Origin: Chitinophagales bacterium
Lineage (GTDB): Bacteria; Bacteroidota; Bacteroidia; Chitinophagales; CAIOSU01
NCBI GenBank assembly: GCA_026003335.1
Contig: BPHB01000003.1
Coordinates: 62,001-126,000 of the forward strand
Length of the DNA stretch: 64,000 nucleotides
Direction: 5' to 3'
The translations under genes and the position numbers were made by a program. The notes beneath the pieces were generated by a model that was given only the letters and a program-made list of their open reading frames with translations, was not told the DNA's origin and did no database searches. Position 1 is the stretch's first letter; the number at the start of each line of letters is the position of its first letter. Of this stretch, positions 1-64,000 are shown one piece after another.

Positions 1-744
1 GCCTTGTCGGTGTTAATGAAAAACCCGGCTGATAAGAATCTGATTGCTGAAAACCTGATCATCATTGGTGCTGTTTTAATCGTGCCTTACGTAATTCTGC
101 TGGGATCCAATACCAGTTTAGCAAAGGGCGTATATGCACACCTGATACCCTGGATGGTGCTGCTGTCGGCTCTGATATATTTTAATTTTAAAAAACTGAA
201 TATGCAGTGGTTTCCACTTTGCCTCTTTGCTGCACTTATCGCTTTTAGTCAGTTTCATTTTATTGGTGGATATCTATTCAGATCTTACAGGGTGCTGGGC
301 GGGTTAATGGACCAACGATATGCAAAACTGAAAAACACAAAAGAAGCTTTGTGGCTGGATGAAGCAACCTACCGCTTTATGCACGGCATTCAGCAGACCT
401 TGCAAAGCAACGGATTTCGCAAAGACGATCCGATTATCGCACTGACGGACATGCCGGGAGTGGTGTATTTCATGGAAGGCTTCTCACCCGGCACACCCTG
501 GTATTTTTCCGGAAGCGCAGCTGTTCGGTTCAATTGCTTTCACCTGCGTTAAATAAGTGACCAACCGGAACCCGCTCCTTTCCTGTTGCTTAATCAGCGT
601 ATAGAAATGGAAAATTTATCATGTCTGCAGGAGGCTGTTGCCGGTTTCCCGGATGCATACGGCCCCATCGGTGAGGTATGGAATCCATTTTTGAAAACAA
701 ACACCATCATTCTCGCTAAATTGCCGGACAACACTGCTGAATAA
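1..744 (+). pseudogene. 3' part of GT-C-like membrane protein, interrupted by in-frame TAA
   Basis: The reading frame is open at the left window edge and encodes the last membrane helices and the soluble tail of a protein closely related to the intact gene at 1471-3282; the shared part is roughly two-thirds identical by eye. A TAA at 550-552 stops it right after FNCFHLR. In the intact paralogue this codon is GAG (Glu), and here one change, GAA to TAA, would explain it. Beyond the stop the same frame keeps matching the paralogue without any shift (PFLLLN, then WNPFLKTNTIILAKLPDN) until a second stop at 742-744, the position of the paralogue's own stop. So this is a nonsense-interrupted copy, or a read error at one base. 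The product would lose about 64 residues of its tail. Its 5' part lies outside the window. Confidence 0.75.
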
Positions 745-761
745 ACACACCCGCAAACAGC

Positions 762-819
762 CGGCATCTCTGCATGGCGGATCTTTGCAATCTTTACAGA
801 AACGGCTTACCGCTGCCCG
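762..819 (+). pseudogene. decayed 5' end of a second TMTC-like/TPR gene
   Basis: These 58 bases align without gaps to 3301-3358, which spans the start codon and first codons of the intact TMTC-like gene; about three quarters of the positions match by eye. The start ATG of the intact gene (3309) is CTG here (770-772), and homology fades after 819. It sits directly after the first GT-C-like copy, just as the intact gene follows the second copy. The original duplication therefore included both genes, and this copy has been lost. Confidence 0.5.
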
Positions 820-1253
820 TCCCTTGTTCTTGTGATGCGTATAGTTGGCTGCTTTTTCCGGCTGCACCGCATTTTTAATCTTCTGTGCCGCATGCTGAAT
901 ATGGATATGTTCATAAAAGATGTTAGCACCGTACTATCCGACTGCTATTTTTATATACACCTCAACGGTTTGATTTTGTATGACAGTTGGTGTGCCGGAT
1001 GGAGTAAAGTAATGGAATTGAAAACATTTGCCAAGCTGCCGCGAACGGATGGTCTTTTATAAAGGTTTTTTTATTTTGCGCTTTTGTCAGATGCACAGAT
1101 CTGTTTGTGGAGAAAATTGCTGATGTTGTTTGAAAACACGTGCATGTGCAGTAAAACTCTATCCTCATGTTTCAATTATTTAGGTTATGCGTATGAATAA
1201 CCTGAGAATAGCACCACAAGGCTTACGAAAATTTTCAGGAGGGATTCAGCCGG
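820..1253. other. 434-base stretch with no recognised gene
   Basis: Both strands have only short open frames (the longest about 76 codons) with no recognisable domain, signal or biased composition. Position suggests it is what remains of the second TMTC-like gene copy after deletion and decay. No tRNA, hairpin terminator or consensus promoter was recognised. Confidence 0.4.
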
Positions 1254-1484
1254 ATGGATGCCGATGTGCGTAAGAACTTGCATCAGCGGCCTCAGCGCTA
1301 CTTTAAGATGGAAGTAAAAATGCATCCTGATTCGGCAATCTGGTGGGCCAACCAGGAACAGGCTTTCATCCAGCCGGGCGACACTGTTTCAGCAGACTCC
1401 TGTTTCCGGGAAGCTGTTAGAAAAGGATTTCCTCCGGCTGAAGCTCCGCCTCACACATCACCTCTGATACATGCGCCTGAATAA
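1254..1484 (+). pseudogene. possible TPR-like remnant upstream of the GT-C-like gene
   Basis: A 76-codon frame whose middle part fits a degenerate tetratricopeptide repeat: W at the family's position 4, a small-residue core, Gly near position 15, then ADSCFREAV and a Pro. It ends inside the first codons of the next gene (14-base overlap). The intact neighbour at 3309-5237 ends in TPRs, so this may be the remaining 3' end of its lost duplicate, although no clear DNA match to those repeats was found. It could also be a chance frame. Confidence 0.25.
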
Positions 1485-3282
1485 ATACATTCTTATTTTC
1501 ATTATTCTCATCGGCTTATTTGTTTTTAAGCTGGCCGTGTTGCTGTGGTTTCTGGATAATGGCATGGATATAACCGATGGGGGGACTTATATGCTTTGGT
1601 CTAAATATTATGATCAATACCAGTTTGAATTACACAGATATTATGCAATTCTGTTGCGCAAGCTGGTTTTCTTCATAGAGCCGGGAGTGATCAACTACCG
1701 GTTGTTGCGTATAGGTACAGAGCTGCTATCTCTTTTGCTGTTTGCAGCAGGTTTCTGGAAATGGAGCAGATGCGAAAGAAGTCTTTTTTATCGGAGTAAT
1801 CTGCCGTTGGCATTTCTTTTTTTCGGAGGCGCATTGGGTTCGTTTCTGAGCCTGTTCTCCAGAGTGTTTTCTTATAATGATTTTACGAATTTGAATGTCA
1901 CAGGTGCCTTTGGCTTGTTTCTCTGGTTTCTGGGGCAGCGTTCAGATCGCGGTTTTTCAGTAACTAACTATATTGTTCTTTCCGGAATTGGCTTCTTTAT
2001 TGGATTGCAGTTTTTTGTGAAGCTTTCAGCAAGCCTGTTGCTTGGCGTTTTTCTGCTGTTGATGATTGGAGGCTTTCACGGAACCAGGCGGCTTAAAGTG
2101 ATCTCCTGTGCACTTATTGGAGCTGGTATACTGCTTGCAGCTGTATGTTTTTTCCTGGCATATGGACACGGGCCCCTCTTCTGGTGGGCAGATTTTAAGG
2201 AGGGATGGCGAATACTACACTTATTAGGGTATGGATGGGACTTGTATTGGGATCTCTACATAAAAAGCGATCTGTTCAATTTTTTGAAGTTTTTTACCCC
2301 TGCATTTTTGACCACCCTTGCAACGTGGAATGTGCTCACCGTTGTAGAAAAAAGAAAGTGCCTTTTGAACGATGACTTAAAGATGTCCTTGGTTTTTGTT
2401 TCTACCTTGCTTCCATTTGGCATCACTTTGTACTTGTCGGATTTTATTATTTACGATTATGTTAAACACAAATGGCATTTCAGTGAATTGCATAGCGTGT
2501 ATTTCTATCCTTTGGCTATTGTTCTTTTTCTCTTGCCGCCATGGTTTAAAATACTGAAAAACCATCCGGATGGGAAGTGGGTTTTTGAAAACTGTACCAT
2601 CATCGGAGCCATTTTACTGCTGCCTTATGTGATGATGTTGGGTACCGATTCCAGTTTAGTGGTGAGCGTGTATGGACACCTGATACCTTGGATGGTTCTC
2701 CTTTTTGCTTTGATGTATTTGAATATGAGCAGGCTGAACCTGCATTGGTTTCCAATCTGTCTTTTTGTTGTTGTTATCGCTTTTAGCCAATTTCATTTTA
2801 TGGGGGGAATAGTGTTGCGGACTTACCGGGTGTTGGGAGGGCTATTCGCTCAGAGATATGAAAAACTCAAAAATTCAAAAGAATCTATATGGCTGGATAA
2901 AGATACTTACTCTTTTATGTATGGCATACAACAAGCTCTCTATAATAACGGCTTTCGCAAAGGTGATCCGATTATTGCGCTTACGGATATGCCGGGGGTG
3001 GTATTTTTTCTGGAGGGGTTTTCACCCGGTACACCCTGGTATTTTTCCGGAAAATCATCGGTAGAGTTTAACTGCTTTCACCTGCGGGAGAACATCGGTC
3101 AAATGGGTCGTTCACCTTTTTTACTGCTGAATGAAAACCTGGAGGTAAGGAATCTGGAATGTTTGAAAGAGAGCGTAGCCGGCTTCCCGCATGCATACGA
3201 CACCCTTGGGCAAGTATGGAATCCATTTTTGAAAACAAACACCATCATTCTCGCGAAATTGCCGGACAACACCACTGAATAA
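1471..3282 (+). CDS. polytopic membrane protein, GT-C glycosyltransferase-like
   Basis: A 603-residue protein with about 12 hydrophobic segments (near residues 4-28, 70-95, 113-133, 145-185, 210-232, 275-295, 303-325, 344-360, 375-392, 400-420 and 428-448) followed by a soluble tail of about 150 residues. An acidic first loop right after helix 1 (NGMDITDGGTY) resembles the catalytic loop of GT-C enzymes, which move sugars from polyprenyl-phosphate carriers to acceptors on the outer face of the inner membrane. I do not recognise a named family. The ATG at 1471 places helix 1 at the N terminus. A broken paralogue lies upstream and a TMTC-like protein starts 26 bases downstream, so the two intact genes are probably co-transcribed. 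The GT-C role is an inference from topology and this loop. Confidence 0.7.
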   Translation: MRLNKYILIFIILIGLFVFKLAVLLWFLDNGMDITDGGTYMLWSKYYDQYQFELHRYYAILLRKLVFFIEPGVINYRLLRIGTELLSLLLFAAGFWKWSRCERSLFYRSNLPLAFLFFGGALGSFLSLFSRVFSYNDFTNLNVTGAFGLFLWFLGQRSDRGFSVTNYIVLSGIGFFIGLQFFVKLSASLLLGVFLLLMIGGFHGTRRLKVISCALIGAGILLAAVCFFLAYGHGPLFWWADFKEGWRILHLLGYGWDLYWDLYIKSDLFNFLKFFTPAFLTTLATWNVLTVVEKRKCLLNDDLKMSLVFVSTLLPFGITLYLSDFIIYDYVKHKWHFSELHSVYFYPLAIVLFLLPPWFKILKNHPDGKWVFENCTIIGAILLLPYVMMLGTDSSLVVSVYGHLIPWMVLLFALMYLNMSRLNLHWFPICLFVVVIAFSQFHFMGGIVLRTYRVLGGLFAQRYEKLKNSKESIWLDKDTYSFMYGIQQALYNNGFRKGDPIIALTDMPGVVFFLEGFSPGTPWYFSGKSSVEFNCFHLRENIGQMGRSPFLLLNENLEVRNLECLKESVAGFPHAYDTLGQVWNPFLKTNTIILAKLPDNTTE

Positions 3283-3308
3283 ACAAACTTTTAAAACGGT
3301 CGGTATCT

Positions 3309-5237
3309 ATGCATGCCGGATTTCTTCAATCTGTCCAGAAATGGATTATCCCTGCCCGGGCCGGGTGGTTGCTGGTGATAGTTTGCTTTGCAACACACGG
3401 AATAACTGTATTCAACAACTATGCCCTGGATGACAACTTTGCCGTGACTGCAAACGAGCTGGTACAAAAGGGCATAAGGGGCATACCCGATATCCTGACT
3501 TCACCGGCTTACGTGTTGGGTAGTCAAAAGGCGGGATATCATCCCGTGTCCGCTGTGTTACAGGCGTTGGAGTTTGAGCTCTTCGGCCTCAATCCGCATA
3601 TCAGCCATTTGGTAAATGTGCTTCTCTTTGCCGGGCTGGTTGTTTTGATTTTTCATGTACTCAGGCGTGTTTTCAGGTTAGATGCAATACATCCGCTGCT
3701 GCCGTTTGGTATTGCGCTCATGTATGCCGTGCATCCGGCATTTACCGAGGTAGTAGCTTCTATCAAGAACCGCAGCGAAATTTTAAGCTTTCTGTTTGCC
3801 TTGTTGGCAGTGCAGTCTGCAGCCCGGTTTTTTGAGTCGCCCTCCTGGCTTAAGGCTGCAGGCGTGATACTGCTTATGGAGCTTTCGCTGCTGTCAAAAA
3901 TGGTAACCCCGTCATATGCGGTCATTATCATCCTGCTTGGTGCATGGCAGGGGGCTTATCGCAGGAAAGCTTTTTACGCCTTAGGTGGTGTGCTGCTGGT
4001 CACCACCTTGGCGCATGTGATGGCCGTTCTCTCGTCCCTGCAACGTCCTTATCTGTTTGTGGAAAACCCGCTGGCTGAACCCCAGCCCTTCAGCCTGCAT
4101 CTGGGATTGATTGGTAAAACATTGTTCTTTTACCTGAAATTTTTTCTTATCCCTTTCCCGTTCCGGTTTTACTATGGGTATAATATGATACCGCTGGAGC
4201 CCTTCTGGCATCCGCTGCCCCTGTTCTCCCTGTTGCTGCATGGCGCTTTGCTTGTTGCAGCTATCCGCTGGTTTCTGGGAAAGCAAATGATAGGTTTTTT
4301 TATTCTGGCCTATCTGATAAATATTTTCCCCTTCAGCAATGTGGTGCTCTACACGGGCATTGTGGCTGAGCGTGTGCTGTTTATTCCCGGCTTGTGGTAT
4401 CTGTGTGCGCTTGCTTTGGGCGTATATACTGCAACCCGTGCTCCAAAGTACAGGCGCATACCTTCAGGATTGCGTAAGGTTGTGCTTTATGCAGCATGCC
4501 TGGTGTTGCTCATCTGGATTGCCCTGTCCATGTATCGCAACACCCGCTGGAAAGATTCCTTTACGCTGGCTGCTACGGATATTCGGTATCTAAAAAACTC
4601 AGCTTTTGCCAACTCCTATTATGGGCGCCAGCTTATGCTGAAAGCCGAAACCAGCTCAGACCCTCTGCGGAAGCACTATACAGAGCTGGCAAAGAAGCAC
4701 TTTAAACGGGCCTGTGAAATATATGATTATTTTGAGCCGCATTTTCGCCTGGGCATGATTTACGAATATGAAGACCAGAATCGCGATTCAGCTCTCTACT
4801 ATTTTCAGAACGCTTACCGCTTAAATCCTAACAGTCCACGGGCCCGCTTTCAGTTGGCAAAGCAGCTTTTCCTGCGTGGCAATAATGCTGAAGCCGCGCA
4901 GCTGTGGGAGGCACTTTATCGCGAACTGCCTCAGGATACCCTGACGCTGTTCTTTTATGCTCAGGCCCTCTACAATCTGGGCAGAAAGGAAGAGTCCGCT
5001 CACATGAATGCCGATCTGCTGCGCCTGGCTCCGCAAACATATTACCCCTACTATAACTACGGCATGGTGGCACACATGCAACGGGATACCCTCGCTGCCA
5101 TGGAACACCTGGAAAAGGCAGTGCGCTACGGCTATCGGGGACAGGATGTGTACCACATTCTTGCGGGTATGTATGCGATGCGGGGCCTCAGCGACCGGAT
5201 GCGCTGGCTGCAGGAGCGCTACGACAGCTCACAATGA
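3309..5237 (+). CDS. TMTC-like GT-C membrane protein with C-terminal TPR repeats
   Basis: A 642-residue protein. The N-terminal two-thirds holds about 10 membrane helices; the rest is a tetratricopeptide domain (residues about 460-640, roughly five repeats, e.g. FQNAYRLNPNSPRARFQL). The first loop has NNYALDDNF, matching the acidic GT-C motif, then GYHPVS and HPAFTEVVASIKNRSE, resembling the HPIHTEAVA...GR-E stretch of the TMTC/DUF1736 family. Eukaryotic TMTCs O-mannosylate proteins using dolichyl-phosphate-mannose; bacterial relatives are mostly uncharacterised. The TPRs would face the periplasm and could hold acceptor proteins. It follows the GT-C-like gene at 1471 by 26 bases. Its 3' end overlaps the convergent GNAT gene by 9 bases. 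Confidence 0.75.
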   Translation: MHAGFLQSVQKWIIPARAGWLLVIVCFATHGITVFNNYALDDNFAVTANELVQKGIRGIPDILTSPAYVLGSQKAGYHPVSAVLQALEFELFGLNPHISHLVNVLLFAGLVVLIFHVLRRVFRLDAIHPLLPFGIALMYAVHPAFTEVVASIKNRSEILSFLFALLAVQSAARFFESPSWLKAAGVILLMELSLLSKMVTPSYAVIIILLGAWQGAYRRKAFYALGGVLLVTTLAHVMAVLSSLQRPYLFVENPLAEPQPFSLHLGLIGKTLFFYLKFFLIPFPFRFYYGYNMIPLEPFWHPLPLFSLLLHGALLVAAIRWFLGKQMIGFFILAYLINIFPFSNVVLYTGIVAERVLFIPGLWYLCALALGVYTATRAPKYRRIPSGLRKVVLYAACLVLLIWIALSMYRNTRWKDSFTLAATDIRYLKNSAFANSYYGRQLMLKAETSSDPLRKHYTELAKKHFKRACEIYDYFEPHFRLGMIYEYEDQNRDSALYYFQNAYRLNPNSPRARFQLAKQLFLRGNNAEAAQLWEALYRELPQDTLTLFFYAQALYNLGRKEESAHMNADLLRLAPQTYYPYYNYGMVAHMQRDTLAAMEHLEKAVRYGYRGQDVYHILAGMYAMRGLSDRMRWLQERYDSSQ

Positions 5238-6230
5238 GTGCGGGCCTGCAAGGGTGATCAGGCCATGCCCGGTGAGTTGCCCATCTGCATTTTCCACAAT
5301 AACCACCTGGGCTTTTGTAGCACAACCTATCGGCCGTGATATAATCACCTTGTTTCCCTGAAGGTCATCCGCAAAACGATGCATGCTGAACGTACGCACT
5401 GCTGCGCTTGCCCGACCGATGATAGTTTCGTAGAGGGAATTGTTTTCTGCAACCATTTCAGCGGCTTTATGGGTGCGGCTGTAGGAAAGCAGCGGATAAA
5501 GGCTAATGTAAAAGTAGGGCTTACGCAGCTGCAGGCCTTCCCGCAGGGCGGGCAGGAGGCTGCGTTGATGCTGAATATGAATAGCCGTTTCAAAACTTTT
5601 CATCCCCAGCTGAAGCCCCGTATGCAATGCGGCCTGATAAATGACTCTGGCCAGCCCTTGCCTCCGAAAGTCGGGATGCACGCCAAAAAGCGCTCCCTCA
5701 AAGGTACTGCCTTTGACCTCAGCAGCAAAATAGCCTGCTGGTTGGCCGTCCACGCGCAGCATCCAGATGGATCGGCCGTGTACATCAGGCGGATGATAAA
5801 ATGACCGGATATAGGCCTTGCGGATATGCTCCCGGACGTGCTCGTTGAAAAAAAATTTTTCCGTTTCATTGCTGTAATACGTGCCGGACGATTGGCGGTG
5901 AATGGCTTCAAGCAAGGGCTCCAGCTCTGGTAACAGGGCCGGACGATAGGGCTCCACGATCATCCCGGCCGCGAGTCGCAGGGGCGTTACATTGTGTAGG
6001 TCGTGTTGGCACCGGTAAACTACTGAATGGACATACCAGGGAAATCCGGTTGTGTTCAACTGATGCCAAAGGTCTTCCCGGGAGGCTTCTGCCCGCAGCT
6101 TACACCAATCGGCACGGTGTTGTATCAAGTCGTTCCGCAGTTGCACGGGCTCCACACCATCCAGATAGAAGCCTATGCGAAAAACCCGTAAACCACTCAG
6201 GGCGCTCTCTGAATCGGATAAGGCGAGCAT
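5229..6230 (-). CDS. GNAT-family acyltransferase, WecD-like arrangement
   Basis: A 333-residue protein. An N-terminal subdomain of about 90 residues (starting with RVFRIGFYLDG) is followed by a GNAT core at about 100-245. The acetyl-CoA-binding motif is clear: FGVHPDFRRQGLARVIYQ, then MKSFETAIHIQHQRSL. This order resembles WecD-type enzymes that acylate amino sugars on nucleotide carriers. A further segment of about 75 residues (from about 258, ending GHGLITLAGPHSL) is not part of the usual fold and I do not recognise it. Start: the ATG at 6230 overlaps the upstream GT2 gene by 34 bases, which suggests translational coupling. It is the last gene of the 8711-5229 operon. Acceptor unknown; a surface sugar is the likely type from context. 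Confidence 0.75.
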   Translation of the reverse strand: MLALSDSESALSGLRVFRIGFYLDGVEPVQLRNDLIQHRADWCKLRAEASREDLWHQLNTTGFPWYVHSVVYRCQHDLHNVTPLRLAAGMIVEPYRPALLPELEPLLEAIHRQSSGTYYSNETEKFFFNEHVREHIRKAYIRSFYHPPDVHGRSIWMLRVDGQPAGYFAAEVKGSTFEGALFGVHPDFRRQGLARVIYQAALHTGLQLGMKSFETAIHIQHQRSLLPALREGLQLRKPYFYISLYPLLSYSRTHKAAEMVAENNSLYETIIGRASAAVRTFSMHRFADDLQGNKVIISRPIGCATKAQVVIVENADGQLTGHGLITLAGPHSL

Positions 6231-7102
6231 GTGATGACCTGATCAATAGTGTAGTGAATCTGTTTCCCATTACGCAGCAGGCGCTGAGCTGTCATACTGG
6301 CGAAAATACAGAATAGTCCCAGTCCCGCAACCGCCAGCAACCAACCTGTTTGCACCCAAACAAAGAAAAGCGGCAAGGGCAGCAGCAGCGTTGCCGAAAG
6401 CAACAGACACAAACGTGAAGCTGCCAGCAGGAGCGGAGGTTGCAGATGACGGATAATCCTTGTGAGGTTATAGTTGGAGGCGCCTGCCTGCCGGGCTTCG
6501 TGTGCCACAGCAACCGAATCCATTGCTTCGGGCGGTATCTCCCAGAAGTACAGCAGGTGACGCGAAGTAAATCTGTTTTGGATATCAAAAAAGAAGGAAC
6601 GTCTGAAAATACGGAATGAAGTATAAAAATGAATATGCCTGTAACGCGGCAGAACCAGGTAATCAAAAACCGTAATGAACAGAAAGGCCAACAACCGGTA
6701 ACCCATCGGATGTTTACGCTTACGGGGATATCCAAACACAATCTGCTTACCACTGTGCTGAAAATAATCAATCAGTTTCAACGCCTCTTCCATCGGATAT
6801 TGCAGGTCGTCATCCAGGGTGAGAATAATCTGCCCTCTGGCATACCGGATGCCGCAGGTAGTGGCGGCAAGCTGCCCGTAATTGCGTTGCAAAAGGATGG
6901 TGGTCACATATGCTTTTTCACGTGCCAGTTGCCCGGCAAGCTGACGCGTGGCAGCATCGCTGCCGTCATCCACCAGAATAAGTTCTGCCCGCATATTGTT
7001 GCGGATAAAATGCTTTTCAAATTCCCGCACCAGCCGCAAAAGTCCGCTGCCACTGTTATATACAGGCACTACAATTGAATAGTCAGGCAAGCCAGGCTCC
7101 AT
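6197..7102 (-). CDS. family 2 glycosyltransferase with C-terminal membrane anchor (DPM1/GtrB-like)
   Basis: About 301 residues from the ATG at 7102; an earlier in-frame start at 7144 would overlap the upstream gene by 20 bases, but the family normally begins just before YSIVVPVYN. The GT-A core has the metal-site acidic cluster LTLDDDLQYP and ELILVDDGSD for nucleotide-sugar binding. Two hydrophobic segments close the protein (CLLLSATLLLPLPLFFV and GWLLAVAGLGLFCIF). This architecture is typical of polyprenyl-phosphate glycosyltransferases that load a sugar on a lipid carrier at the inner membrane. It lies third in a four-gene operon with a beta-hydroxylase-like enzyme and an acyltransferase. 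Donor and acceptor cannot be read from sequence. Confidence 0.82.
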   Translation of the reverse strand: MEPGLPDYSIVVPVYNSGSGLLRLVREFEKHFIRNNMRAELILVDDGSDAATRQLAGQLAREKAYVTTILLQRNYGQLAATTCGIRYARGQIILTLDDDLQYPMEEALKLIDYFQHSGKQIVFGYPRKRKHPMGYRLLAFLFITVFDYLVLPRYRHIHFYTSFRIFRRSFFFDIQNRFTSRHLLYFWEIPPEAMDSVAVAHEARQAGASNYNLTRIIRHLQPPLLLAASRLCLLLSATLLLPLPLFFVWVQTGWLLAVAGLGLFCIFASMTAQRLLRNGKQIHYTIDQVITCSPYPIQRAP

Positions 7103-7124
7103 AGTATTAAAACATATAAGAGAA

Positions 7125-7883
7125 TCAGCACCTGTAGGGTGCACGTTTCAAAGGATAGCGCTCTCTGAAACTGCTGCCATCGCGTTGCCTGCTCCGGCTC
7201 AGCACTTCCGTAATGAACTCCGTACGTGCCAGCAGGCGAAAAAGAAACAGGTTTATCGTATGAAAGGGCTCCGGCAACGGGCGTATGAAGTCAATGAACA
7301 GCACTACCCGTGCCTTGTCTGAACGATTCCATGCCGTGTGCGGAAACGTGTCATCAAACACCATGCAGCGCCCTTCCTGCCAATGCACTTCTTTTCCATT
7401 GATAACAAGGGCGCATTGTTCAGGATGTGGCACAAGAAGACCCAGATGGCAGCGCAGCACCCCTTTGTAGATACCACGATGCGGGGCGATAGCGCTGTGC
7501 GGCTGCAGCACACTGAAAAAAGCAGAGGTCATCAGAGGTATTTTGTTTAGAATGGCGGTTGTCACCGGGCAGGCCTGCTGATGGTGGGCAAAGTCATACC
7601 CGTATATAGCCAGCATATACGAGCGCCATCCACGGTCGTGCGTAATGCGTGCCTGCTCGGGAAAGATTTCCTCAATGGGGGGAATGTCTTCTTTGGCATG
7701 GATTTGCGCATATTCCTTGCGGATTTCCTGCCAGTATGCCTCCAGCTCCCGCGTGAAAGGAAAATCTTCGGCAGGGAAAAACTCCCTGTCTCCATCCACC
7801 AGCCTGATAACCTGCTCAAAACTGCGCAGCACGGTTATACCCGCCCACTTCTTTACCCGGTAGCCGATGGAATTTTTGTTCAC
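7125..7883 (-). CDS. aspartyl/asparaginyl beta-hydroxylase-family dioxygenase (LpxO-like)
   Basis: 252 residues of the Asp/Asn hydroxylase family (2-oxoglutarate and Fe(II) dioxygenases). Visible motifs: IAPHRGIYKGVLRCHLGL, with the first iron His and the Arg that binds 2-oxoglutarate, and FDDTFPHTAWN, with the distal His. Bacterial members include LpxO, which hydroxylates acyl chains of lipid A, and peptide hydroxylases. The gene follows the lipoprotein gene by 15 bases and precedes the GT2 gene by 22 bases. The company of a lipid-carrier glycosyltransferase and an acyltransferase favours an envelope lipid or glycan substrate, but this is inference. Confidence 0.8.
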   Translation of the reverse strand: MNKNSIGYRVKKWAGITVLRSFEQVIRLVDGDREFFPAEDFPFTRELEAYWQEIRKEYAQIHAKEDIPPIEEIFPEQARITHDRGWRSYMLAIYGYDFAHHQQACPVTTAILNKIPLMTSAFFSVLQPHSAIAPHRGIYKGVLRCHLGLLVPHPEQCALVINGKEVHWQEGRCMVFDDTFPHTAWNRSDKARVVLFIDFIRPLPEPFHTINLFLFRLLARTEFITEVLSRSRQRDGSSFRERYPLKRAPYRC

Positions 7884-7898
7884 GGCTCAGACGGCTGT

Positions 7899-8711
7899 TC
7901 AGTCATTTTTATTTTTTTGTGCATCCTGGTATTCCAGCAGCGCCCATAAAGCAAGCACAGAAGGGTGGGGGTGGGAGTTTTTCGTGCGCGGGTATGCATT
8001 CCATCCTCCGTCAGGCATCTGGGTGTCCACAATCCATTGAATATGTTCCCGGGTCACGGCAGTGTCGGCTCCCAGGTAATAAAGCATCGCCACAGATTCA
8101 TACCGCAGGTCGTTGCTCACATCTGTCAGATCCGTGGTGATTTCAAACAGCAGTTCTTTGACCATCAATGCTTTCAGCTTCTCCACCTCCGGAGTTTCCT
8201 GCAGGCATCCCAGCCTTAGCATATTTGAAAGCTGCATAGCGGCATGGGTCATATAATAATGCCCTCTGTACACGTGCCGCTTGAGTTGTAGCAAAACAGT
8301 ATCGGCCAGAGGATAACGGTTGCAGTACATTGACCAGAAATTCATGCCGTCAATAGTGTGGTTGTTTTTTCTGATATACTCCAGCGCCATACTGTCACCC
8401 AATGAGGGTACCTTCCTGTCGTCAAAATACCGGTTATAAAGCATGATGTTGAATGTGCTCAGCTCCGGCTTCAGTTTGCGCATCAGCTCAAGGTCAGGCA
8501 AATACATCTGCACACCGAAATGCTCTTTCAGCAGATACAACAGAATGACCACATCCGGCTCCCGGATTCCGGTATTTTGCCCTTCAAAATAGGCGATTGC
8601 CTTATTTATTGCCTGACTTACCTGCTGGTGCAGATAGTCATTGTGACGGCTTTGACCCGCACAGCCGCTGATGCAAAGGTGAAGCAGACAGAAAAGTACA
8701 TATTTGCGCAT
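7899..8711 (-). CDS. lipoprotein with terpenoid-cyclase-like toroid signature
   Basis: 270 residues from the ATG at 8711. This start is chosen because it gives a proper lipoprotein signal, MRKYVLFCLLHLCISGC, with cleavage before Cys17; the frame opens 105 bases earlier with unrelated sequence. The body is helix-rich. Near the C terminus MPDGGWNAYPRTKN and HPHPSVLALWALLEY resemble the QW/prenyltransferase-type repeats of alpha/alpha-toroid proteins (squalene cyclase superfamily), so a toroid fold is plausible, but no catalytic DxDD motif is seen. First gene of the operon reaching to 5229. Function unknown. Confidence 0.65.
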   Translation of the reverse strand: MRKYVLFCLLHLCISGCAGQSRHNDYLHQQVSQAINKAIAYFEGQNTGIREPDVVILLYLLKEHFGVQMYLPDLELMRKLKPELSTFNIMLYNRYFDDRKVPSLGDSMALEYIRKNNHTIDGMNFWSMYCNRYPLADTVLLQLKRHVYRGHYYMTHAAMQLSNMLRLGCLQETPEVEKLKALMVKELLFEITTDLTDVSNDLRYESVAMLYYLGADTAVTREHIQWIVDTQMPDGGWNAYPRTKNSHPHPSVLALWALLEYQDAQKNKND

Positions 8712-9096
8712 AGATGTGTCTGTTTTTCCTGCTAATATAACCTTTTCACCCGTGGCTCGGGTGGGGTCAAAACAATGCTTTTGTGCGGCCGGCACAGCCG
8801 GCTGACGGCATCGCATGTGGAAAAAAAATTCGCGGGGGAATTTCCATTTTTGCTTTTTTTACCTAAATTCACGGAGATAAAAATGAGTTAAAAACGAAAA
8901 AGGTATACATGCAGCATCTTTACTTTCTATCTTTCCCACGTATTTTCTTCCTTGTCATCCGGTGGTTGCAGCACGGTAGTGTCAGGTGGGCAGCAACCCC
9001 AATGTCTTGCAATGACCGGCAGCAGAAAGTAAAGTGCATGCATGCGATACCTGTGGAGTGTAAGTTTTCCGAGTAAACTTAAATGCACAGAGTATC
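8712..9096. other. 385-base divergent intergenic region
   Basis: It separates the minus-strand lipoprotein operon from the plus-strand surface locus and must hold both promoters. It is A/T-rich around 8820-8890. No full TTTG-N19-TAnnTTTG promoter was found on either strand; partial -7-like boxes are TATATTAG (minus, near 8735) and TATCTTTC (plus, near 8930). A 10-base palindrome GCATGCATGC lies at 9036-9045, and a 7-base inverted repeat at 9061-9081 is listed separately. No small gene recognised. Confidence 0.4.
9061..9081. repeat. 7-base perfect inverted repeat upstream of 9097
   Basis: TAAGTTT, seven spacer bases, then AAACTTA, ending 15 bases before the ATG at 9097. The position fits an operator or a 5'-leader hairpin for the two-gene unit 9097-19277. 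The arms are A/T-rich, so a chance match is possible. Confidence 0.3.
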
Positions 9097-9585
9097 ATGA
9101 AAAAAGCTCTCGTTGTAATGATTGCCCTGAGCGTTGCAGGCGCAGCCTGGGCTGCTTACTCCCTTTGGGGGAGCGACCTGTTTGGTACCGAACAGCGCAG
9201 TCGTGGTGAAAATGACCTGCGGGCATTAGCCGGTAAATGGACACTGATTGATGCCCAAATTACCATGTTGCAGGAAGTGCCTGATTCTTTAAAATACACC
9301 AAAGACAATTGCTTCTGGAAGGACCACTTGAACCCCAAGGTGCCCTTGAAAATCCACAAAGATGGCACCGTGACACTTTCCCGCTTTGAAAAACAAACCA
9401 CTGCGCAAGCCCGTGTGGAAGATGGTCGGCTTATTTTTGAGTTCCGGGGAGGCATTGCCAAGGTAAAAGGCGAACCGGTGGATGCGGTCAGCTACACGGC
9501 CTATGATTATCAGCTGAGCGGTAAACAACTGATTATATCCAGAGAAGACGGTATGGTGACTGAGAAATATATCTTTAAGCGATAA
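9097..9585 (+). CDS. small secreted lipocalin-like protein
   Basis: 162 residues with a signal peptide (MKKALVVMIALSVAGAAWA). After a short linker, LAGKWTLIDAQ, GTVTLSRFE, GRLIFEFRG and the closing LIISREDGMVTEKYIFKR follow the pattern of Bacteroidota lipocalin-like domains: a W near the first strand, alternating strands, a final Y-F-K strand. These barrels usually bind small hydrophobic ligands or act as structural modules; no ligand can be inferred here. It stands only 19 bases before the giant surface protein, so the two are probably co-transcribed. Confidence 0.65.
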   Translation: MKKALVVMIALSVAGAAWAAYSLWGSDLFGTEQRSRGENDLRALAGKWTLIDAQITMLQEVPDSLKYTKDNCFWKDHLNPKVPLKIHKDGTVTLSRFEKQTTAQARVEDGRLIFEFRGGIAKVKGEPVDAVSYTAYDYQLSGKQLIISREDGMVTEKYIFKR

Positions 9586-9604
9586 TCCCTAAATCCCACT
9601 GCCT

Positions 9605-12600
9605 ATGAAACGATATTTACTCGCGGGAGTTTTCAGCATAGCCTTCAGTCTTGTCGCCTTTGCCCAGCCAAAGGTGAATGTGACCGTGGAGATTTATGAA
9701 GTGGAGCGCAGCTCTTCATTGGGTGACGGGTTATATGGCGATCCGGATGTAACCTGGATTATGGGAGCCAACTCCAACGGCTCCGGCAGCGCCACCTTCA
9801 AAACCGATTGGTGTTATTACTATGGTGAAATGGGAGGGACTACCTGGCAAAATATACGCCAGATGTACCAACAACTGAATTCCACTGCCACGACCATATA
9901 CCTGAGTCTGGATGCCTGGGAAAATGATTGCGTTATAGATGAAGATGATTGTGGCTATAATACGCACTGGTATTGCCCCGATGGCGATGGTGACCGGTGT
10001 AACAATAGTGCCATTGCTACTATTGACTTCCGCAATCAGCCTCCGTGCCAGTGGAATTATTACTACACCAACTGGTGCAGCTACTACCGCTACCGTGTGC
10101 GCATTTACTGGACCTTTGCCGAGCCTCCCACCATTACAGCGTCTTCTGCAACCAATCATGTGCTCTGTATGCCCGGCACCGGCTCGCCTAACTCCACCAC
10201 ACTGTCGGTGAGCGTCAACAGCACCTATGGCCACACGCTGGGGCGCTACTACCAATGGCAGGTTTCTACCAATACCGATTGTGCTTCTCCGGGTTCCTTC
10301 TCCGACATTGCCGGAGCCACCAACTCTTCGTATGTGCCGCCTCAAACAGCAGGTACACGCCTCTACCGCGTTAAAATTACTTCCAATTGCTCGGCCGACT
10401 TTGGCAGCCTCACTACCATCTCCAACTGCATGCGTGTGACGTATCATCCCATGAGCCCCGCCCCGGCAATCCAGTCAGGCGCCTGCGGGCAAACCGTGTT
10501 GCCCGGCTCAATAAACACCCTCTCTACCTTGCAGCCGCCCAACCCCGGAGCCGTAGCCAACCTCACCGGCTACCAGTGGAGCGCCACCGGAGGTACGTTT
10601 TCCTCTACCTCGGCCCCCACCACCACCTGGACAGCTCCCTCTACTCCGGGCTCCTATACTATTACGGTAACCTATCAGAATGCCTGTCAAAACTATTCGG
10701 CTACCTGCACCATCAACGTGGATTCTGACCCCTGCGACTACGTATATGTAGCATCTACCGGAAACGATAACAGCGGCTGCGGAGGACCCGCCAGCCCCTG
10801 CAGAACCGTAAGCTATGCCGTCAATAATGTGCTGGGCTCTAAACGCCATATCCGCGTAAGCACGGGCACCTTCAACGAGGGCTCTACTATCAACATGGTC
10901 AATGACCTGATTATTGAAGGAAAATATGTCATCAACAACGGGGTGTGGGAAAAGTCCGTCTCCAGCAGCGCAACCACCAATCTGGTGTGGGGCACGGGCG
11001 GCTCCATGGAATTTGTCAATAGCGTGATTTGCCATCGTGTGGGCATCAAAGCCAACGGAGTGAGCAACTGGACCCTGATGGACCTCAACCTCACCACTAC
11101 GGCAACCACCAACACCGCCTCAGGCGGATACGGATGCTCCAACTATACCCTTTGGCTCAACAACACCTCCGGCTACAGCATTATCCGCTGCAATATCACC
11201 AATGGCAATGCTGCCTCTGGGCAGCCGGGGCCGCCCGGAGCCGCTGGTGCTCCAGGGCAGCCGGGTGCAAGGGGAGGTAATGGGCATACAGATGGAGGTC
11301 ATGGTAGCGGTGGTAGCGGTGGCACAGGCGGTGGCCCGGGTACAGGAGTAAGACAGGGAGGCAATGGCGGCCGGGGCGGTGATGGAGAGTGTGAAGGCTG
11401 TTGCTGCAATCAGGCGCAAGCTGGCTTTCTGGGTACCAATGGAGGGGGAGGGGCGTCCAGGGATCCTGTTGCGGGCGGAGGAGGCTCCTCGGATGACGAC
11501 TGCAGCGGCGGGGGCAACGGAGCCAATGCTTCTGCCAGTATCTATACGGCCGAGGCGCAAGCCGGAGCCAACGGCTCTCCGGGGGCTTATAATCCTACCA
11601 ACTATACCTTTTCTACCTACTTCACACCGGCACAGGGCGCTGCTGGCTCCGATGGTCATGGCGGGGGCGGTGGCGCTGGCGGTGGCGGTGGCGGTGGTCA
11701 GCACGGCACCTGGTGTGATGATGGCGGTGGCTCCGGTGGTGGCGGTGGCGGTGGCGGTGGCCAGGGCGGTGCCGGTGGACAGGGTGGCTTTGGCGGGGGC
11801 TCTACCTTTGGTATCTATCGCAACAGCAACGCTACCAGTGGCACCCTTACCTATGTGAGCGCCACCAGCGGCAATGCCGGTGCTGGCGGTGCGGGCGGTG
11901 CAGGCGGTGCCGGGGGCGCGGGTGGTATAGGCGCCTTGGGCGGTGATGTGAATGGAGGCTGCGGTTTTATATGTTTTGGTGATGTCGGATTTGGCGGCTC
12001 AGGCAGTGCGGGCGGCAATGGCGGCCAGGGCGGCAGCGGTGCAGCTGGCTCACCCGGAGTATCCTACAACATGTACACCGTGGGCAGCGGAGCTGCCACG
12101 CTGAACAATGCTTTCCCCAGCAGTGCTCCGGCACTGACCATTGCTACCAACAACGGGCGCTACTGCAACAACAGTGAAATACGCCTCACCAAGCCCTCTA
12201 GCAGCGGTAACTGGTCTTTCAACCCCTCTACGCTTACCCTTGTCAACGACCTGCGGGATGCCCCCGCAGGGGCTGCAGCCTCCAGCTATACTTCTTCTTC
12301 CGGCACGATAGTGGTAACGGCTTCCAGTGCAGGCACCAAATATGATATCAATATAGGCAGCCAGGCTTATGAGGATATTCTGGTCATCAGCAACACCTCG
12401 CGGACGCTGCCGGTGATTAGTCCTTCGCCCACTACGATCTGTTATCAGGGCAGCATCACGCTCAGCGCCACCACATGGGGTACCGTGCTGGAGCATGACT
12501 GGCGCATCTATCCGGGCACCAGCCTCAATACCCCGGTGTTTGTATCCACGCTGCCCAGTGTTGCTACACCTTCTCTGTCGTGTGCTTCCTATCCGTGCAC

Positions 12601-15600
12601 TTACACCATCCGCTATCGCCAGCGCGAAGCATGTTGCGGCTGGTCAAAGCCGGTTTACTCCAGCGTGACCATATTGGGTGAATATACCCTAGGCGCCATT
12701 GACAACAGCGGTAAAACTATTTGCTATAACACACAGGCCAACGCCCAGGTGAGCTTTACTTCCAACCCCGAAGGAGCCACCGGCTTTACTTATCAGTGGT
12801 ATTATAAAAATGGTATTGACTGCCCTGTATCGGGCTCTACCACCGGCTGGACAGCCATCTCGGGGGCAACCAGCGCCACCCTGACGCAGGCCCAGTCCAA
12901 CAGCATGGGTAACCTCACCGAAAGCCGTGTACTGGCGTGCTGGGTAACACCCACCGGCTCACCGGTGTGCGGTACGGCAGGGTGGGCTGAAAACTGCTAT
13001 CTGATAACCGTATTACCGGAGGTGGAATATGGTGGCATTCAGTATGGCGACCAGGTGATTTGTCCGGGGGGTAATCCCAATGAAATCACCCTCTTCCCCA
13101 GCCCCAAGGGCTCGGGTTTCCAATATCAATGGTATATCAATGCCGGCAACAATCAGGGGAATCCGATTACCGAAAACTGGCCTATTGATACCCCGGCTTG
13201 CCCCACAGGTAGTGATCCCAATGTGCCGCTATGGGTACCCATTCCGGGAGCCACCAATCCTACTTACCAACCACCGCCACTGAACATCAGACAGGATTCT
13301 TCCTACAACGGTATTCCCAACCAGAATATCTATATCGGGTTTGCGGTGTATCTTACTCCGTATGCTACGGGAGGACTGCCGGCTTGCGGCACAGCCCACT
13401 GGGCTGACAGCAGCTGCCGCATCATCACCGAGGTAGATGCTACCGGTTTCTCACCCAACGCCATTACCGGCCTACCGTGTATTGCATCGCAGGGGTGTGA
13501 TGCGGATAGCACCATCTGGGTGTTTAGAACGTGTTATGGCGTGAATATCACTTCCCCGCTTAGCATTATCCCCTCGCCTGTTAACGGTACCTTCAACTTC
13601 TACTGGGAGACAAGCCCGGACTTTGTCAATTGGACCAACGTACGTACCACGTATAATGCCTCCAGTGATCAATATACGCTGGGTACCATCACGCAGGATA
13701 CCTATGTGCGGGCTTTTGTCAAGGCCATATCCCCACCCTGTGGTGATTCTTTGCGAACGCTCAACATTTGGCTGATAGATGTGAATGAGCCTTTTGACGC
13801 GGGCAACATCAGCGGGGCCGTGTCTTCTACTGAATGTTACGGCTATGACCCGCCAGCGATGACGGCCAATCCGGCGGGCAGTTATGACTACTATTACACG
13901 TGGCAACATAGTTATGACGGCACCAACTTCAAAGACCTTTATTATGATGGCACAGTCATCCAGGCGCCAGCCACGGTAGTGTACAACGCCCGCTATCTGG
14001 TGGTATCCGGTTCGGTGGTCTACAATGGGATCACCCACAATCTGAATGAAGACTTTTTGATCTACGACTCTACGGTAACCAATATCACCGGTTCGGGTCA
14101 GGTGGTAAGGCTCTACTCAGGGCCGGGGGATGCGTTCAAGACCTATGATCCGGATACGTTGCATTCCAACCGGCATTATCGCTACCGTGTGTATAGTGAG
14201 GGTTTCCCCGTGTGCTACACGGAAGCGGATCCGCCTGCATATAGCGACACTATCAGCTATACCATTCTTTCTGACCTCAATCCGGGCGCTATCACTCCGG
14301 ACACGTTCGCCTTTACGCAGTGTCTGAATTACGATGTGCCCACGCTGTCCATCAATCCCAGCGGCTCAATAGGTCCTTACACTTATCAGTGGTACATCAG
14401 TGAGGATTCGGTCAACTGGTCACCCATTAATGGAGCCAATGGCTCTTCCTATGACCATCCCACTCTGCTGACCGACACCACCTACTTCCGTGTTGCGGTA
14501 GATCCTGCAGGTAGTCCGGACTGTGCTATGAAATATTCTACCAATAGCGTGAAAATCAAGATCGGTCCTTCCACACCGGCAAATGCGGGTGCGGATGCCA
14601 CGATATGTGCTACCTCCCATACACTCTCAGCCAACATTCCTGAATCCCCCGGGGTAGGTACATGGACCCTCTATGCCGGCTCCGGTTCATTCCCCAATCC
14701 CAACAGCCCCAGCGGGCCGGTGAACAATCCTGGTTACGGCACCAACATTTACCGATGGACGATTGTTACGCCTCTGTGTGTGACCACCTATGATGATGTG
14801 GTAGTTGTGCGTCACCGCGAACCGGATAAAGCAAATGCCGGTGCCGATGCCGTATTGTGTGAATATGACTCTATCCAACTGAATGCGAATACTCCGGTTG
14901 TGCCCGGTGCTGTAGGCACGTGGAGTCTGGTGAGCGGCTCAGGCACCATAATATCGCCCAACGCTCCCAACACCTGGGTGAAAAATCTCACGCCCGGCCT
15001 CTCCGAATTTGAATGGACCATTACCACCAACGGGGTGTGCGGTGATTCCTCCGACCGGGTGAAAATCTTTACCAACATCTTCCCGGTGATGGTGTGGAAT
15101 GGGAGTGTCAGCACCGACTGGAACGATCCTGACAACTGGGGTTGCACCAATATCCCCGGGATCAACAACGTCATCACTATCCCGTATCTGGGGCCCACGG
15201 CCAATTATCCGGAAGTGTTGCCTGGCAACGTGGGCATCTGTAAAGACATCACCATTGAAACAGGAGCCAGCCTGAAAGTGGGCAAGGGAACCAAGTTTGG
15301 TGTCAATAAGGAGTTTGTATGGGCCAATGCGGGTCCTGACGTGGTGAAATGCTTCAATGATCCTCCGTTCACCATAGGAAAAGAACTGATACCCGGAGCC
15401 TCTGCCTATACCAACTATTCGTGGTCACCCGGAATATACCTTAATGACTCTACACTGGCTGAACCTACTGTGAATCTGAACAGCACCACGCTCTCTTACA
15501 TAGAGTTTGTGCTGACAGCCACCCACAAGCTGGATCCCACTAACGTGGACCGCGACACCATGCGGGTGATTATCCATCCCATTCCTACGGTGGGTATCAT

Positions 15601-16009
15601 CAGCGACACGTCTTATTGCGGTACGCCCATCCAGCTGGGGCTGAGCAATCCGGCCCCCCATACCACCTATGACTGGGATCCCGATGCAGGTCTGAACGAT
15701 CCCACTATCCCCAATCCGCTGGCTAGCCCCAATGTAAGCACAGAATACATCGTTTATATCTATAATGATTCCACCGGGTGCTCAAACCGCGATACGGTAT
15801 TTGTTACCGTAGGCACACCGGCTACCCTCGCCTGGAATCAGCATCCCAACCATGCCTGTGCTCTGGATCAGAATGTGACTTATTCGGTGAATAATACTGC
15901 AGGCTCTGTCTATTACTGGAGTATTACCGATTGGCGCGGCAGCACCATCAGCGGCAGTGGCAACACGGCCTCTGTGGATTTCGGTAGTATTCATCTCCGA
16001 TGCCATTGA
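9605..16009 (+). CDS. giant secreted repeat protein, first part (frameshifted near 15987)
   Basis: 2134 residues with a signal peptide (MKRYLLAGVFSIAFSLVAFAQ). Regions: residues about 30-160 unique, Tyr/Trp/Cys-rich; about 170-375 Ig/PKD-like modules; about 378-520 a parallel beta-helix-like stretch opening with YVYVASTGNDNSGCGG; about 538-820 collagen-like then poly-glycine; then many Ig/PKD-like modules (recurring YQW, GATN), including two that start ANAGAD. Such modules are typical of Bacteroidota surface adhesins and gliding proteins. The frame ends after VDFGSIHLRCH, yet the matching continuation is in the next frame: dropping one base near 15987 turns it into DFGVFISDAIDD. So this and the next entry are most likely one gene of about 3,200 codons, split by a real +1 shift or a sequence error. 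Confidence 0.8.
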   Translation: MKRYLLAGVFSIAFSLVAFAQPKVNVTVEIYEVERSSSLGDGLYGDPDVTWIMGANSNGSGSATFKTDWCYYYGEMGGTTWQNIRQMYQQLNSTATTIYLSLDAWENDCVIDEDDCGYNTHWYCPDGDGDRCNNSAIATIDFRNQPPCQWNYYYTNWCSYYRYRVRIYWTFAEPPTITASSATNHVLCMPGTGSPNSTTLSVSVNSTYGHTLGRYYQWQVSTNTDCASPGSFSDIAGATNSSYVPPQTAGTRLYRVKITSNCSADFGSLTTISNCMRVTYHPMSPAPAIQSGACGQTVLPGSINTLSTLQPPNPGAVANLTGYQWSATGGTFSSTSAPTTTWTAPSTPGSYTITVTYQNACQNYSATCTINVDSDPCDYVYVASTGNDNSGCGGPASPCRTVSYAVNNVLGSKRHIRVSTGTFNEGSTINMVNDLIIEGKYVINNGVWEKSVSSSATTNLVWGTGGSMEFVNSVICHRVGIKANGVSNWTLMDLNLTTTATTNTASGGYGCSNYTLWLNNTSGYSIIRCNITNGNAASGQPGPPGAAGAPGQPGARGGNGHTDGGHGSGGSGGTGGGPGTGVRQGGNGGRGGDGECEGCCCNQAQAGFLGTNGGGGASRDPVAGGGGSSDDDCSGGGNGANASASIYTAEAQAGANGSPGAYNPTNYTFSTYFTPAQGAAGSDGHGGGGGAGGGGGGGQHGTWCDDGGGSGGGGGGGGGQGGAGGQGGFGGGSTFGIYRNSNATSGTLTYVSATSGNAGAGGAGGAGGAGGAGGIGALGGDVNGGCGFICFGDVGFGGSGSAGGNGGQGGSGAAGSPGVSYNMYTVGSGAATLNNAFPSSAPALTIATNNGRYCNNSEIRLTKPSSSGNWSFNPSTLTLVNDLRDAPAGAAASSYTSSSGTIVVTASSAGTKYDINIGSQAYEDILVISNTSRTLPVISPSPTTICYQGSITLSATTWGTVLEHDWRIYPGTSLNTPVFVSTLPSVATPSLSCASYPCTYTIRYRQREACCGWSKPVYSSVTILGEYTLGAIDNSGKTICYNTQANAQVSFTSNPEGATGFTYQWYYKNGIDCPVSGSTTGWTAISGATSATLTQAQSNSMGNLTESRVLACWVTPTGSPVCGTAGWAENCYLITVLPEVEYGGIQYGDQVICPGGNPNEITLFPSPKGSGFQYQWYINAGNNQGNPITENWPIDTPACPTGSDPNVPLWVPIPGATNPTYQPPPLNIRQDSSYNGIPNQNIYIGFAVYLTPYATGGLPACGTAHWADSSCRIITEVDATGFSPNAITGLPCIASQGCDADSTIWVFRTCYGVNITSPLSIIPSPVNGTFNFYWETSPDFVNWTNVRTTYNASSDQYTLGTITQDTYVRAFVKAISPPCGDSLRTLNIWLIDVNEPFDAGNISGAVSSTECYGYDPPAMTANPAGSYDYYYTWQHSYDGTNFKDLYYDGTVIQAPATVVYNARYLVVSGSVVYNGITHNLNEDFLIYDSTVTNITGSGQVVRLYSGPGDAFKTYDPDTLHSNRHYRYRVYSEGFPVCYTEADPPAYSDTISYTILSDLNPGAITPDTFAFTQCLNYDVPTLSINPSGSIGPYTYQWYISEDSVNWSPINGANGSSYDHPTLLTDTTYFRVAVDPAGSPDCAMKYSTNSVKIKIGPSTPANAGADATICATSHTLSANIPESPGVGTWTLYAGSGSFPNPNSPSGPVNNPGYGTNIYRWTIVTPLCVTTYDDVVVVRHREPDKANAGADAVLCEYDSIQLNANTPVVPGAVGTWSLVSGSGTIISPNAPNTWVKNLTPGLSEFEWTITTNGVCGDSSDRVKIFTNIFPVMVWNGSVSTDWNDPDNWGCTNIPGINNVITIPYLGPTANYPEVLPGNVGICKDITIETGASLKVGKGTKFGVNKEFVWANAGPDVVKCFNDPPFTIGKELIPGASAYTNYSWSPGIYLNDSTLAEPTVNLNSTTLSYIEFVLTATHKLDPTNVDRDTMRVIIHPIPTVGIISDTSYCGTPIQLGLSNPAPHTTYDWDPDAGLNDPTIPNPLASPNVSTEYIVYIYNDSTGCSNRDTVFVTVGTPATLAWNQHPNHACALDQNVTYSVNNTAGSVYYWSITDWRGSTISGSGNTASVDFGSIHLRCH
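11218..12060 (+). repeat. collagen-like and glycine-rich coding repeat
   Basis: Inside the giant protein. It opens with a short Gly-X-Y run (GQPGPPGAAGAPGQPGARGG) and turns into long GGG/GGS/GGA/GGT tracts, broken by two Cys/Asp-rich patches (CEGCCCNQ near residue 600 and SSDDDCSGGGNG near 630) and by several non-glycine islands of strand-forming residues. The DNA is built of GGC/GGT/GGA codons and is prone to slippage. The protein would be flexible and hydrated, or a polyglycine-helix bundle. Confidence 0.85.
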
Positions 16010-19000
16010 CGACACCATCACGGTGAAAGAAAGAACAGCCAGCGGCTGCTGGGCCACTCTCCAGCAGATAGTGGATGTGGACACCTTCCCCACCATCACG
16101 GCAACCCATGGCGGTTCACCCATCTGTGAAACAGAAACCATTCAGCTCTACCAGAATGATGTAGGTACTATCCCCACAACCTCGTGGGTATGGTCTGGTC
16201 CGGCTTCTTTCAGCTCGTCAGCCAGGAACCCCACACGTCCCAATGCCCTGCCGGCTCACAGCGGAACGTACCAGGTCATTGCCTATACGGATGAAGGCTG
16301 TCCGGATACAGCCACGGTTGCGGTAACCGTAACGCCTGCACCGGCTATTACCACCCACCCGACAGCGCAGGCAGTATGCAGTGGCAGTAATGTGTCCTTT
16401 ACGGTAGCTGCCAGTGGCACCAGCCTCGCCTACCAGTGGCAGGAAAGCACCAATGGCGGCTCATCCTGGAGCAACCTCTCCAACGGAGGAATATACAGCG
16501 GTGTGACCACAACCACACTGAGCCTCTCTGGCGTGAGCACAACCATGCATAATTATCAATACCGCTGCGTGGTGACGGGCACCTGCTCACCTCCGGCACC
16601 TGCTGCCGTTTCCAATGCCGCCACGCTCACCATTAATGACGTTGCCATTACGGCCCACCCGTCCAGCGTGAACAAGTGTATAGGCACCAGCCACACCTTC
16701 ACGGTGACGGCTACGGGAGCCAGCCCGCAATATCAATGGCGGAAGAACGGCACCAACATCAGCGGTGCGACCAACGCCAGCTATGTGATCAGCTCCATAG
16801 CGGCAGGGGATGCCGGCAGCTATGATGTGGTGGTCAGCAACAGTTGCAACAGCGTGACGAGCAATGCGGCCACGCTGACGGTGGATGACATAGTGATCAC
16901 GGCCCACCCGTCCAGTGTGAACAAGTGTAGCGGCACCAGCCACACCTTCACGGTGACGGCTACGGGAGCCAGCCCGCAATATCAATGGCGGAAGAACGGC
17001 ACCAACATCAGCGGTGCGACCAACGCCAGCTATGTGATCAGCTCCATAGCGGCAGGGGATGCCGGCAGCTATGATGTGGTGGTCAGCAACAGCTGCAACA
17101 GCGTGACGAGCAATGCGGCCACGCTGACGGTAGATGACATAGTGATCACGGCCCATCCGTCCAGTGTGAACAAGTGTAGCGGCACCAGCCACACCTTCAC
17201 GGTGACGGCTACGGGAGCCAGCCCGCAATATCAATGGCGGAAGAACGGCACCAACATCAGCGGTGCGACCAACGCCAGCTATGTGATCAGCTCCATAACG
17301 GCAGGAGATGCCGGCAGCTATGATGTGGTGGTCAGCAACAGTTGCAACAGCGTGACGAGCAATGCGGCCACGCTGACGGTAGATGACATAGTGATCACGG
17401 CCCATCCGTCCAGTGTGAACAAGTGTAGCGGCACCAGCCACACCTTCACGGTGACGGCTACGGGAGCCAGCCCGCAATATCAATGGCGGAAGAACGGCAC
17501 CAACATCAGCGGTGCGACCAACGCCAGCTATGTGATCAGCTCCATAGCGGCAGGGGATGCCGGCAGCTATGATGTGGTGGTCAGCAACAGTTGCAACAGC
17601 GTGACGAGCAATGCGGCCACGCTGACGGTAGATGACATAGTGATCACGGCCCACCCGTCCAGTGTGAACAAGTGTATAGGCACCAGCCACACCTTCACGG
17701 TGACGGCTACGGGAGCCAGCCCGCAATATCAATGGCGGAAGAACGGCACCAACATCAGCGGTGCAACCAACGCCAGCTATGTAATCAGCTCCATAGCGGC
17801 AGGGGATGCCGGCAGCTATGATGTGGTGGTCAGCAACAGTTGCAACAGCGTGACGAGCAATGCGGCCACGCTGACGGTAGATGACATAGTAATCACGGCC
17901 CATCCGTCCAGCACCAGCTCATGTGTGGGAAGTAGCGTAACCTTCACGGTATCCTATACCGGAACAAATCCAACCTTCCAATGGCGGAAGAACGGCACCA
18001 ACATCAGTGGGGCCACCAACGCCAGCTATGTAATCAATTCCGTGGTTGCAGGCGATGCCGGCAGCTATGACGTAGTTCTGAGCAACAGTTGCAACAGCGT
18101 GACAAGCAACAGCGCTACCCTGACGGTGAACAACCCGCCTGCAGCTCCTACAGGCATTGCCGTGAAGGTCGTTTATTGTACCGACAACAACACGAAGTTT
18201 ACGCTGCTGACGGCTCTGAATCCGCCCTCGGGAGCCACCCTGCGCTGGTACAGCGGCTCCTCCTGCGGAGGCAGTCAGATTGGTACCGGTACTACCCTGA
18301 CCATCAATTCCAACGGGCAGCAATACTATTCAGTGCTTGCTGACAATGGTTCCTGCACCTCCGCTTGCGTAGCCACCTCTACGGCTATATATACTTATGC
18401 GGGAGGTTTCCCCTCCGGGCAGGCACATAATGAAGCCTACTGGGATCAGCGCGGCCTCTCTACACGCCACGATGTGGAAATACGCACCAACTGCAGTAGC
18501 AGCGGCACAGTGTATAGCTGGGATGCTACCAATAAATTCTTTAAGGATAATGCTGCCACCCCCAACATTATGTTGCCTACCGGCACCCAGACGGTGGCTT
18601 CCAACAGCTTCCCCGGTTACGGCACCAACACCAGTTGGAACAGCAATGCCTTCCAGTGGGACGACCAGAATGTGCTCTCCAGCAGCGTTTATGATGCCTA
18701 TCCGCTCTTCGTAAGCCCACTATCAGCAGTTGGCATGACATTCTGTAAGGCGATGGAGAATGACTATGCCGGTAATTGTCCTCTTACTACTAGTAGTAAT
18801 GCAACAGACTGTGTGGTCATTGATGGAGATTCCTCCACACTGCTTTATGCGCCTCCCCCTTATAATGATAGCTATGATGTATCAGGTAAAGGCAATACGA
18901 ATTGTCCGGCTGAAGGCATGATCAATGCCGGCAGTCTGAAAACAGGATGTACTGCTATTGATGAAATCTTTCAGCAGCAGCAGCTGGATGCCGCCAGCGA

Positions 19001-19277
19001 CAAGAGCTATTGCCAGGCTACCTACGGCAAGGGCTGGAGGTTGCCCACCGATATTGAAATGGGACATACTAACGACTGTACGACCACAGGAAACGGATTC
19101 GATGATGGCTTCAGGGGAAATACCTCTTTCACCATCTGGAGCAGCGCAAAAGGAAATGGTGACTACCGGAGATGGGGGATGAATATATCAACTGGAAGTT
19201 GGGCAAATACGATTCCCATCAATGTATCTACTACCGTACGAGTGCGGTGTGTTTATGATCCGATGTGGAATCGCTAA
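15957..19277 (+). CDS. giant secreted repeat protein, second part (continuation after frameshift)
   Basis: The frame opens only with a GTG at 15957, overlaps the first part by 53 bases and has no nearby ATG or signal peptide, so it is read as the continuation of the gene starting at 9605. It starts with the end of a PKD-like module (DTITVKERTASGCW), then an Ig-like module, six 83-residue Ig-like repeats (16644-18137), a further module and a C-terminal domain with YGKGWRLPTDIEMGH, TIWSSAKG and VRVRCVYDP. The last matches the WRLPT...WSS...RCV pattern of DUF1566/FISUMP-type domains, a fold related to C-type lectin-like domains. No T9SS sorting tail is seen at the end. A hairpin terminator follows. 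Confidence 0.78.
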   Translation: MATRPLWISVVFISDAIDDTITVKERTASGCWATLQQIVDVDTFPTITATHGGSPICETETIQLYQNDVGTIPTTSWVWSGPASFSSSARNPTRPNALPAHSGTYQVIAYTDEGCPDTATVAVTVTPAPAITTHPTAQAVCSGSNVSFTVAASGTSLAYQWQESTNGGSSWSNLSNGGIYSGVTTTTLSLSGVSTTMHNYQYRCVVTGTCSPPAPAAVSNAATLTINDVAITAHPSSVNKCIGTSHTFTVTATGASPQYQWRKNGTNISGATNASYVISSIAAGDAGSYDVVVSNSCNSVTSNAATLTVDDIVITAHPSSVNKCSGTSHTFTVTATGASPQYQWRKNGTNISGATNASYVISSIAAGDAGSYDVVVSNSCNSVTSNAATLTVDDIVITAHPSSVNKCSGTSHTFTVTATGASPQYQWRKNGTNISGATNASYVISSITAGDAGSYDVVVSNSCNSVTSNAATLTVDDIVITAHPSSVNKCSGTSHTFTVTATGASPQYQWRKNGTNISGATNASYVISSIAAGDAGSYDVVVSNSCNSVTSNAATLTVDDIVITAHPSSVNKCIGTSHTFTVTATGASPQYQWRKNGTNISGATNASYVISSIAAGDAGSYDVVVSNSCNSVTSNAATLTVDDIVITAHPSSTSSCVGSSVTFTVSYTGTNPTFQWRKNGTNISGATNASYVINSVVAGDAGSYDVVLSNSCNSVTSNSATLTVNNPPAAPTGIAVKVVYCTDNNTKFTLLTALNPPSGATLRWYSGSSCGGSQIGTGTTLTINSNGQQYYSVLADNGSCTSACVATSTAIYTYAGGFPSGQAHNEAYWDQRGLSTRHDVEIRTNCSSSGTVYSWDATNKFFKDNAATPNIMLPTGTQTVASNSFPGYGTNTSWNSNAFQWDDQNVLSSSVYDAYPLFVSPLSAVGMTFCKAMENDYAGNCPLTTSSNATDCVVIDGDSSTLLYAPPPYNDSYDVSGKGNTNCPAEGMINAGSLKTGCTAIDEIFQQQQLDAASDKSYCQATYGKGWRLPTDIEMGHTNDCTTTGNGFDDGFRGNTSFTIWSSAKGNGDYRRWGMNISTGSWANTIPINVSTTVRVRCVYDPMWNR
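16644..18137 (+). repeat. six tandem 249-base repeats encoding 83-residue Ig-like modules
   Basis: Units start at 16644, 16893, 17142, 17391, 17640 and 17889, exactly 249 bases apart. Units 1-5 are nearly identical at the DNA level (differences such as AGCGGC/ATAGGC and single third-codon changes); unit 6 is diverged in its first half and keeps the core YQW-type strand and ISGATNASYV. Each unit has two Cys (VNKC and SNSCNSV) that could form the Ig disulfide. Such identity shows recent expansion or continuing homogenisation. Confidence 0.93.
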
Positions 19278-19322
19278 GTATAAGAAAGTAAGTGTAAGAA
19301 ATAAGAAAGAGCTATAACAAAA

Positions 19323-19355
19323 AGGGGGCTGCGTGTGTCAGCCCTCTTTCTTTTT
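19323..19355 (+). terminator. rho-independent-type terminator after the giant gene
   Basis: A 9-base stem (AGGGGGCTG at 19323-19331 with CAGCCCTCT at 19339-19347, one G-T pair), a 7-base loop and then a T-rich tail (TTCTTTTT). It lies 46 bases after the stop of the giant gene and separates it from the DUF1800 gene. Confidence 0.75.
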
Positions 19356-19411
19356 CCGTGAACTATAAATTTTCACCACTCATTTAAACCGGCTTCACCG
19401 GAAGTTGTCTT

Positions 19412-19427
19412 AAATTGAGTTCAATTT
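19412..19427. repeat. palindrome AAATTGA-GT-TCAATTT upstream of DUF1800 gene
   Basis: Perfect 7-base arms with a 2-base centre, 28 bases before the ATG at 19455. This could be an operator for the DUF1800-DUF1501 pair. No consensus promoter was found next to it. Confidence 0.3.
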
Positions 19428-19454
19428 TTCAATCATCACAAGGGGGATTAAGCT

Positions 19455-20900
19455 ATGCCACAAAATTGTGCAGGCGGAACATGGGCGCCTTACGTCCCGG
19501 ACGCAACCAAACCCTGGAATGCCATGCGTGTGGCACATCTGTACAGAAGGCTGGGTTTCGGAGCCACCCCAGCCGAGATCCAGGCAGGGCTGTCATTGAC
19601 GCCAGCACAACTGGTGGATCAGCTCCTCAGCGCAGCAAAAACGGCTCCGCTGCCCGCGCCTCCGGCGTGGTATAACTGGACGGCATCCAGCTATACAGAT
19701 TTTGGCACGCAGGCATTCCTGCAAACCAAAGAATGGTATATCCAATGGTTGCTGGACATGCTGAATACCGGAGTGCGCGAAAAAATAGCCCTCTTCTGGC
19801 ATAATCACTTCGTTACCCGATCGGCAGATTATCTGTGCCCCAGCTATATGTATGCCTATCACAAGCTGCTGCAGCAACAGGCTCTGGGCAATTTTAAAAC
19901 CTTCCTGAAAGAAATGGCCCGGACGCCAGCCATGCTGACGTTTCTGGATGGGCGGCTCAACACCAAAAACCGACCTAATGAAAACTATGCACGCGAGCTG
20001 TTTGAGTTGTTTACCCTGGGCGTAAATAACGGCTATACCCAGCAGGACATCACCGAGGCGGCCCGCGCCCTCACCGGCTACACCACCGCTTCTGACCGCT
20101 GCAGCCCCATCAGCTTCAATCCCGCTGACTTTGACAGCACCCCGAAAACCATTTTCGGCCAGACGGCCAATTTTGACTTTGACGGGGTGCATGACCTCAT
20201 CTTTCAGGTACACCCCGCTAAGGTGGCGCAGTTTATCGCTACAAAGGTCTATACCCATTTTGTGCATCCCATTCCGCAGCAGGCGATCATTGACGGGCTG
20301 GCGGATACCTTTCGCAACAGCAACTTTGAGATTGAACCGATGCTGGCGCAGTTGTTCAAAAGCGACCACTTTTATGAAGAAGAGGTCATCAGTGTGGCGA
20401 TTAAAAGTCCGGTGGATTTTGTCATCGGCTTCATACGGGAAAGCGGTCTTCCTTACGATACCAACGTGATTGACCTGGCCGGCTATCTAACCGTGGATAT
20501 GGGGCAGCAGCTCTTTAACCCCATTGATGTATCGGGGTGGAATGGCAACCGCTCGTGGATTGACAGCAATGCCATCACCAAGCGGTGGTCGGCCCTCAGC
20601 CTCTATCTGGATTACGTGCTGGTGCATCTGGATAAAGAGCGTTTTCGTCAGCTTGCCATAGAGGTTTCGGGCAATAGTGCGGATGTGGCCTATGTAGCCA
20701 GAAGCATTACGGAGCATTTCATTCCCAAAGGACTGGATAGCCCGGCAGCCTACCAGGAGGCGACAACCGCACTGAAATATCAGGTGCCTTCCAACTATTT
20801 TGATCTGGGTTTGTGGAATCTCTCGTTTCAGTATGTTCCCGAGCAGGTATGGAATCTTCTTAAGTGGGTGATTCGCAGGCCGGAATTTCAATTAATGTAA
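19455..20900 (+). CDS. DUF1800 family protein
   Basis: 481 residues. Family hallmarks are clear: HLYRRLGFGATPAEI near residue 28, REKIALFWHNHFVTRS near 115, NENYARELFELFTLGV near 178, then TEAARALTGYT, and VSGWNGNRSWIDS late in the protein. The biochemical function of the family is not established; the genes usually lie beside DUF1501 genes, as here (7-base gap). Many members have a secretion signal, but this one begins MPQNCAGGTWAPYVP and shows no signal peptide or Tat motif. It may stay in the cytoplasm or leave as a passenger of its partner. Separated from the giant gene by a terminator and 177 bases. Confidence 0.88.
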   Translation: MPQNCAGGTWAPYVPDATKPWNAMRVAHLYRRLGFGATPAEIQAGLSLTPAQLVDQLLSAAKTAPLPAPPAWYNWTASSYTDFGTQAFLQTKEWYIQWLLDMLNTGVREKIALFWHNHFVTRSADYLCPSYMYAYHKLLQQQALGNFKTFLKEMARTPAMLTFLDGRLNTKNRPNENYARELFELFTLGVNNGYTQQDITEAARALTGYTTASDRCSPISFNPADFDSTPKTIFGQTANFDFDGVHDLIFQVHPAKVAQFIATKVYTHFVHPIPQQAIIDGLADTFRNSNFEIEPMLAQLFKSDHFYEEEVISVAIKSPVDFVIGFIRESGLPYDTNVIDLAGYLTVDMGQQLFNPIDVSGWNGNRSWIDSNAITKRWSALSLYLDYVLVHLDKERFRQLAIEVSGNSADVAYVARSITEHFIPKGLDSPAAYQEATTALKYQVPSNYFDLGLWNLSFQYVPEQVWNLLKWVIRRPEFQLM

Positions 20901-20907
20901 AAAGAAC

Positions 20908-22530
20908 ATGCCCATGCGTAAGGGAAAGAAAAAACACCATTTACCCGAAGGCAGTTGTCCTGCTGACGGATGTGTACACGAGGCCCATCATCGGGGCATG
21001 GGGCGCAGGGACTTTCTTACCAATCTGGGTCTTATCGGCACCGGCTCGCTGCTGCTGTCAGGGCTTCCGCTCAGAAGGCTCGCTGCTTCCCCCTTGCTGA
21101 CACCGCTGCTGTCGGCTGCAGGTGACCGCATTTTGATTGTCATTCGCCTAAAAGGCGGGAATGACGGACTGAATACCTTTGTGCCCCTGTTTGATTACAG
21201 CAGGTATGCTTCCTATCGTCCTTTGCTGAAAATCCCCACCTCCAACCTCATCTCTCTGGATGCCAAATATGCTATACCCGATTTTGCCTCTGACCTTAAA
21301 TACCTCTGGGACCGCGGCATGATGAAGGTGATTCAAAACGTAGGCTATCCGAACTCTGACCTGTCGCATTTTGCTTCTACCGACATCTGGGACTCCGCCC
21401 ATACCACCATTGCCAGCAAGTCAGGCTGGCTGGGGCGCTACCTGTGGAACGAGAATCCCGACTTTCTGACCAATCCGCCTTCTGATCCGCTTGCTATTCA
21501 AATTGGCGGGGATGGAAATATTCTCTTCTTCAATGAAGACAACGTGAACATGGCTATGAACGTAATTGATCCGGAAGCGCTCTATCAGATCGCCCAGTCC
21601 GGTGCGCTCTATCCGGTGTCGGGCACGGCTACCTGCTACTATCAGGATCAGGTGGATTTTCTCAAGAGCATGATAAACACTACTTTCTATCAGTCGCAAT
21701 CCATCAAGGCCGCCTATGATGCTGGCCGCAATAACGTAACCTTCGCAGGAGGAGAACTGGGCGAAGCACTGGCGCTTGTTTCACGGCTGATTCAGGGCGG
21801 ACTCACTACCCCAATCTATATGCTCACACTGGATGGCTTTGATACGCATGCGCAGCAAGATACGCGTCACCCCGAGTTGCTCACCACCTTTGCCGGTGCA
21901 GTGCGTTCGTTGTTTGACGACCTGGAAGCTGGCGGCATGGACCGCAGAGTGTTGCTGATGACCTTCTCGGAATTCGGCAGGCGTGTAAACGATAATGGCT
22001 CGCTGGGCACCGATCATGGCACAGCCGCCCCCCTGATGGTTTTTGGCTCTGTGCTCAATGGCAACGGTTTTCTGGGCGATGATGTTAACCTGGTTGATTT
22101 GGATAACAATGGCAACCTGAAGCATACTGTGGATTTCCGTCAGGTATATACCACCATTCTGCAGGACTGGATGTGTGTAGATGAGCTCACCGCTGACACG
22201 TTGCTGGGCGGAGCTTATAGCAGGCTGGCACTGGGCTTTGACTGTTCCACCACACGGGCTGCTGCCGTAGAGACAGTGCAGCGATACCATCAGCTGCGCT
22301 ATGATAACGGCATACCTTTTATAGTGGTGAATCTGCCGCAAAGCGCACATATCAAACTGGAGGCTTATGACCTGCTGGGCAGAACAGTGGCATCTACCAG
22401 CAATGATTACTACAGTGCGGGATTGCATAAGATAACTTTTCCCGGCATTGGACGCTGGCCTGCCGGGGCCTACGCCTATCGTCTTTATATAAACGGAAGC
22501 ATGGAAGGCGGAAAGGCGCAGAAGCACTGA
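20908..22530 (+). CDS. DUF1501 family protein with Tat-type signal and T9SS sorting domain
   Basis: 540 residues. After an N-terminal extension rich in Lys, His and Cys (KKKHHLPEGSCPADGC) comes a Tat-like signal, GRRDFLTNLGLIGTG, with a hydrophobic stretch. The body is the DUF1501 domain (alkaline phosphatase/sulfatase-like superfamily): LIVIRLKGGNDGLNTF, YPNSDLSHFASTDIW, TLDGFDTHAQQ, LLMTFSEFGRRV and GTDHGTA carry its conserved Asp/His residues. The last about 65 residues (KLEAYDLLGRTV, then PAGAYAYRLYING) match a T9SS type A sorting domain. So it should cross the inner membrane by Tat and the outer membrane by T9SS. Pairs with the DUF1800 gene 7 bases upstream. Confidence 0.88.
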   Translation: MPMRKGKKKHHLPEGSCPADGCVHEAHHRGMGRRDFLTNLGLIGTGSLLLSGLPLRRLAASPLLTPLLSAAGDRILIVIRLKGGNDGLNTFVPLFDYSRYASYRPLLKIPTSNLISLDAKYAIPDFASDLKYLWDRGMMKVIQNVGYPNSDLSHFASTDIWDSAHTTIASKSGWLGRYLWNENPDFLTNPPSDPLAIQIGGDGNILFFNEDNVNMAMNVIDPEALYQIAQSGALYPVSGTATCYYQDQVDFLKSMINTTFYQSQSIKAAYDAGRNNVTFAGGELGEALALVSRLIQGGLTTPIYMLTLDGFDTHAQQDTRHPELLTTFAGAVRSLFDDLEAGGMDRRVLLMTFSEFGRRVNDNGSLGTDHGTAAPLMVFGSVLNGNGFLGDDVNLVDLDNNGNLKHTVDFRQVYTTILQDWMCVDELTADTLLGGAYSRLALGFDCSTTRAAAVETVQRYHQLRYDNGIPFIVVNLPQSAHIKLEAYDLLGRTVASTSNDYYSAGLHKITFPGIGRWPAGAYAYRLYINGSMEGGKAQKH

Positions 22531-22603
22531 GGTCCGGCCCGCAGCACACTGCGTTTGGGGGTGTTGTGCAGCATGCTTCACCACAAAGGTGTAATTTCAC
22601 GGC

Positions 22604-23299
22604 ATGACCATTCTGGAGGCGAATAACCTGCATAAGTCATATGGGCGCCTGCAGGTGTTGAAAGGTATTGACCTGACCGTGCAGGCAAAAGAGATTGTAT
22701 CTATCGTGGGCGCATCGGGAGCCGGTAAGAGCACACTGCTGCATGTGATAGGCACCATTGACCGGTATGACAGCGGCAGGGTAGTGATTGATGGAACAGA
22801 CCTGCGCACGCTGCATAGCCGGCAGCTGGCACGTTTCCGCAATCAAAAAATAGGCTTTGTATTTCAGTTTCATCATTTGTTGCCGGAGTTTACTGCTCTG
22901 GAAAATGTGCAGATACCTGCCCTCATCGGGGGTGCTGACCGCAAACAAAGCCGCAAGGAAGCGATAGCCCTGCTGGAACGCCTGGGCCTGGCCGACCGGC
23001 TCAACCATAAGCCTGCAGAGCTTTCAGGAGGTGAACAGCAACGGGTAGCTGTAGCGCGGGCGCTCATCAACAAACCTGCTGTGGTGATGGCCGATGAACC
23101 CAGCGGCAACCTGGACTCCGAAAATGCACGTGCCCTCCATCATTTGTTTCTGCAACTCCGCAATGAGCAGGGGCAAACGTTTATCATTGTTACCCACAAT
23201 GCCGAGCTGGCTATGCTGGCCGACCGCAGACTGGTGATGAAGGACGGCAGAATTATAGCCGATGAGAGCACACACGTTGTGCCCTTGCAGGTGGGATAA
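22604..23299 (+). CDS. lolD: ABC transporter ATP-binding protein, LolD/MacB type
   Basis: 231 residues with Walker A GASGAGKST (36-44), Q-loop FQFHHLLPEF (88-97), signature LSGGEQQ (140-146) and Walker B VVMADEP (160-166), followed by the D-loop SGNLDS. Length and the LLPEFTALENV stretch are typical of LolD, which powers release of lipoproteins from the inner membrane towards LolA. Its usual permease is not adjacent; a LolC/E-type permease lies at 34362-35582. It starts 73 bases after the DUF1501 gene; whether it is co-transcribed with it is unclear. Other members of the MacB-like export family cannot be excluded. Confidence 0.82.
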   Translation: MTILEANNLHKSYGRLQVLKGIDLTVQAKEIVSIVGASGAGKSTLLHVIGTIDRYDSGRVVIDGTDLRTLHSRQLARFRNQKIGFVFQFHHLLPEFTALENVQIPALIGGADRKQSRKEAIALLERLGLADRLNHKPAELSGGEQQRVAVARALINKPAVVMADEPSGNLDSENARALHHLFLQLRNEQGQTFIIVTHNAELAMLADRRLVMKDGRIIADESTHVVPLQVG

Positions 23300-23490
23300 G
23301 CCGTGCCTGTGTGCCAGCCACATCGGCAATGCAGATGCCGCATGGGACAAAGAGAAGAGAGGTGCCGTCCGCCACAGCCGCGAAGGATAGCAACAGATTT
23401 TCAGAACTTCTGTAAATTGAGCTGACTGGAAAAACCTGTCAGCAAATACAGATATGGGTTTAAGCCGGTGAGGTACAGAGGGTTGACAAC

Positions 23491-25431
23491 ATGGAACCAT
23501 CGTTGAAGCAAAATACAGACATTCAGGCGTCCGCTGCGCTGGAAGTGCTTTTGAGATACTGGGGGCACCGCGCTTTCCGCCCCCTGCAGGAGGAAATCAT
23601 TACCTCGGTGCTCTCCGGACAGGATACCCTGGCGCTGCTCCCCACAGGCGGGGGCAAGTCGGTGTGCTATCAGGTGCCCGCACTGATGCGCGAAGGTATG
23701 TGTATAGTTATCTCCCCGCTCATTGCTCTGATGAAAGACCAGGTAGCCAACTTGCATAAAAAAGGTATTCGTGCTGTGGCTGTATATGCCGGAATGAGCA
23801 GGCGGGAAATAGATCAGGCGCTGAATAACTGCATGTATGGTGCCTACAAGTTTCTTTATCTGTCGCCAGAACGGCTGGCAACCGACATCGTGCGGATGCG
23901 GCTGGAGCGGATGCCGGTGACGCTGCTTGCTGTGGATGAAGCACACTGCATATCGCAATGGGGATATGACTTCAGGCCTCCTTACCTGCGCATTGCGGAA
24001 ATACGACCGCTGCTGAAAGATGTGCCGGTGCTTGCGCTTACAGCCACAGCTACCCGGCAGGTGCGTGAGGATATATGCGCTAAACTGGCTTTTCGCGACT
24101 ATAAAGTGTTTCAGGCAAGCTTTGAGCGCAAAAACATTGCTTACGTGGTGCGCTATGAGGAAAACAAGTTACAGAAAATCCAGCATATCCTGCACAAAGT
24201 CAGGGGCAGTGCCATTGTCTATGCAAGAAACAGAAAGAAAACCCGTGAAATAGCTTCTTTTCTCAGCCGTCAGGGTATAGCCGCAGATTATTACCATGCC
24301 GGATTACCTATGCACCTGCGCAATGCGAAGCAGGAAAAGTGGATAGCCGGTGAAATACGTGTGATGGTATGCACCAACGCTTTCGGAATGGGTATTGATA
24401 AGCCTGATGTACGTTGCGTTATCCATGTGGACCTGCCGGAAAACATTGAGATGTATTATCAGGAGTCGGGTCGGGCAGGCCGGGATGGGAAAAAGTCATA
24501 TGCCGTTTTGCTCTATAATCTGGCAGACCGTACAGCAGTGGAGAAACGCATGACCTCCCTCTTTCCTTCCGAGGAGGAAGTAAGACGCGTGTATAGCGCT
24601 GTGTGCAGCTATCTGCAGGTGGCCGAAGGAGCGGGCAAGGGGGAGAGCTATGATTTTGATATTCTGGATTTCTGCAAGCGCTTCCGGCTGGATGTGCTCA
24701 AGACGCATCATGCGCTGCACCTGCTGGAGCAAAGCGGTCATCTCTCGCTCAGTGATGCTGTATCCATCCCATCGCGCATCCGCATTATTGTGGGGCGTGA
24801 GGAGCTGTATAAATTTCAGGTGTCTAATGCTGCTGCCGATCCCATTGTGAAACTTCTGCTGCGCACCCACATCGGAGTGTTTGATGAAATGGTGTATACC
24901 TATGAGGCAGAAATAGCTTCCCGTCTGCATATCAGCAAAGAAGAAGTGGTGCGCACACTGACGCTGCTTGACCAGCTGAAGCTGGCTGCCTACGAGCGTT
25001 CCAAAGACAAACCGCAGCTCACCTTTCTTGAGGCGCGGGTGGATGCACGCTATCTTCCGCTGGATGGCAGGTTTATCCGTAAAAGAAAAAAGCATTATGA
25101 GGAACAGCTCCGCGCTATGCTGCAATATGCATTGAATAACACCCGGTGCCGCAGTCAATATGTGTTAGACTACTTTGGTGAAACCGACAATCAGCGCTGT
25201 GGTATATGCGATATCTGTCTGGAACGCAACAAACTGGGGTTGACGGACCTGGAACTGGAAGACATAACCGCTGCGGTAAAAGACATACTGCTCAGCCAGC
25301 CGTGCACCATGGATGAGCTGGTAGGACGTGTACGCTATTATGCCGGAGAGAAGGTTATTTATGCAGTACGCTGGCTGCTGGATAAAGGACAGGTAGGGCA
25401 TGAAAACAACCAATTAATCTGGCAGGGGTGA
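23491..25431 (+). CDS. recQ: ATP-dependent DNA helicase RecQ
   Basis: 646 residues. Superfamily 2 helicase motifs: FRPLQEEII (Q-site), PTGGGKS with Lys56, VDEAH (148-152), TATATRQVRED, and motif VI YYQESGRAGRDG. The RecQ zinc module follows, with one Cys in TRCRSQYVLDYFG and three in CGICDIC. After it there is a short winged-helix-like tail ending NQLIWQG; no HRDC domain is evident, as in many Bacteroidota RecQs. It unwinds DNA 3' to 5' in recombination and fork repair. Its stop overlaps the next gene's GTG start in a GTGA junction. Confidence 0.92.
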   Translation: MEPSLKQNTDIQASAALEVLLRYWGHRAFRPLQEEIITSVLSGQDTLALLPTGGGKSVCYQVPALMREGMCIVISPLIALMKDQVANLHKKGIRAVAVYAGMSRREIDQALNNCMYGAYKFLYLSPERLATDIVRMRLERMPVTLLAVDEAHCISQWGYDFRPPYLRIAEIRPLLKDVPVLALTATATRQVREDICAKLAFRDYKVFQASFERKNIAYVVRYEENKLQKIQHILHKVRGSAIVYARNRKKTREIASFLSRQGIAADYYHAGLPMHLRNAKQEKWIAGEIRVMVCTNAFGMGIDKPDVRCVIHVDLPENIEMYYQESGRAGRDGKKSYAVLLYNLADRTAVEKRMTSLFPSEEEVRRVYSAVCSYLQVAEGAGKGESYDFDILDFCKRFRLDVLKTHHALHLLEQSGHLSLSDAVSIPSRIRIIVGREELYKFQVSNAAADPIVKLLLRTHIGVFDEMVYTYEAEIASRLHISKEEVVRTLTLLDQLKLAAYERSKDKPQLTFLEARVDARYLPLDGRFIRKRKKHYEEQLRAMLQYALNNTRCRSQYVLDYFGETDNQRCGICDICLERNKLGLTDLELEDITAAVKDILLSQPCTMDELVGRVRYYAGEKVIYAVRWLLDKGQVGHENNQLIWQG

Positions 25432-26519
25432 AATCCGTAATCTTTACCGTCATCAACGATATTACCCATGACCGCAGAATGCACCGCATCTGCTCTTCTC
25501 TGGCGCGGCATGGTTGGCGTGTGACGTTGGTGGGAAGGCTGTTGCCTGATTCGGTGCCTCTGCATAACTATCCGTTTCAGACCGAGCGTCTGGCCTGCTT
25601 CTTCCGCAGAGGTAAGTTATTTTACCTGGAATATAATTGCCGTTTGTTTGTGAAACTGTTGTTTACCTCCGCAGATGTATTTGCAGCGGTGGATCTGGAC
25701 ACCATCATTCCCTGTTTTATAGTGGCTGCACTTAAAGGGAAAAAGAAGATGCTGGATGCGCACGAATATTTTCAGGAAGTGCCGGAGGTAACCGGTAGGC
25801 CATTTACGAAAAAGATATGGGAGCTTGTCGGGCGATGGTTTATCCCACGGGCTGATGTGGCTATTACGGTAAGTGAAAGCCTCGCTGAGGAGTTTTACCG
25901 CCTTTACGGTAAACGCTTTACAGTGATCCGCAATGTGCCTTTACGGGATGAAGCTCAGGAGGCAGCCACCTCAGGGGGGGAGGGGAGATTCATGCTATAT
26001 CAGGGCGCCCTCAATGCCGGGCGGGGTCTTGAGCAGCTCCTTTTGGCCATGAGGCATTTGGATATACCGCTAAAGATTGCAGGTGAAGGTGACCTTTCGG
26101 AGCAGTTGCGCAGCCAGGCAAAGGCTCTGGGGGTAGATACAAAGGTGGAGTTTTTAGGTAAGGTTGCGCCTGATAAGCTCCGGGCACTTACCCGGCAGGC
26201 ATGGCTGGGTCTCAATCTTCTGGAAAACAATAGCCTGAGTTACTACTATTCTCTTGCAAACAAGTTTTTTGATTACCTCAGCTGTGGAGTACCTTCGTTG
26301 ACCATGAACTTTCCCGAATACCGCAGGATAAATAACCGCTACATGGTAAGCCTGTTGTTGAATGAGCCGACTCCCGAGGGCATAGTGCAGGCAGTGAGGC
26401 AACTGGAAAGCAATCCTGCGCTTTATGACAAATTGCAAAGCAATGCTCTGTTGGCAAGCAAGGAATATCACTGGGAAAAGGAGGAACAAAAGCTTCTAGC
26501 TGTCATGGAGCAGGTGTAA
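25428..26519 (+). CDS. family 4 (group 1) glycosyltransferase
   Basis: 363 residues from a GTG start shared with the recQ stop (GTGA). GT-B fold: an N-terminal half opening FTVINDITHDRRMHRI, an interdomain part MLDAHEYFQEVPE, and a C-terminal half with RFMLYQGALNAGRGLEQL, KIAGEGDL and NKFFDYLSCGVPSL, the last being a variant of the usual E-x7-E donor loop. It likely adds a hexose to an envelope polysaccharide; no sugar can be assigned. No other glycan genes lie beside it, so the tight coupling to recQ looks positional. Confidence 0.82.
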   Translation: MKSVIFTVINDITHDRRMHRICSSLARHGWRVTLVGRLLPDSVPLHNYPFQTERLACFFRRGKLFYLEYNCRLFVKLLFTSADVFAAVDLDTIIPCFIVAALKGKKKMLDAHEYFQEVPEVTGRPFTKKIWELVGRWFIPRADVAITVSESLAEEFYRLYGKRFTVIRNVPLRDEAQEAATSGGEGRFMLYQGALNAGRGLEQLLLAMRHLDIPLKIAGEGDLSEQLRSQAKALGVDTKVEFLGKVAPDKLRALTRQAWLGLNLLENNSLSYYYSLANKFFDYLSCGVPSLTMNFPEYRRINNRYMVSLLLNEPTPEGIVQAVRQLESNPALYDKLQSNALLASKEYHWEKEEQKLLAVMEQV

Positions 26520-26527
26520 CGGATTGC

Positions 26528-26543
26528 CTCCGTCAGTACGGAG
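26528..26543. terminator. hairpin between convergent GT4 and inositol oxygenase genes
   Basis: CTCCGT-CAGT-ACGGAG, a perfect 6-base stem with a 4-base loop in the 40-base gap between two convergent genes. No strong T-tract follows on either side, so a bidirectional terminator is only suggested. Confidence 0.4.
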
Positions 26544-26559
26544 TGCTGTTGCTATATTT

Positions 26560-27381
26560 CTACCAGTATATAGGCTCAGACCCCAGGTAGCGCTCAATAA
26601 GCGGGTGATAATAGTCGTAAAGTTCTGATAAGTTGAGTGGTCTGTGAGGTGGGGTATAGAGGTCAAACTGGTTGAAATAGCGTACCCACTGCTTGTAAAT
26701 TTTATCTTTCATATTTTCCAGATGACCATAGGCCCCACCGGAATGCCAGGGGTAAAAAGAGTGATAGCGGATGGAAACCATCGCTATTTCAGGTAGGCGG
26801 TTGCCCGGGTGGTTTTTCAGCACCTGATACAAATACTCGTCATGGCCCCAGGTCAGTTGCAGGTTTTCCAGGCCGCATTGGGGTTCATACATGCCTGTTT
26901 CTGTATTGTAGCGCGGGTCCTGCATATCCGGATTCAGGACATTGAACTCCGGAAAGATACACGTATCTGGGAGGCGACATCCTACTACGAACACCTCCCC
27001 GACAATGCCCCATTGTGCGTTCACGCTGGTGCCGTCTTCATCGCATCCCCAGAGGTACATTACTTTACCCAGGTCATGGATGAGGGCCACCACCTGCATC
27101 CAATCGGGCTGACCCGATAGTCTGGCGCCTTCGGCTGACTGCAGCATGTGCTGTAAGTTGGTGAGTTGCAGTTCAGGGTCTGTGGCGTCTACAAGCGTGT
27201 GTAAACTTTCCAGGGCCTCACGGATGGTCATGGGCCTGCTGAAAGTGAGATACTTCTTTTTCATGCGGGTTACATAGTCTACTGTCTGATTGCTGCGCAT
27301 TTTGCGATAATGCGCACGGATGGCCGGGTTTTGTTGTGCCCTATACATTACTTCCTCCCGCCATACTGATGATATGCCCAT
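26560..27381 (-). CDS. myo-inositol oxygenase
   Basis: 273 residues, near the length of animal MIOX (about 285). The di-iron ligands of the family can be placed: His78 (NLQHMLQSAEG), His102-Asp103 (ALIHDLGK), His180 (LTWGHDEYLY), His207 (IRYHSFYPWH) and Asp240 (FNQFDLY). The enzyme splits myo-inositol with O2 to D-glucuronate in the cytoplasm. No inositol or glucuronate catabolic gene is adjacent; neighbours are a GT4 gene (convergent) and the transhydrogenase operon (upstream, same strand). The family is mainly eukaryotic with scattered bacterial members, so horizontal transfer is possible but not shown. Confidence 0.92.
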   Translation of the reverse strand: MGISSVWREEVMYRAQQNPAIRAHYRKMRSNQTVDYVTRMKKKYLTFSRPMTIREALESLHTLVDATDPELQLTNLQHMLQSAEGARLSGQPDWMQVVALIHDLGKVMYLWGCDEDGTSVNAQWGIVGEVFVVGCRLPDTCIFPEFNVLNPDMQDPRYNTETGMYEPQCGLENLQLTWGHDEYLYQVLKNHPGNRLPEIAMVSIRYHSFYPWHSGGAYGHLENMKDKIYKQWVRYFNQFDLYTPPHRPLNLSELYDYYHPLIERYLGSEPIYW

Positions 27382-27481
27382 CTGTTGAAATTTTTTTTAA
27401 AATAGGCAAAGGGTACCGCCAGGGGAATGACCTAAATCACCCTGCAGATTTTTTTCTTCTTACTTTCTATAGCGGCTTTCT

Positions 27482-28882
27482 TCAGGAGAGGTTCTTCACC
27501 TCAGCAACGAGATTCTGGAGAGAGCTTTTGGCGTCACCGAAGAGCATCCGGGTTTTGGGATGAAAGAAGAGCTCGTTTTCAATGCCGGCATAGCCCTTAC
27601 CCATGCTGCGTTTGAGAACGATGATATTCTTAGCCTCCCACACTTCCAGCACAGGCATTCCGTATATGGGGCTTGACGGATCATTTTTGGCAGCCGGATT
27701 CACCACATCATTGGCACCGATAACCAGCACTACATCTGTTGATTTAAATTGCGGATTGGCATCTTCCATTTCCAGCAGCTTGGGATAGGGTACGTCTGCT
27801 TCAGCCAGCAGCACATTCATGTGTCCGGGCATTCTGCCGGCTACCGGATGAATAGCATAAAAAACCTCCACGTTTTTTTCTTCCAGCAGCTTGTCCAGTT
27901 CATGGCATACATGCTGTGCCTGTGCTACAGCCAGACCGTAGCCCGGCACAACGGCCACTTTCTGTGCGTAGCTGAGAAGTATAGCTGCATCACTGACCGA
28001 TATTTCTTTTATTGTACCATGAGAACCCTGTTTATCTCCGGCTGTATTGCCACCAAAAGAGCCGATAATTACATTCATCAGAGAGCGGTTCATGGCTTTG
28101 CACATCAACACCGTAAGAATCGTACCGGCTGAACCAACCAGAATGCCCCCTGTCAGCATGGCCTGATTGCTGTAAAGAAACCCTCCGAAGGCTGCTGCCA
28201 TACCGGTGAAGGAGTTGAGCAGAGATATTACCACGGGCATGTCAGCTCCGCCAATGGGCATAACAAACAACACCCCATAAATGAGCGAAACTCCCAGAAT
28301 AATGTAGAGAAAAACCGGAGAGGGGGGCTGCTGCAGTATGAATGTCACCCCGAGCACTGCGAGAGCGCCCAGTAGAATAAGATTGATAATCTGGTTGAAA
28401 GGCAATCCTTTGTCACCGATTTTTTCTTCCAGCTTGCCATAGGCAATCATGCTGCCGGAGAAAGAAACACTTCCGATAATCAGCCCCAGAATCATTACGG
28501 TAGCAAGTCCCGGAGAGGGGGTAGTGCCCTGGTGTAGGACGTGGTTAAACTCTACAAAGGAAATCACGGCAGCGCAGGCGCCCCCCATACCGTTAAAGAA
28601 GGAAACCATCTGGGGCATGGCAGTCATCTTTACTTTTTTTGCCATCAGATAGCCGATGATTGTTCCGGCTATCATACCTCCGAAAATCCAGACATAGTTA
28701 CCCAGCTTCTGATTGTTGGCATCTTCATAAAGGAAGATGGTGGCAAAAATGGCAAGAAACATTCCTGCCGCAGCAATCGCGTTCCCCCTGCGGGCGGATT
28801 CGGGATTGCTGAGCATCTTAAGTCCTAAAATAAATGTGATGGATGCCAGGAGGTAACTCAGTTCCAACAAGGGGGCCGACAT
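27482..28882 (-). CDS. pntB: NAD(P) transhydrogenase subunit beta
   Basis: 466 residues. The N-terminal half has about eight to nine membrane helices (start LELSYLLASITFILGLKML), the rest of the proton channel (domain II). The C-terminal domain III binds NADP(H): VVPGYGLAVAQAQH, HPVAGRMPGHMNVLLAEA, VLVIGANDVVNPAA and the late KRSMGKGYAG. Together with the two PntA proteins it couples proton entry to hydride transfer from NADH to NADP+. It lies 111 bases after pntAb on the same strand, last gene of pntAa-pntAb-pntB. Confidence 0.95.
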   Translation of the reverse strand: MSAPLLELSYLLASITFILGLKMLSNPESARRGNAIAAAGMFLAIFATIFLYEDANNQKLGNYVWIFGGMIAGTIIGYLMAKKVKMTAMPQMVSFFNGMGGACAAVISFVEFNHVLHQGTTPSPGLATVMILGLIIGSVSFSGSMIAYGKLEEKIGDKGLPFNQIINLILLGALAVLGVTFILQQPPSPVFLYIILGVSLIYGVLFVMPIGGADMPVVISLLNSFTGMAAAFGGFLYSNQAMLTGGILVGSAGTILTVLMCKAMNRSLMNVIIGSFGGNTAGDKQGSHGTIKEISVSDAAILLSYAQKVAVVPGYGLAVAQAQHVCHELDKLLEEKNVEVFYAIHPVAGRMPGHMNVLLAEADVPYPKLLEMEDANPQFKSTDVVLVIGANDVVNPAAKNDPSSPIYGMPVLEVWEAKNIIVLKRSMGKGYAGIENELFFHPKTRMLFGDAKSSLQNLVAEVKNLS

Positions 28883-28993
28883 AATACTTTCAATCTGTTA
28901 GTGAGATAATATATTGATACACACTAAACCACAGCGCGCGGACATATAACAACAGGTCCCCTTTTTTGCAATAAATCTATCGTGCATGGGTGT

Positions 28994-29311
28994 TTACTTT
29001 TTCTTTTCTTTCTTTTTAAACATTTCCAGCATGCGGTCAGTGACTACAAAGCCTCCAACCACATTGAGTGTACCCAGAATAACGGCAAGAAAACCCAGTA
29101 TCAATGCGGTGTAATTTTCAGGCTCAGCCTGCCCCATGACGATGATGGCGCCTATGATGACTACTCCGTGAATGGCATTCGCTCCGGACATGAGCGGAGT
29201 ATGCAGAATTGCCGGAACGTTGGAGATGACCTCAACCCCCAGAAAGACAGAAAGTATGATGATGAAGATAAATTCGCGGTGCTGATAAAAAAGCTCCAGT
29301 AGCTGCTCCAT
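28994..29311 (-). CDS. pntAb: NAD(P) transhydrogenase subunit alpha part 2 (membrane segment)
   Basis: 105 residues with three membrane helices (FIFIIILSVFLGVEVI, HGVVIIGAIIVMG, ALILGFLAVILGTLNVVGG) and the conserved PAILHTPLMSGANAIHG. In E. coli this part is the C-terminal end of a single PntA; in many other bacteria, as here, it is a separate small gene. It starts 3 bases after the stop of pntAa. The end is Lys-rich (MFKKKEKKK). Confidence 0.93.
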   Translation of the reverse strand: MEQLLELFYQHREFIFIIILSVFLGVEVISNVPAILHTPLMSGANAIHGVVIIGAIIVMGQAEPENYTALILGFLAVILGTLNVVGGFVVTDRMLEMFKKKEKKK

Positions 29312-29314
29312 GGG

Positions 29315-30448
29315 TTAAACTTTCTCCAGATAATTTTTTTTCACGCGCTCACTGATGAGTTCACCAGCATGGGTAACACACGTATCGCGTATGATGTCAT
29401 CGTCAAAATGCAGGTGCAGCTTACCTTCTTTATCAATTATCAGTTTCAGGAAGTTCAGCACATTTTTGCCAAACATTTTGCTGGCGTCTGTGGGCATGGT
29501 AGCCGGCAGATTGGAGTTGCCTATTATAGTAACTCCATGACGAACGATGGTTTGATTGTTTTCGGTAAGCTCGCAGTTGCCACCGGAGGAAGCAGCCAGG
29601 TCCACAATCACCGAACCCGGCATCATGGCGGCAACGGTTTCTTGGGTGACCAGCAGGGGGGCCTTTTTGCCGGGTATCTGAGCTGTACAAATAATCACGT
29701 TGGCCTTAAGTGCATGTGCATGAATAAGCTGCTTTTGTTTCTGTTTGAATTCTTCGGTTTGTTCTACGGCATACCCTCCTGCGGAGGCATCATCGCGTGC
29801 GCCTTCTACTTTAATAAACTTTGCTCCGAGGCTTTTTACTTCCTCTTCAGCAGCTGCGCGGACATCAAAGGCTTCTACCACAGCCCCCAGCTTGCGGGAA
29901 GTGGCAATAGCCTGCAGACCGGCCACTCCGGCTCCGAGCACCAGCACCTTGGATGGTGGAATGCTTCCGGCTGCGGTCATGAACATGGGGAAAAAGCGCG
30001 GAGCATGGTAAGCTGCAGTAATCACTGCTTTGTAGCCGGCAACAGTTGCCATGGATGACAAAATATCCATGGCCTGCGCCCGTGTGGTGCGCGGAATCAT
30101 ATCCAGGCTGAAGGAAGTAATCTTTTTGGCCAGAAACTTATCTACCAGCGGGCGGTTGACCAGTGGCTGAAAAATGCTGATCCACACCTGCCCTTCACGC
30201 AGTGCCTCTATATCATCTGGCTGAGGCGGATGAATGCCTATCACGACATCAGATTCCCGGAGCAGGACACTACGGGCAACTGTTTTTGCACCGGCCTGCG
30301 TGTAGCTCTCATCATCCGCAAATGCCGCTGCACCGGCCTGCTGTTCGGTAAGCACCTGCACCTGCATTTTCACCAGCGTCTGTACAGCCTCCGGTAATAG
30401 AGCAACACGCTGCTCTCCGGCCGACTCCTTTAGTATGCCTATCGTCAT
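29315..30448 (-). CDS. pntAa: NAD(P) transhydrogenase subunit alpha part 1 (NAD-binding)
   Basis: 377 residues homologous to alanine dehydrogenase and to PntA domain I. The Rossmann motif is VLVLGAGVAGLQAIATSRKL with EAFDVR, where the Asp selects NAD over NADP. The mobile-loop region and the RTTRAQAMDILSSMATVAGYKAV stretch (near residue 120-145) are as in the family. First gene of the pnt operon and divergent from acs, with 88-110 bases between them. A -7-type box lies 10 bases upstream of its ATG. Confidence 0.95.
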   Translation of the reverse strand: MTIGILKESAGEQRVALLPEAVQTLVKMQVQVLTEQQAGAAAFADDESYTQAGAKTVARSVLLRESDVVIGIHPPQPDDIEALREGQVWISIFQPLVNRPLVDKFLAKKITSFSLDMIPRTTRAQAMDILSSMATVAGYKAVITAAYHAPRFFPMFMTAAGSIPPSKVLVLGAGVAGLQAIATSRKLGAVVEAFDVRAAAEEEVKSLGAKFIKVEGARDDASAGGYAVEQTEEFKQKQKQLIHAHALKANVIICTAQIPGKKAPLLVTQETVAAMMPGSVIVDLAASSGGNCELTENNQTIVRHGVTIIGNSNLPATMPTDASKMFGKNVLNFLKLIIDKEGKLHLHFDDDIIRDTCVTHAGELISERVKKNYLEKV

Positions 30449-30458
30449 AATTCGTGGG

Positions 30459-30466
30459 CAAAACTA
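30459..30466 (-). promoter_or_regulatory. -7 box TAGTTTTG before pntAa
   Basis: On the minus strand TAGTTTTG matches the Bacteroidota -7 consensus TAnnTTTG and ends 10 bases before the pntAa ATG. A TTTG at the correct -33 spacing was not found, so only half of the promoter is supported. The leader would be very short. Confidence 0.4.
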
Positions 30467-30504
30467 TAAAAATATGGTAAACACTTTCTGTTTTTTACCA
30501 ACGG

Positions 30505-30535
30505 TTTGACTTTATTCTTCAATTCATTATGTTTG
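30505..30535 (+). promoter_or_regulatory. consensus Bacteroidota promoter of acs
   Basis: TTTG at 30505-30508, exactly 19 bases, then TATGTTTG at 30528-30535: a perfect TTTG-N19-TAnnTTTG promoter for the Bacteroidota primary sigma factor. Transcription should begin about 30540-30543, which lies beyond the first in-frame ATG (30537). It therefore decides the acs start in favour of 30558 or a later ATG. Confidence 0.8.
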
Positions 30536-30557
30536 AATGAAACAAAAACTCTTTTTT

Positions 30558-32456
30558 ATGAAACGCATAAAATCCATGGACGACTATCAACAGCAGTATG
30601 CGGCAAGCGTACGCGATCCGGAAGGATTCTGGGCTGCTGTGGCCGGGGATTTTGTATGGCGAAAAAAGTGGAATAAAGTGCTGGAATGGGATTTCACTAC
30701 GCCTGAAGTGAAATGGTTTATTGATGCAAAACTGAATATTACGGAGAATTGCCTGGACCGCCACCTGCCGGCTCGGGGAGATAAAGTGGCTATACTGTGG
30801 GAGCCGAATAATCCCGAAGAGGAATGTGTGCGCCTCACCTATCGTGCATTGCATGAACGGGTATGCAGGATGGCAGATATGCTCAGGAGAAACGGCATAC
30901 GAAAGGGCGACCGGGTTTGTATCTATTTGCCTATGGTGCCGGAACTGGCAATTGCTGTTTTGGCCTGTGCCCGTATTGGTGCCATTCATTCGGTAGTGTT
31001 TGCCGGCTTTTCGGCACGCTCCCTCAGCGACCGTATTGAAGATGCTGCTGCCGTGATGGTGCTTACCGCTGACGGGGGGTATCGCGGTGCTAAAACCATT
31101 GGACTCAAAGAAATTGTTGACGAAGCGCTAAAAACCTGCACTACGGTTAAAAAAGTGATTGTTCTGAGGCGCACCGGCCAGCAAGTGGATATGCAAGCCG
31201 GGCGTGATGTGTGGTGGCATGATGAATGGGAAAAGGCTTCACCTGCCGCTGAACCTGAAGTAATGGATGCCGAAGATACTTTATTCATTTTATACACTTC
31301 CGGGTCAACAGGGAAGCCCAAGGGCATTCAGCACACCTGTGCGGGCTATATGGTGTACACCGCATATAGCTTTTTGAATGTATTCCAGTACGAAGAAGAC
31401 GACTTGTACTGGTGTACGGCAGACATTGGCTGGATTACCGGTCACTCCTATATCATCTATGGACCTTTGTTGGCAGGGGCTACTACAGTAATGTTTGAAG
31501 GTATTCCAACCTGGCCTGATGCGGGGCGTTTCTGGCAGATTGTGGAGAAGCATAAAATACACATCATTTATACGGCTCCTACCGCTATTCGCTCCCTGAT
31601 GGCTTACGGCACCAAATATGTTACCCGCTACGACCTGAGTTCGCTGAAGGTGTTGGGTACTGTAGGGGAGCCCATCAATGAAGAAGCCTGGGAATGGTAT
31701 CACAAATATGTAGGAGGAGGGAGGTGTCCCATTGTGGACACGTGGTGGCAAACCGAAACCGGGGGCATATTGATTTCCCCGCTGGCGGGCATCACTCCTC
31801 TGAAACCGTGTTATGCTACCTTACCTCTGCCCGGAGTGCAGCCTTGCCTGGTAGATGAAAAAGGGAATGAACTGGAAGGTAAGGCGGAGGGTAGACTGTG
31901 CATTCGGTTTCCCTGGCCTTCCATGGCACGCAGCATCTGGGGCAATCATCAGCGCTTCTATGATACTTACTTTTCTTCTTTTAAAGGCAAATATTTTACC
32001 GGTGACGGGTGCAGGCGCGATGCAGACGGCTATTACCGCATTACCGGAAGAGTTGATGACATCATAATTGTTTCAGGACATAATCTGGGTACGGCTGAAA
32101 TTGAAAATGCCATGGATGAACATCCCGCAGTGCTGGAAACGGCTATCGTGGGATATCCTCACCCCATCAAAGGCAATGGTATCTATGCTTTTGTTATTCC
32201 GGCTCAGGAAATCAAAGACCCCGATAAGCTCAAAGAAGAGCTGCGCGAATATGTATCCAAAACCATCGGGCCCATAGCTAAACCGGATAAAATACAGTTC
32301 GTGAAAGGTTTGCCCAAAACCCGCTCCGGAAAAATCATGCGCAGAATATTGCGTAAAGTGGCCGAAGGCAACATCACTGACCTGGGCGACACCTCAACGC
32401 TGTTAGACCCCACGGTGGTTGACGAAATAAAAGCCGGCATGACAACTGCCGGATAA
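30558..32456 (+). CDS. acs: acetyl-CoA synthetase (AMP-forming)
   Basis: 632 residues from the ATG at 30558 (MKRIKSMDDYQQQY), chosen because the promoter's expected start point lies after the ATG at 30537. ANL-superfamily motifs: P-loop LYTSGSTGKPKGIQHT, VDTWWQTETGG for acetate/AMP binding, DIIIVSGHNLGTAEIENAM and the hinge before it (GRVDD), and the C-terminal PKTRSGKIMRRILR with the Lys that is acetylated in other Acs proteins. It activates acetate to acetyl-CoA through acetyl-AMP. Monocistronic, divergent from the pnt operon. Family length is about 650. Confidence 0.95.
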   Translation: MKRIKSMDDYQQQYAASVRDPEGFWAAVAGDFVWRKKWNKVLEWDFTTPEVKWFIDAKLNITENCLDRHLPARGDKVAILWEPNNPEEECVRLTYRALHERVCRMADMLRRNGIRKGDRVCIYLPMVPELAIAVLACARIGAIHSVVFAGFSARSLSDRIEDAAAVMVLTADGGYRGAKTIGLKEIVDEALKTCTTVKKVIVLRRTGQQVDMQAGRDVWWHDEWEKASPAAEPEVMDAEDTLFILYTSGSTGKPKGIQHTCAGYMVYTAYSFLNVFQYEEDDLYWCTADIGWITGHSYIIYGPLLAGATTVMFEGIPTWPDAGRFWQIVEKHKIHIIYTAPTAIRSLMAYGTKYVTRYDLSSLKVLGTVGEPINEEAWEWYHKYVGGGRCPIVDTWWQTETGGILISPLAGITPLKPCYATLPLPGVQPCLVDEKGNELEGKAEGRLCIRFPWPSMARSIWGNHQRFYDTYFSSFKGKYFTGDGCRRDADGYYRITGRVDDIIIVSGHNLGTAEIENAMDEHPAVLETAIVGYPHPIKGNGIYAFVIPAQEIKDPDKLKEELREYVSKTIGPIAKPDKIQFVKGLPKTRSGKIMRRILRKVAEGNITDLGDTSTLLDPTVVDEIKAGMTTAG

Positions 32457-32515
32457 ACCATGCAGACGGAATACCGGTGCAACAGGTCATACCCCATCAT
32501 CAAACTGCAGCTCTC

Positions 32516-33451
32516 TCATTTCTGGCTGAGGAAAATTTTCTGCACATGCGTTTCTCCTCCCACAGCAAACGTCAGCAAATACAATCCCGATGAAAGCGGA
32601 GGCAGCACCGTTTGTATTTGATGCAGTCCGTTTGCTGCCTGGGGGGTTTGCTGTTGCCACATCTGCCTTCCCATCCGGTCAATAAGAGTAAGGGTAAGCG
32701 CACTGGCAGTTTGCAGGTGGAAACGTATATGCAGATGGTTTGCCTCAAGGGTTACCTGCAAACTTTCAGGCATTGTACGCTCAATGCTCGTGTGCAGACC
32801 AAAGTCACCAATCGGAAAAATTGCCATATCAATATTCAGTCCCCAGGAAGTGATCGTAGTGCCGTCATTAAAGGGGTGCCAGTTGCCGAGGCTATCCCTT
32901 TCCCAGGCCAGCTGTTTTCCTGAATAGCAGCCGTCTTTGGTTGAAAGCAGTCCAACATAATTACCTCCGGAGACACCACTTACATCCAGCGCGACAAAAA
33001 AAGTATCGGGCAGCAAAACAGGAGATGGTAAAGGAAGTACTGTCAGCCGGTTGGATGTATCAATGGCTGTTGCAGGAAAGCTATCAGTAATGGCAAGCAG
33101 TGTGCCGGGGGCACCGGTGAGCATGTCGGCAGCAAACACCATTCCCCGGATAACCGCAAAAGAATCCGTGAGTATTTTTTCTCCAAACCAGTAGGCAATG
33201 GCTGTCAGGGTAGCCGGATTATATGCTGTGGCATATTTCTGCGCTTTAACAGGCAGGTTCAGGTCGCTGTTGCCGCAAATAAAGCCTGCGAATTGCGACT
33301 GGGGCGTATAGACATACGTAACCAGATCAGGTACTTCACCGACAGGCTGAATGTTTTTTCTCGCACAGGTATCGGCAAAGGAAGCCGGGCGTAGCGTATC
33401 GGCAGCATGCGTTATCATAGGCAATATCAGGCACAATATGAGAATATGCAT
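32516..33451 (-). CDS. secreted protein with T9SS sorting domain
   Basis: 311 residues. A signal peptide (MHILILCLILPMITHAA) is followed by a beta-rich domain I do not recognise and a C-terminal segment of about 80 residues with LTLTLIDRMGRQMWQQ, then PLSSGLYLLTFAVGGE and QKIF, the pattern of a type A T9SS sorting domain. It should be exported by Sec, carried over the outer membrane and trimmed or anchored. No catalytic motif is visible. Divergent from the methyltransferase gene, convergent with acs. Confidence 0.8.
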   Translation of the reverse strand: MHILILCLILPMITHAADTLRPASFADTCARKNIQPVGEVPDLVTYVYTPQSQFAGFICGNSDLNLPVKAQKYATAYNPATLTAIAYWFGEKILTDSFAVIRGMVFAADMLTGAPGTLLAITDSFPATAIDTSNRLTVLPLPSPVLLPDTFFVALDVSGVSGGNYVGLLSTKDGCYSGKQLAWERDSLGNWHPFNDGTTITSWGLNIDMAIFPIGDFGLHTSIERTMPESLQVTLEANHLHIRFHLQTASALTLTLIDRMGRQMWQQQTPQAANGLHQIQTVLPPLSSGLYLLTFAVGGETHVQKIFLSQK

Positions 33452-33565
33452 GATTAATGGATTTCAGGATGAAGTTAATTTTTATTTTGAGGCGGACATA
33501 CCGTGGAGTAGTTCACTGATTTCAGTAACGAGCATCAAAAGCCGGGTAAAATTAATTTTAACCGC

Positions 33566-34360
33566 ATGAAAATCATTGGCGAACATCTTCGTCTGGCTGC
33601 TGATTATCTCGGATACAGGCTTACTGCCAAAACCCGCTATGGCATACATTCTCCCTTTATTTTTTCGCTGATGAATGAGGTGTTTTATGACAAGCAGAAA
33701 TATCCGGCTTTTGAACAGATAGATCGGCTCCGGGAGCGGTTGCTCAAGGACACCACGGTGTTGCCCACAAAGGAAGCGGGAGCGCATTCAAAAACATTAT
33801 CCGCACAGCGAACGGTGCAAGATATCACGCGCATTACTGCAGTGCCTCCGAAGTATGGGCAGCTGCTTTTTCGGCTGGTTAAATACTTTAAGCCGCATGC
33901 CATACTGGAATTGGGAACGGGTCCTGGAATAAGCACTCTCTACATGGCTATGGCTGCACCGCAGGCAACATGTATTACCCTGGAAGGAGATCCCATGCTG
34001 GCGGAGCTGGCACGGAAAAATTTTGCCGATTTCAATTTGCCGGGTCTCACCGTCAGAGAAGGTCTTTTGCAGGAAACCCTTCCGGAGGCCCTGCACATGC
34101 TGAATAAGGTTCAATTTGTGTTCATTGATGCAGACCATCGTAAAGAAAGCCTCCTTGCAAACCTGAAGCAGTGCCTTCCATTTCTTGATACGGTAAGCGT
34201 GGTGGTGCTGGATGACATAAACTGGTCGGTTGACATGAAAGAGGCATGGAAAGAAATAATATCCCTGCCGGAGGTGATTATCTCCATAGATATTTTCAGA
34301 ATGGGCATTTTATGTTTCAGGCCCGGTATACCCAAACAGCATTTCAAAATTCTTTACTGA
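33566..34360 (+). CDS. class I SAM-dependent methyltransferase
   Basis: 264 residues. The SAM-binding glycine loop is ILELGTGPGISTLYMAMA (near residue 112), with an acidic residue in CITLEGDP ending strand 2 and FVFIDADHRKES marking the motif of O-methyltransferase-like enzymes (Methyltransf_24 type). VVLDDINWSVDMKEAW continues this pattern. The N-terminal part (RLAADYLGYRLTAKTRYG) is typical of a Bacteroidota-specific subgroup. Substrate unknown. The stop is one base from the stop of the convergent permease gene. Confidence 0.8.
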   Translation: MKIIGEHLRLAADYLGYRLTAKTRYGIHSPFIFSLMNEVFYDKQKYPAFEQIDRLRERLLKDTTVLPTKEAGAHSKTLSAQRTVQDITRITAVPPKYGQLLFRLVKYFKPHAILELGTGPGISTLYMAMAAPQATCITLEGDPMLAELARKNFADFNLPGLTVREGLLQETLPEALHMLNKVQFVFIDADHRKESLLANLKQCLPFLDTVSVVVLDDINWSVDMKEAWKEIISLPEVIISIDIFRMGILCFRPGIPKQHFKILY

Positions 34361-34361
34361 A

Positions 34362-35582
34362 TTAGTTGAAACGAATGGCCTTGACCGGGCTGACGGAGCC
34401 TGCAAAAAGAGAAGGTGCAATCAGTGCAAGCAGACAAATGACGAAGGTTCCGGCATTAATCCCGATTATGGTCAACCAGTTGATATCAACCGGAGCAACC
34501 GACACATAGTAGGAAGCTTCCGGCAAACGCACTACCTGAAAATATTTCTGAATAAAACACAAGGCGAGTCCGATAGAATTACCTGCCAGCAAACCGATAC
34601 CAAGAATATAAGCGGCTTTATAGAGGAAAATTTTCTGTATCATGAGGTTATCGGCACCCATGGTTTTTAGAATGCCGATCATATTGGTGCGCTCCAGAAT
34701 GAGAATAAGCAGGCACGTGATCATATTAATAACCGCCACCACAACCATGAGAATCAGAATAATCAGTTCGTTCATATTTTGCAGTTCCAGCCAGTCAAAG
34801 ATGTTAGGATAAATTTCGCGTATAGTTTGCGCTGTGAGGTCGGGACCTAATACGTTGTAATAGATGTAATCCGCGGAGGCATCCATTTTTCCGGGGTCGT
34901 GCAAATACACTTCAAAACCACTGACCAGATCTTCGCTCCAGTCGTTGAGCTTCTGAATCTGTCGGATGTCAACCAGAGCATAATATTTATCATACTCTTC
35001 AAGCCCGGAGTTGTATATTCCGCTAATGACAAAGCGTCTCAGGCGAGGCGGGGTTTGGATAAAATATACATGCACGACATCACCGGTATCCAGATTCAGG
35101 CGGGAGGCTGTCTGAGAAGAAATAAGAATATTGCGTGACATGGCCGAATCCGCGGTGCTGAAAATTGTGCCGCGCACGAGGTATTTTTTGAAAAAATCCC
35201 ATTCAAAATCATTGCCTACGCCCTTTAAAATGATGCCCTCAATCTGGTTTTCGGTTTTTATGATACCGGCTTTGTTGGCAAAAACCTGAATGTGCCGAAC
35301 ATTGTCAAGGGTATCAATCCAGTCATAAAACGGCTGATGTCTGGTAATTGGATTTTCTTCAAACGATTGTCCGAAGCCATATCGGGTAATATGAATATGC
35401 CCCCAGAACCCATATACTTTTGTACTGATTTCTTTCTGAAAACCGCTTACAAGTGCTGTGGCTATCAGCATCACGGCCAGGCTGATGGCAACGGCAGCTA
35501 CCGCTATAGAAATGATAAAGCGTGAAAACGATCCGGGTGCGTTAAAAAGTAGTTTTCCGGCAATAAAGCGTTCGGCATACAT
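34362..35582 (-). CDS. LolC/LolE-type ABC transporter permease
   Basis: 406 residues from the ATG at 35582; a TTG four codons earlier is possible. One N-terminal helix (FIISIAVAAVAISLAVMLIATALVSGF), a large periplasmic domain, then three helices (IILILMVVVAVINMITCLLIL; AYILGIGLLAGNSIGLALCF; INAGTFVICLLALIAPSLFAG) are the FtsX/MacB-PCD plan of LolC/E. LERTNMIGILKTMGADNLMI is the coupling-helix region that contacts the ATPase. It likely extracts lipoproteins from the inner membrane with a LolD such as the one at 22604-23299. Divergent from the NamZ-like gene. Confidence 0.85.
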   Translation of the reverse strand: MYAERFIAGKLLFNAPGSFSRFIISIAVAAVAISLAVMLIATALVSGFQKEISTKVYGFWGHIHITRYGFGQSFEENPITRHQPFYDWIDTLDNVRHIQVFANKAGIIKTENQIEGIILKGVGNDFEWDFFKKYLVRGTIFSTADSAMSRNILISSQTASRLNLDTGDVVHVYFIQTPPRLRRFVISGIYNSGLEEYDKYYALVDIRQIQKLNDWSEDLVSGFEVYLHDPGKMDASADYIYYNVLGPDLTAQTIREIYPNIFDWLELQNMNELIILILMVVVAVINMITCLLILILERTNMIGILKTMGADNLMIQKIFLYKAAYILGIGLLAGNSIGLALCFIQKYFQVVRLPEASYYVSVAPVDINWLTIIGINAGTFVICLLALIAPSLFAGSVSPVKAIRFN

Positions 35583-35672
35583 GTTGAAGGCCAAAAATCG
35601 GTTAAATGTTGCTTATGCAGGTAGCTTTTTAACAGCCAGTGTTTAGTTTCGCTGATTAAGATAGAGAAAGAA

Positions 35673-36881
35673 ATGAAAGTATTGACCGGAATATTATGTA
35701 TCTGCTTCACCAGCTGTCTTGTTGGTCAAACAACTGGCGGCAGCATGAGTCCAGGAGAACAATCCCTTGTCATCGGGGCAAATCGGTTGAGCATGTATCT
35801 GGGCGAGCTGAAAGGCAGGAACGTAGGGCTGGTGGTCAATCATTCTTCGCTGGTGGAGGGGCCGCAGGGACCTGTGCATCTGGTAGATACCCTGCTGCGT
35901 CTGGGAATCCACGTGCGCAAAATTTTTGCTCCCGAGCATGGATTCCGCGGTGATGCTGATGCCGGAGAAAAAATAAAAGGAGGCACCGATAAGGAAACCG
36001 GTTTGCCGATACTATCGCTATATGGCAGTCATAAGAAGCCTTTGCCTGCCGATTTAAGCGATCTGGATGTGCTCGTTTTTGATATTCAGGATGTAGGCGC
36101 ACGCTTCTACACCTACATAAGTACCCTGCATTATGTGATGGAGGCCTGTGCGGAAAACAATAAAACCCTCATTGTGCTGGACCGTCCTAATCCGAATGGT
36201 TTTTATGTGGACGGCCCCGTGCTGGATACGGCTTACCGTTCATTTGTGGGCATGCATCCGGTGCCTGTTGTGCACGGGATGACTGTTGGAGAATATGCCC
36301 GCATGATAAATGGCGAAAAATGGCTGGATGGCGGCCTCCAGTGCAGGCTAATGGTAGTGCCCTGCCTGAACTACACGCACGCTCTTCTTTATCCATTAAA
36401 AATAAAGCCCTCCCCCAATCTGCCCAACATGATAGCCGTGTATCTGTATCCTTCATTATGCTTTTTTGAGGGTACCATAGTCAGCGTAGGCAGAGGAACG
36501 GATTTCCCTTTTCAGGTCATTGGTCATCCTCAGTATGCTGGCCGGGCATTTAGTTTTACTCCTCAAAGCAGAGAAGGCGCCAAAAATCCGCCCTACAAAG
36601 GAATAGTGTGTTATGGTATTGATCTCCGGAATATCAAGGTCAATTATTTCGCCCAGCGCAAATCACTGGACCTGAGCTGGCTGATTGAGTTTTATCAGAA
36701 ATTTCCAGATAAAGACAATTTTTTTAATGCTTTCTTCACCAAGCTAGCCGGCACCACCGAACTGGAACAGCAGATAAAAGCCGGCAAAAGCGAAGCTGAA
36801 ATCAGAGAAAGCTGGCAGCCGCAACTGCAGGAGTTTAAAGCCATCAGAAAAAAATATTTGTTATACGAGGATTTTGAGTAA
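35673..36881 (+). CDS. NamZ-like exo-beta-N-acetylmuramidase (DUF1343)
   Basis: 402 residues. Signal sequence MKVLTGILCICFTSCLVGQ, possibly a lipoprotein signal. Body: NVGLVVNHSSLV, KIFAPEHGFRG, GLPILSLYG, DVLVFDIQDVGARFYTY, LIVLDRPNPNG and YPSLCFFEGTIVSVGRGTD are hallmarks of the DUF1343 family, of which NamZ of Bacillus subtilis cleaves terminal MurNAc from peptidoglycan fragments. The Glu in FEGT and the PEHGFRG motif belong to the conserved active-site region. A periplasmic wall-recycling role is likely. The stop lies 4 bases before the fmt start. Confidence 0.88.
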   Translation: MKVLTGILCICFTSCLVGQTTGGSMSPGEQSLVIGANRLSMYLGELKGRNVGLVVNHSSLVEGPQGPVHLVDTLLRLGIHVRKIFAPEHGFRGDADAGEKIKGGTDKETGLPILSLYGSHKKPLPADLSDLDVLVFDIQDVGARFYTYISTLHYVMEACAENNKTLIVLDRPNPNGFYVDGPVLDTAYRSFVGMHPVPVVHGMTVGEYARMINGEKWLDGGLQCRLMVVPCLNYTHALLYPLKIKPSPNLPNMIAVYLYPSLCFFEGTIVSVGRGTDFPFQVIGHPQYAGRAFSFTPQSREGAKNPPYKGIVCYGIDLRNIKVNYFAQRKSLDLSWLIEFYQKFPDKDNFFNAFFTKLAGTTELEQQIKAGKSEAEIRESWQPQLQEFKAIRKKYLLYEDFE

Positions 36882-36885
36882 GACT

Positions 36886-37794
36886 ATGCGGATTGTGTTT
36901 ATGGGTACACCGGAGTTTGCCGTGCCCTCGCTTGCTCAACTTCTGCAGGCAGGTTATGACATCAGGGCGGTGGTCACAGCACCGGATAAGCCGGCAGGCA
37001 GGGGGCTTAGAGTGTCTGAATCTGCGGTAAAAAAATTTTCCCTTCAACATCAGCTGCGCGTTATTCAGCCTCTCCGATTGCGTGATGAGCAGTTTCTTAA
37101 AGAGCTGACGTCTCTTCAACCAGACCTACAGGTTGTTGTGGCATTTCGCATGCTCCCCGAGCCGGTGTGGAGTTTTCCTCCGCTGGGCACCATCAACCTG
37201 CATGCTTCGCTGCTTCCCGATTACAGGGGCGCAGCTCCTATCAACTGGGCAATCATAAACGGTGAAAAAGAAACCGGATTAACTACCTTTTTTATCGAAA
37301 AAGAGATTGACACCGGCCGCATTATTTTTCAGCAAAGAATGTCTATTGGAGAGGAGGAAACCGCAGGCGAACTGCATGACAGGATGAAAATTGCGGGAGC
37401 CGGGCTGGTACTCAAAACTGTGCAGGCTATTGAACGGGGAGAGGCTCCGGCTGTGCCGCAGGATCCCGCTCTGGCTATCCACCAGGCTCCTAAGCTTACC
37501 CGTGAAATGTGTCGCATAGAATGGACCAGGTCGGCAAACACAGTATTTAATCATATCAGAGGTCTTTCACCGTATCCGGGCGCCTGGACCTTATTGGACG
37601 GGAAGATTTTTAAAATTCTCAGAGCACAAAAACAGCATGTGGCGCACGCTCATCCTCCGGGCTTGTTTTTATTTCAGGACCACGAACTACGGGTAGCCGT
37701 GCCCGATGGGTATATTCTTCCTCTGGAAGTGCAACTGGAAGGGAAAAAGCGCTTGCCCGTGGGCGAATTTCTCAAAGGCTATATCAGGCAGTAA
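36886..37794 (+). CDS. fmt: methionyl-tRNA formyltransferase
   Basis: 302 residues from the ATG at 36886 (MRIVFMGTPEFAV); an in-frame TTG at 36874 is less likely. The formyl-transfer site LHASLLPDYRGAAPINWAI carries the family SLLP motif and catalytic Asn-His (GTINLHASLLP), with EIDTGRI following. The C-terminal tRNA-binding domain is present (PYPGAWTLLDGKIFKI). It formylates Met-tRNAfMet to start translation. Follows the NamZ-like gene by 4 bases. Confidence 0.95.
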   Translation: MRIVFMGTPEFAVPSLAQLLQAGYDIRAVVTAPDKPAGRGLRVSESAVKKFSLQHQLRVIQPLRLRDEQFLKELTSLQPDLQVVVAFRMLPEPVWSFPPLGTINLHASLLPDYRGAAPINWAIINGEKETGLTTFFIEKEIDTGRIIFQQRMSIGEEETAGELHDRMKIAGAGLVLKTVQAIERGEAPAVPQDPALAIHQAPKLTREMCRIEWTRSANTVFNHIRGLSPYPGAWTLLDGKIFKILRAQKQHVAHAHPPGLFLFQDHELRVAVPDGYILPLEVQLEGKKRLPVGEFLKGYIRQ

Positions 37795-38292
37795 ATAAAT
37801 GTTTTCACCTTAAGAATCTTCAGGCGGATCTGACATGCAGTAGTTGCAAAAAAAACAATTTAAATCTTAATATATAAGACCAGCCTAAAACACGGTGAAA
37901 TATAGCTTTGCTGTAAAAAGTGCATGTGTCTTACCGTTAAGAAGCAGGCTGGAATGGCTGAGACAGGATTGAGGATTTATATTGTCTCCGGTGTTACAGA
38001 TTCACAGGATTCTGCAAAGGATAGAAGAACTCTGTTATAGGGAGTATCTTCACGTTTAAGTGGACCGTAGCGACTTACAGCTTATCCATAGTTACGGACT
38101 GCAGGTTCTGCATTGCTGTGCGTAAAGTCCCAGGCTACATCGGTTAAAAATGTTATTGGGCGGCCTTTCTCCGGCATGGAACAGCTGATACAAGGCGAAG
38201 GATTGAAAGCGGAGTTTACTGTTCTTTCATCGCTGGAGGCGACAGGAGAGTATTTTTCAAGCTACGGCCGGCAAAAATCAGATTGATGCAGG
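37795..38292. other. 498-base stretch without an intact gene
   Basis: A/T-rich at 37840-37920. No consensus promoter, tRNA or clear terminator was recognised. The only coding-like sign is an open frame without a good start at 38092-38286, listed separately. The left part (37980-38030) has loosely repeated ACAG-GATT words, too weak to call a repeat. Confidence 0.4.
38092..38286 (+). pseudogene. possible gene remnant without start
   Basis: An open frame of 64 codons, bounded upstream by TAG at 38089-38091, with GRPFSGMEQLIQGEGLKAEF and FSSYGRQKSD. The composition looks protein-like, but the only ATG (38176) would leave 36 residues. I do not recognise it. It may be the tail of a decayed gene, or chance. 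Confidence 0.2.
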
Positions 38293-38694
38293 TTATTTTA
38301 TCATCACTCCGCGCTTATTTAGTATGGGTATGTTGACACAATTATTTTCCACAATGCTTTCCGGAACAAAAACATATTTTTTATCATACAGAAACCCATC
38401 CTGCCAAAAGCTAACCCAAAACTGATTGGAGAGCCCAGTCAGATTTTCGGGTAAAAGCTCCAGTTTGACAAAGTCACGCCCTTCAATGCGGTCAAAAAAC
38501 TGCCGCAGTGAGGAAGTTTCCACCCGCTTACCCTGATGCACACCATATCCTTTGGAGCTGACAAGAACGCCTTGTATGGCCTTATCTTTCATATTGATAA
38601 GGTAAACAAACCAGGAGTTGGCTTGTTCTCCGCTTCCTTTTGCTACGGCAACGGCAATGCCTTCCACTTTTTTAAACTCAATGTCTTTAATCAT
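38293..38694 (-). CDS. conserved hypothetical protein
   Basis: 133 residues, no signal peptide, no membrane segment. Readable blocks: VAVAKGSGEQANSWFVYLIN, VLVSSKGYGV, FWVSFWQDGFLYDKKYVF and NIPILNKRGVMI, an alternating beta/alpha pattern suggesting a small globular cytoplasmic protein. I recall similar proteins being widespread in Bacteroidota without known function, but cannot check. Monocistronic in appearance, 78 bases after lipB on its strand. No regulatory site seen. Confidence 0.7.
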   Translation of the reverse strand: MIKDIEFKKVEGIAVAVAKGSGEQANSWFVYLINMKDKAIQGVLVSSKGYGVHQGKRVETSSLRQFFDRIEGRDFVKLELLPENLTGLSNQFWVSFWQDGFLYDKKYVFVPESIVENNCVNIPILNKRGVMIK

Positions 38695-38772
38695 CGGTTC
38701 AGAGCATTTTGGTCTTCAGCCTGCTGTTAAATAGTAAAAAATGTTGAACAGATAAGCCAACATTTATTGATT

Positions 38773-39504
38773 TCATTGTATTAAACGTGCGGCATGCAAA
38801 TTAGTTTTCAATTTCACCTGAAAAAGCGCTTCAAAATGACGCATCAGAGACTTTTCAACCTGTGAGATATCTACAGGTACACCAAGTTCCTGCTGCATGG
38901 AGGTAACCTGTTTGTTGGGAATACCACAGGGCACTATGAAGCCAAAGGGCTGCAGATCGGTGTTGACATTGAGAGCAAAGCCGTGCATGGTGACCCAGCG
39001 GCTTGTGCGGATACCCATAGCGCAAATTTTCCGGGCTTTCACGGGGTTAGAGGCGTCCAACCAGACTCCTGTGGCTTTAGGCATTCGTTCACCATGCAGA
39101 CCGAAATCAGCAAGCGTTAGAATAATCATTTCTTCCAGCAGCCGGAGATAGCGGTGGATGTCGGTAAAAAACTGATCTAAATCCAAAATCGGATAGCCCA
39201 CTATCTGACCTGGCCCGTGATAGGTTATATCTCCGCCCCGGTTCACTCTGAAAAACTCAATGCCTCGTTGTTTCAGCCACTCTTCGTTCATCAGCAAGTG
39301 ATGCATTTTGCCGCTTTTCCCGATAGTGATAACGGGGGGATGTTCACAAAAAAGCAGATAATTGGGTATGTGAGCATGCTTTTCAGGGGGGCGGTTTTGG
39401 TTAAAAAGTTTTTGTGCAACAGTGCGGTTAAATAGCGTATGCTGATAATTCCATGCGTCCTGGTAAGGGATAAGCCCAAGATGGATAAACTCCACTTCCT
39501 GCAT
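38773..39504 (-). CDS. lipB: octanoyltransferase LipB
   Basis: 243 residues. The family signature RGGDITYHGPGQIVGYPILD (89-108) is intact, and the catalytic pair is present: Lys159 (VKARKICAMGIR) and Cys193 (IVPCGI). It moves octanoyl from acyl carrier protein to the lipoyl domains of 2-oxoacid dehydrogenases and GcvH. Its ATG shares one base with the stop of the PGI/PMI gene, so the two are translated together. lipA is not in the window. Confidence 0.95.
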   Translation of the reverse strand: MQEVEFIHLGLIPYQDAWNYQHTLFNRTVAQKLFNQNRPPEKHAHIPNYLLFCEHPPVITIGKSGKMHHLLMNEEWLKQRGIEFFRVNRGGDITYHGPGQIVGYPILDLDQFFTDIHRYLRLLEEMIILTLADFGLHGERMPKATGVWLDASNPVKARKICAMGIRTSRWVTMHGFALNVNTDLQPFGFIVPCGIPNKQVTSMQQELGVPVDISQVEKSLMRHFEALFQVKLKTNLHAARLIQ

Positions 39505-40499
39505 CAGGCTATGGGTTGTTTGGAAAGGGAACCTTTCAGAAAATCAATCACCTGCACCTCCACAGCATCCATATTGCGGATTTCAGCCAGATAGTAGCTT
39601 ACCCAGTCAGTAAGGTGTATCAGATACAGTGCCCGTTCGATGTTTGAATTTCCTTTGGAATATATATCAAGGATGGTATCGCAATACTTGCTGATAATTT
39701 CCTTGCTGATTTCTATGCGTTGCTGATTGCGTGGATAGTCATTGTTGTTGCGCAGAAATATCACGCCCAGCTCAGGTCTTTTTTCTCTCCAGCCAACCAG
39801 CTCGTTATGATTCATTTCGGGTATAACGTGGTGCCAGGCAAGCATTTTGGAGTTTTCATTGAGCTGTTGCCGAAATCTCACCGCTACGGAGGCCATCGGT
39901 GTAGTGGTGTAGATAACAGGTATTTTGCCTTTAAGCTGAGCGGCTATCTTTTTTGCTTCTTCCTGGATTTGTTGTTCTGCATTATCCAGCAGTTCAACAG
40001 CCGCCAGGAGGTCGGCTTCAAAAGTATCCGGAATAAGCATCAGGTAATGCAGCACATAGAGCTGTTGTACCAACGAATAACCCAGGCAGGCACGAGGTGG
40101 GTTTCCTCCAGGAACCGCAATGAAGTCTACTTTGTGCTGGGCAGCCAGCTCCAGCAGTTTACCGCCCGAGCTGATACAAACAACTTTGGCTTTTCGGGCC
40201 ATAGCCTGATGAAAGGCTTTCAGCGTTTCTTCTGTATTGCCCGAATAAGAAGAAGCGATAACCAGAGAGTTCTTGTTTACAAAGGCAGGAAGAAAATAGT
40301 CTTTGTTGACAATAAAAGGCACACGCAACTCGTCTCCGGCAAATTCGGCAGCCAGATCGCCACCAATGCCCGACCCCCCAAGACCGGTCACCACCACCTG
40401 AGTGATCGGAAAATTGTGGGGTTTCACTTTTGCCTTGCGGGCAATATCTATGGCTTCCCTGATCTGCGCACTGAATTCTTTGATAAGCTGATCCATCAT
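39504..40499 (-). CDS. bifunctional phosphoglucose/phosphomannose isomerase
   Basis: 331 residues from the ATG at 40499 (MMDQLIKEFSAQIREA); the frame is open further upstream but without homologous-looking sequence. SIS-domain motifs: VVTGLGGSGIGGDLAAEF and VIASSYSGNTEETLKAFHQA bind the sugar phosphate, ISSGGKLLELAAQH follows, and the C-terminal half has WHHVIPEMNHNELVGW, typical of the bifunctional PGI/PMI family of archaea and some bacteria. It converts fructose-6-P to glucose-6-P and mannose-6-P, feeding glycolysis and glycan precursors. One-base overlap with lipB. Confidence 0.9.
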   Translation of the reverse strand: MMDQLIKEFSAQIREAIDIARKAKVKPHNFPITQVVVTGLGGSGIGGDLAAEFAGDELRVPFIVNKDYFLPAFVNKNSLVIASSYSGNTEETLKAFHQAMARKAKVVCISSGGKLLELAAQHKVDFIAVPGGNPPRACLGYSLVQQLYVLHYLMLIPDTFEADLLAAVELLDNAEQQIQEEAKKIAAQLKGKIPVIYTTTPMASVAVRFRQQLNENSKMLAWHHVIPEMNHNELVGWREKRPELGVIFLRNNNDYPRNQQRIEISKEIISKYCDTILDIYSKGNSNIERALYLIHLTDWVSYYLAEIRNMDAVEVQVIDFLKGSLSKQPIA

Positions 40500-40643
40500 A
40501 TAGTCTGATTTTTTTACAAATATAGCCTCGGCAGAGCAAGGTGTGCGGGATAATCGTTTTGGAATGGTTGTTTCACATCTGTGGATAAATTTCACTGTGC
40601 AAGGCAGGTGCATCCACGATATTTGATTATAAACCATATAGCT

Positions 40644-41291
40644 ATGCCTAAAGTGCTATCCTTTATTAATCGCAAAGGAGGAACGGGAAAGACCACCAAC
40701 GCCATTAATGTGGCTACTGCCCTTTCTGAAATGGGCAATGCAGTGGCAGTGATAGAAACAGATGTGAACTACTCATTGAGTGAAGTGCGCAGGCGGGAAA
40801 TGGAAAAAGGCGTACCCGATGACAGGCAAATCCCTGCATTATTTCAAACCGAAGAAGTGGGTGTCGTAAAGCACATTAAAAATTTTCAAAAAGAAGGTGC
40901 CTATGATTTTATCATCGTGGACAGCGCTGCCAATACCAGTGTTTATGGAATTAACAGGATAAGTGTACATAGCGACCTGGTCATTGTGCCTACCAGCTTA
41001 TCCATGAATGACATTATGGTAGCCGAGCGCACGGTGAAAGATATTCTGCCGGCAAAAGAAGAAAATCCTGCTCTGAAGATGGTGCTCCTTCCCAACCGTA
41101 TTCATGTGCTGTCCGCTTATGAAACCGTGGAAAGTGCCCTCAGGAATTTGAATATACCTGTTTTGAAGACCTACATACCCAATCTGAAGCTCTATACTTT
41201 TCTGAGTACGATATATCCAGCCGAAGGCTATCGGGAGGTAGCCAATGCGCTCCTCAAGGTGCTTATCAGCGAAGCGGAGACTGTTGCTTAA
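40644..41291 (+). CDS. ParA-family ATPase, orphan
   Basis: 215 residues from the ATG at 40644 (MPKVLSFINRKGGTGKTT). The deviant Walker A KGGTGKTT is intact. The usual DxDPQ after strand 2 reads ETDVNYSLSE, so the catalytic Asp is kept but the flanks differ. Walker B region: DFIIVDSAANTSV. No parB, parS-like repeat or partner is adjacent, and upstream is the divergent PGI/PMI gene. It may position a protein cargo rather than DNA. It ends 14 bases before the hydrolase gene, so the two are likely in one transcript. Confidence 0.8.
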   Translation: MPKVLSFINRKGGTGKTTNAINVATALSEMGNAVAVIETDVNYSLSEVRRREMEKGVPDDRQIPALFQTEEVGVVKHIKNFQKEGAYDFIIVDSAANTSVYGINRISVHSDLVIVPTSLSMNDIMVAERTVKDILPAKEENPALKMVLLPNRIHVLSAYETVESALRNLNIPVLKTYIPNLKLYTFLSTIYPAEGYREVANALLKVLISEAETVA

Positions 41292-41305
41292 TAGCAGGAT
41301 GCGCG

Positions 41306-41983
41306 ATGGACTGCAAGGAAAGCAAGTTGCGCATTGCTGATTCAGGTGCAGGTGTTGCGGTCAGCGCATTGCTGAATCTGCCTTCGGTTGTGCGCGGTTC
41401 CCTGGTAATGGCGCACGGTGCAGGGGCCGGAATGCAGCATCCCTTCATGGTGGAAACGGCTGAAGCCCTTTGCAGCAATGAGATTTCTGTGCTCCGCTAT
41501 AATTTTCCTTATATGGAAAAGGGGAGAAAAGGTGTTGATTCTCCTGTGATGGCTGTAAAAACGGTTGCTGTTGCATTGCAGACTGCCGTTCGCAGAGGGT
41601 TGTCACAGCCTTTGTGTGCAGGAGGAAAATCTTATGGTGGCCGGATGACGTCCCTTGCCGTCTCCAAAGGCTTGCTGCCTGAAGTAGCCGGCTTGTGTTT
41701 TTTCGGATTTCCTCTACACGCTGTCGGCAAGCCCTCTGCCGACAGGGCAGCGCATCTTTCCGGTATTCATATACCGATGCTTTTCATTCAGGGCAGCAGG
41801 GATAACCTGGCTGACGTAAATCTGATGCGGGCATTGGTAAAGAAATTGGGTAAAATAGCCACCCTGCATGTTGTAGAGGGGGCCGACCATTCCTTCCGGG
41901 TAGCTGGTAGTCCGCAGGCTCAGGCAGCGGTTGTATCTGAAATCTGTGAGGTTGCTGCGAGCTGGATAAAGAAGCTGGGGTAG
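41306..41983 (+). CDS. alpha/beta hydrolase, KANL3/Tex30-like
   Basis: 225 residues. Oxyanion loop VMAHGAGAGMQHPFM, nucleophile elbow AGGKSYGGRM with Ser in GKSYGG, an acidic residue after the strand MLFIQGSRDN, and the catalytic His in VVEGADHSFRV. This order matches small dienelactone-hydrolase-like proteins (COG3571 group). Substrate unknown. Follows the ParA-like gene by 14 bases on the same strand. Confidence 0.8.
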   Translation: MDCKESKLRIADSGAGVAVSALLNLPSVVRGSLVMAHGAGAGMQHPFMVETAEALCSNEISVLRYNFPYMEKGRKGVDSPVMAVKTVAVALQTAVRRGLSQPLCAGGKSYGGRMTSLAVSKGLLPEVAGLCFFGFPLHAVGKPSADRAAHLSGIHIPMLFIQGSRDNLADVNLMRALVKKLGKIATLHVVEGADHSFRVAGSPQAQAAVVSEICEVAASWIKKLG

Positions 41984-42038
41984 CTGAATTTCAGCAAACA
42001 TCAGGAGCCGTTTCCCGTATAATGATGGAAAAAACCTG

Positions 42039-42503
42039 ATGCTTCTTCGTTCCCTTTGCCTGATAGTGCTGGCTGTATGCTCTTCAGTTGTAGCCTTCTG
42101 CTGTTCTCTGGAATCTTTGGTATTTGATATTCCTGCGGATCAACGCAAAATCATGCCTGACGAGGGATGGCTAATCTTTAGCATACGGGTGACAAACTAT
42201 GATAGCCTGCCTGAGAAAATCAGCCTTAAAGCGATATGTCTGGAAACCGGTAATGAGCTTGCCCGTTATCCTCTGGGTAATAATTTTACCTTTGCACCCG
42301 GTGTAGCGCATACCTTTACCGTATTCATGAACGCAGAGTGTGGATGGAATGACACACCTGTTCCCGGCTACTATACACGCACTATCCGCTTCATTTTCAA
42401 GGAGCGGAAATCAGGTAAGGAATTAATTTTTGACCAACCTTATCTGATTGAAATTCCTCCGGAAAAACACACTGGCAATAGCGGAATTGTTTTTGACTTT
42501 TGA
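42039..42503 (+). CDS. hypothetical secreted protein
   Basis: 154 residues with a signal peptide (MLLRSLCLIVLAVCSSVVAFC). The mature part is beta-rich (LIFSIRVTNYDSLPEKISL, FAPGVAHTFTVF, YYTRTIRFIF), consistent with one Ig-like or transthyretin-like domain. No known family recognised. It follows the hydrolase gene by 55 bases and is convergent with tdk. The start at 42039 gives the signal peptide directly. Confidence 0.6.
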   Translation: MLLRSLCLIVLAVCSSVVAFCCSLESLVFDIPADQRKIMPDEGWLIFSIRVTNYDSLPEKISLKAICLETGNELARYPLGNNFTFAPGVAHTFTVFMNAECGWNDTPVPGYYTRTIRFIFKERKSGKELIFDQPYLIEIPPEKHTGNSGIVFDF

Positions 42504-42570
42504 CCTCAAGCTATAATGCGCCCCTGAGATCTATACTATTGGTTGGTTATCTTAAACTTCTCACTACAAT

Positions 42571-43155
42571 TTAGCTTTCATTCTGTTTTATACCCTTTTC
42601 AAAACAAACGCGACAGCGGGGTTCATAAATATCCATTTCACCCAGCACCACGCGTTCAGGGGAAGCCACCTTTCTGAAGGAGCGAGAAGCAATGTTGCCG
42701 CACACCATACAAATGGCGTGGAGTTTGGTAATATACTCAGCCCGTGCCAGGAGCTGAGCCATCGGACCGAAAGGTTGTCCCCGGAAATCAAGATCCAGTC
42801 CGGCTACGATCACCCGTATGCCATGCAAGGCAAGCTGTTCACATACATCCGGCAGGGCATCATCAAAAAACTGAGCTTCATCAATAGCGATGACTTCCGC
42901 TCCTTCAGTCTGTTCAGCTATTTGCGAAGAATGATTGACAGCGATGGCGCGTAGTGCATTCCGGTCATGTGAGGTGATATTGGTTTCATGATATCGTGTG
43001 TCAACGGCCGGTTTAAATATTTTAACTGTTTTATTAGCGATCATTGCTCTACGCAACCGTCTCAGCAGTTCTTCGGTTTTCCCCGAAAACATGGAGCCAC
43101 AGATAATTTCAATCCAACCTCTTTTTTGTGCTCCGATATGCGGTTCAATAAACAT
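42571..43155 (-). CDS. tdk: thymidine kinase
   Basis: 194 residues. P-loop GSMFSGKTEELLRR (20-33), the Walker-B-like AIDEAQFF (90-97) with the catalytic Glu region, and the lasso/zinc module with CMVCGNIASRSFRK and a later CRVC provide the four Cys. Type II (tetrameric) thymidine kinase, which phosphorylates thymidine in the salvage pathway. The N-terminal extension MFIEPHIGAQKRG is usual for Bacteroidota. Divergent from the hypothetical gene at 43213. Confidence 0.94.
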   Translation of the reverse strand: MFIEPHIGAQKRGWIEIICGSMFSGKTEELLRRLRRAMIANKTVKIFKPAVDTRYHETNITSHDRNALRAIAVNHSSQIAEQTEGAEVIAIDEAQFFDDALPDVCEQLALHGIRVIVAGLDLDFRGQPFGPMAQLLARAEYITKLHAICMVCGNIASRSFRKVASPERVVLGEMDIYEPRCRVCFEKGIKQNES

Positions 43156-43186
43156 GTATCGTTATCAATGGAAATGAAAGGTATGC

Positions 43187-43194
43187 TAAATTTG
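43187..43194 (+). promoter_or_regulatory. -7 box TAAATTTG before the gene at 43213
   Basis: TAAATTTG matches the Bacteroidota -7 consensus TAnnTTTG. Transcription would begin near 43200, which places the start codon at the ATG at 43213 and not at the earlier in-frame ATGs (43138-43183). No TTTG at the -33 distance was seen, so support is partial. Confidence 0.45.
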
Positions 43195-43212
43195 ATTTCA
43201 AATATAAAAAGG

Positions 43213-43953
43213 ATGGATAGAACTGTCATTCACCAGGAAATCCGTATTCTGATTGATAAAATTGCGTTCTTGAATGAAAGGCTGTCCGAAGAAAAATATC
43301 TGCATCCGGTAGAAGCCGACCTGCTGGATAGCTACGTCAGAGAATTGCAGACGCTTATAGATAAGATAAAAGCCCACCGGTCAGTGCGGGAAGATGAAGA
43401 GTCTGTTGCATCCACAGCAAAACATGAAACGGAAATGCCTACTTCTTCATCAGCGGGCAGGGGAGAAAACGAAGAGATAAAGATGCATCAGCATATTCTG
43501 GATCATATCCCCGACATTCAGCAGGTGGATGAACTTACTCAGGATAGTGAAGATGCGGATACTGCCGGCAAGGCTGAGCAGCCGCATACATTATCAGCGA
43601 AATCGTTTCAACAAGGTGCTGGAAAAAAGGAAGAAAAGGAAGCTGCAAAAAAAAGTGTATCGCTCAACGAGCGTTTCAGGAAAGACACCACAGATCTGGC
43701 TTCCAGATTGAGTACAGCCAGGAAAAAAAATCTGAAAAATTTATTTGATGTCAATCAACGCTACAGCTTTATCACTGGTTTATTTGGGGGCAGTACCGAG
43801 CAGTTTAACAAAGCGTTACATGAGCTGGCTAAGTGCGCATCGCGGGAGGAAGCTGAGGCCTATATCCGGAAAGCAGAGCTGGAATTTGCCTGGAACGAGA
43901 AGAATGAACTTGCCGCCCGCTTTAAAAATGAAGTGCTCCAGGCAATATCCTGA
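43213..43953 (+). CDS. hypothetical protein, charged linker and helical ends
   Basis: 246 residues from the ATG at 43213 (MDRTVIHQEIRIL). An N-terminal helical part (about 1-60, coiled-coil-like, NERLSEEKYLHPVEADLLDS), a low-complexity Ser/Glu/Lys linker (about 65-160), and a C-terminal helical domain (SLNERFRKDTTDLASRLS; DLFDVNQRYSF-like stretch; FGGSTEQFNKALHELAKC). I do not recognise a named family. Cytoplasmic by its lack of a signal. It is followed by plsC 46 bases on. Confidence 0.6.
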   Translation: MDRTVIHQEIRILIDKIAFLNERLSEEKYLHPVEADLLDSYVRELQTLIDKIKAHRSVREDEESVASTAKHETEMPTSSSAGRGENEEIKMHQHILDHIPDIQQVDELTQDSEDADTAGKAEQPHTLSAKSFQQGAGKKEEKEAAKKSVSLNERFRKDTTDLASRLSTARKKNLKNLFDVNQRYSFITGLFGGSTEQFNKALHELAKCASREEAEAYIRKAELEFAWNEKNELAARFKNEVLQAIS

Positions 43954-43999
43954 ATAGGCAAGCAGGTAAGTACATTTATTATCCCGTACTCTCGTTTGG

Positions 44000-44764
44000 A
44001 TGAAATCGGCAGAAAAAGCTATACAGTTTTTTTATACAATATGGGTTGTGCTCACATACATACCATTTATGGTATTTGCTGTAGTTGTGATTATTATAGC
44101 TCATAATCTGTTTAATGAAATAAAAGCGCATTGTATTGTTCTTCGTTATTGTCGCTGGTGGGCTGCAGTGTGGGCTTTTTTGTGTGGCATTAGGATAAAG
44201 GTGAAATATAATCCATCAATTAAAGAAGATCAGTCGTATGTCTTTGTGAGCAACCATTGCTCCAACCTGGATGCAATGGTGTGGGCTTATGCAGCACGGA
44301 ACAGTTCAAAGGGTTTGGCGAAAAAGGAACTCTTGCTTGTACCTTTTCTTGGGTATATTTTCAGCAAGGTATGCGTCATTGTAGATCGTGGGGATAAAGA
44401 AAGCCGTAGAAAAAGTATGGAGTTGCTGAAGGCTGAGATGAAAAAGGGCATTTCCCTGCTCATTTTTCCAGAAGGCACGCGTAACAAAAGCAATCAGCCC
44501 TTGCAGTCTTTTCATTCAGGCGCATTTCGCATTGCTGTGGAGTTGCACAAACCTATTGTGCCGGTTGTTATCTGTAACTCGGGTCATCTGATACCACCGG
44601 GAAGAGCTCTCTTTCGTCCGGGAACGGTAAAATGCATATTTCTTGAACCGATTTCCGTGGAGGGCAAAACAGAAACCGATATTGAAGACTTAAAAAGTGA
44701 AGCTTACAGACGTATGGAAGCAGTGCTATTGCAGGAGGACGTGCGTTTTGCTTCCTCGGCTTAA
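44000..44764 (+). CDS. plsC: 1-acyl-sn-glycerol-3-phosphate acyltransferase
   Basis: 254 residues. One or two N-terminal membrane segments (FYTIWVVLTYIPFMVFAVVVIIIA), then the acyltransferase HX4D box in SNHCSNLDAM, FPEGTRNKSNQPLQSFHSGA as the substrate-binding block, and VPVVICNSGH. It makes phosphatidic acid from lyso-PA at the inner membrane. Its last 4 bases overlap the stop of the convergent glycogen synthase/phosphorylase gene. Confidence 0.9.
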   Translation: MKSAEKAIQFFYTIWVVLTYIPFMVFAVVVIIIAHNLFNEIKAHCIVLRYCRWWAAVWAFLCGIRIKVKYNPSIKEDQSYVFVSNHCSNLDAMVWAYAARNSSKGLAKKELLLVPFLGYIFSKVCVIVDRGDKESRRKSMELLKAEMKKGISLLIFPEGTRNKSNQPLQSFHSGAFRIAVELHKPIVPVVICNSGHLIPPGRALFRPGTVKCIFLEPISVEGKTETDIEDLKSEAYRRMEAVLLQEDVRFASSA

Positions 44765-47700
44765 AGCCATTTGATGAGGTTAAAATCTGTCTTTTTTTTG
44801 AGCAGCGGATGTTTAGGGTATATTCTGAAACCATATTCAAACACGCCCGACTGAGTTACGGGAAATCGTGTGGCATAGGTTGCCCTGCTGCGATTTTTTT
44901 GGGTAACGGTCATTTCCTGTTTAAAAATAATTTCCCTGGGTTTTCCGTGATTTTTGCTTTGAATAAACAAAACCTCCATGCCGATTTCTTCCGGACTCAG
45001 GTTGCCCAGATTTAATGTGATTTGTGCGTAGTATTCTTCTCCAAGTGTTAGTGCTTTATTGGCTGAATCATGAATGTCCATGTCCATGATTTTAATGTAT
45101 GGCCAGTTGGCAAGTATTTTATTTTTCCATGCACAGAGTTCCTTCACCGCGCTGAAATCATTTTGTTTGATTTCCCGGAAATATTCATACATGGGTTCAT
45201 AGAAGGTATTGATATATTCATCTAGCATTCTGCGCGTAGTAAAGTAGGGAGCAATATCGGTCAGGTTCAATTTGATGCTTTCAATCCAGCGTTCGGGTAT
45301 TCCGTGCGCATTCCTGTCAAAAAAAGTGGGTATAACATCTTTTTCAAGAATAGAATAGAGTGTTTCACTGTCCAGTTCATCCTGATAGTCTTTCCGATTA
45401 TAGGTGTTTTCAAGCGGCAAAGCCCATCCTGCACCTGGCTTATAGCCTTCAGCCCACCAACCATCCATGACGCTGAGGTTTAAGACTCCGTTAAGAGAAG
45501 CCTTCATGCCACTGGTACCCGAAGCTTCCATAAGCCGCTCAGGATTATTCAGCCAGAGGTCAACACCCTGAACCAAGAGGGTTGCAAGCTCCATGTCGTA
45601 GTTCTGCAGGAAAATGATTTTCCCTTTAAAATCGGGCATCTGAGAGACTTCAATTATGCGTTTGATTAAGTCTTGGCCGGCTTTGTCTTTCGGGTGGGCC
45701 TTGCCTGCAAAAAGAAATTGCACAGGCAGCTGTGGCAGATTGACCAGATGCCGTAAGCGCTCAAGGTTGTGAAACAGCAAATGGGCGCGCTTATATGTGG
45801 CAAACCTGCGGGCAAAACCTATTATAAGAGTTTCTTCATTAAAGGCATGCAGAATGTCAAGAATACCTTTGGGGTTTTCATGCCGTTGGCTCATCTCGGA
45901 GCGGAGCTTATCGGTGAGCGCTTTAAGCAGTCTGGACTTCAAAAGCTTCCGGATATTCCAGATACGTTTAGCCTCTGCATGCTGCAGCTTTTTCCACTGC
46001 TGCGGGTCAGGCGGAGGCAGTTGATAGGCATCAGTGCCAAACACTTCCCTATGCAGTGCCTGCCAGGCTTTATCTGTCCATGTGGAATAATGGACGCCAT
46101 TGGTTATATGACCGATGGGCAATTCGCTGGTGATAAATCCGGGATACAGCGGCTGAAACATTTCTCTTGATACCTGTCCATGTAATCTGCTTACGCCATT
46201 TATTTCACCACACAGCCGTGCAGCGAGGTAGCTCATGGAAAATTTCTCTGCGGCATTGGTTTCATCTATTCTTCCCAATCCGATAAATCGCTCCCAAGGG
46301 ATATTAAATACATTAGGATATTCTGACAGATAAGCACGTATGAGGTCTTCACTGAAGGCATCATGACCGGCAGGAACCGGAGTGTGTGTGGTGAAGAGGC
46401 TGGTAGAGCGCACAATTTCAAGCGCCTCATCAAAGCTGATGTTTTCTTCCAGCACAAGATTTTTGATGCGCTCCAATCCTACGAACGCTGCATGTCCTTC
46501 ATTGCAATGATAGATATCAGCTTTTATTCCCATAGAACGCAACAGGCGTTCACCTCCGATTCCAAGCAATATTTCCTGTTTAAGGCGATATTCAATATCT
46601 CCGCCATAAAGCTGATGGGTAATGGTGCGGTCATCGGGCTGATTATCTTCTATATCGGTATCCAGGAGATACAACGGCACGCGTCCCACCTGAATCTGCC
46701 ATATTTTGGCATATACCTTTCTCCCCGGCAGGGATACGCTTATTTTTTTCCAGTTGCCCTCTTCGTCTCTTACTGGCAGTACCGGAAGGAATGAAAATTT
46801 TTGCGATTTGTAAACGGCAAGTTGCTCGCCATGCGGTGAGAGCTCCTGTTTAAAGTAACCATAGCGATACAGCAGCCCAACTCCTACCATATCAAGGCCC
46901 GTGTCGCTAGCTTCTTTGAGGAAATCTCCGGCAAGGATGCCCAGACCGCCTGAATAAAGCCGGATGATGGCATTCAGTCCATACTCCATACAGAAGTAAG
47001 CCACTCTGGGCTGTCTGGTTTTGGGTTGATCCATGTAGGAGCGGAATGCGCTATATACGGCATGCAGTTTTTCCTGAAAGGCTGCATTTTTTTCCAGCCG
47101 TTTCAGTTTTGCATAAGGAAGCACATCCAGCAGGGCTACAGGGTTTTTGTGATACTCTTCCCATAGCTGCGGGTCGATCATTTCAAAGAGTTCTGCTGCT
47201 TCCTGATTCCATGACCACCAAAGGTTTTTTGACAGTTCAACCAGGGGGGAGAGGCTTTCAGGTATCTCTGTTTTCACAAGAATTTTTCTCCATTTAGGCT
47301 GATTGTTTTTTATGTGCCGCAAATGGCGTTCGTCACCTATAGGCGTTATTTCATGTTTTTCTTTAAAGAGATACTCTCTGCCAAGGCTTTTCTGCAAAGC
47401 AATGTCAAAAGCTTTCTTGTAATAAGTAATGAGATTGTTCCACTGCACTTTTTTGGACAGTTCGTGAGCATGGAATCGTTCTTCAGCTACTTCACCCGGG
47501 CTCTTGCGGGAGAAATCACGAATGATTGTGGCTATTTGCTCTGAGGTTTGCTCATCATTGTAATCATGCCGTTCAACAATATAGATGCCCTTGTATGCGT
47601 TGCTGAAATGGGTTTTTATCCATTTTCCGAAGCCCGTAAGCTGAGTGGTAATGGTTGGTATGCGGAAAGCCAGGCTTTCCAGCGGTGTATATCCCCACGG

Positions 47701-49017
47701 CTCATAATAGGAGGGAAAAGCAGAAATATCAAAGCCGATAAAGAGGTCATAGTAGTGCAGATTAAAAATGCCGTCATCGCCATTCAGATAGGTGGGCGCG
47801 AAAATCACCTTTACCGGGTCTTGTCGGTTGTTTGTCAGTTTGCAGGCATAAATTTTTTTCATGATAGGGTCGGAGTCTGCTCCCTGGAGGTGGTGTGTAA
47901 GCAATTCAGGTGTGAAAGTGTTTAGCGCTGAAAGATTTTGCATTCGGTCCAGCACTTCCTTTCTGGGGCCGGTGTGGTGTGCGGGCACCATGATAAAAGC
48001 TACAGTCTTTTGATGCAGGGCATTGGACTGCTTTAATCTTGCCAGTGCATCCAGAAATACATCAATCCCTTTGTTGCGGAATTCATAACGGCCGCTTTTG
48101 GCGATGAGCAGGGTGTTTTCAGGCAAATCATCACCGGTTAAGGCCTTGGCTACCTGCAGCAGTTTTTCCCGTGCCTGTTTTCGCTTTTCTTCAAATAGGT
48201 TTTCATCGGGGACAATTCTTATGTCAAACCCGTTTGGTGTAATGAGGTCTGGTTCTTCTTCCAGAAACTGTTTACATTCCTGAGCAGTTATTTCGCTCAC
48301 TGTAGTAAAACAGTCAGCATACTGGGCTGTGCGCTTTTCCAGGGATTGTTTGGCAACCACATTGAATTGCCGCGCCATCTGGTCGGCATTATACTGGCTG
48401 AGTTTATCATAAAGAGGCAGGCCATTGCCCGCTATAGAGCGGCCCAGGACCGTAGCATGGGTGGTGAATACAGTGCCTATCTGAGGAGCAAATTCGTGCA
48501 GATAAAGGGCTCCGGCCCCGGTCATCCATTCATGAAAGTGGGCTACAATTTTGTCATTGTAGGACAGATGAAATCGGTAAAAGCTTTCTATGACCTTACC
48601 AGCGCAATAACCAAAGAGGGCGGGTTCAATATAATCCCACTGGCCGGTGAGGGAATCTACATGATATTGCATCCACAGGTGTGTAAAGATTTCGTCCTTT
48701 TTGGTATAGAGCGGTGTAAAATCAACCAGAATGGCTATTGCATTGGATGCGTTTTTCCAACGGCCTGTTTTGATACGCAAACCTTCCTGCTGGGCTTGTT
48801 CTTTCCACGATGCAAACAAGTCATAGTCTTCAACAAAATCAGCGTTTTCATTTCCTTTCCACACATCTGGGCCGATGGTGATGTAGTTTTCTCCCAGTTC
48901 TTCTACCAGGGTAGCCGATTTGGTGGCGATAACTGTGTAGATGCCACCTACTTTATTGCATACCTCCCAGCTTACTTCAAACAAGTAGTCGGGGCTAAGC
49001 AGTTTTTCTTCGCTCAT
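44761..49017 (-). CDS. glycogen synthase / alpha-glucan phosphorylase fusion
   Basis: 1418 residues. Part 1 (about 1-590) is a GT-B glycogen synthase of the eukaryote-like GT3 type: VSWEVCNKVGGIYTVIATKS, HFHEWMTGAG, TTHATVLGRSIAG, FPSYYEPWGYTPLES. Part 2 (about 610-1418) is an alpha-glucan phosphorylase of the Thermotoga-like GT35 type: NLWWSWNQEAAELFE, EYGLNAIIRLYSGGLGILAG, TTHTPVPAGHDAFSEDL, FARRFATYKRAHLL and the pyridoxal-phosphate site MEASGTSGMKASLNG. One chain could thus lengthen and shorten alpha-1,4-glucan. Last gene of the 53600-44761 operon; its ATG overlaps the GH57 stop (ATGA). Confidence 0.93.
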   Translation of the reverse strand: MSEEKLLSPDYLFEVSWEVCNKVGGIYTVIATKSATLVEELGENYITIGPDVWKGNENADFVEDYDLFASWKEQAQQEGLRIKTGRWKNASNAIAILVDFTPLYTKKDEIFTHLWMQYHVDSLTGQWDYIEPALFGYCAGKVIESFYRFHLSYNDKIVAHFHEWMTGAGALYLHEFAPQIGTVFTTHATVLGRSIAGNGLPLYDKLSQYNADQMARQFNVVAKQSLEKRTAQYADCFTTVSEITAQECKQFLEEEPDLITPNGFDIRIVPDENLFEEKRKQAREKLLQVAKALTGDDLPENTLLIAKSGRYEFRNKGIDVFLDALARLKQSNALHQKTVAFIMVPAHHTGPRKEVLDRMQNLSALNTFTPELLTHHLQGADSDPIMKKIYACKLTNNRQDPVKVIFAPTYLNGDDGIFNLHYYDLFIGFDISAFPSYYEPWGYTPLESLAFRIPTITTQLTGFGKWIKTHFSNAYKGIYIVERHDYNDEQTSEQIATIIRDFSRKSPGEVAEERFHAHELSKKVQWNNLITYYKKAFDIALQKSLGREYLFKEKHEITPIGDERHLRHIKNNQPKWRKILVKTEIPESLSPLVELSKNLWWSWNQEAAELFEMIDPQLWEEYHKNPVALLDVLPYAKLKRLEKNAAFQEKLHAVYSAFRSYMDQPKTRQPRVAYFCMEYGLNAIIRLYSGGLGILAGDFLKEASDTGLDMVGVGLLYRYGYFKQELSPHGEQLAVYKSQKFSFLPVLPVRDEEGNWKKISVSLPGRKVYAKIWQIQVGRVPLYLLDTDIEDNQPDDRTITHQLYGGDIEYRLKQEILLGIGGERLLRSMGIKADIYHCNEGHAAFVGLERIKNLVLEENISFDEALEIVRSTSLFTTHTPVPAGHDAFSEDLIRAYLSEYPNVFNIPWERFIGLGRIDETNAAEKFSMSYLAARLCGEINGVSRLHGQVSREMFQPLYPGFITSELPIGHITNGVHYSTWTDKAWQALHREVFGTDAYQLPPPDPQQWKKLQHAEAKRIWNIRKLLKSRLLKALTDKLRSEMSQRHENPKGILDILHAFNEETLIIGFARRFATYKRAHLLFHNLERLRHLVNLPQLPVQFLFAGKAHPKDKAGQDLIKRIIEVSQMPDFKGKIIFLQNYDMELATLLVQGVDLWLNNPERLMEASGTSGMKASLNGVLNLSVMDGWWAEGYKPGAGWALPLENTYNRKDYQDELDSETLYSILEKDVIPTFFDRNAHGIPERWIESIKLNLTDIAPYFTTRRMLDEYINTFYEPMYEYFREIKQNDFSAVKELCAWKNKILANWPYIKIMDMDIHDSANKALTLGEEYYAQITLNLGNLSPEEIGMEVLFIQSKNHGKPREIIFKQEMTVTQKNRSRATYATRFPVTQSGVFEYGFRIYPKHPLLKKKTDFNLIKWL

Positions 49018-50294
49018 GTTTTTTTGATTTGTTCTGCAGATGCTGAACGATTTTTTATTGTTTTCCTGGCTCTTGGTTTTGCGTGAGCCGTGTCCTTGTT
49101 TTTGCGCCCTGAAGCTTCCTGCACACGAAGGGTAAAATCACTGATGACATTCATATAGTTAATGAATGCTTCGTAGGGTGAGCCGTAAGGGTTGAAATAT
49201 TTATGCACGTCACCGTCAGAGAAAAATTTGGTGCACATGTAGTAAAAGTGATCACTGGTTTGCAGATATTCCCAGTCGCGCTGGATATCGGGGTCATCAC
49301 AGGAAGTCGCCAGCGATTCAAGCTGGTATAGCGATTCAAAAGCATCATCCTGCAGGTCGTTGCCCAGCCAGGCACTCAGGTCGCGTTCCTCATCTGCCCA
49401 TGAGATAGGATAGGGCACGTGAATAGGGCCCACAGGGCTTAGTAGTTCGGCAGCCTCACCCGGAGTAATAAAACCGTAATTGGTGGAGGAGAATATTTTT
49501 TTGGGGAGGTGACGTATAAAATCAAAGATACCGGTTTCGGCCCATTGATGTTCACCAAAGGTTTCGTAATCCATAAATAAATTGACCAGCTCTTCTTCGG
49601 CAGGCAGGTTATTGAGCCAGGCGGCAAATTTATCTGCGGTAAGGGGCCATTCTGACCACGACCGGTTAGAGAAGCGGAAGGCAATATCATCGCTGAGGCG
49701 AAAGTTTTTCAGCAGCAACTTGAGTTTGGGGTTGCGTGCGTTGCAGTACACATAGTTGGGGCTACGCCATCCCAGAATGTGCCGTGCGCCTTCGGTAAGC
49801 TGAGCCTTAAAACCCATTCCGGCAACCGTTTCCCCGATGGCATCCGAATAGATCAGCTCGGTGTTCCGGAAAACACGGGGTTTCTGGCCAAACAGCCGGT
49901 AGATCATTGCGGCATGTTTTTCACATTGCCGGATAAATTCCTTTTTGCTCTTCAATGAGGATAATGAGTGGGCATAGGTTTCACACAAAAATTCCACACA
50001 GCCGGTATCGGCCAGTTGCTGAAAGCTTTCCAGTACGTGGGGAGCATATTTTTTAAACTGATCCAGTGCGGTTCCGCTTATGGAAAATGCAATTTTAAAC
50101 TGTTTGCCATACTCCCTGATAAGCTCAAGTAACACACGATTGGTGGGTAGGTAGCATTTTTGCGCTACTTTCTGCAAGATAGATCGGTTGGCTACTTCGT
50201 CATAATAGTGATGGTTGACGCCTATGTCAAAAAAGCGGTAGGTTCTTAAGCGGAATGGCTGGTGCACCTGAAAATAAAAGCAGATATAGCGCAT
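49014..50294 (-). CDS. glycoside hydrolase family 57
   Basis: 426 residues. FYFQVHQPFRLRTYRFFD at the N terminus carries the family's HQP motif; FRNTELIYSD (nucleophile-type Glu of motif 3) and VNLFMDYETFGEHQW (motif 4 with catalytic Asp) are present. GH57 members include alpha-amylases, 4-alpha-glucanotransferases and branching enzymes; this length and a glycogen operon suggest an alpha-amylase or glucanotransferase acting on cytoplasmic glycogen. No signal peptide. Starts 27 bases after the GT4 gene and overlaps the next by 4. Confidence 0.9.
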   Translation of the reverse strand: MRYICFYFQVHQPFRLRTYRFFDIGVNHHYYDEVANRSILQKVAQKCYLPTNRVLLELIREYGKQFKIAFSISGTALDQFKKYAPHVLESFQQLADTGCVEFLCETYAHSLSSLKSKKEFIRQCEKHAAMIYRLFGQKPRVFRNTELIYSDAIGETVAGMGFKAQLTEGARHILGWRSPNYVYCNARNPKLKLLLKNFRLSDDIAFRFSNRSWSEWPLTADKFAAWLNNLPAEEELVNLFMDYETFGEHQWAETGIFDFIRHLPKKIFSSTNYGFITPGEAAELLSPVGPIHVPYPISWADEERDLSAWLGNDLQDDAFESLYQLESLATSCDDPDIQRDWEYLQTSDHFYYMCTKFFSDGDVHKYFNPYGSPYEAFINYMNVISDFTLRVQEASGRKNKDTAHAKPRARKTIKNRSASAEQIKKT

Positions 50295-50321
50295 GGTGTT
50301 TTTTTTCTGACGTGTTGTTGT

Positions 50322-51626
50322 TTAATAAACCATTGTTTCTGAAGTCTGATGAATAAGCGTTTGGTAAATGGCTTTCACCTTGGCTGCTGCGTCATCCCAT
50401 TTTAGTTTTTCCACTTCTTCTTTACCATATTTCTCAAACATTTTATTGATGCCTTTATAATGCAGCAATCCGTAAATGCTGTCGGCTATGGCGTCAATGT
50501 CCCAGAAATTCACTTTAATGGCGTGTTTGAGTATTTCGGCAACCCCTGATTGTCTGGAAATAATTACCGGCACACTGGAGCGCATGGCTTCAAGGGGAGA
50601 AATGCCAAAAGGTTCAGAAACCGAGGGCATTACATAAACATCACTCATGGCAAAGATACGGTCCACCTCGTCCCCTTTAAGAAATCCGGTAAAATGAAAG
50701 CGGGAGGAGATGCGTAACTGGGCTACTCTTTTGATGATTTTTTCCAGCATGTCTCCGGTTCCGGCCATGGCAAACCTTACGTTTTTATCCTTCTGCAAAA
50801 CGCGGTAAGCTGCTTCAACGAAATAGTCGGGCCCTTTCTGAAAGGTGATGCGGCCCAAAAAAGTTACCAGCTTTTCGGGGAAAGGCTTTGCATAATTACC
50901 TGCAATGGTATATGCCGGCATTACGGCATTGTGCACGGTTACTACTTTTTCCGGAGCAATACCGTAGCGGCTGATGATGATGTTGCGTGTGAAGTTACTG
51001 ACGGCAATAATTTTATCGGCTGCCTGCATGCCGGCACGCTCCAGATCATACACCTGCTGATTAATATTTTCTCCGGAGCGGTCAAATTCGGTAGCATGCA
51101 CATGCGCTATGAATGGTTTGCCGCTTACTCCCCGGGCGGCCATGCCGGCAGGATAGGTGAGCCAGTCGTGGGCATGAATGACGTCAAATTCAAGTATGGA
51201 AGCCAGTCGGGCAGCTATCAGTGCGTAGCGGGCTACTTCATTAAACAGGTCACTGCCATATTCTCCGCTGAAGGTGAAAGTGGTGGAGAAAATGTCGCGG
51301 TGGATGTCCGTTTTTTCTTGCAGGGCTGTTTCGGTAAGGCGCCTATATTCCAGAGCGCTCAGATAAGGACGCAGCAGGGAGTGGATACTAATCATGGTAA
51401 ATTTCTTCCACACCTCGCGGTGGCTTTCCCTGACAACATCCAATGGGATATTGCTGGCATTCAGCAGTTGAATGCCGCTTGCCGGTTCGTCACCAAAAAC
51501 ACGGGGCACAACGAACAATACTTCCACGCCATTGTTCAGCAAGCCGAGCGACAGACCGTAGCAGGCCGTGCCAAGTCCGCCAGAGATGTGGGGCGGAAAT
51601 TCCCAACCAAACATCAGCACTTTCAT
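50322..51626 (-). CDS. GT4 glycosyltransferase in the glycogen operon
   Basis: 434 residues, GT-B fold. MLMFGWEFPPHISGGLGTAC-like start (VLMFGWEFPPHISGGLG), VIHAHDWLTYPAGMAARG and the donor loop SVSEPFGISPLEAMRSSVPV with E-x7-E. KIIAVSNFTRNIII and VTFLGRITFQKGPDYFVEA are typical of GT4. Its place between debranching enzyme and GH57 suggests a glucan elongating or priming role, although the fusion protein already carries a synthase. It starts 3 bases after the debranching-enzyme stop. Confidence 0.88.
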   Translation of the reverse strand: MKVLMFGWEFPPHISGGLGTACYGLSLGLLNNGVEVLFVVPRVFGDEPASGIQLLNASNIPLDVVRESHREVWKKFTMISIHSLLRPYLSALEYRRLTETALQEKTDIHRDIFSTTFTFSGEYGSDLFNEVARYALIAARLASILEFDVIHAHDWLTYPAGMAARGVSGKPFIAHVHATEFDRSGENINQQVYDLERAGMQAADKIIAVSNFTRNIIISRYGIAPEKVVTVHNAVMPAYTIAGNYAKPFPEKLVTFLGRITFQKGPDYFVEAAYRVLQKDKNVRFAMAGTGDMLEKIIKRVAQLRISSRFHFTGFLKGDEVDRIFAMSDVYVMPSVSEPFGISPLEAMRSSVPVIISRQSGVAEILKHAIKVNFWDIDAIADSIYGLLHYKGINKMFEKYGKEEVEKLKWDDAAAKVKAIYQTLIHQTSETMVY

Positions 51627-51629
51627 AAA

Positions 51630-53600
51630 CTATTTCTCCACCAATACTTTTTGCTTCAAAAAACCATCGGCCCGGCTATAACGTTCCAGCAGGTAGTGTA
51701 TCCGAAGCAGTTCAGCAACGCTCCATGCCTGGGAGATTGCGCCATTGGGATAGTGGGGAGGGTCACCATCAAAGATTTCTGAGATTGTAGAAATTCCGTG
51801 ACGGGTCATCTCCGGTGCGAATCCTTCATACAACTGGCGTATGAATGCCACACCTTCATTACCGTAAACTTTCAGGTATGCTTCCGCAAAGTGTCCCAGT
51901 AGCCAGGGCCATACGGTGCCCTGATGATAGGCCAGATCGCGGGTGCGCTGGTCACCACCATAGGAGCCTTTGTAGCTTGGGTTTTTAGGTGAAAGGGTGC
52001 GCAGGCCACGTGGGGTGAGCAGCTCACTTTGTACTTTGGCCACCACGGCAGTTTTGATGGAGTCATGAATGGGCGAGAAGGGCAGGGAGACGGCAAAAAT
52101 CTGATTAGGCCTTACTGACCAGTCCTTTTCATCACCGTTTACCACATCTGCAAGATATCCTTTCTCCTCATCCCAGAAGGTAAGCAGAAAAGATGTTTCA
52201 ATCATACTGGGCAGGTGGCCCCATTGATGGATAAATTTATCATCATCGGCCAGTTCAGCCAGCTTGAGTGCAAAACAAACGGCATTATACCAGAGGGCAT
52301 TAATTTCCACAGGCATGCCGGTGCGCGGGGTTACGGGCTTTCCTTCCACAACGGCATCCATCCAGGTAAGGGCTATGCCCGGATAGCCCGCACTTATCAG
52401 TCCGTTGTCTTGCATTTTAATGTTGTAGTCGGTTCCATCGCGATAGGCCTCCAGTATGGCACGCATTTTTGTTTTGTAGGCAGCCCACACCTTCACAGCG
52501 CTGTTGGTGAAAATGGCGTAATGCTGCAGAGTCCAGAAAAACCAGAGGGGAGCATCCACACTGTTGTAAGCATGCCCCATATTGGGGAAGAGGCCGTTTT
52601 TAAGCTGTGCAACCATGGTGTCCAGGGCGGCTTTGCAAAGGCGGGGTTTGCCCGTAACCAGGGTAAGCCCGGGGAGGGAGATAAAAGTATCACGGCCCCA
52701 ACGGCCAAACCAATGGTAGCCGGCAATCACCTCCGTTTTTTTGTCGCGGATGACGAGAAATTGTTTTGCGGAGTTGAGCAGGCAGTTTTCAAAAGAATTG
52801 CGCGGTACACGCAGCTTCACTTCTTTTGTAAAGCGGCTTTTGAGCGAACGGGGCTGCATTTCCTCCAGGCTGGCGCTGATAATGACGGATTCACCCTTTT
52901 TCATCTGCATTTCAAAAAAGCCCGGGGTAAAGAGGTCTTCGCGGTAGTCATAGCCGCGTTCCTGCTCGCGCACGTATTCAAAGTTGTAGTACCAGTCAGG
53001 ATTGGAGATATATTCAGCCTGCCGTGACGTTTGCAAATAGAGGTCAGTATAGCCGGCATAGAGGCGTATTTTGATGCCATTGGGTATTTCCATGTATTTT
53101 TTATTGGCGTACACATTGGCATGGCTAAGGTGGTGGTAGTTGCGAAAGGCCAGTAAAGGCATTAGGCGCAGGGTAATGGGAGCATGGGCCTTTTGCAGGG
53201 TGTAGCGAATCATTACGCAGTCGGTATCAGAAAGCAGGATGATCTCTTTCTTCAGAATGTTTCCGCCTACGTCAAAAATCCAGAACGGAATAGGATCGGC
53301 TGAAAAGTCCAGCAGATATTTATGTCCTTTGGGATGATATAGACCCGGATAGCGGTGAATGGCCAGGTTAAACACTGCTTCATGCTGCAGGATGGTTTCA
53401 TCAATGGAAGACAAAAGCACATGATTGTCATCATCTATCTGAGGCTGGGGGGCAACCAGAAGCCCGTGATATTTGCGGGTATGGCAGTTGATGATGGTGG
53501 AGCTACAGTAGGCTCCACGTTGATTGGTGCGCAGCAGCTCTTTATCCAGCGCATACTGGAGATTGACTAATTGGTTTTTATCAAACTGAATGTAAGCCAT
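51630..53600 (-). CDS. glycogen debranching enzyme
   Basis: 656 residues from the ATG at 53600 (MAYIQFDKNQLVN); the frame extends 30 codons further without family-like sequence. An N-terminal beta-sandwich (GAYCSSTIINCHTRKYHGLL) is followed by an (alpha/alpha)6 barrel with AGYHWFGRWGRDTFISLPGL, where the Asp of GRDTFI is catalytic in the family, then TWMDAVVEGKPVTPRTG and LAYHQGTVWPWLLGHFAEAY. It hydrolyses alpha-1,6 branches (amylo-alpha-1,6-glucosidase type). First gene of the glycogen operon; divergent from mscS with 150 bases between. Confidence 0.92.
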   Translation of the reverse strand: MAYIQFDKNQLVNLQYALDKELLRTNQRGAYCSSTIINCHTRKYHGLLVAPQPQIDDDNHVLLSSIDETILQHEAVFNLAIHRYPGLYHPKGHKYLLDFSADPIPFWIFDVGGNILKKEIILLSDTDCVMIRYTLQKAHAPITLRLMPLLAFRNYHHLSHANVYANKKYMEIPNGIKIRLYAGYTDLYLQTSRQAEYISNPDWYYNFEYVREQERGYDYREDLFTPGFFEMQMKKGESVIISASLEEMQPRSLKSRFTKEVKLRVPRNSFENCLLNSAKQFLVIRDKKTEVIAGYHWFGRWGRDTFISLPGLTLVTGKPRLCKAALDTMVAQLKNGLFPNMGHAYNSVDAPLWFFWTLQHYAIFTNSAVKVWAAYKTKMRAILEAYRDGTDYNIKMQDNGLISAGYPGIALTWMDAVVEGKPVTPRTGMPVEINALWYNAVCFALKLAELADDDKFIHQWGHLPSMIETSFLLTFWDEEKGYLADVVNGDEKDWSVRPNQIFAVSLPFSPIHDSIKTAVVAKVQSELLTPRGLRTLSPKNPSYKGSYGGDQRTRDLAYHQGTVWPWLLGHFAEAYLKVYGNEGVAFIRQLYEGFAPEMTRHGISTISEIFDGDPPHYPNGAISQAWSVAELLRIHYLLERYSRADGFLKQKVLVEK

Positions 53601-53750
53601 AGCGCATTTTCGCTTTTGAAAGAACGGCAGATTTCCGTCTTTTTCCAAAAATGCAAAAATTCCCCGGTTTTCCGAAAGCACAGACGTCAATAGAATTAAT
53701 AAAGCGTTATCATTTAACCATTCTTATATTCGCTGAAACAGCTGTTAACC

Positions 53751-54647
53751 ATGGATACCATTTTGCAGAATGACTTCTTTTTACATGATTTTTTCACCCG
53801 AGAGTACTGGAAGCAGCATTTCAGTACTGTCCTGCAGATTGTTATCATTCTTGCTATCACCTACATAGTCAATAGGGTGGTAGGTTTTCTTTTCAGACGT
53901 TTCATCCGGCGGGCTTCCTATTCAAACACCGGTGTAACCAAGCTGCAGTTTTTCAGACATTTTATTACCGCAGCTATCTATATCATGGGCGGGGCGATTG
54001 CCATGCATACGATACCGGCTTTGAGAGCTCTGTCTGTTTCCATATTTGCCGGTGCAGGCATCCTTGCGGCCATAGCGGGTTTTGCTTCGCAGCAGGCATT
54101 TTCAAATGTGGTAAGCGGAATGTTCATTGTGTTGTTTCAGCCTTACCGTGTCAATGACCGCATCAGGGTGGGGTCGCTTTTTGAGGGTATAGTGGAAGAT
54201 ATTACCTTGCGGCATACCGTCATACGCAATATGCGGAATGAGCGGGTGGTGATACCTAATTCTGTTATCAGTAATGAAACGATCATTAATTCTTCTATAC
54301 GAGATATGCGGGTGTGTGAGTTTATTGAAATAGGAATAAGCTACGACTCGGATATTGATTTGGCTATGAAAATTATGCAGGAAGAAGCTATGAAGCACCC
54401 TTTCAGCATGGATGTCAGAAGTGCTGCAGATATAGAAAAAGGAATACCGGTAGTAGATGTGCGGCTTATCGGATTTGGTGACTCATCAGTTAATCTGCGT
54501 GCTTATGTATGGGCAGAAAACTGGTTGAACGGTTTTTACATGCGTACCGATTTGTTTAAGTCAATAAAAGAACGCTTTGACAGGGAAGGCGTAGAAATTC
54601 CGTTCCCGTATCGTACGCTGGTGTTTAAAAATAATCCATCACAATAG
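53751..54647 (+). CDS. mscS: small-conductance mechanosensitive channel MscS
   Basis: 298 residues. Three membrane helices near 22-45, 65-85 and 90-110, the last being the pore helix SIFAGAGILAAIAGFASQQAFSNVVSG, followed by the beta domain (RVNDRIRVGSLFEGIVEDIT, VIPNSVI) and the alpha/beta cytoplasmic cage. It opens under membrane tension in hypo-osmotic shock. The MscS minimal length (about 286) is matched. corA begins 13 bases after the stop, so the two form one unit. Confidence 0.92.
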   Translation: MDTILQNDFFLHDFFTREYWKQHFSTVLQIVIILAITYIVNRVVGFLFRRFIRRASYSNTGVTKLQFFRHFITAAIYIMGGAIAMHTIPALRALSVSIFAGAGILAAIAGFASQQAFSNVVSGMFIVLFQPYRVNDRIRVGSLFEGIVEDITLRHTVIRNMRNERVVIPNSVISNETIINSSIRDMRVCEFIEIGISYDSDIDLAMKIMQEEAMKHPFSMDVRSAADIEKGIPVVDVRLIGFGDSSVNLRAYVWAENWLNGFYMRTDLFKSIKERFDREGVEIPFPYRTLVFKNNPSQ

Positions 54648-54660
54648 ATTTCTGTGGTGC

Positions 54661-55740
54661 ATGAATAAAAAGCATAAAAACGGAAAAAAGCGCCCCAAAA
54701 TTCGCAAGACCGGACTTCCTCCCGGTTCGCTGGTGTATATCGGTGAAGAGCGCTCTGACCCCGTCAGGATTACACTCTTTAATTATACGGCTGATAGTTT
54801 TATTGAGAAAGAAGTGCAATCTGTTGAAGAATGCCTCCCGTATAGGGATGAAAAATCGGTTACATGGATAAATGTAAACGGGGTGCATGACACGGCTTTG
54901 ATATCCCGGATAGGTGAGTTGTTTAATCTTCATCCCCTGCTGCTGGAAGATGTGGTCAACACCCATCAGCGTCCGAAGGTAGATGACTATGACGACCACC
55001 TGTTTATAGTGATGCGGATGATGACCTATAATGAGGAAAAGAAATCAGTGGAAAATGAGCAGATCAGTTTTGTGCTGGCAAAAAATTTTGTCTTATCCTT
55101 TCAGCAACGGGAGGGTGACTTATTCGGAGTTATCCGGGAACGTATCCGGGATAATAAAAGCAAAATCCGAAATTTCGGAAATGACTATCTGGTTTACCGC
55201 ATGATTGACGTTATCGTGGATCATTATTTCATCATTATTGAAAAGATTGGCGATATAATTGAAGAACTTGAAAAAAAACTGGAAGAAGGGGTTGCACAAT
55301 CAACCCTTGAGGTGCACCAGCAGATAAGAAATGATTTTTTGATGATCCGAAAGGCAATATATCCGCTGCGCGAGGTGTTAAGTCTTATTTCCAAAGATCC
55401 CTCCTCCCTGATTTCCCGGCCTACACAAAAATTCTTCAGGGATGTGTATGATCATACCATTCAGATTATTGAAACCCTTGAGATGTATCGTGAAATGATT
55501 AGCGGCATCCGGGACACCTATCATTCTTATATGAATACGGAGATGAACCGCTCTATACAAACACTCACCATCATCTCAGTCATTTTCATTCCTCTTACTT
55601 TCATTGCCGGCATCTACGGGATGAACTTTGAGTATATGCCGGAGCTGAAGTGGAAGTGGGGTTATCCTGCTGTGCTGGCAGTGATGGTTTGTGTTTTTCT
55701 GGTTATGATTTTCTACTTCAGAAGACGCAGATGGCTATAA
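54661..55740 (+). CDS. corA: magnesium/cobalt transporter CorA
   Basis: 359 residues. A large N-terminal cytoplasmic domain, a long stalk helix (IEKIGDIIEELEKKLEEG onward), then two C-terminal helices with the signature YGMNFEYMP between them (the GMN filter) and a basic end (YFRRRRWL). Forms a pentameric Mg2+/Co2+ channel. The Lys-rich start (MNKKHKNGKKRPKIRKTG) is typical of Bacteroidota and Thermotoga types. Co-directional with mscS, 13 bases apart. Confidence 0.94.
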   Translation: MNKKHKNGKKRPKIRKTGLPPGSLVYIGEERSDPVRITLFNYTADSFIEKEVQSVEECLPYRDEKSVTWINVNGVHDTALISRIGELFNLHPLLLEDVVNTHQRPKVDDYDDHLFIVMRMMTYNEEKKSVENEQISFVLAKNFVLSFQQREGDLFGVIRERIRDNKSKIRNFGNDYLVYRMIDVIVDHYFIIIEKIGDIIEELEKKLEEGVAQSTLEVHQQIRNDFLMIRKAIYPLREVLSLISKDPSSLISRPTQKFFRDVYDHTIQIIETLEMYREMISGIRDTYHSYMNTEMNRSIQTLTIISVIFIPLTFIAGIYGMNFEYMPELKWKWGYPAVLAVMVCVFLVMIFYFRRRRWL

Positions 55741-55771
55741 GCGGACAATAACCATGTTTGCCGCATGGAAA

Positions 55772-55804
55772 CAGAAATGTATCCATCATCCGGCTGCATT
55801 TCTG
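55772..55804. terminator. hairpin between corA and the HmuY-like gene
   Basis: CAGAAATG and CATTTCTG form a perfect 8-base stem around a 17-base loop in the gap between two convergent genes. There is no long T-tract, so its role as a bidirectional terminator is only probable by place. Confidence 0.35.
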
Positions 55805-55814
55805 CATAACCGGG

Positions 55815-56807
55815 TTACAGCCGCTGGTACTCCCATCTGGGGCTTCCGCTCTGTCCCAGCGCGTTATAAAAATCTATAAAACGCAGCTTAAAATAGGTAC
55901 CTTCCGCATCGCGGATGACATAGGTGCGATTGTCCAGCACGGTATATGCTCCGGCCTTAAAATCGTAGCGCTTCCAGTCATAACCTATTGTGTTTACAGC
56001 ATCGGATAGCTCCAGTGAAGAGGCGAAAGTGAAATCAATATCCTGAAACGGGATAGACGTTATCATCCGGGCAACTGTGTTGTAGCGGTTCAGCAGGCAA
56101 CCGGTAACCAGGTAAGGAGTTACCGGCACCGTATCATAAAAAATGTGTGTGTATTGTGTAAAGCAGAGGTCCCATTCGCTTTTGGGCGGCTCGGCTTTCA
56201 CTACCTGCCCTTTATTGTCAAAGGAAAGGAACATGAAGTTGTAGGAGGTGTCTTTAAATATTTGTATCACGGTATCTTCGCTGCCATTGATGTGAGCCAG
56301 TCTTATCCGGTAATAGCGATCATTCACCTCAAGGAATTTTATTTTACGGAAACCCAAAGACTGGCCTGTTTCCGACAGGCCACGGTCAATGAGATACACA
56401 TTTTTATGGCCGCGCCAGTCACCGATGGCGGTACTATCCGGATTGCCTGATGCCTCGTCCCATTTTCTGCAACGGAAAAAGCCGGAAGTATCATTTACCT
56501 CAGCAAAGCTGGGATTCCCCGTGTTGCAGGCAAACATCAGTTTGGAGGTGTTCAGGATGACATGAAAGCCTTCAGCTGAGGTTTCAAAGCCCAAGTCCCA
56601 AACTGTTTTAAGATGCTTGTCTGTAATAGCAGACCTGTCTAAATCATAGTAAACCTGCCAGCGATAGGTAGGCTCCAGATCAACGGAGGCGGTGATGACC
56701 TCACCCGGAGAATGAGGCGGCACCGGTAACTCGTCTTTCAGACAGCCACTCAACATGAGAAGAACAGGCAGCAGACAGAGTGGTATATACGTGGAGCGAC
56801 AGCTCAT
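55815..56807 (-). CDS. HmuY-like lipoprotein
   Basis: 330 residues. Lipoprotein signal LLPVLLMLSGC with cleavage before Cys22. The HmuY-type pattern is present twice: VWDLGFETSAEGFHVILNTS near the N terminus and SEWDLCFTQYTHIFYDT near the middle, then YKW-type YDWKRYDF and a final FKLRFIDFYNALGQSG. HmuY of Porphyromonas binds haem at the cell surface and passes it to the receptor HmuR; the two iron-ligand His residues cannot be located with confidence here. The ATG overlaps the TonB-receptor stop by 4 bases (ATGA), so the pair is coupled. Confidence 0.82.
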   Translation of the reverse strand: MSCRSTYIPLCLLPVLLMLSGCLKDELPVPPHSPGEVITASVDLEPTYRWQVYYDLDRSAITDKHLKTVWDLGFETSAEGFHVILNTSKLMFACNTGNPSFAEVNDTSGFFRCRKWDEASGNPDSTAIGDWRGHKNVYLIDRGLSETGQSLGFRKIKFLEVNDRYYRIRLAHINGSEDTVIQIFKDTSYNFMFLSFDNKGQVVKAEPPKSEWDLCFTQYTHIFYDTVPVTPYLVTGCLLNRYNTVARMITSIPFQDIDFTFASSLELSDAVNTIGYDWKRYDFKAGAYTVLDNRTYVIRDAEGTYFKLRFIDFYNALGQSGSPRWEYQRL

Positions 56808-59128
56808 TTTACAGATAATTTAAAGTCCAATCCCAGGAAGTAAGTTCTTCCCGTGCCGGCCGGCAACGATGTGGCAGCAGAGCTATGCACCGTTAAATCC
56901 GTTTGTGTGGAGCGCACATTTTTGACGTCAAATATATTTTTTACTCCGGCAGTCAGGCGGATGCGTTTTTCCCAGAACAGCTTAGCGCATGTGAAGTCAG
57001 CTTTGTGATAGGCATCGGTGAAGGTCTGGTACAATATGCGGTCAGCCCCTGTGTCATTGAGTGCATAGCCCAGTGCTTTGCCAGTGTATTTATAAAATAC
57101 TGAGGTAGTTAACCCAATCTTTTCAAAGGTATAGCTAAGAGACGCGTTGATTTCAGGCGAAAAGCTGAAGGTCGGCACATCGTGTGTCCGGGATTCTTCA
57201 TTATAAGTACCCAGGTAGGATGCACCGGCAGAAAGGCTGAGCGCGTGGATACGCCATTCGGTATGATAGCTCAGAACCAAGGTTTTGTATTGCTCAATGT
57301 TTTCGTAAGTGTATTCGGTCAGGGTGCGGGGAACCAGAGCAATCTGGTCTCTTACATCATTGAAGGTTAAGCCGCCTTCCATCCGCATCATCAGAGCGGA
57401 GAAGATGCCCGTGTAAGTAGTTGAGAAAGTAAAATTATGGGAATATTGTTCGCGTAAGTCAGGGTTGCCGGTGATATGATGATTGGCATCAATAAAATTC
57501 AGGTACAGCTCTTTCAGAGTGGGAGCTTTATAGCCATAGGCATAAGACGTTCTGATGATGAGGCTTTGGCCTTCATGCCTGATAGGAATATTCCATTTAA
57601 GATGCAGAGAGGGGATAGGCCTATAGACAAAGGCGGTGTTGTAGCCATAGCGTAATCCGGGACGGATGGTCACTTGATTTGCTGGACTGAATTCAGCTGA
57701 GACAAAAAAAGCATAGTCGCCTATTTGCTTTTTGCCATCTTCCAGACGCTGCCCCCAGCCGGTTTCAATATTAAAATCATACCCTGTTTCGTAGTTCAGC
57801 TTATCCAGGTTTTTACTTTTTCCGAATGTGCCCCGGCTATTGATAAGATCAATACGGGTAGTGTCCTGGTCACCCGGATTTGGGGAAAGCACTTCCTGCA
57901 GCGTGGTGAGGTCTTTGTAATAAAGATTTTTAAGGTGGTAGTAATGATTATAGGCGAAGAGCACTTGTACTACTCTATCTTTCTTCAAATCGCTTTGAAA
58001 AGACAGGGTATGGTCGGTTCTTCGGGTGGTATATTTTCCGTCTATGGCATTTTCGCCATAAGGTCCGCGCGGTTTACCACGGTCGTGTATCAGCTCCTGA
58101 AAGTAAGCTCCGCGGTAATGGAAGTTGTATCTTTTGCGGGAATAAGTATAATGCAGCTCAGCAAAATACTGCTCTTTCGGTTTCCATGTCTTATATCGGC
58201 TGCTGTCGGCCGGCTGCGGTTTCATGTCAAGGCTAATCCTATCTCCTGGTGACCAACCGTCAAAGAAGTTTCTGCCTCCGGAGAGTGCCAGGGAGTGGTT
58301 TCCTTTGTTAAAACCGATATGTGCATCGGCATTATATCTGCCGGATGTTTCGTAATATCCGCTCACTTCTGTTTCCAGGCGCCCGCTTACTGTCTTTTGG
58401 GTGATCAGGTTTACTGTGCCAGCCAGGGCGTTGGTGCCATAATTGACCGATAGGGGGCCCTCAATAATTTCAATGCGCTCCACGTTGTGCAGATTGATCT
58501 GGCTCAGGTCAGTAAATCCGTTTTGCCGTCCTACTACCGGAACACCGTCAATAAGTATTTTCACATTATCACCACTTATCCCCTGCAGGTCAAGCCGTGT
58601 ACCCAGCACCGGATCGTGGCTTAGTCGCATGTTCAGCTCGTAATTCAGTACATCCAGGAGCGTGACTGCTGCCATTTGTGTAATCCGTGTTTTATCAATG
58701 ACATGTACCTTAGGAGTGCTCTGTTCGGCCCGTTGTGGCTGATACTGTGCAGTAATGATGACTTCATTGAGAAATTGCTTCTGCATCCGCAGGTAGTAGG
58801 TATGGTCTTCGCTGAAAGGAATGGTGTCTTTAACTCCGATATATCCTATGCACGAAACAGAAATCACTCCCATCGAAGGCCAATAATGGTCCGGGATGAC
58901 AGCTATGCCGGCTGAATCTGTGTAAAGCACCAGATTTCGGTTTTCTTTATCGGCATCCAGGGGCTTTATCAGAATATGGGCAAACGGCACGGGTGTTTTA
59001 TCCGTTGCCGACAGAACGCGTATGGTTTGGGCACAAACCGGATAGCTTGTCATGAACAAAATCCCCAAAAACATCCCATGAAAAACCAGCCTGAACAGAG
59101 ATTTAGCCAAAGCGTTATTCACAATCAT
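56804..59128 (-). CDS. TonB-dependent receptor (HmuR-like by context)
   Basis: 774 residues. A signal peptide (FRLVFHGMFLGILFMTSYPVCAQ), a carboxypeptidase-like regulatory domain (RVLSATDKTPVPFAHILIK), the plug (LLDVLNYELNMRLSHDPVLG; VKILIDGVPVVGR; VERIEIIEGPLSVNYGTNAL) and a 22-strand barrel ending in FLGLDFKLSVK. It should import haem or another iron compound, or a different large ligand, with energy from TonB. Substrate is inferred from the coupled HmuY-like gene. A -7-type box lies 20 bases upstream. Confidence 0.9.
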   Translation of the reverse strand: MIVNNALAKSLFRLVFHGMFLGILFMTSYPVCAQTIRVLSATDKTPVPFAHILIKPLDADKENRNLVLYTDSAGIAVIPDHYWPSMGVISVSCIGYIGVKDTIPFSEDHTYYLRMQKQFLNEVIITAQYQPQRAEQSTPKVHVIDKTRITQMAAVTLLDVLNYELNMRLSHDPVLGTRLDLQGISGDNVKILIDGVPVVGRQNGFTDLSQINLHNVERIEIIEGPLSVNYGTNALAGTVNLITQKTVSGRLETEVSGYYETSGRYNADAHIGFNKGNHSLALSGGRNFFDGWSPGDRISLDMKPQPADSSRYKTWKPKEQYFAELHYTYSRKRYNFHYRGAYFQELIHDRGKPRGPYGENAIDGKYTTRRTDHTLSFQSDLKKDRVVQVLFAYNHYYHLKNLYYKDLTTLQEVLSPNPGDQDTTRIDLINSRGTFGKSKNLDKLNYETGYDFNIETGWGQRLEDGKKQIGDYAFFVSAEFSPANQVTIRPGLRYGYNTAFVYRPIPSLHLKWNIPIRHEGQSLIIRTSYAYGYKAPTLKELYLNFIDANHHITGNPDLREQYSHNFTFSTTYTGIFSALMMRMEGGLTFNDVRDQIALVPRTLTEYTYENIEQYKTLVLSYHTEWRIHALSLSAGASYLGTYNEESRTHDVPTFSFSPEINASLSYTFEKIGLTTSVFYKYTGKALGYALNDTGADRILYQTFTDAYHKADFTCAKLFWEKRIRLTAGVKNIFDVKNVRSTQTDLTVHSSAATSLPAGTGRTYFLGLDFKLSVK

Positions 59129-59148
59129 AGCCCATGCAAAATGCGCTG

Positions 59149-59156
59149 CAAAGGTA
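59149..59156 (-). promoter_or_regulatory. -7 box TACCTTTG before the TonB-dependent receptor
   Basis: On the minus strand TACCTTTG matches TAnnTTTG and ends 20 bases before the ATG at 59128, giving a leader of about 14 bases. No TTTG at the exact -33 spacing. No Fur-box-like sequence was recognised beside it. Confidence 0.4.
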
Positions 59157-59217
59157 GGCGCACGAATGTCATAGGAATGTAAAATCCAGATATAGGCAGT
59201 AGCTTTAAGCGGGATAA

Positions 59218-60324
59218 TCAGTCAACCCATTCGGCTATAAAAATGTTTGTGTCGCGGGTGCCTTTGTTGTTGCGGTTGGAGCAGAAGACCAGTTGTTTGC
59301 CATCAGGAGAAAACATCGGAAACGAGTCAAACATCGGGTCAAAGGTGATCTGTTCCAGTCTGGTTCCGTCCACATTTATCATATAAAGATTGAAGGGGAA
59401 GCCTCTTTCCGATTTGTGGTTTGAGCAGAAAATGATCTTTTCGCCCGAAGGATGAAAATAGGGTGCCCAATTGGCTTTCCCCAAGTGTGTAACCTGTCGC
59501 AGTTCAGAGCCATCAGCATTGCAGATAAAAATCTCCAGCTTCGAAGGAGCTACAAGACCTTTGGAAAGAAGACTGCGGTAATTATCCAGTTCTTCTTCCG
59601 TTTTGGGACGGGATGCCCGAAACACAATCTTGCTACCATCGGGTGAGAAAAAAGCGCCTCCGTCATATCCGGGTGCATGCGTGATCTGGCGCACATCACT
59701 TCCGTCAATATTCATAGTATAGAGCTCCAGGTCACCATTGCGGTTGGAAGTGAAAACAATTTTATCACCCCGCGGAGAAACCGTTGCCTCCGCGTCATAA
59801 TAAGCATTGTCAGTAAGCTGGCGTACGATGTTGCCTTTCAGGTCGGCAATGAAAATCTCAAAGCTGTTGAAAACCGGCCATACGTACTGATTTACCTCTT
59901 TCATGAAGGGATTTTCCGGACAAGAATCACCGGAAAGATGAGTGGATGAATATAAGATGAGTGTGTCACCGGGCAGAAAATAAGAACAGGTAGTGCGCCC
60001 CTTGCCCGTGCTGATCAGTTGTTTGTGGGATTTTCCGGAAACGGGCATCATGTATATCTGATCGCAGGGTACGCCTGCATCTTTCTGTGTGAACTGAAAC
60101 GTCAGGTGGTTACCGGAAAAACTAAAATAGGCTTCCGCATTATCTCCGCCATAGGTCAGTTGTCGGATATTGCGCAGGTGAACTTCACCGGGGTAGCGTA
60201 GTGAGTCGGCTTGGGTTTCTGAGGAGCCGTCTTCAGTTTGTAGGGAGGTGGTTCCCTTGCTGTGCTTGTTTTTACAGGCAGTAAAGAATACACTAACAGA
60301 TAGTAAGATAATAAAATATTTCAT
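59218..60324 (-). CDS. TolB-like PD40 beta-propeller lipoprotein
   Basis: 368 residues. Lipoprotein-like signal MKYFIILLSVSVFFTAC with Cys17. The rest is a beta-propeller of PD40 repeats: AYFSFSGNHLTFQFT, EATVSPRGDKIVFTSNRNG with ELYTMNIDGSDVRQIT, AFFSPDGSKIVFRAS, YFHPSGEKIIFCSNHK and MFSPDGKQLVFCSNRN. Such proteins are periplasmic or outer-membrane scaffolds related to TolB; no Pal or Tol gene is near. It is upstream of the TonB receptor gene by 89 bases, which has its own -7 box. Confidence 0.82.
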   Translation of the reverse strand: MKYFIILLSVSVFFTACKNKHSKGTTSLQTEDGSSETQADSLRYPGEVHLRNIRQLTYGGDNAEAYFSFSGNHLTFQFTQKDAGVPCDQIYMMPVSGKSHKQLISTGKGRTTCSYFLPGDTLILYSSTHLSGDSCPENPFMKEVNQYVWPVFNSFEIFIADLKGNIVRQLTDNAYYDAEATVSPRGDKIVFTSNRNGDLELYTMNIDGSDVRQITHAPGYDGGAFFSPDGSKIVFRASRPKTEEELDNYRSLLSKGLVAPSKLEIFICNADGSELRQVTHLGKANWAPYFHPSGEKIIFCSNHKSERGFPFNLYMINVDGTRLEQITFDPMFDSFPMFSPDGKQLVFCSNRNNKGTRDTNIFIAEWVD

Positions 60325-60471
60325 GCACGGAAAATTTTGCCGAAGTTACAGTGTCAATTTTAAATGTCACAAATGACAGCCTTGAGGATTGTCGTGCAAT
60401 TGTAAAAAATCCGAAATGCTCTGGTTCAAAACGAAAGATCCACGGCTTTGAAATTGATTTATTTTCGCAGC

Positions 60472-60927
60472 ATGCTAAAAACAAAAAATCCGGCATTTAA
60501 AGATTATGTGCAACTTAAGGTAGCCCGCAATGCATTTCTGAAAGCAATAGGTTTTGAGCTCACCGAAATTGAAGTAGGCAGGGTAACAGGGATTTTGCTT
60601 TTCCGCAAGATGCATGAGCAACAAAATGGTTTCGTGCATGGAGGAGTCATCTCCACTCTGTGTGACATGGCCTGCGGATATGCAGCTTATACTCTGGTAG
60701 CTGAGGGTGAGCAGGTGTTTACTGCAGAGCTAAAAGTGTCTTACTTACGAAAGGGCAGCGGCAACAGGCTTGTGGCAAAAGGGTGGGTACTGAAGGCCGG
60801 ACATCATTTTCATTTTTGTGAGGCTGAGATTTATGCCGAAAACGAGGAGGGTGTCCGTTTGATTGCCAAAGCTTCCTCCACGATGGCCGTAGTTCGTGGC
60901 AAGGTGAATGACAAATACGGAGATTGA
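60472..60927 (+). CDS. PaaI-type hotdog-fold thioesterase
   Basis: 151 residues from the ATG at 60472 (MLKTKNPAFKDYVQLK); an earlier ATG at 60448 is possible. The hotdog signature is GFVHGGVISTLCDMACGYAAY, with the nucleophile-positioning HGG and the Asp of CDMACG, followed by FTAELKVSYLRKG. It should hydrolyse acyl-CoA or aryl-CoA thioesters; substrate unknown. The rsmE gene begins 20 bases after its stop. A near-consensus -7 box (TATTTTCG, one mismatch) lies just upstream of the start. Confidence 0.82.
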   Translation: MLKTKNPAFKDYVQLKVARNAFLKAIGFELTEIEVGRVTGILLFRKMHEQQNGFVHGGVISTLCDMACGYAAYTLVAEGEQVFTAELKVSYLRKGSGNRLVAKGWVLKAGHHFHFCEAEIYAENEEGVRLIAKASSTMAVVRGKVNDKYGD

Positions 60928-60947
60928 ATAAAGTTAACGGAGCTTTT

Positions 60948-61646
60948 ATGCAGTTGTTTTATCATCCCCTTCCCGAAAACGAAGCTTTTTTGCTGAATGT
61001 AGAGGAATCCCATCATTGCCTGAAGGTGCTACGCAAACGTGTCGGTGATGAGATTTTTGTGGTGGACGGTAAAGGTACGAAGATCACCGCACGCATTACG
61101 GGCATTATAGGGCATCAGTGCCGCCTGGAAATGGTGGGTAAGGAAACCGGATATGGCAAGAAAGACTATAGGTTGGAAGTAGGAATAGCGTTGCCTAAAA
61201 ATGTACATCGGTTGGAGTGGTTTGTAGAAAAAGCAACCGAGCTAGGGGCTGATGCCATTTATCCATTACGTACGGAGCGCACCGAGCGTCAGCGCTGCAA
61301 CACGGAGCGGTTGCACAAGATTATGATAGCGGCTATGAAACAATCCGGAAGGGCTTACCTGCCGCAGTTGCATGCAGTGACGCCTTTTGACCGGATAACC
61401 GAATATGTCCAACCTGATATGCATAATCTGATTGCCGTTTGCGGAAATTACCCTCATCTGAAAACGATTTATCGTCCGCTGGGGAGCGTGCTTATTCTCA
61501 TAGGGCCTGAGGGTGATTTTTCTGAAGCCGAAAGGGAAAAGGCTGTTGCAGGTGGTTTTGAACCGGTGAGCTTAGGATCTGCCCGTCTGCGTCTGGAAAC
61601 AGCTGCCCTGGCAGTGTGTAGTTTTGTTCACTTAGTAAACGGTTGA
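60948..61646 (+). CDS. rsmE: 16S rRNA (uracil(1498)-N(3))-methyltransferase
   Basis: 232 residues from the ATG at 60948 (MQLFYHPLPENEAFL); an in-frame TTG at 60924 is less likely. SPOUT-class methyltransferase: ESHHCLKVLRKRVGDEI near the N terminus, LPKNVHRLEWFVEKATELGA, then the knot with LILIGPEGDFSEAEREKA and LGSARLRLETAALAVCSF. It methylates N3 of U1498 (E. coli numbering) in 16S rRNA. Probably co-transcribed with the thioesterase. Confidence 0.94.
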   Translation: MQLFYHPLPENEAFLLNVEESHHCLKVLRKRVGDEIFVVDGKGTKITARITGIIGHQCRLEMVGKETGYGKKDYRLEVGIALPKNVHRLEWFVEKATELGADAIYPLRTERTERQRCNTERLHKIMIAAMKQSGRAYLPQLHAVTPFDRITEYVQPDMHNLIAVCGNYPHLKTIYRPLGSVLILIGPEGDFSEAEREKAVAGGFEPVSLGSARLRLETAALAVCSFVHLVNG

Positions 61647-61670
61647 TGTAAAAAGGGCAGCCGTATTACG

Positions 61671-62300
61671 TCAGATGTCATCGTCATCATCCTCATCATC
61701 TCTGCGTCCTCTTCGTTTGGGAGGTTCTTCATCCTCTTCTTCTTCAATTTGCTCCAGGTCTTCTGTGGGGAAGGTGTCTTCATCGCCCCCAAAGCTGTCT
61801 TCCTGCGGGAAGAGTTCGTCTTCATCTTCCATGTCGGCAACCTTGATGGGCCTTTTCAAATCCACCTTAACCAGATAAATGGCTTCTGTGGTTTCAATAG
61901 GGAGGACAAAAAATTTTCTGTTGTCCAAGCCCTTCACTTCTTTCAGGTCATGGTTATAGCCGTAAGGATATTTCGTTCGGATAACTTCCATTACCTCAGG
62001 CGGCAGTTTTTCATAGCTTATGATCAGGCGTTTTTTGCCGCCTGGCTGTGACTCCACTTTAAGAGGAGGGGGAGCAGGGGTTGTCTTTGGCTTGGCTTCT
62101 TCCTTTGTTTTAGCAGAAGCCTGAGGTGCAGGTTCAGGCTTTTTATAATTTATAGAGGGAATCGTAAGCGACTTTCCCTGCGTTTTCTTGGATTTTGATG
62201 AAGAGGCCCTTTTGTTCCCTTTCTGCTTTTCTTCAGAAGCCTTCACCTTGGGAGCAGGTTTGGGTTTGACTTTTGCCTCAGTTTTTCTCTTCTTAGCCAC
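61671..62300 (-). CDS. hypothetical charge-segregated protein
   Basis: 209 residues. The first about 70 are Lys/Ala/Pro/Ser-rich and disordered-looking (KKRKTEAKVKPKPAPKVKAS), the centre (about 90-150) looks folded (KKRLIISYEKLPPEVMEVIR, TKYPYGYNHDLKEVKGLDN, FVLPIETTEAIYLVKVDL), and the last about 55 are Asp/Glu-rich with a short basic KRRGRR just before the acidic end DDEDDDDDI. No family recognised. The basic and acidic tails could bind nucleic acid and basic partners. Convergent with rsmE. Confidence 0.65.
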   Translation of the reverse strand: MAKKRKTEAKVKPKPAPKVKASEEKQKGNKRASSSKSKKTQGKSLTIPSINYKKPEPAPQASAKTKEEAKPKTTPAPPPLKVESQPGGKKRLIISYEKLPPEVMEVIRTKYPYGYNHDLKEVKGLDNRKFFVLPIETTEAIYLVKVDLKRPIKVADMEDEDELFPQEDSFGGDEDTFPTEDLEQIEEEEDEEPPKRRGRRDDEDDDDDI

Positions 62301-62500
62301 AGTTCATTAATTTAAAGCTTTTTTAGAAAAATAAATCTAATCTTCTGCTACCTTTTAGAAGATATTTCTTTGTGCATTTTGTTTAATGGCATCTATCTAA
62401 AATTAATCAGGGGCAAAAATTATCCAAATAATGACAACAGAAAAATATTTTTTGTCGGATATTTTTTGCGCAGTGTGTTAAGTGCTGTATGGTATTGCAG

Positions 62501-64000
62501 TCAGCTCATGCCTTTACCTAAATAAGCTTTCAACTTTGGGGAAACATTCCGCTGAATAAGCGCGTTGCGGATTTTCCATGCAGCGGCCGGGTCACTTTCC
62601 TCCATGATATGTATGTCTTTTCCTTCTTTCACGGCTATTAACCGTCCATCTCTAAAAAGGAGCCTGTTCGTATATACTGCCGGCACTCTTTTATGGGGTA
62701 GCACCATGCCGGTAAGGTTCAGCGGATCAGCTGCACTCACGGCAATCAAACTGCCCGTTTTGCCTTCTTTGCGGATTTTTCTCAGCAGGCTAACGGCTTC
62801 TGGCAAAGCATATTGCTCTCCGTATACGCCTTCAACAAAACGTCCGCCCCGCACATCACCACGGGCTTCCATCAGGCGGAGCACCCGCACCAGTTCCCAC
62901 CAGGGGGGTATAAGATATTCTCGTTCTGCCAGTCTGCGAAACACGATGCCGTATCGCTTGAGCAGAATTTTGATAATCGTTTCCAGCTTTTTTCTCTGCC
63001 CGGAGGGCGAGGTGTCAGCTGCTTCGCAGTTATAGTCTATCAAACTCCAGCGGCCGGCCTGCTCCATGCTGAATGAAGGTCTGAGTGCACGACCTGAGGC
63101 AAATCTTGCAGGCGCGAGCAAGGCACGCAGCCCGGTGTAGCTGTCGGCAGTTACCAGACCGCTGGCAACCAATTCAGCCAGCGCTTTTTCCACCTGTAGA
63201 GGCAAGGACTGAGTCTTATTGACCAGGTCATGAAAAAAAGTAGCTCCCTGATTGTTGAGTAATTCGGTTACTCTGCGTGCCAGCGGGCTTAAATCTTGCG
63301 GGAAGGGTATTTTTCGTTCCTCAGTCATCTCCTTCCATACGGGTAGATTTTGTCTGCTGATAAAAGTTATAGGAGTTGTTTTTACCGGAGCGGCAGCTTT
63401 TGGGGGTACGCTTTCTGAACGCTGAGCTCTGAATCGGCCCCAGAGCAACTTACCTGACAGACACAGGGCATCGAGCCATTGAAAATCATAATTTGCTACT
63501 CGTGAGGGTAAAATGTCGCTCTCCCAGGCTGCTGCCTGTGCCTCAAAGCCCTCAAGTTGCGCGATTATTTTCTCCAAGGCAAGGGGGCCCTCCTGCCGGA
63601 AAGCAGGGTCCAGGTGGTGCCAGGCAAAAAGAAATTGCATGAACATGCTTATGCTTACCGGCTCAATTTCCTTGCGTAGCTTGCTGAGCGTGTATCGGTG
63701 AATACGTGCCAGTAATCTGCGTTCACACCATTCTTCTTCATGCCTGTCGGGCGTGAAATGGCCACGAAAGACAAATCCCTCATTTTCCAGAAGCACAAGC
63801 GCAGATTCAATGGTTGTCTGATTCAGGCAGAAAGTGGCAGCCAGATCAGCTGCCGTAGTAGGGCCGACAGCCTCCAGGCGCCCTCTGACTAGCTCCTTCA
63901 GCGCTTCTTCAGAGCTGCAGGTTTGGTTGCGCAGCATGTCGGGGGCAGGAATTTCAGGCATCAACTTGCTTTCAGGAAAAACCGCCTGCATCTGTGGAAT
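62501..64000 (-). CDS. lhr: C-terminal part of Lhr-type DEAD/DEAH helicase (5' end outside window)
   Basis: At least 499 codons, open at the right window edge. The sequence has the Lhr-specific C-terminal region: winged-helix part (GPTTAADLAATFCLNQTTIE), then LLARIHRYTLSKLRKEIEPV, FMQFLFAWHHLDPAF, IIAQLEGFEAQAAAWESDIL and YDFQWLDALCLSGKLLWGRF. The helicase core itself would lie beyond the edge. Lhr unwinds DNA and RNA-DNA hybrids and takes part in DNA repair. The ATG at 63991 is internal to the protein, not its start. Confidence 0.85.
   Translation of the reverse strand: MPQMQAVFPESKLMPEIPAPDMLRNQTCSSEEALKELVRGRLEAVGPTTAADLAATFCLNQTTIESALVLLENEGFVFRGHFTPDRHEEEWCERRLLARIHRYTLSKLRKEIEPVSISMFMQFLFAWHHLDPAFRQEGPLALEKIIAQLEGFEAQAAAWESDILPSRVANYDFQWLDALCLSGKLLWGRFRAQRSESVPPKAAAPVKTTPITFISRQNLPVWKEMTEERKIPFPQDLSPLARRVTELLNNQGATFFHDLVNKTQSLPLQVEKALAELVASGLVTADSYTGLRALLAPARFASGRALRPSFSMEQAGRWSLIDYNCEAADTSPSGQRKKLETIIKILLKRYGIVFRRLAEREYLIPPWWELVRVLRLMEARGDVRGGRFVEGVYGEQYALPEAVSLLRKIRKEGKTGSLIAVSAADPLNLTGMVLPHKRVPAVYTNRLLFRDGRLIAVKEGKDIHIMEESDPAAAWKIRNALIQRNVSPKLKAYLGKGMS

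Follow-up and report, generated by a model that had tools for sequence, protein, structure and literature searches.

The fused gene and its operon

The window (the whole stretch of DNA analysed, 64,000 nucleotides from a Chitinophagales bacterium) carries on its minus strand a single open reading frame (ORF) of 1418 amino acids, occupying exactly 44761-49017 and free of internal stops; read on the plus strand, the same interval is broken by many stops. The original prediction, which gave no strand, had proposed that a glycogen synthase and a glucan phosphorylase are joined here in one chain, and the family matches bear this out: a GT3 glycogen synthase (residues ~9-548) comes first and, after a brief linker, a TIGR02094-type GT35 phosphorylase (residues ~572-1418), the Pfam order along the frame being Glycogen_syn, DUF3417, Phosphorylase (Table 1). 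Glycogen_syn (PF05693) is matched with E 1.2e-106 and 358.3 bits, which passes its curated cut-off of 27; DUF3417 is matched with E 3e-32 and Phosphorylase (PF00343) with E 1.2e-31. In NCBIfam, the whole of the TIGR02094 profile (positions 1-600 of 600) aligns with residues 672-1275 at 818.6 bits (cut-off 191.7), and the cut-off of TIGR02093, the model of classical glycogen phosphorylase, is not reached (97.6 bits against 552.9). Sequence comparison with solved structures puts human, yeast and other GT3 synthases nearest to the N-half, while residues 571-1418 are closest to the phosphorylases 9l6i and 20yr.

The fusion closes a same-strand operon in the order debranching enzyme, GT4 glycosyltransferase, GH57 enzyme, fusion. 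The stop of the GH57 gene and the start of the fusion overlap by four bases, ATGA, which suggests translational coupling of the two. Sixty-two of the 80 loci from named genomes have the fusion with at least 4.9 kb of upstream DNA: the same upstream order is found in 44 of these, and none of the three partners lies upstream in 15. The GH57 gene was considered as the branching enzyme and rejected: neither of the branching-enzyme fingerprints quoted in PMC11206854 occurs in the window's GH57, nor in 58 GH57 ORFs of more than 380 residues from related loci.

Table 1. Coordinates of the fused gene, its parts and its operon partners in the window
Feature	Position	Strand	Basis or remark
Fused glycogen synthase (GT3)-alpha-glucan phosphorylase (GT35), 1418 aa	44761..49017	-	ORF, families, 77 other full-length fusions
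GT3 part, residues ~9-548	47374..48993	-	PF05693, human GYS1 alignment, fold match
GT3 catalytic candidates H187, R193, R310, K316, E439, E447	within 47374..48993	-	GYS1 alignment
Residues 507-519, site of the GYS1 glucose-6-phosphate arginine helix; R514 kept (1 of 6)	47461..47499	-	alignment, motif
Linker, residues 549-571	47305..47373	-	fusion alignment, fold model
DUF3417 domain, residues 585-683	46969..47265	-	Pfam
GT35 catalytic region, residues 672-1275; K1172, R1071, K1076, H878, E1164	45193..47004	-	TIGR02094, alignments, conservation
Phosphorylase C-terminal part, residues 1276-1418	44764..45192	-	alignment to the C-terminus of the Segatella copri phosphorylase
GH57 glucan-active enzyme	49014..50294	-	Pfam; has neither of the GH57 branching-enzyme fingerprints quoted in PMC11206854
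GT4 glycosyltransferase, distantly glycogen-synthase-like	50322..51626	-	TIGR02149, 112.8 bits; cut-off of 302.4 not reached
Glycogen debranching enzyme, GDE_N + GDE_C	51630..53690	-	TIGR01561, 416.6 bits; cut-off 364.15

Both active sites are conserved

Conservation was examined in 78 full-length fusions, the window's and 77 others; nine partial fusions, seven of which end at the limit of their stretch and two of which (L064 and L094) do not, were left out. All 78 sequences are distinct, although five pairs are more than 90% alike, and the window protein is 46.9-55.1% identical to the others. Thirty-one sites were counted, 13 in GT3 and 18 in GT35, and at 29 of them all 78 proteins have the window's residue, the catalytic ones of both halves included. 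In the GT3 half, where the motifs TTHAT..GR, GRYEF.NKG and YYEPWGYTP.E are found on alignment to human GYS1, H187, R193, R310, K316, E439, W441, G442 and E447 are invariant; their roles we assign by analogy with yeast and human GT3. In the GT35 half the same holds for H878, R1071, K1076, E1164 and K1172. K1172, R1071 and K1076 align with the pyridoxal phosphate (PLP) and phosphate residues of classical phosphorylases; by the roles of their rabbit counterparts, K1172 is presumably the PLP lysine and R1071 and K1076 bind phosphate. The intactness of both active-site signatures, part of the original prediction, thus extends to the entire set, and the alignment finds no loss of catalytic residues in either half, the outcome that had been named in advance as refuting it.

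These counts bear on two alternatives. Loss of catalysis in one half, which would then act as a platform for binding glycogen or for regulation, is known from other enzyme fusions, among them the GlgA-GlgB fusion with its branching domain said to be inactive (PMC11046441, in the part available), yet it is very improbable here: a dead half would have to be squared with 29 of 31 sites, the presumptive PLP lysine among them, being invariant in all 78 fusions, and with variation confined to K22 (70 of 78) and H162 (76 of 78), both in GT3. The chance of an assembly artefact or a fortuitous open frame is negligible and can be set aside, the same join being found in 77 other distinct proteins, records of Chitinophaga rupis DSM 21039 and Dysgonomonas sp. 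HGC4 included.

A GT3 synthase without the glucose-6-phosphate switch

In its synthase half the protein belongs to GT3, the type in use among eukaryotes, as had been proposed: the PF05693 match, the alignment to GYS1 and the fold match agree on this point. With the stand-alone enzymes (human GYS1, yeast Gsy2 and a long type found in Bacteroidota) it shares family, fold and catalytic motifs; it differs from them in its short insertion, its fewer arginines and the phosphorylase attached at its C-terminus. In GYS1 and Gsy2 an arginine helix binds glucose-6-phosphate, and the inserted helices of the second domain form the tetramer interface. Both of these hallmarks of the regulated eukaryotic type are missing from the window protein, which keeps one of the six GYS1-type arginines, lacks about 47 residues of the insertion relative to human GYS1 and leaves PF05693 positions between 343 and 403 unmatched. 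Among the 78 fusions, 24 keep none of the arginines, 47 keep one and seven keep two. Between two anchor columns the insertion spans 15-33 residues in the fusions (n=78) against 73-78 in the long type (n=16), which retains two to five of the six arginines; one long stand-alone Bacteroidota GT3 aligns with GYS1 unbroken through the insertion, reading RRQRIAQRNR for RRQRIIQRNR. Control of the fusion by glucose-6-phosphate, which the original prediction had entertained, is thus not borne out. Five "split" relatives, in which GT3 and GT35 are separate neighbouring genes, resemble the fusions in both respects, with a span of 27-29 residues between the same columns and one or two arginines; loss of the switch is therefore a trait of the short GT3 type, fused or split, and not of the join. 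Control by phosphate or by substrate level, also part of the original prediction, would still be reasonable.

Predicted fold and the contact between the halves

Fold predictions were made for at most residues 1-1200. For the window protein over that range (57 alignment rows) mean pLDDT is 86.8 and pTM 0.84; residues 6-551 of the model match human and yeast glycogen synthase (Z up to 38.4) and residues 572-1200 match Segatella copri glycogen phosphorylase (Z up to 41.3). The last of these (PDB 9l6i; mutant, 20yr), an alpha-glucan family phosphorylase deposited as Segatella copri glycogen phosphorylase, is 49% identical to residues 572-1200 and superimposes on them at 1.9 A over 626 aligned residues. 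It is also close to the split phosphorylases that lie beside GT3 (1421.7 bits to that of L067), but, unlike the fusion, the solved protein stands alone, an 852-residue chain with no synthase attached. No publication on these structures was found in the papers searched. The likeness suggests that the C-half phosphorolyses alpha-1,4-glucan.

Are the two halves held in a fixed arrangement? The original prediction had looked to structure prediction of the interface, and there the models part company: the window model favours a fixed arrangement, whereas a second prediction, for residues 1-1174 of the Chitinophaga rupis fusion (30 alignment rows), reaches a pTM of only 0.56 and speaks against one. 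A fixed contact is not established by these models, and the conformational switch raised in the original prediction stays conjectural. As for the linker, the stretch between R547 and W576 counts 22-29 residues in all 78 fusions, its length varies among them, and the window model is of low confidence at 561-579.

A tentative alternative, to which we give appreciable weight but less than an even chance, is that this is a plain operon-derived fusion: two always co-expressed enzymes have been joined, act independently, and gain equal amounts and nothing else. Such a fusion is what a short, variable, low-confidence linker and the absence of a fixed arrangement in the second model would lead one to expect, and in eleven complete split pairs the two genes are found side by side (see below). 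Set against it are the persistence of the join between proteins that are only ~50% identical, the narrow range within which linker length is held, and the prevalence of the joined form among the short-type loci described next.

Fusions, split pairs and stand-alone types in Bacteroidota

Surveying the phylum, as the original prediction had urged, shows the fusion to be widespread. In a phylum sample of 392 genomes, PF05693 is matched in 21 (one fused, the window's; four split; thirteen long stand-alone; three weak), while in the same kind of sample TIGR02094 is matched in 328 of 392, and the window's is the only TIGR02094 frame exceeding 1000 residues among the matches listed. Within the window's order, 23 of 298 genomes have PF05693: nine fusion frames (the window's included), eleven long types, one fragment and two weak matches. 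One of these fusion frames (G543) is broken near its start. Six other genomes shown of the window's own family have no GT3 match, and the distribution there is patchy. The picture changes in the order to which genome G238, a split-pair carrier with a phosphorylase close to that of Segatella copri, belongs and which looks like Bacteroidales: there PF05693 is matched in 347 of 392 genomes. The best 150 GT3 places in that order comprise 14 of the long and 136 of the short type, and for 123 of the 136 the open frame is 1370 residues or longer, that is, of fusion length; the list is ranked by score, so that the share is biased and split pairs of lower rank may be under-counted. Nine of the 13 places with shorter frames were inspected and yielded seven complete tandem split pairs and two incomplete ones.

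Complete split pairs number eleven in all (L066-L069, L197-L199 and L201-L204), with GT3 directly before GT35 in each. They consist of the same enzymes as the fusion in the same order and adjacency (GT3 of ~550-590 residues, GT35 of ~850-860), but as two chains instead of one. L065 is the exception: its fusion-type GT3 is followed by a 201-residue ORF and then by a phosphorylase that is only 36% identical and takes a distant place in the GT35 tree. The partnership of this GT3 with its phosphorylase is accordingly not strict.

GT3 and GT35 share one frame at 78 of the 80 loci, eight of these being partial. The other two are L074, with two neighbouring frames that perhaps reflect a frame break, and L142, where the end of the stretch cuts GT3. 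Three further propositions were considered and dropped: 1) Confinement of the fusion to the window's genus is contradicted by fusions in other genomes of the order and phylum. 2) An apparent triple fusion with GH57 (G700; frame of 1891 residues) dissolves on inspection, GH57 lying in another frame. 3) An archaeal occurrence (L075, labelled Heimdallarchaeota) is discounted, since it falls among Bacteroidota rows in both the GT3 and the GT35 tree; it is probably a misplaced contig, 6.7 kb long, with an ORF that we take to be transposase-like.

Fusion or fission?

In the GT3 tree, one branch (support 100) separates fusions and splits from the long type, and in the GT35 tree one branch (100) separates fusions and four splits from the sampled stand-alone phosphorylases; with such support on both sides, the GT3-GT35 pairing looks old. 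The order of events is less plain. In the 26-row trees the four split pairs fall next to two fusions from Marinilabiliaceae, in GT35 (SH-aLRT 99) as in GT3 (85/93), and in the latter the fusions form one clade in 0% of 200 bootstrap trees; the larger GT35 tree repeats the placement (100). The 71-row GT3 tree instead puts the four splits beside an Alistipes fusion (92). A single clade of fusions is not rejected by the AU test, either for GT35 in the 26-row set (p 0.103) or for GT3 in the 70-row set (p 0.853), where uniting the fusions gives a tree that scores 25.4 log units above the quick free one. Derivation of the splits from fusions by fission is thus favoured by some of the trees.

(A technical note on the tree sets: the 78 fusions were thinned to 50 at 68% identity for the 71-row GT3 tree and to 18 for the 26-row trees, and the nine partial fusions are in no tree; L185, L188 and L190, which duplicate the genes of three splits, were dropped from the larger and 26-row GT35 trees; L065 was dropped from both 26-row trees and from the GT3 70-row AU test; the 26-row GT35 tree is without four stand-alone rows of 700 residues; and in the 26-row GT3 tree the L102 row is cut to its last 560 residues.)

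The window's GT3 groups with rows of its own order and with Chitinophaga rupis (93), and its GT35 has no supported place; the fusion of another genome of the order, G640, is nearest to that of Chitinophaga rupis in both trees, which by itself points to Chitinophagales as the window's probable order.

What else the genome encodes

Family profiles were run against the window's whole genome (3.9 Mb in 24 contigs, 100% complete by the tool's figure). PF05693, TIGR02094 and PF00343 each match the fusion gene and no other. PF08323 finds two operon genes and one GT5 fragment of 277 residues, in agreement with the remark, in the available part of PMC11046441, that Bacteroidetes retain a GlgA-GT5 fragment. 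GlgC is the best NCBIfam match of none of the eight nucleotidyltransferase matches, one of which (L162) has no NCBIfam match at 1e-20; the candidate for supplying UDP-glucose is a GalU relative that aligns over the full length of the model and scores 273.1 bits, short of the 326.8 required. CBM48 is absent by family search, the sole GH57 is the operon gene, and the sole GH13 reaches no NCBIfam cut-off, branching enzyme not being among its eight listed matches. By these searches and the fingerprints, no branching enzyme is recognised in the genome.

This inventory speaks to a further alternative, that the phosphorylase half serves mainly in synthesis by making or trimming short maltodextrin primers for the GT3 half. 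Eukaryotic GT3 depends on glycogenin, that of heterotrophic eukaryotes needs a primer, and phosphorylases are reversible (PMC11046441, in the part available). Reversibility is also common family knowledge, and here synthase and phosphorylase are parts of one molecule. The genome, however, has no other phosphorylase for breakdown by the TIGR02094 and PF00343 searches, and the debranching enzyme, a partner in breakdown, is encoded in the same operon. A primer role is distinctly unlikely.

A two-headed glycogen enzyme?

The reading that we consider probable is that the fusion is a "two-headed" glycogen enzyme: a synthase presumably drawing on UDP-glucose and a phosphate-driven phosphorylase, fixed at 1:1 and apparently steered by substrate levels. 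The N-half would lengthen glycogen at its non-reducing ends, with UDP-glucose as the donor of each unit (we infer this donor from the GT3 family, the lack of a GlgC match and the GalU relative), and the C-half would remove glucose from the same ends with phosphate, yielding glucose-1-phosphate. The join would set the halves at 1:1 and place both on the same particle. As the GT3 half is without the glucose-6-phosphate switch, it is probably the supply of substrates, UDP-glucose on one side and Pi plus glucose-1-phosphate on the other, that decides in which direction the enzyme runs on balance. With both heads on, the sum would be UDP-glucose + Pi -> UDP + glucose-1-phosphate, a cycle that is costly but responds quickly.

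In favour of the two-headed enzyme are the catalytic sets of both halves, complete in all 78 fusions, its standing as the genome's sole GT3 and sole phosphorylase, the operon, the survival of the join at about half identity, the fold matches of both halves to solved enzymes, the eleven adjacent split pairs of the same order, and the missing arginine switch and insertion of the fused type, both largely kept in the long stand-alone type. Against it, switch and insertion are missing in split pairs too, and so go missing with or without the join; the two fold predictions disagree on a fixed contact; the GalU relative is under its curated cut-off; 15 of 62 loci are without operon partners; L065 breaks the partnership; and simultaneous work of both heads cannot be read from sequence. 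With no branching enzyme recognised in the genome, glycogen is the presumptive polymer.

A bolder version of the two-headed enzyme makes the fusion a single-chain, phosphate-governed glycogen valve at fixed 1:1, turning glycogen over continuously in much of the Bacteroidota, where a synthase without the glucose-6-phosphate switch would be tied to a phosphorylase instead, with the adjacent genes of Segatella and its relatives as later splits. If true, glycogen cycling and energy spilling among the Bacteroidota of gut and rumen would have their molecular basis here. This is unlikely, the more so as the 71-row GT3 tree places the splits elsewhere and the missing switch is common to split pairs. 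The tie between glycogen cycling and the fusion with its split relatives is offered as hypothesis only; for mixed rumen communities, PMC4432691 (in the part available) describes such cycling as not shown.

Fused enzymes of the glycogen pathway are familiar: TreS-Mak, GlgA-GlgB of Criblamydiaceae and Waddliaceae, and GlgB-MalQ of Neisseria (PMC11046441). Like the present fusion they unite glycogen enzymes in one chain, but, as described in the available part of that source, none couples a phosphorylase to a synthase that builds chains. Among the papers searched, none was found to describe a GT3-GT35 fusion, a weak negative since most subscription journals lay outside the search; the families are known, and it is their combination that was found undescribed there.

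A synthase tied to its own opponent, with both sites conserved and without the allosteric switch, is a clean test object for opposing reactions, and a candidate source of ATP-costing glycogen cycling in bacteria. It also bears on the open point of how Bacteroidota make glycogen without GlgC: PMC10395257, in the part available, has this gene missing from all Bacteroidota and conjectures that their enzyme is nearer to that of humans. Finally, TIGR02094 being the strongest NCBIfam match, a name taken from the phosphorylase half would hide the synthase, a caution for annotators.

Glycogen branching

No glycogen branching enzyme was recognised by family and fingerprint searches of the window's whole genome, in contrast to a debranching enzyme, which is present. 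CBM48 found no match across the whole genome, the GH57 branching fingerprint was not found in it, and its single GH13 protein is without a curated NCBIfam match. Alongside a GT3, the same genome retains a GT5 starch-synthase-like fragment (L152), which covers only the first half of the models.

Fusion-type genes in other settings

At locus L065 (G534:C98), an unrelated phosphorylase (36% identical) lies close to a fusion-type GT3, and the same genome also carries a fusion (L060); the pairing at L065 may be a case of partner replacement. A further fusion gene, L075, is located on a contig bearing a Heimdallarchaeota label together with an ORF that we take to be transposase-like; this is probably a misplaced Bacteroidota contig.

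The position mutated in the Segatella copri phosphorylase structure 20yr (R583A) corresponds, as placed by eye from the alignment, to T1146 of the fusion: the separate-chain relative has arginine at this position, whereas the fusion does not.

Location of the GT5 fragment in the genome, and two further ORFs in the window
Feature	Length	Location	Matches
L152	277 aa	G000:C1:1550626-1551324	GT5 starch-synthase-like
ORF	2134 aa	window 9605-16009	no Pfam family at E 1e-5
ORF	1106 aa	window 15957-19277	immunoglobulin-like domains in series, with Ig_3 matched in six stretches; also a CHU_C-associated Ig-like domain
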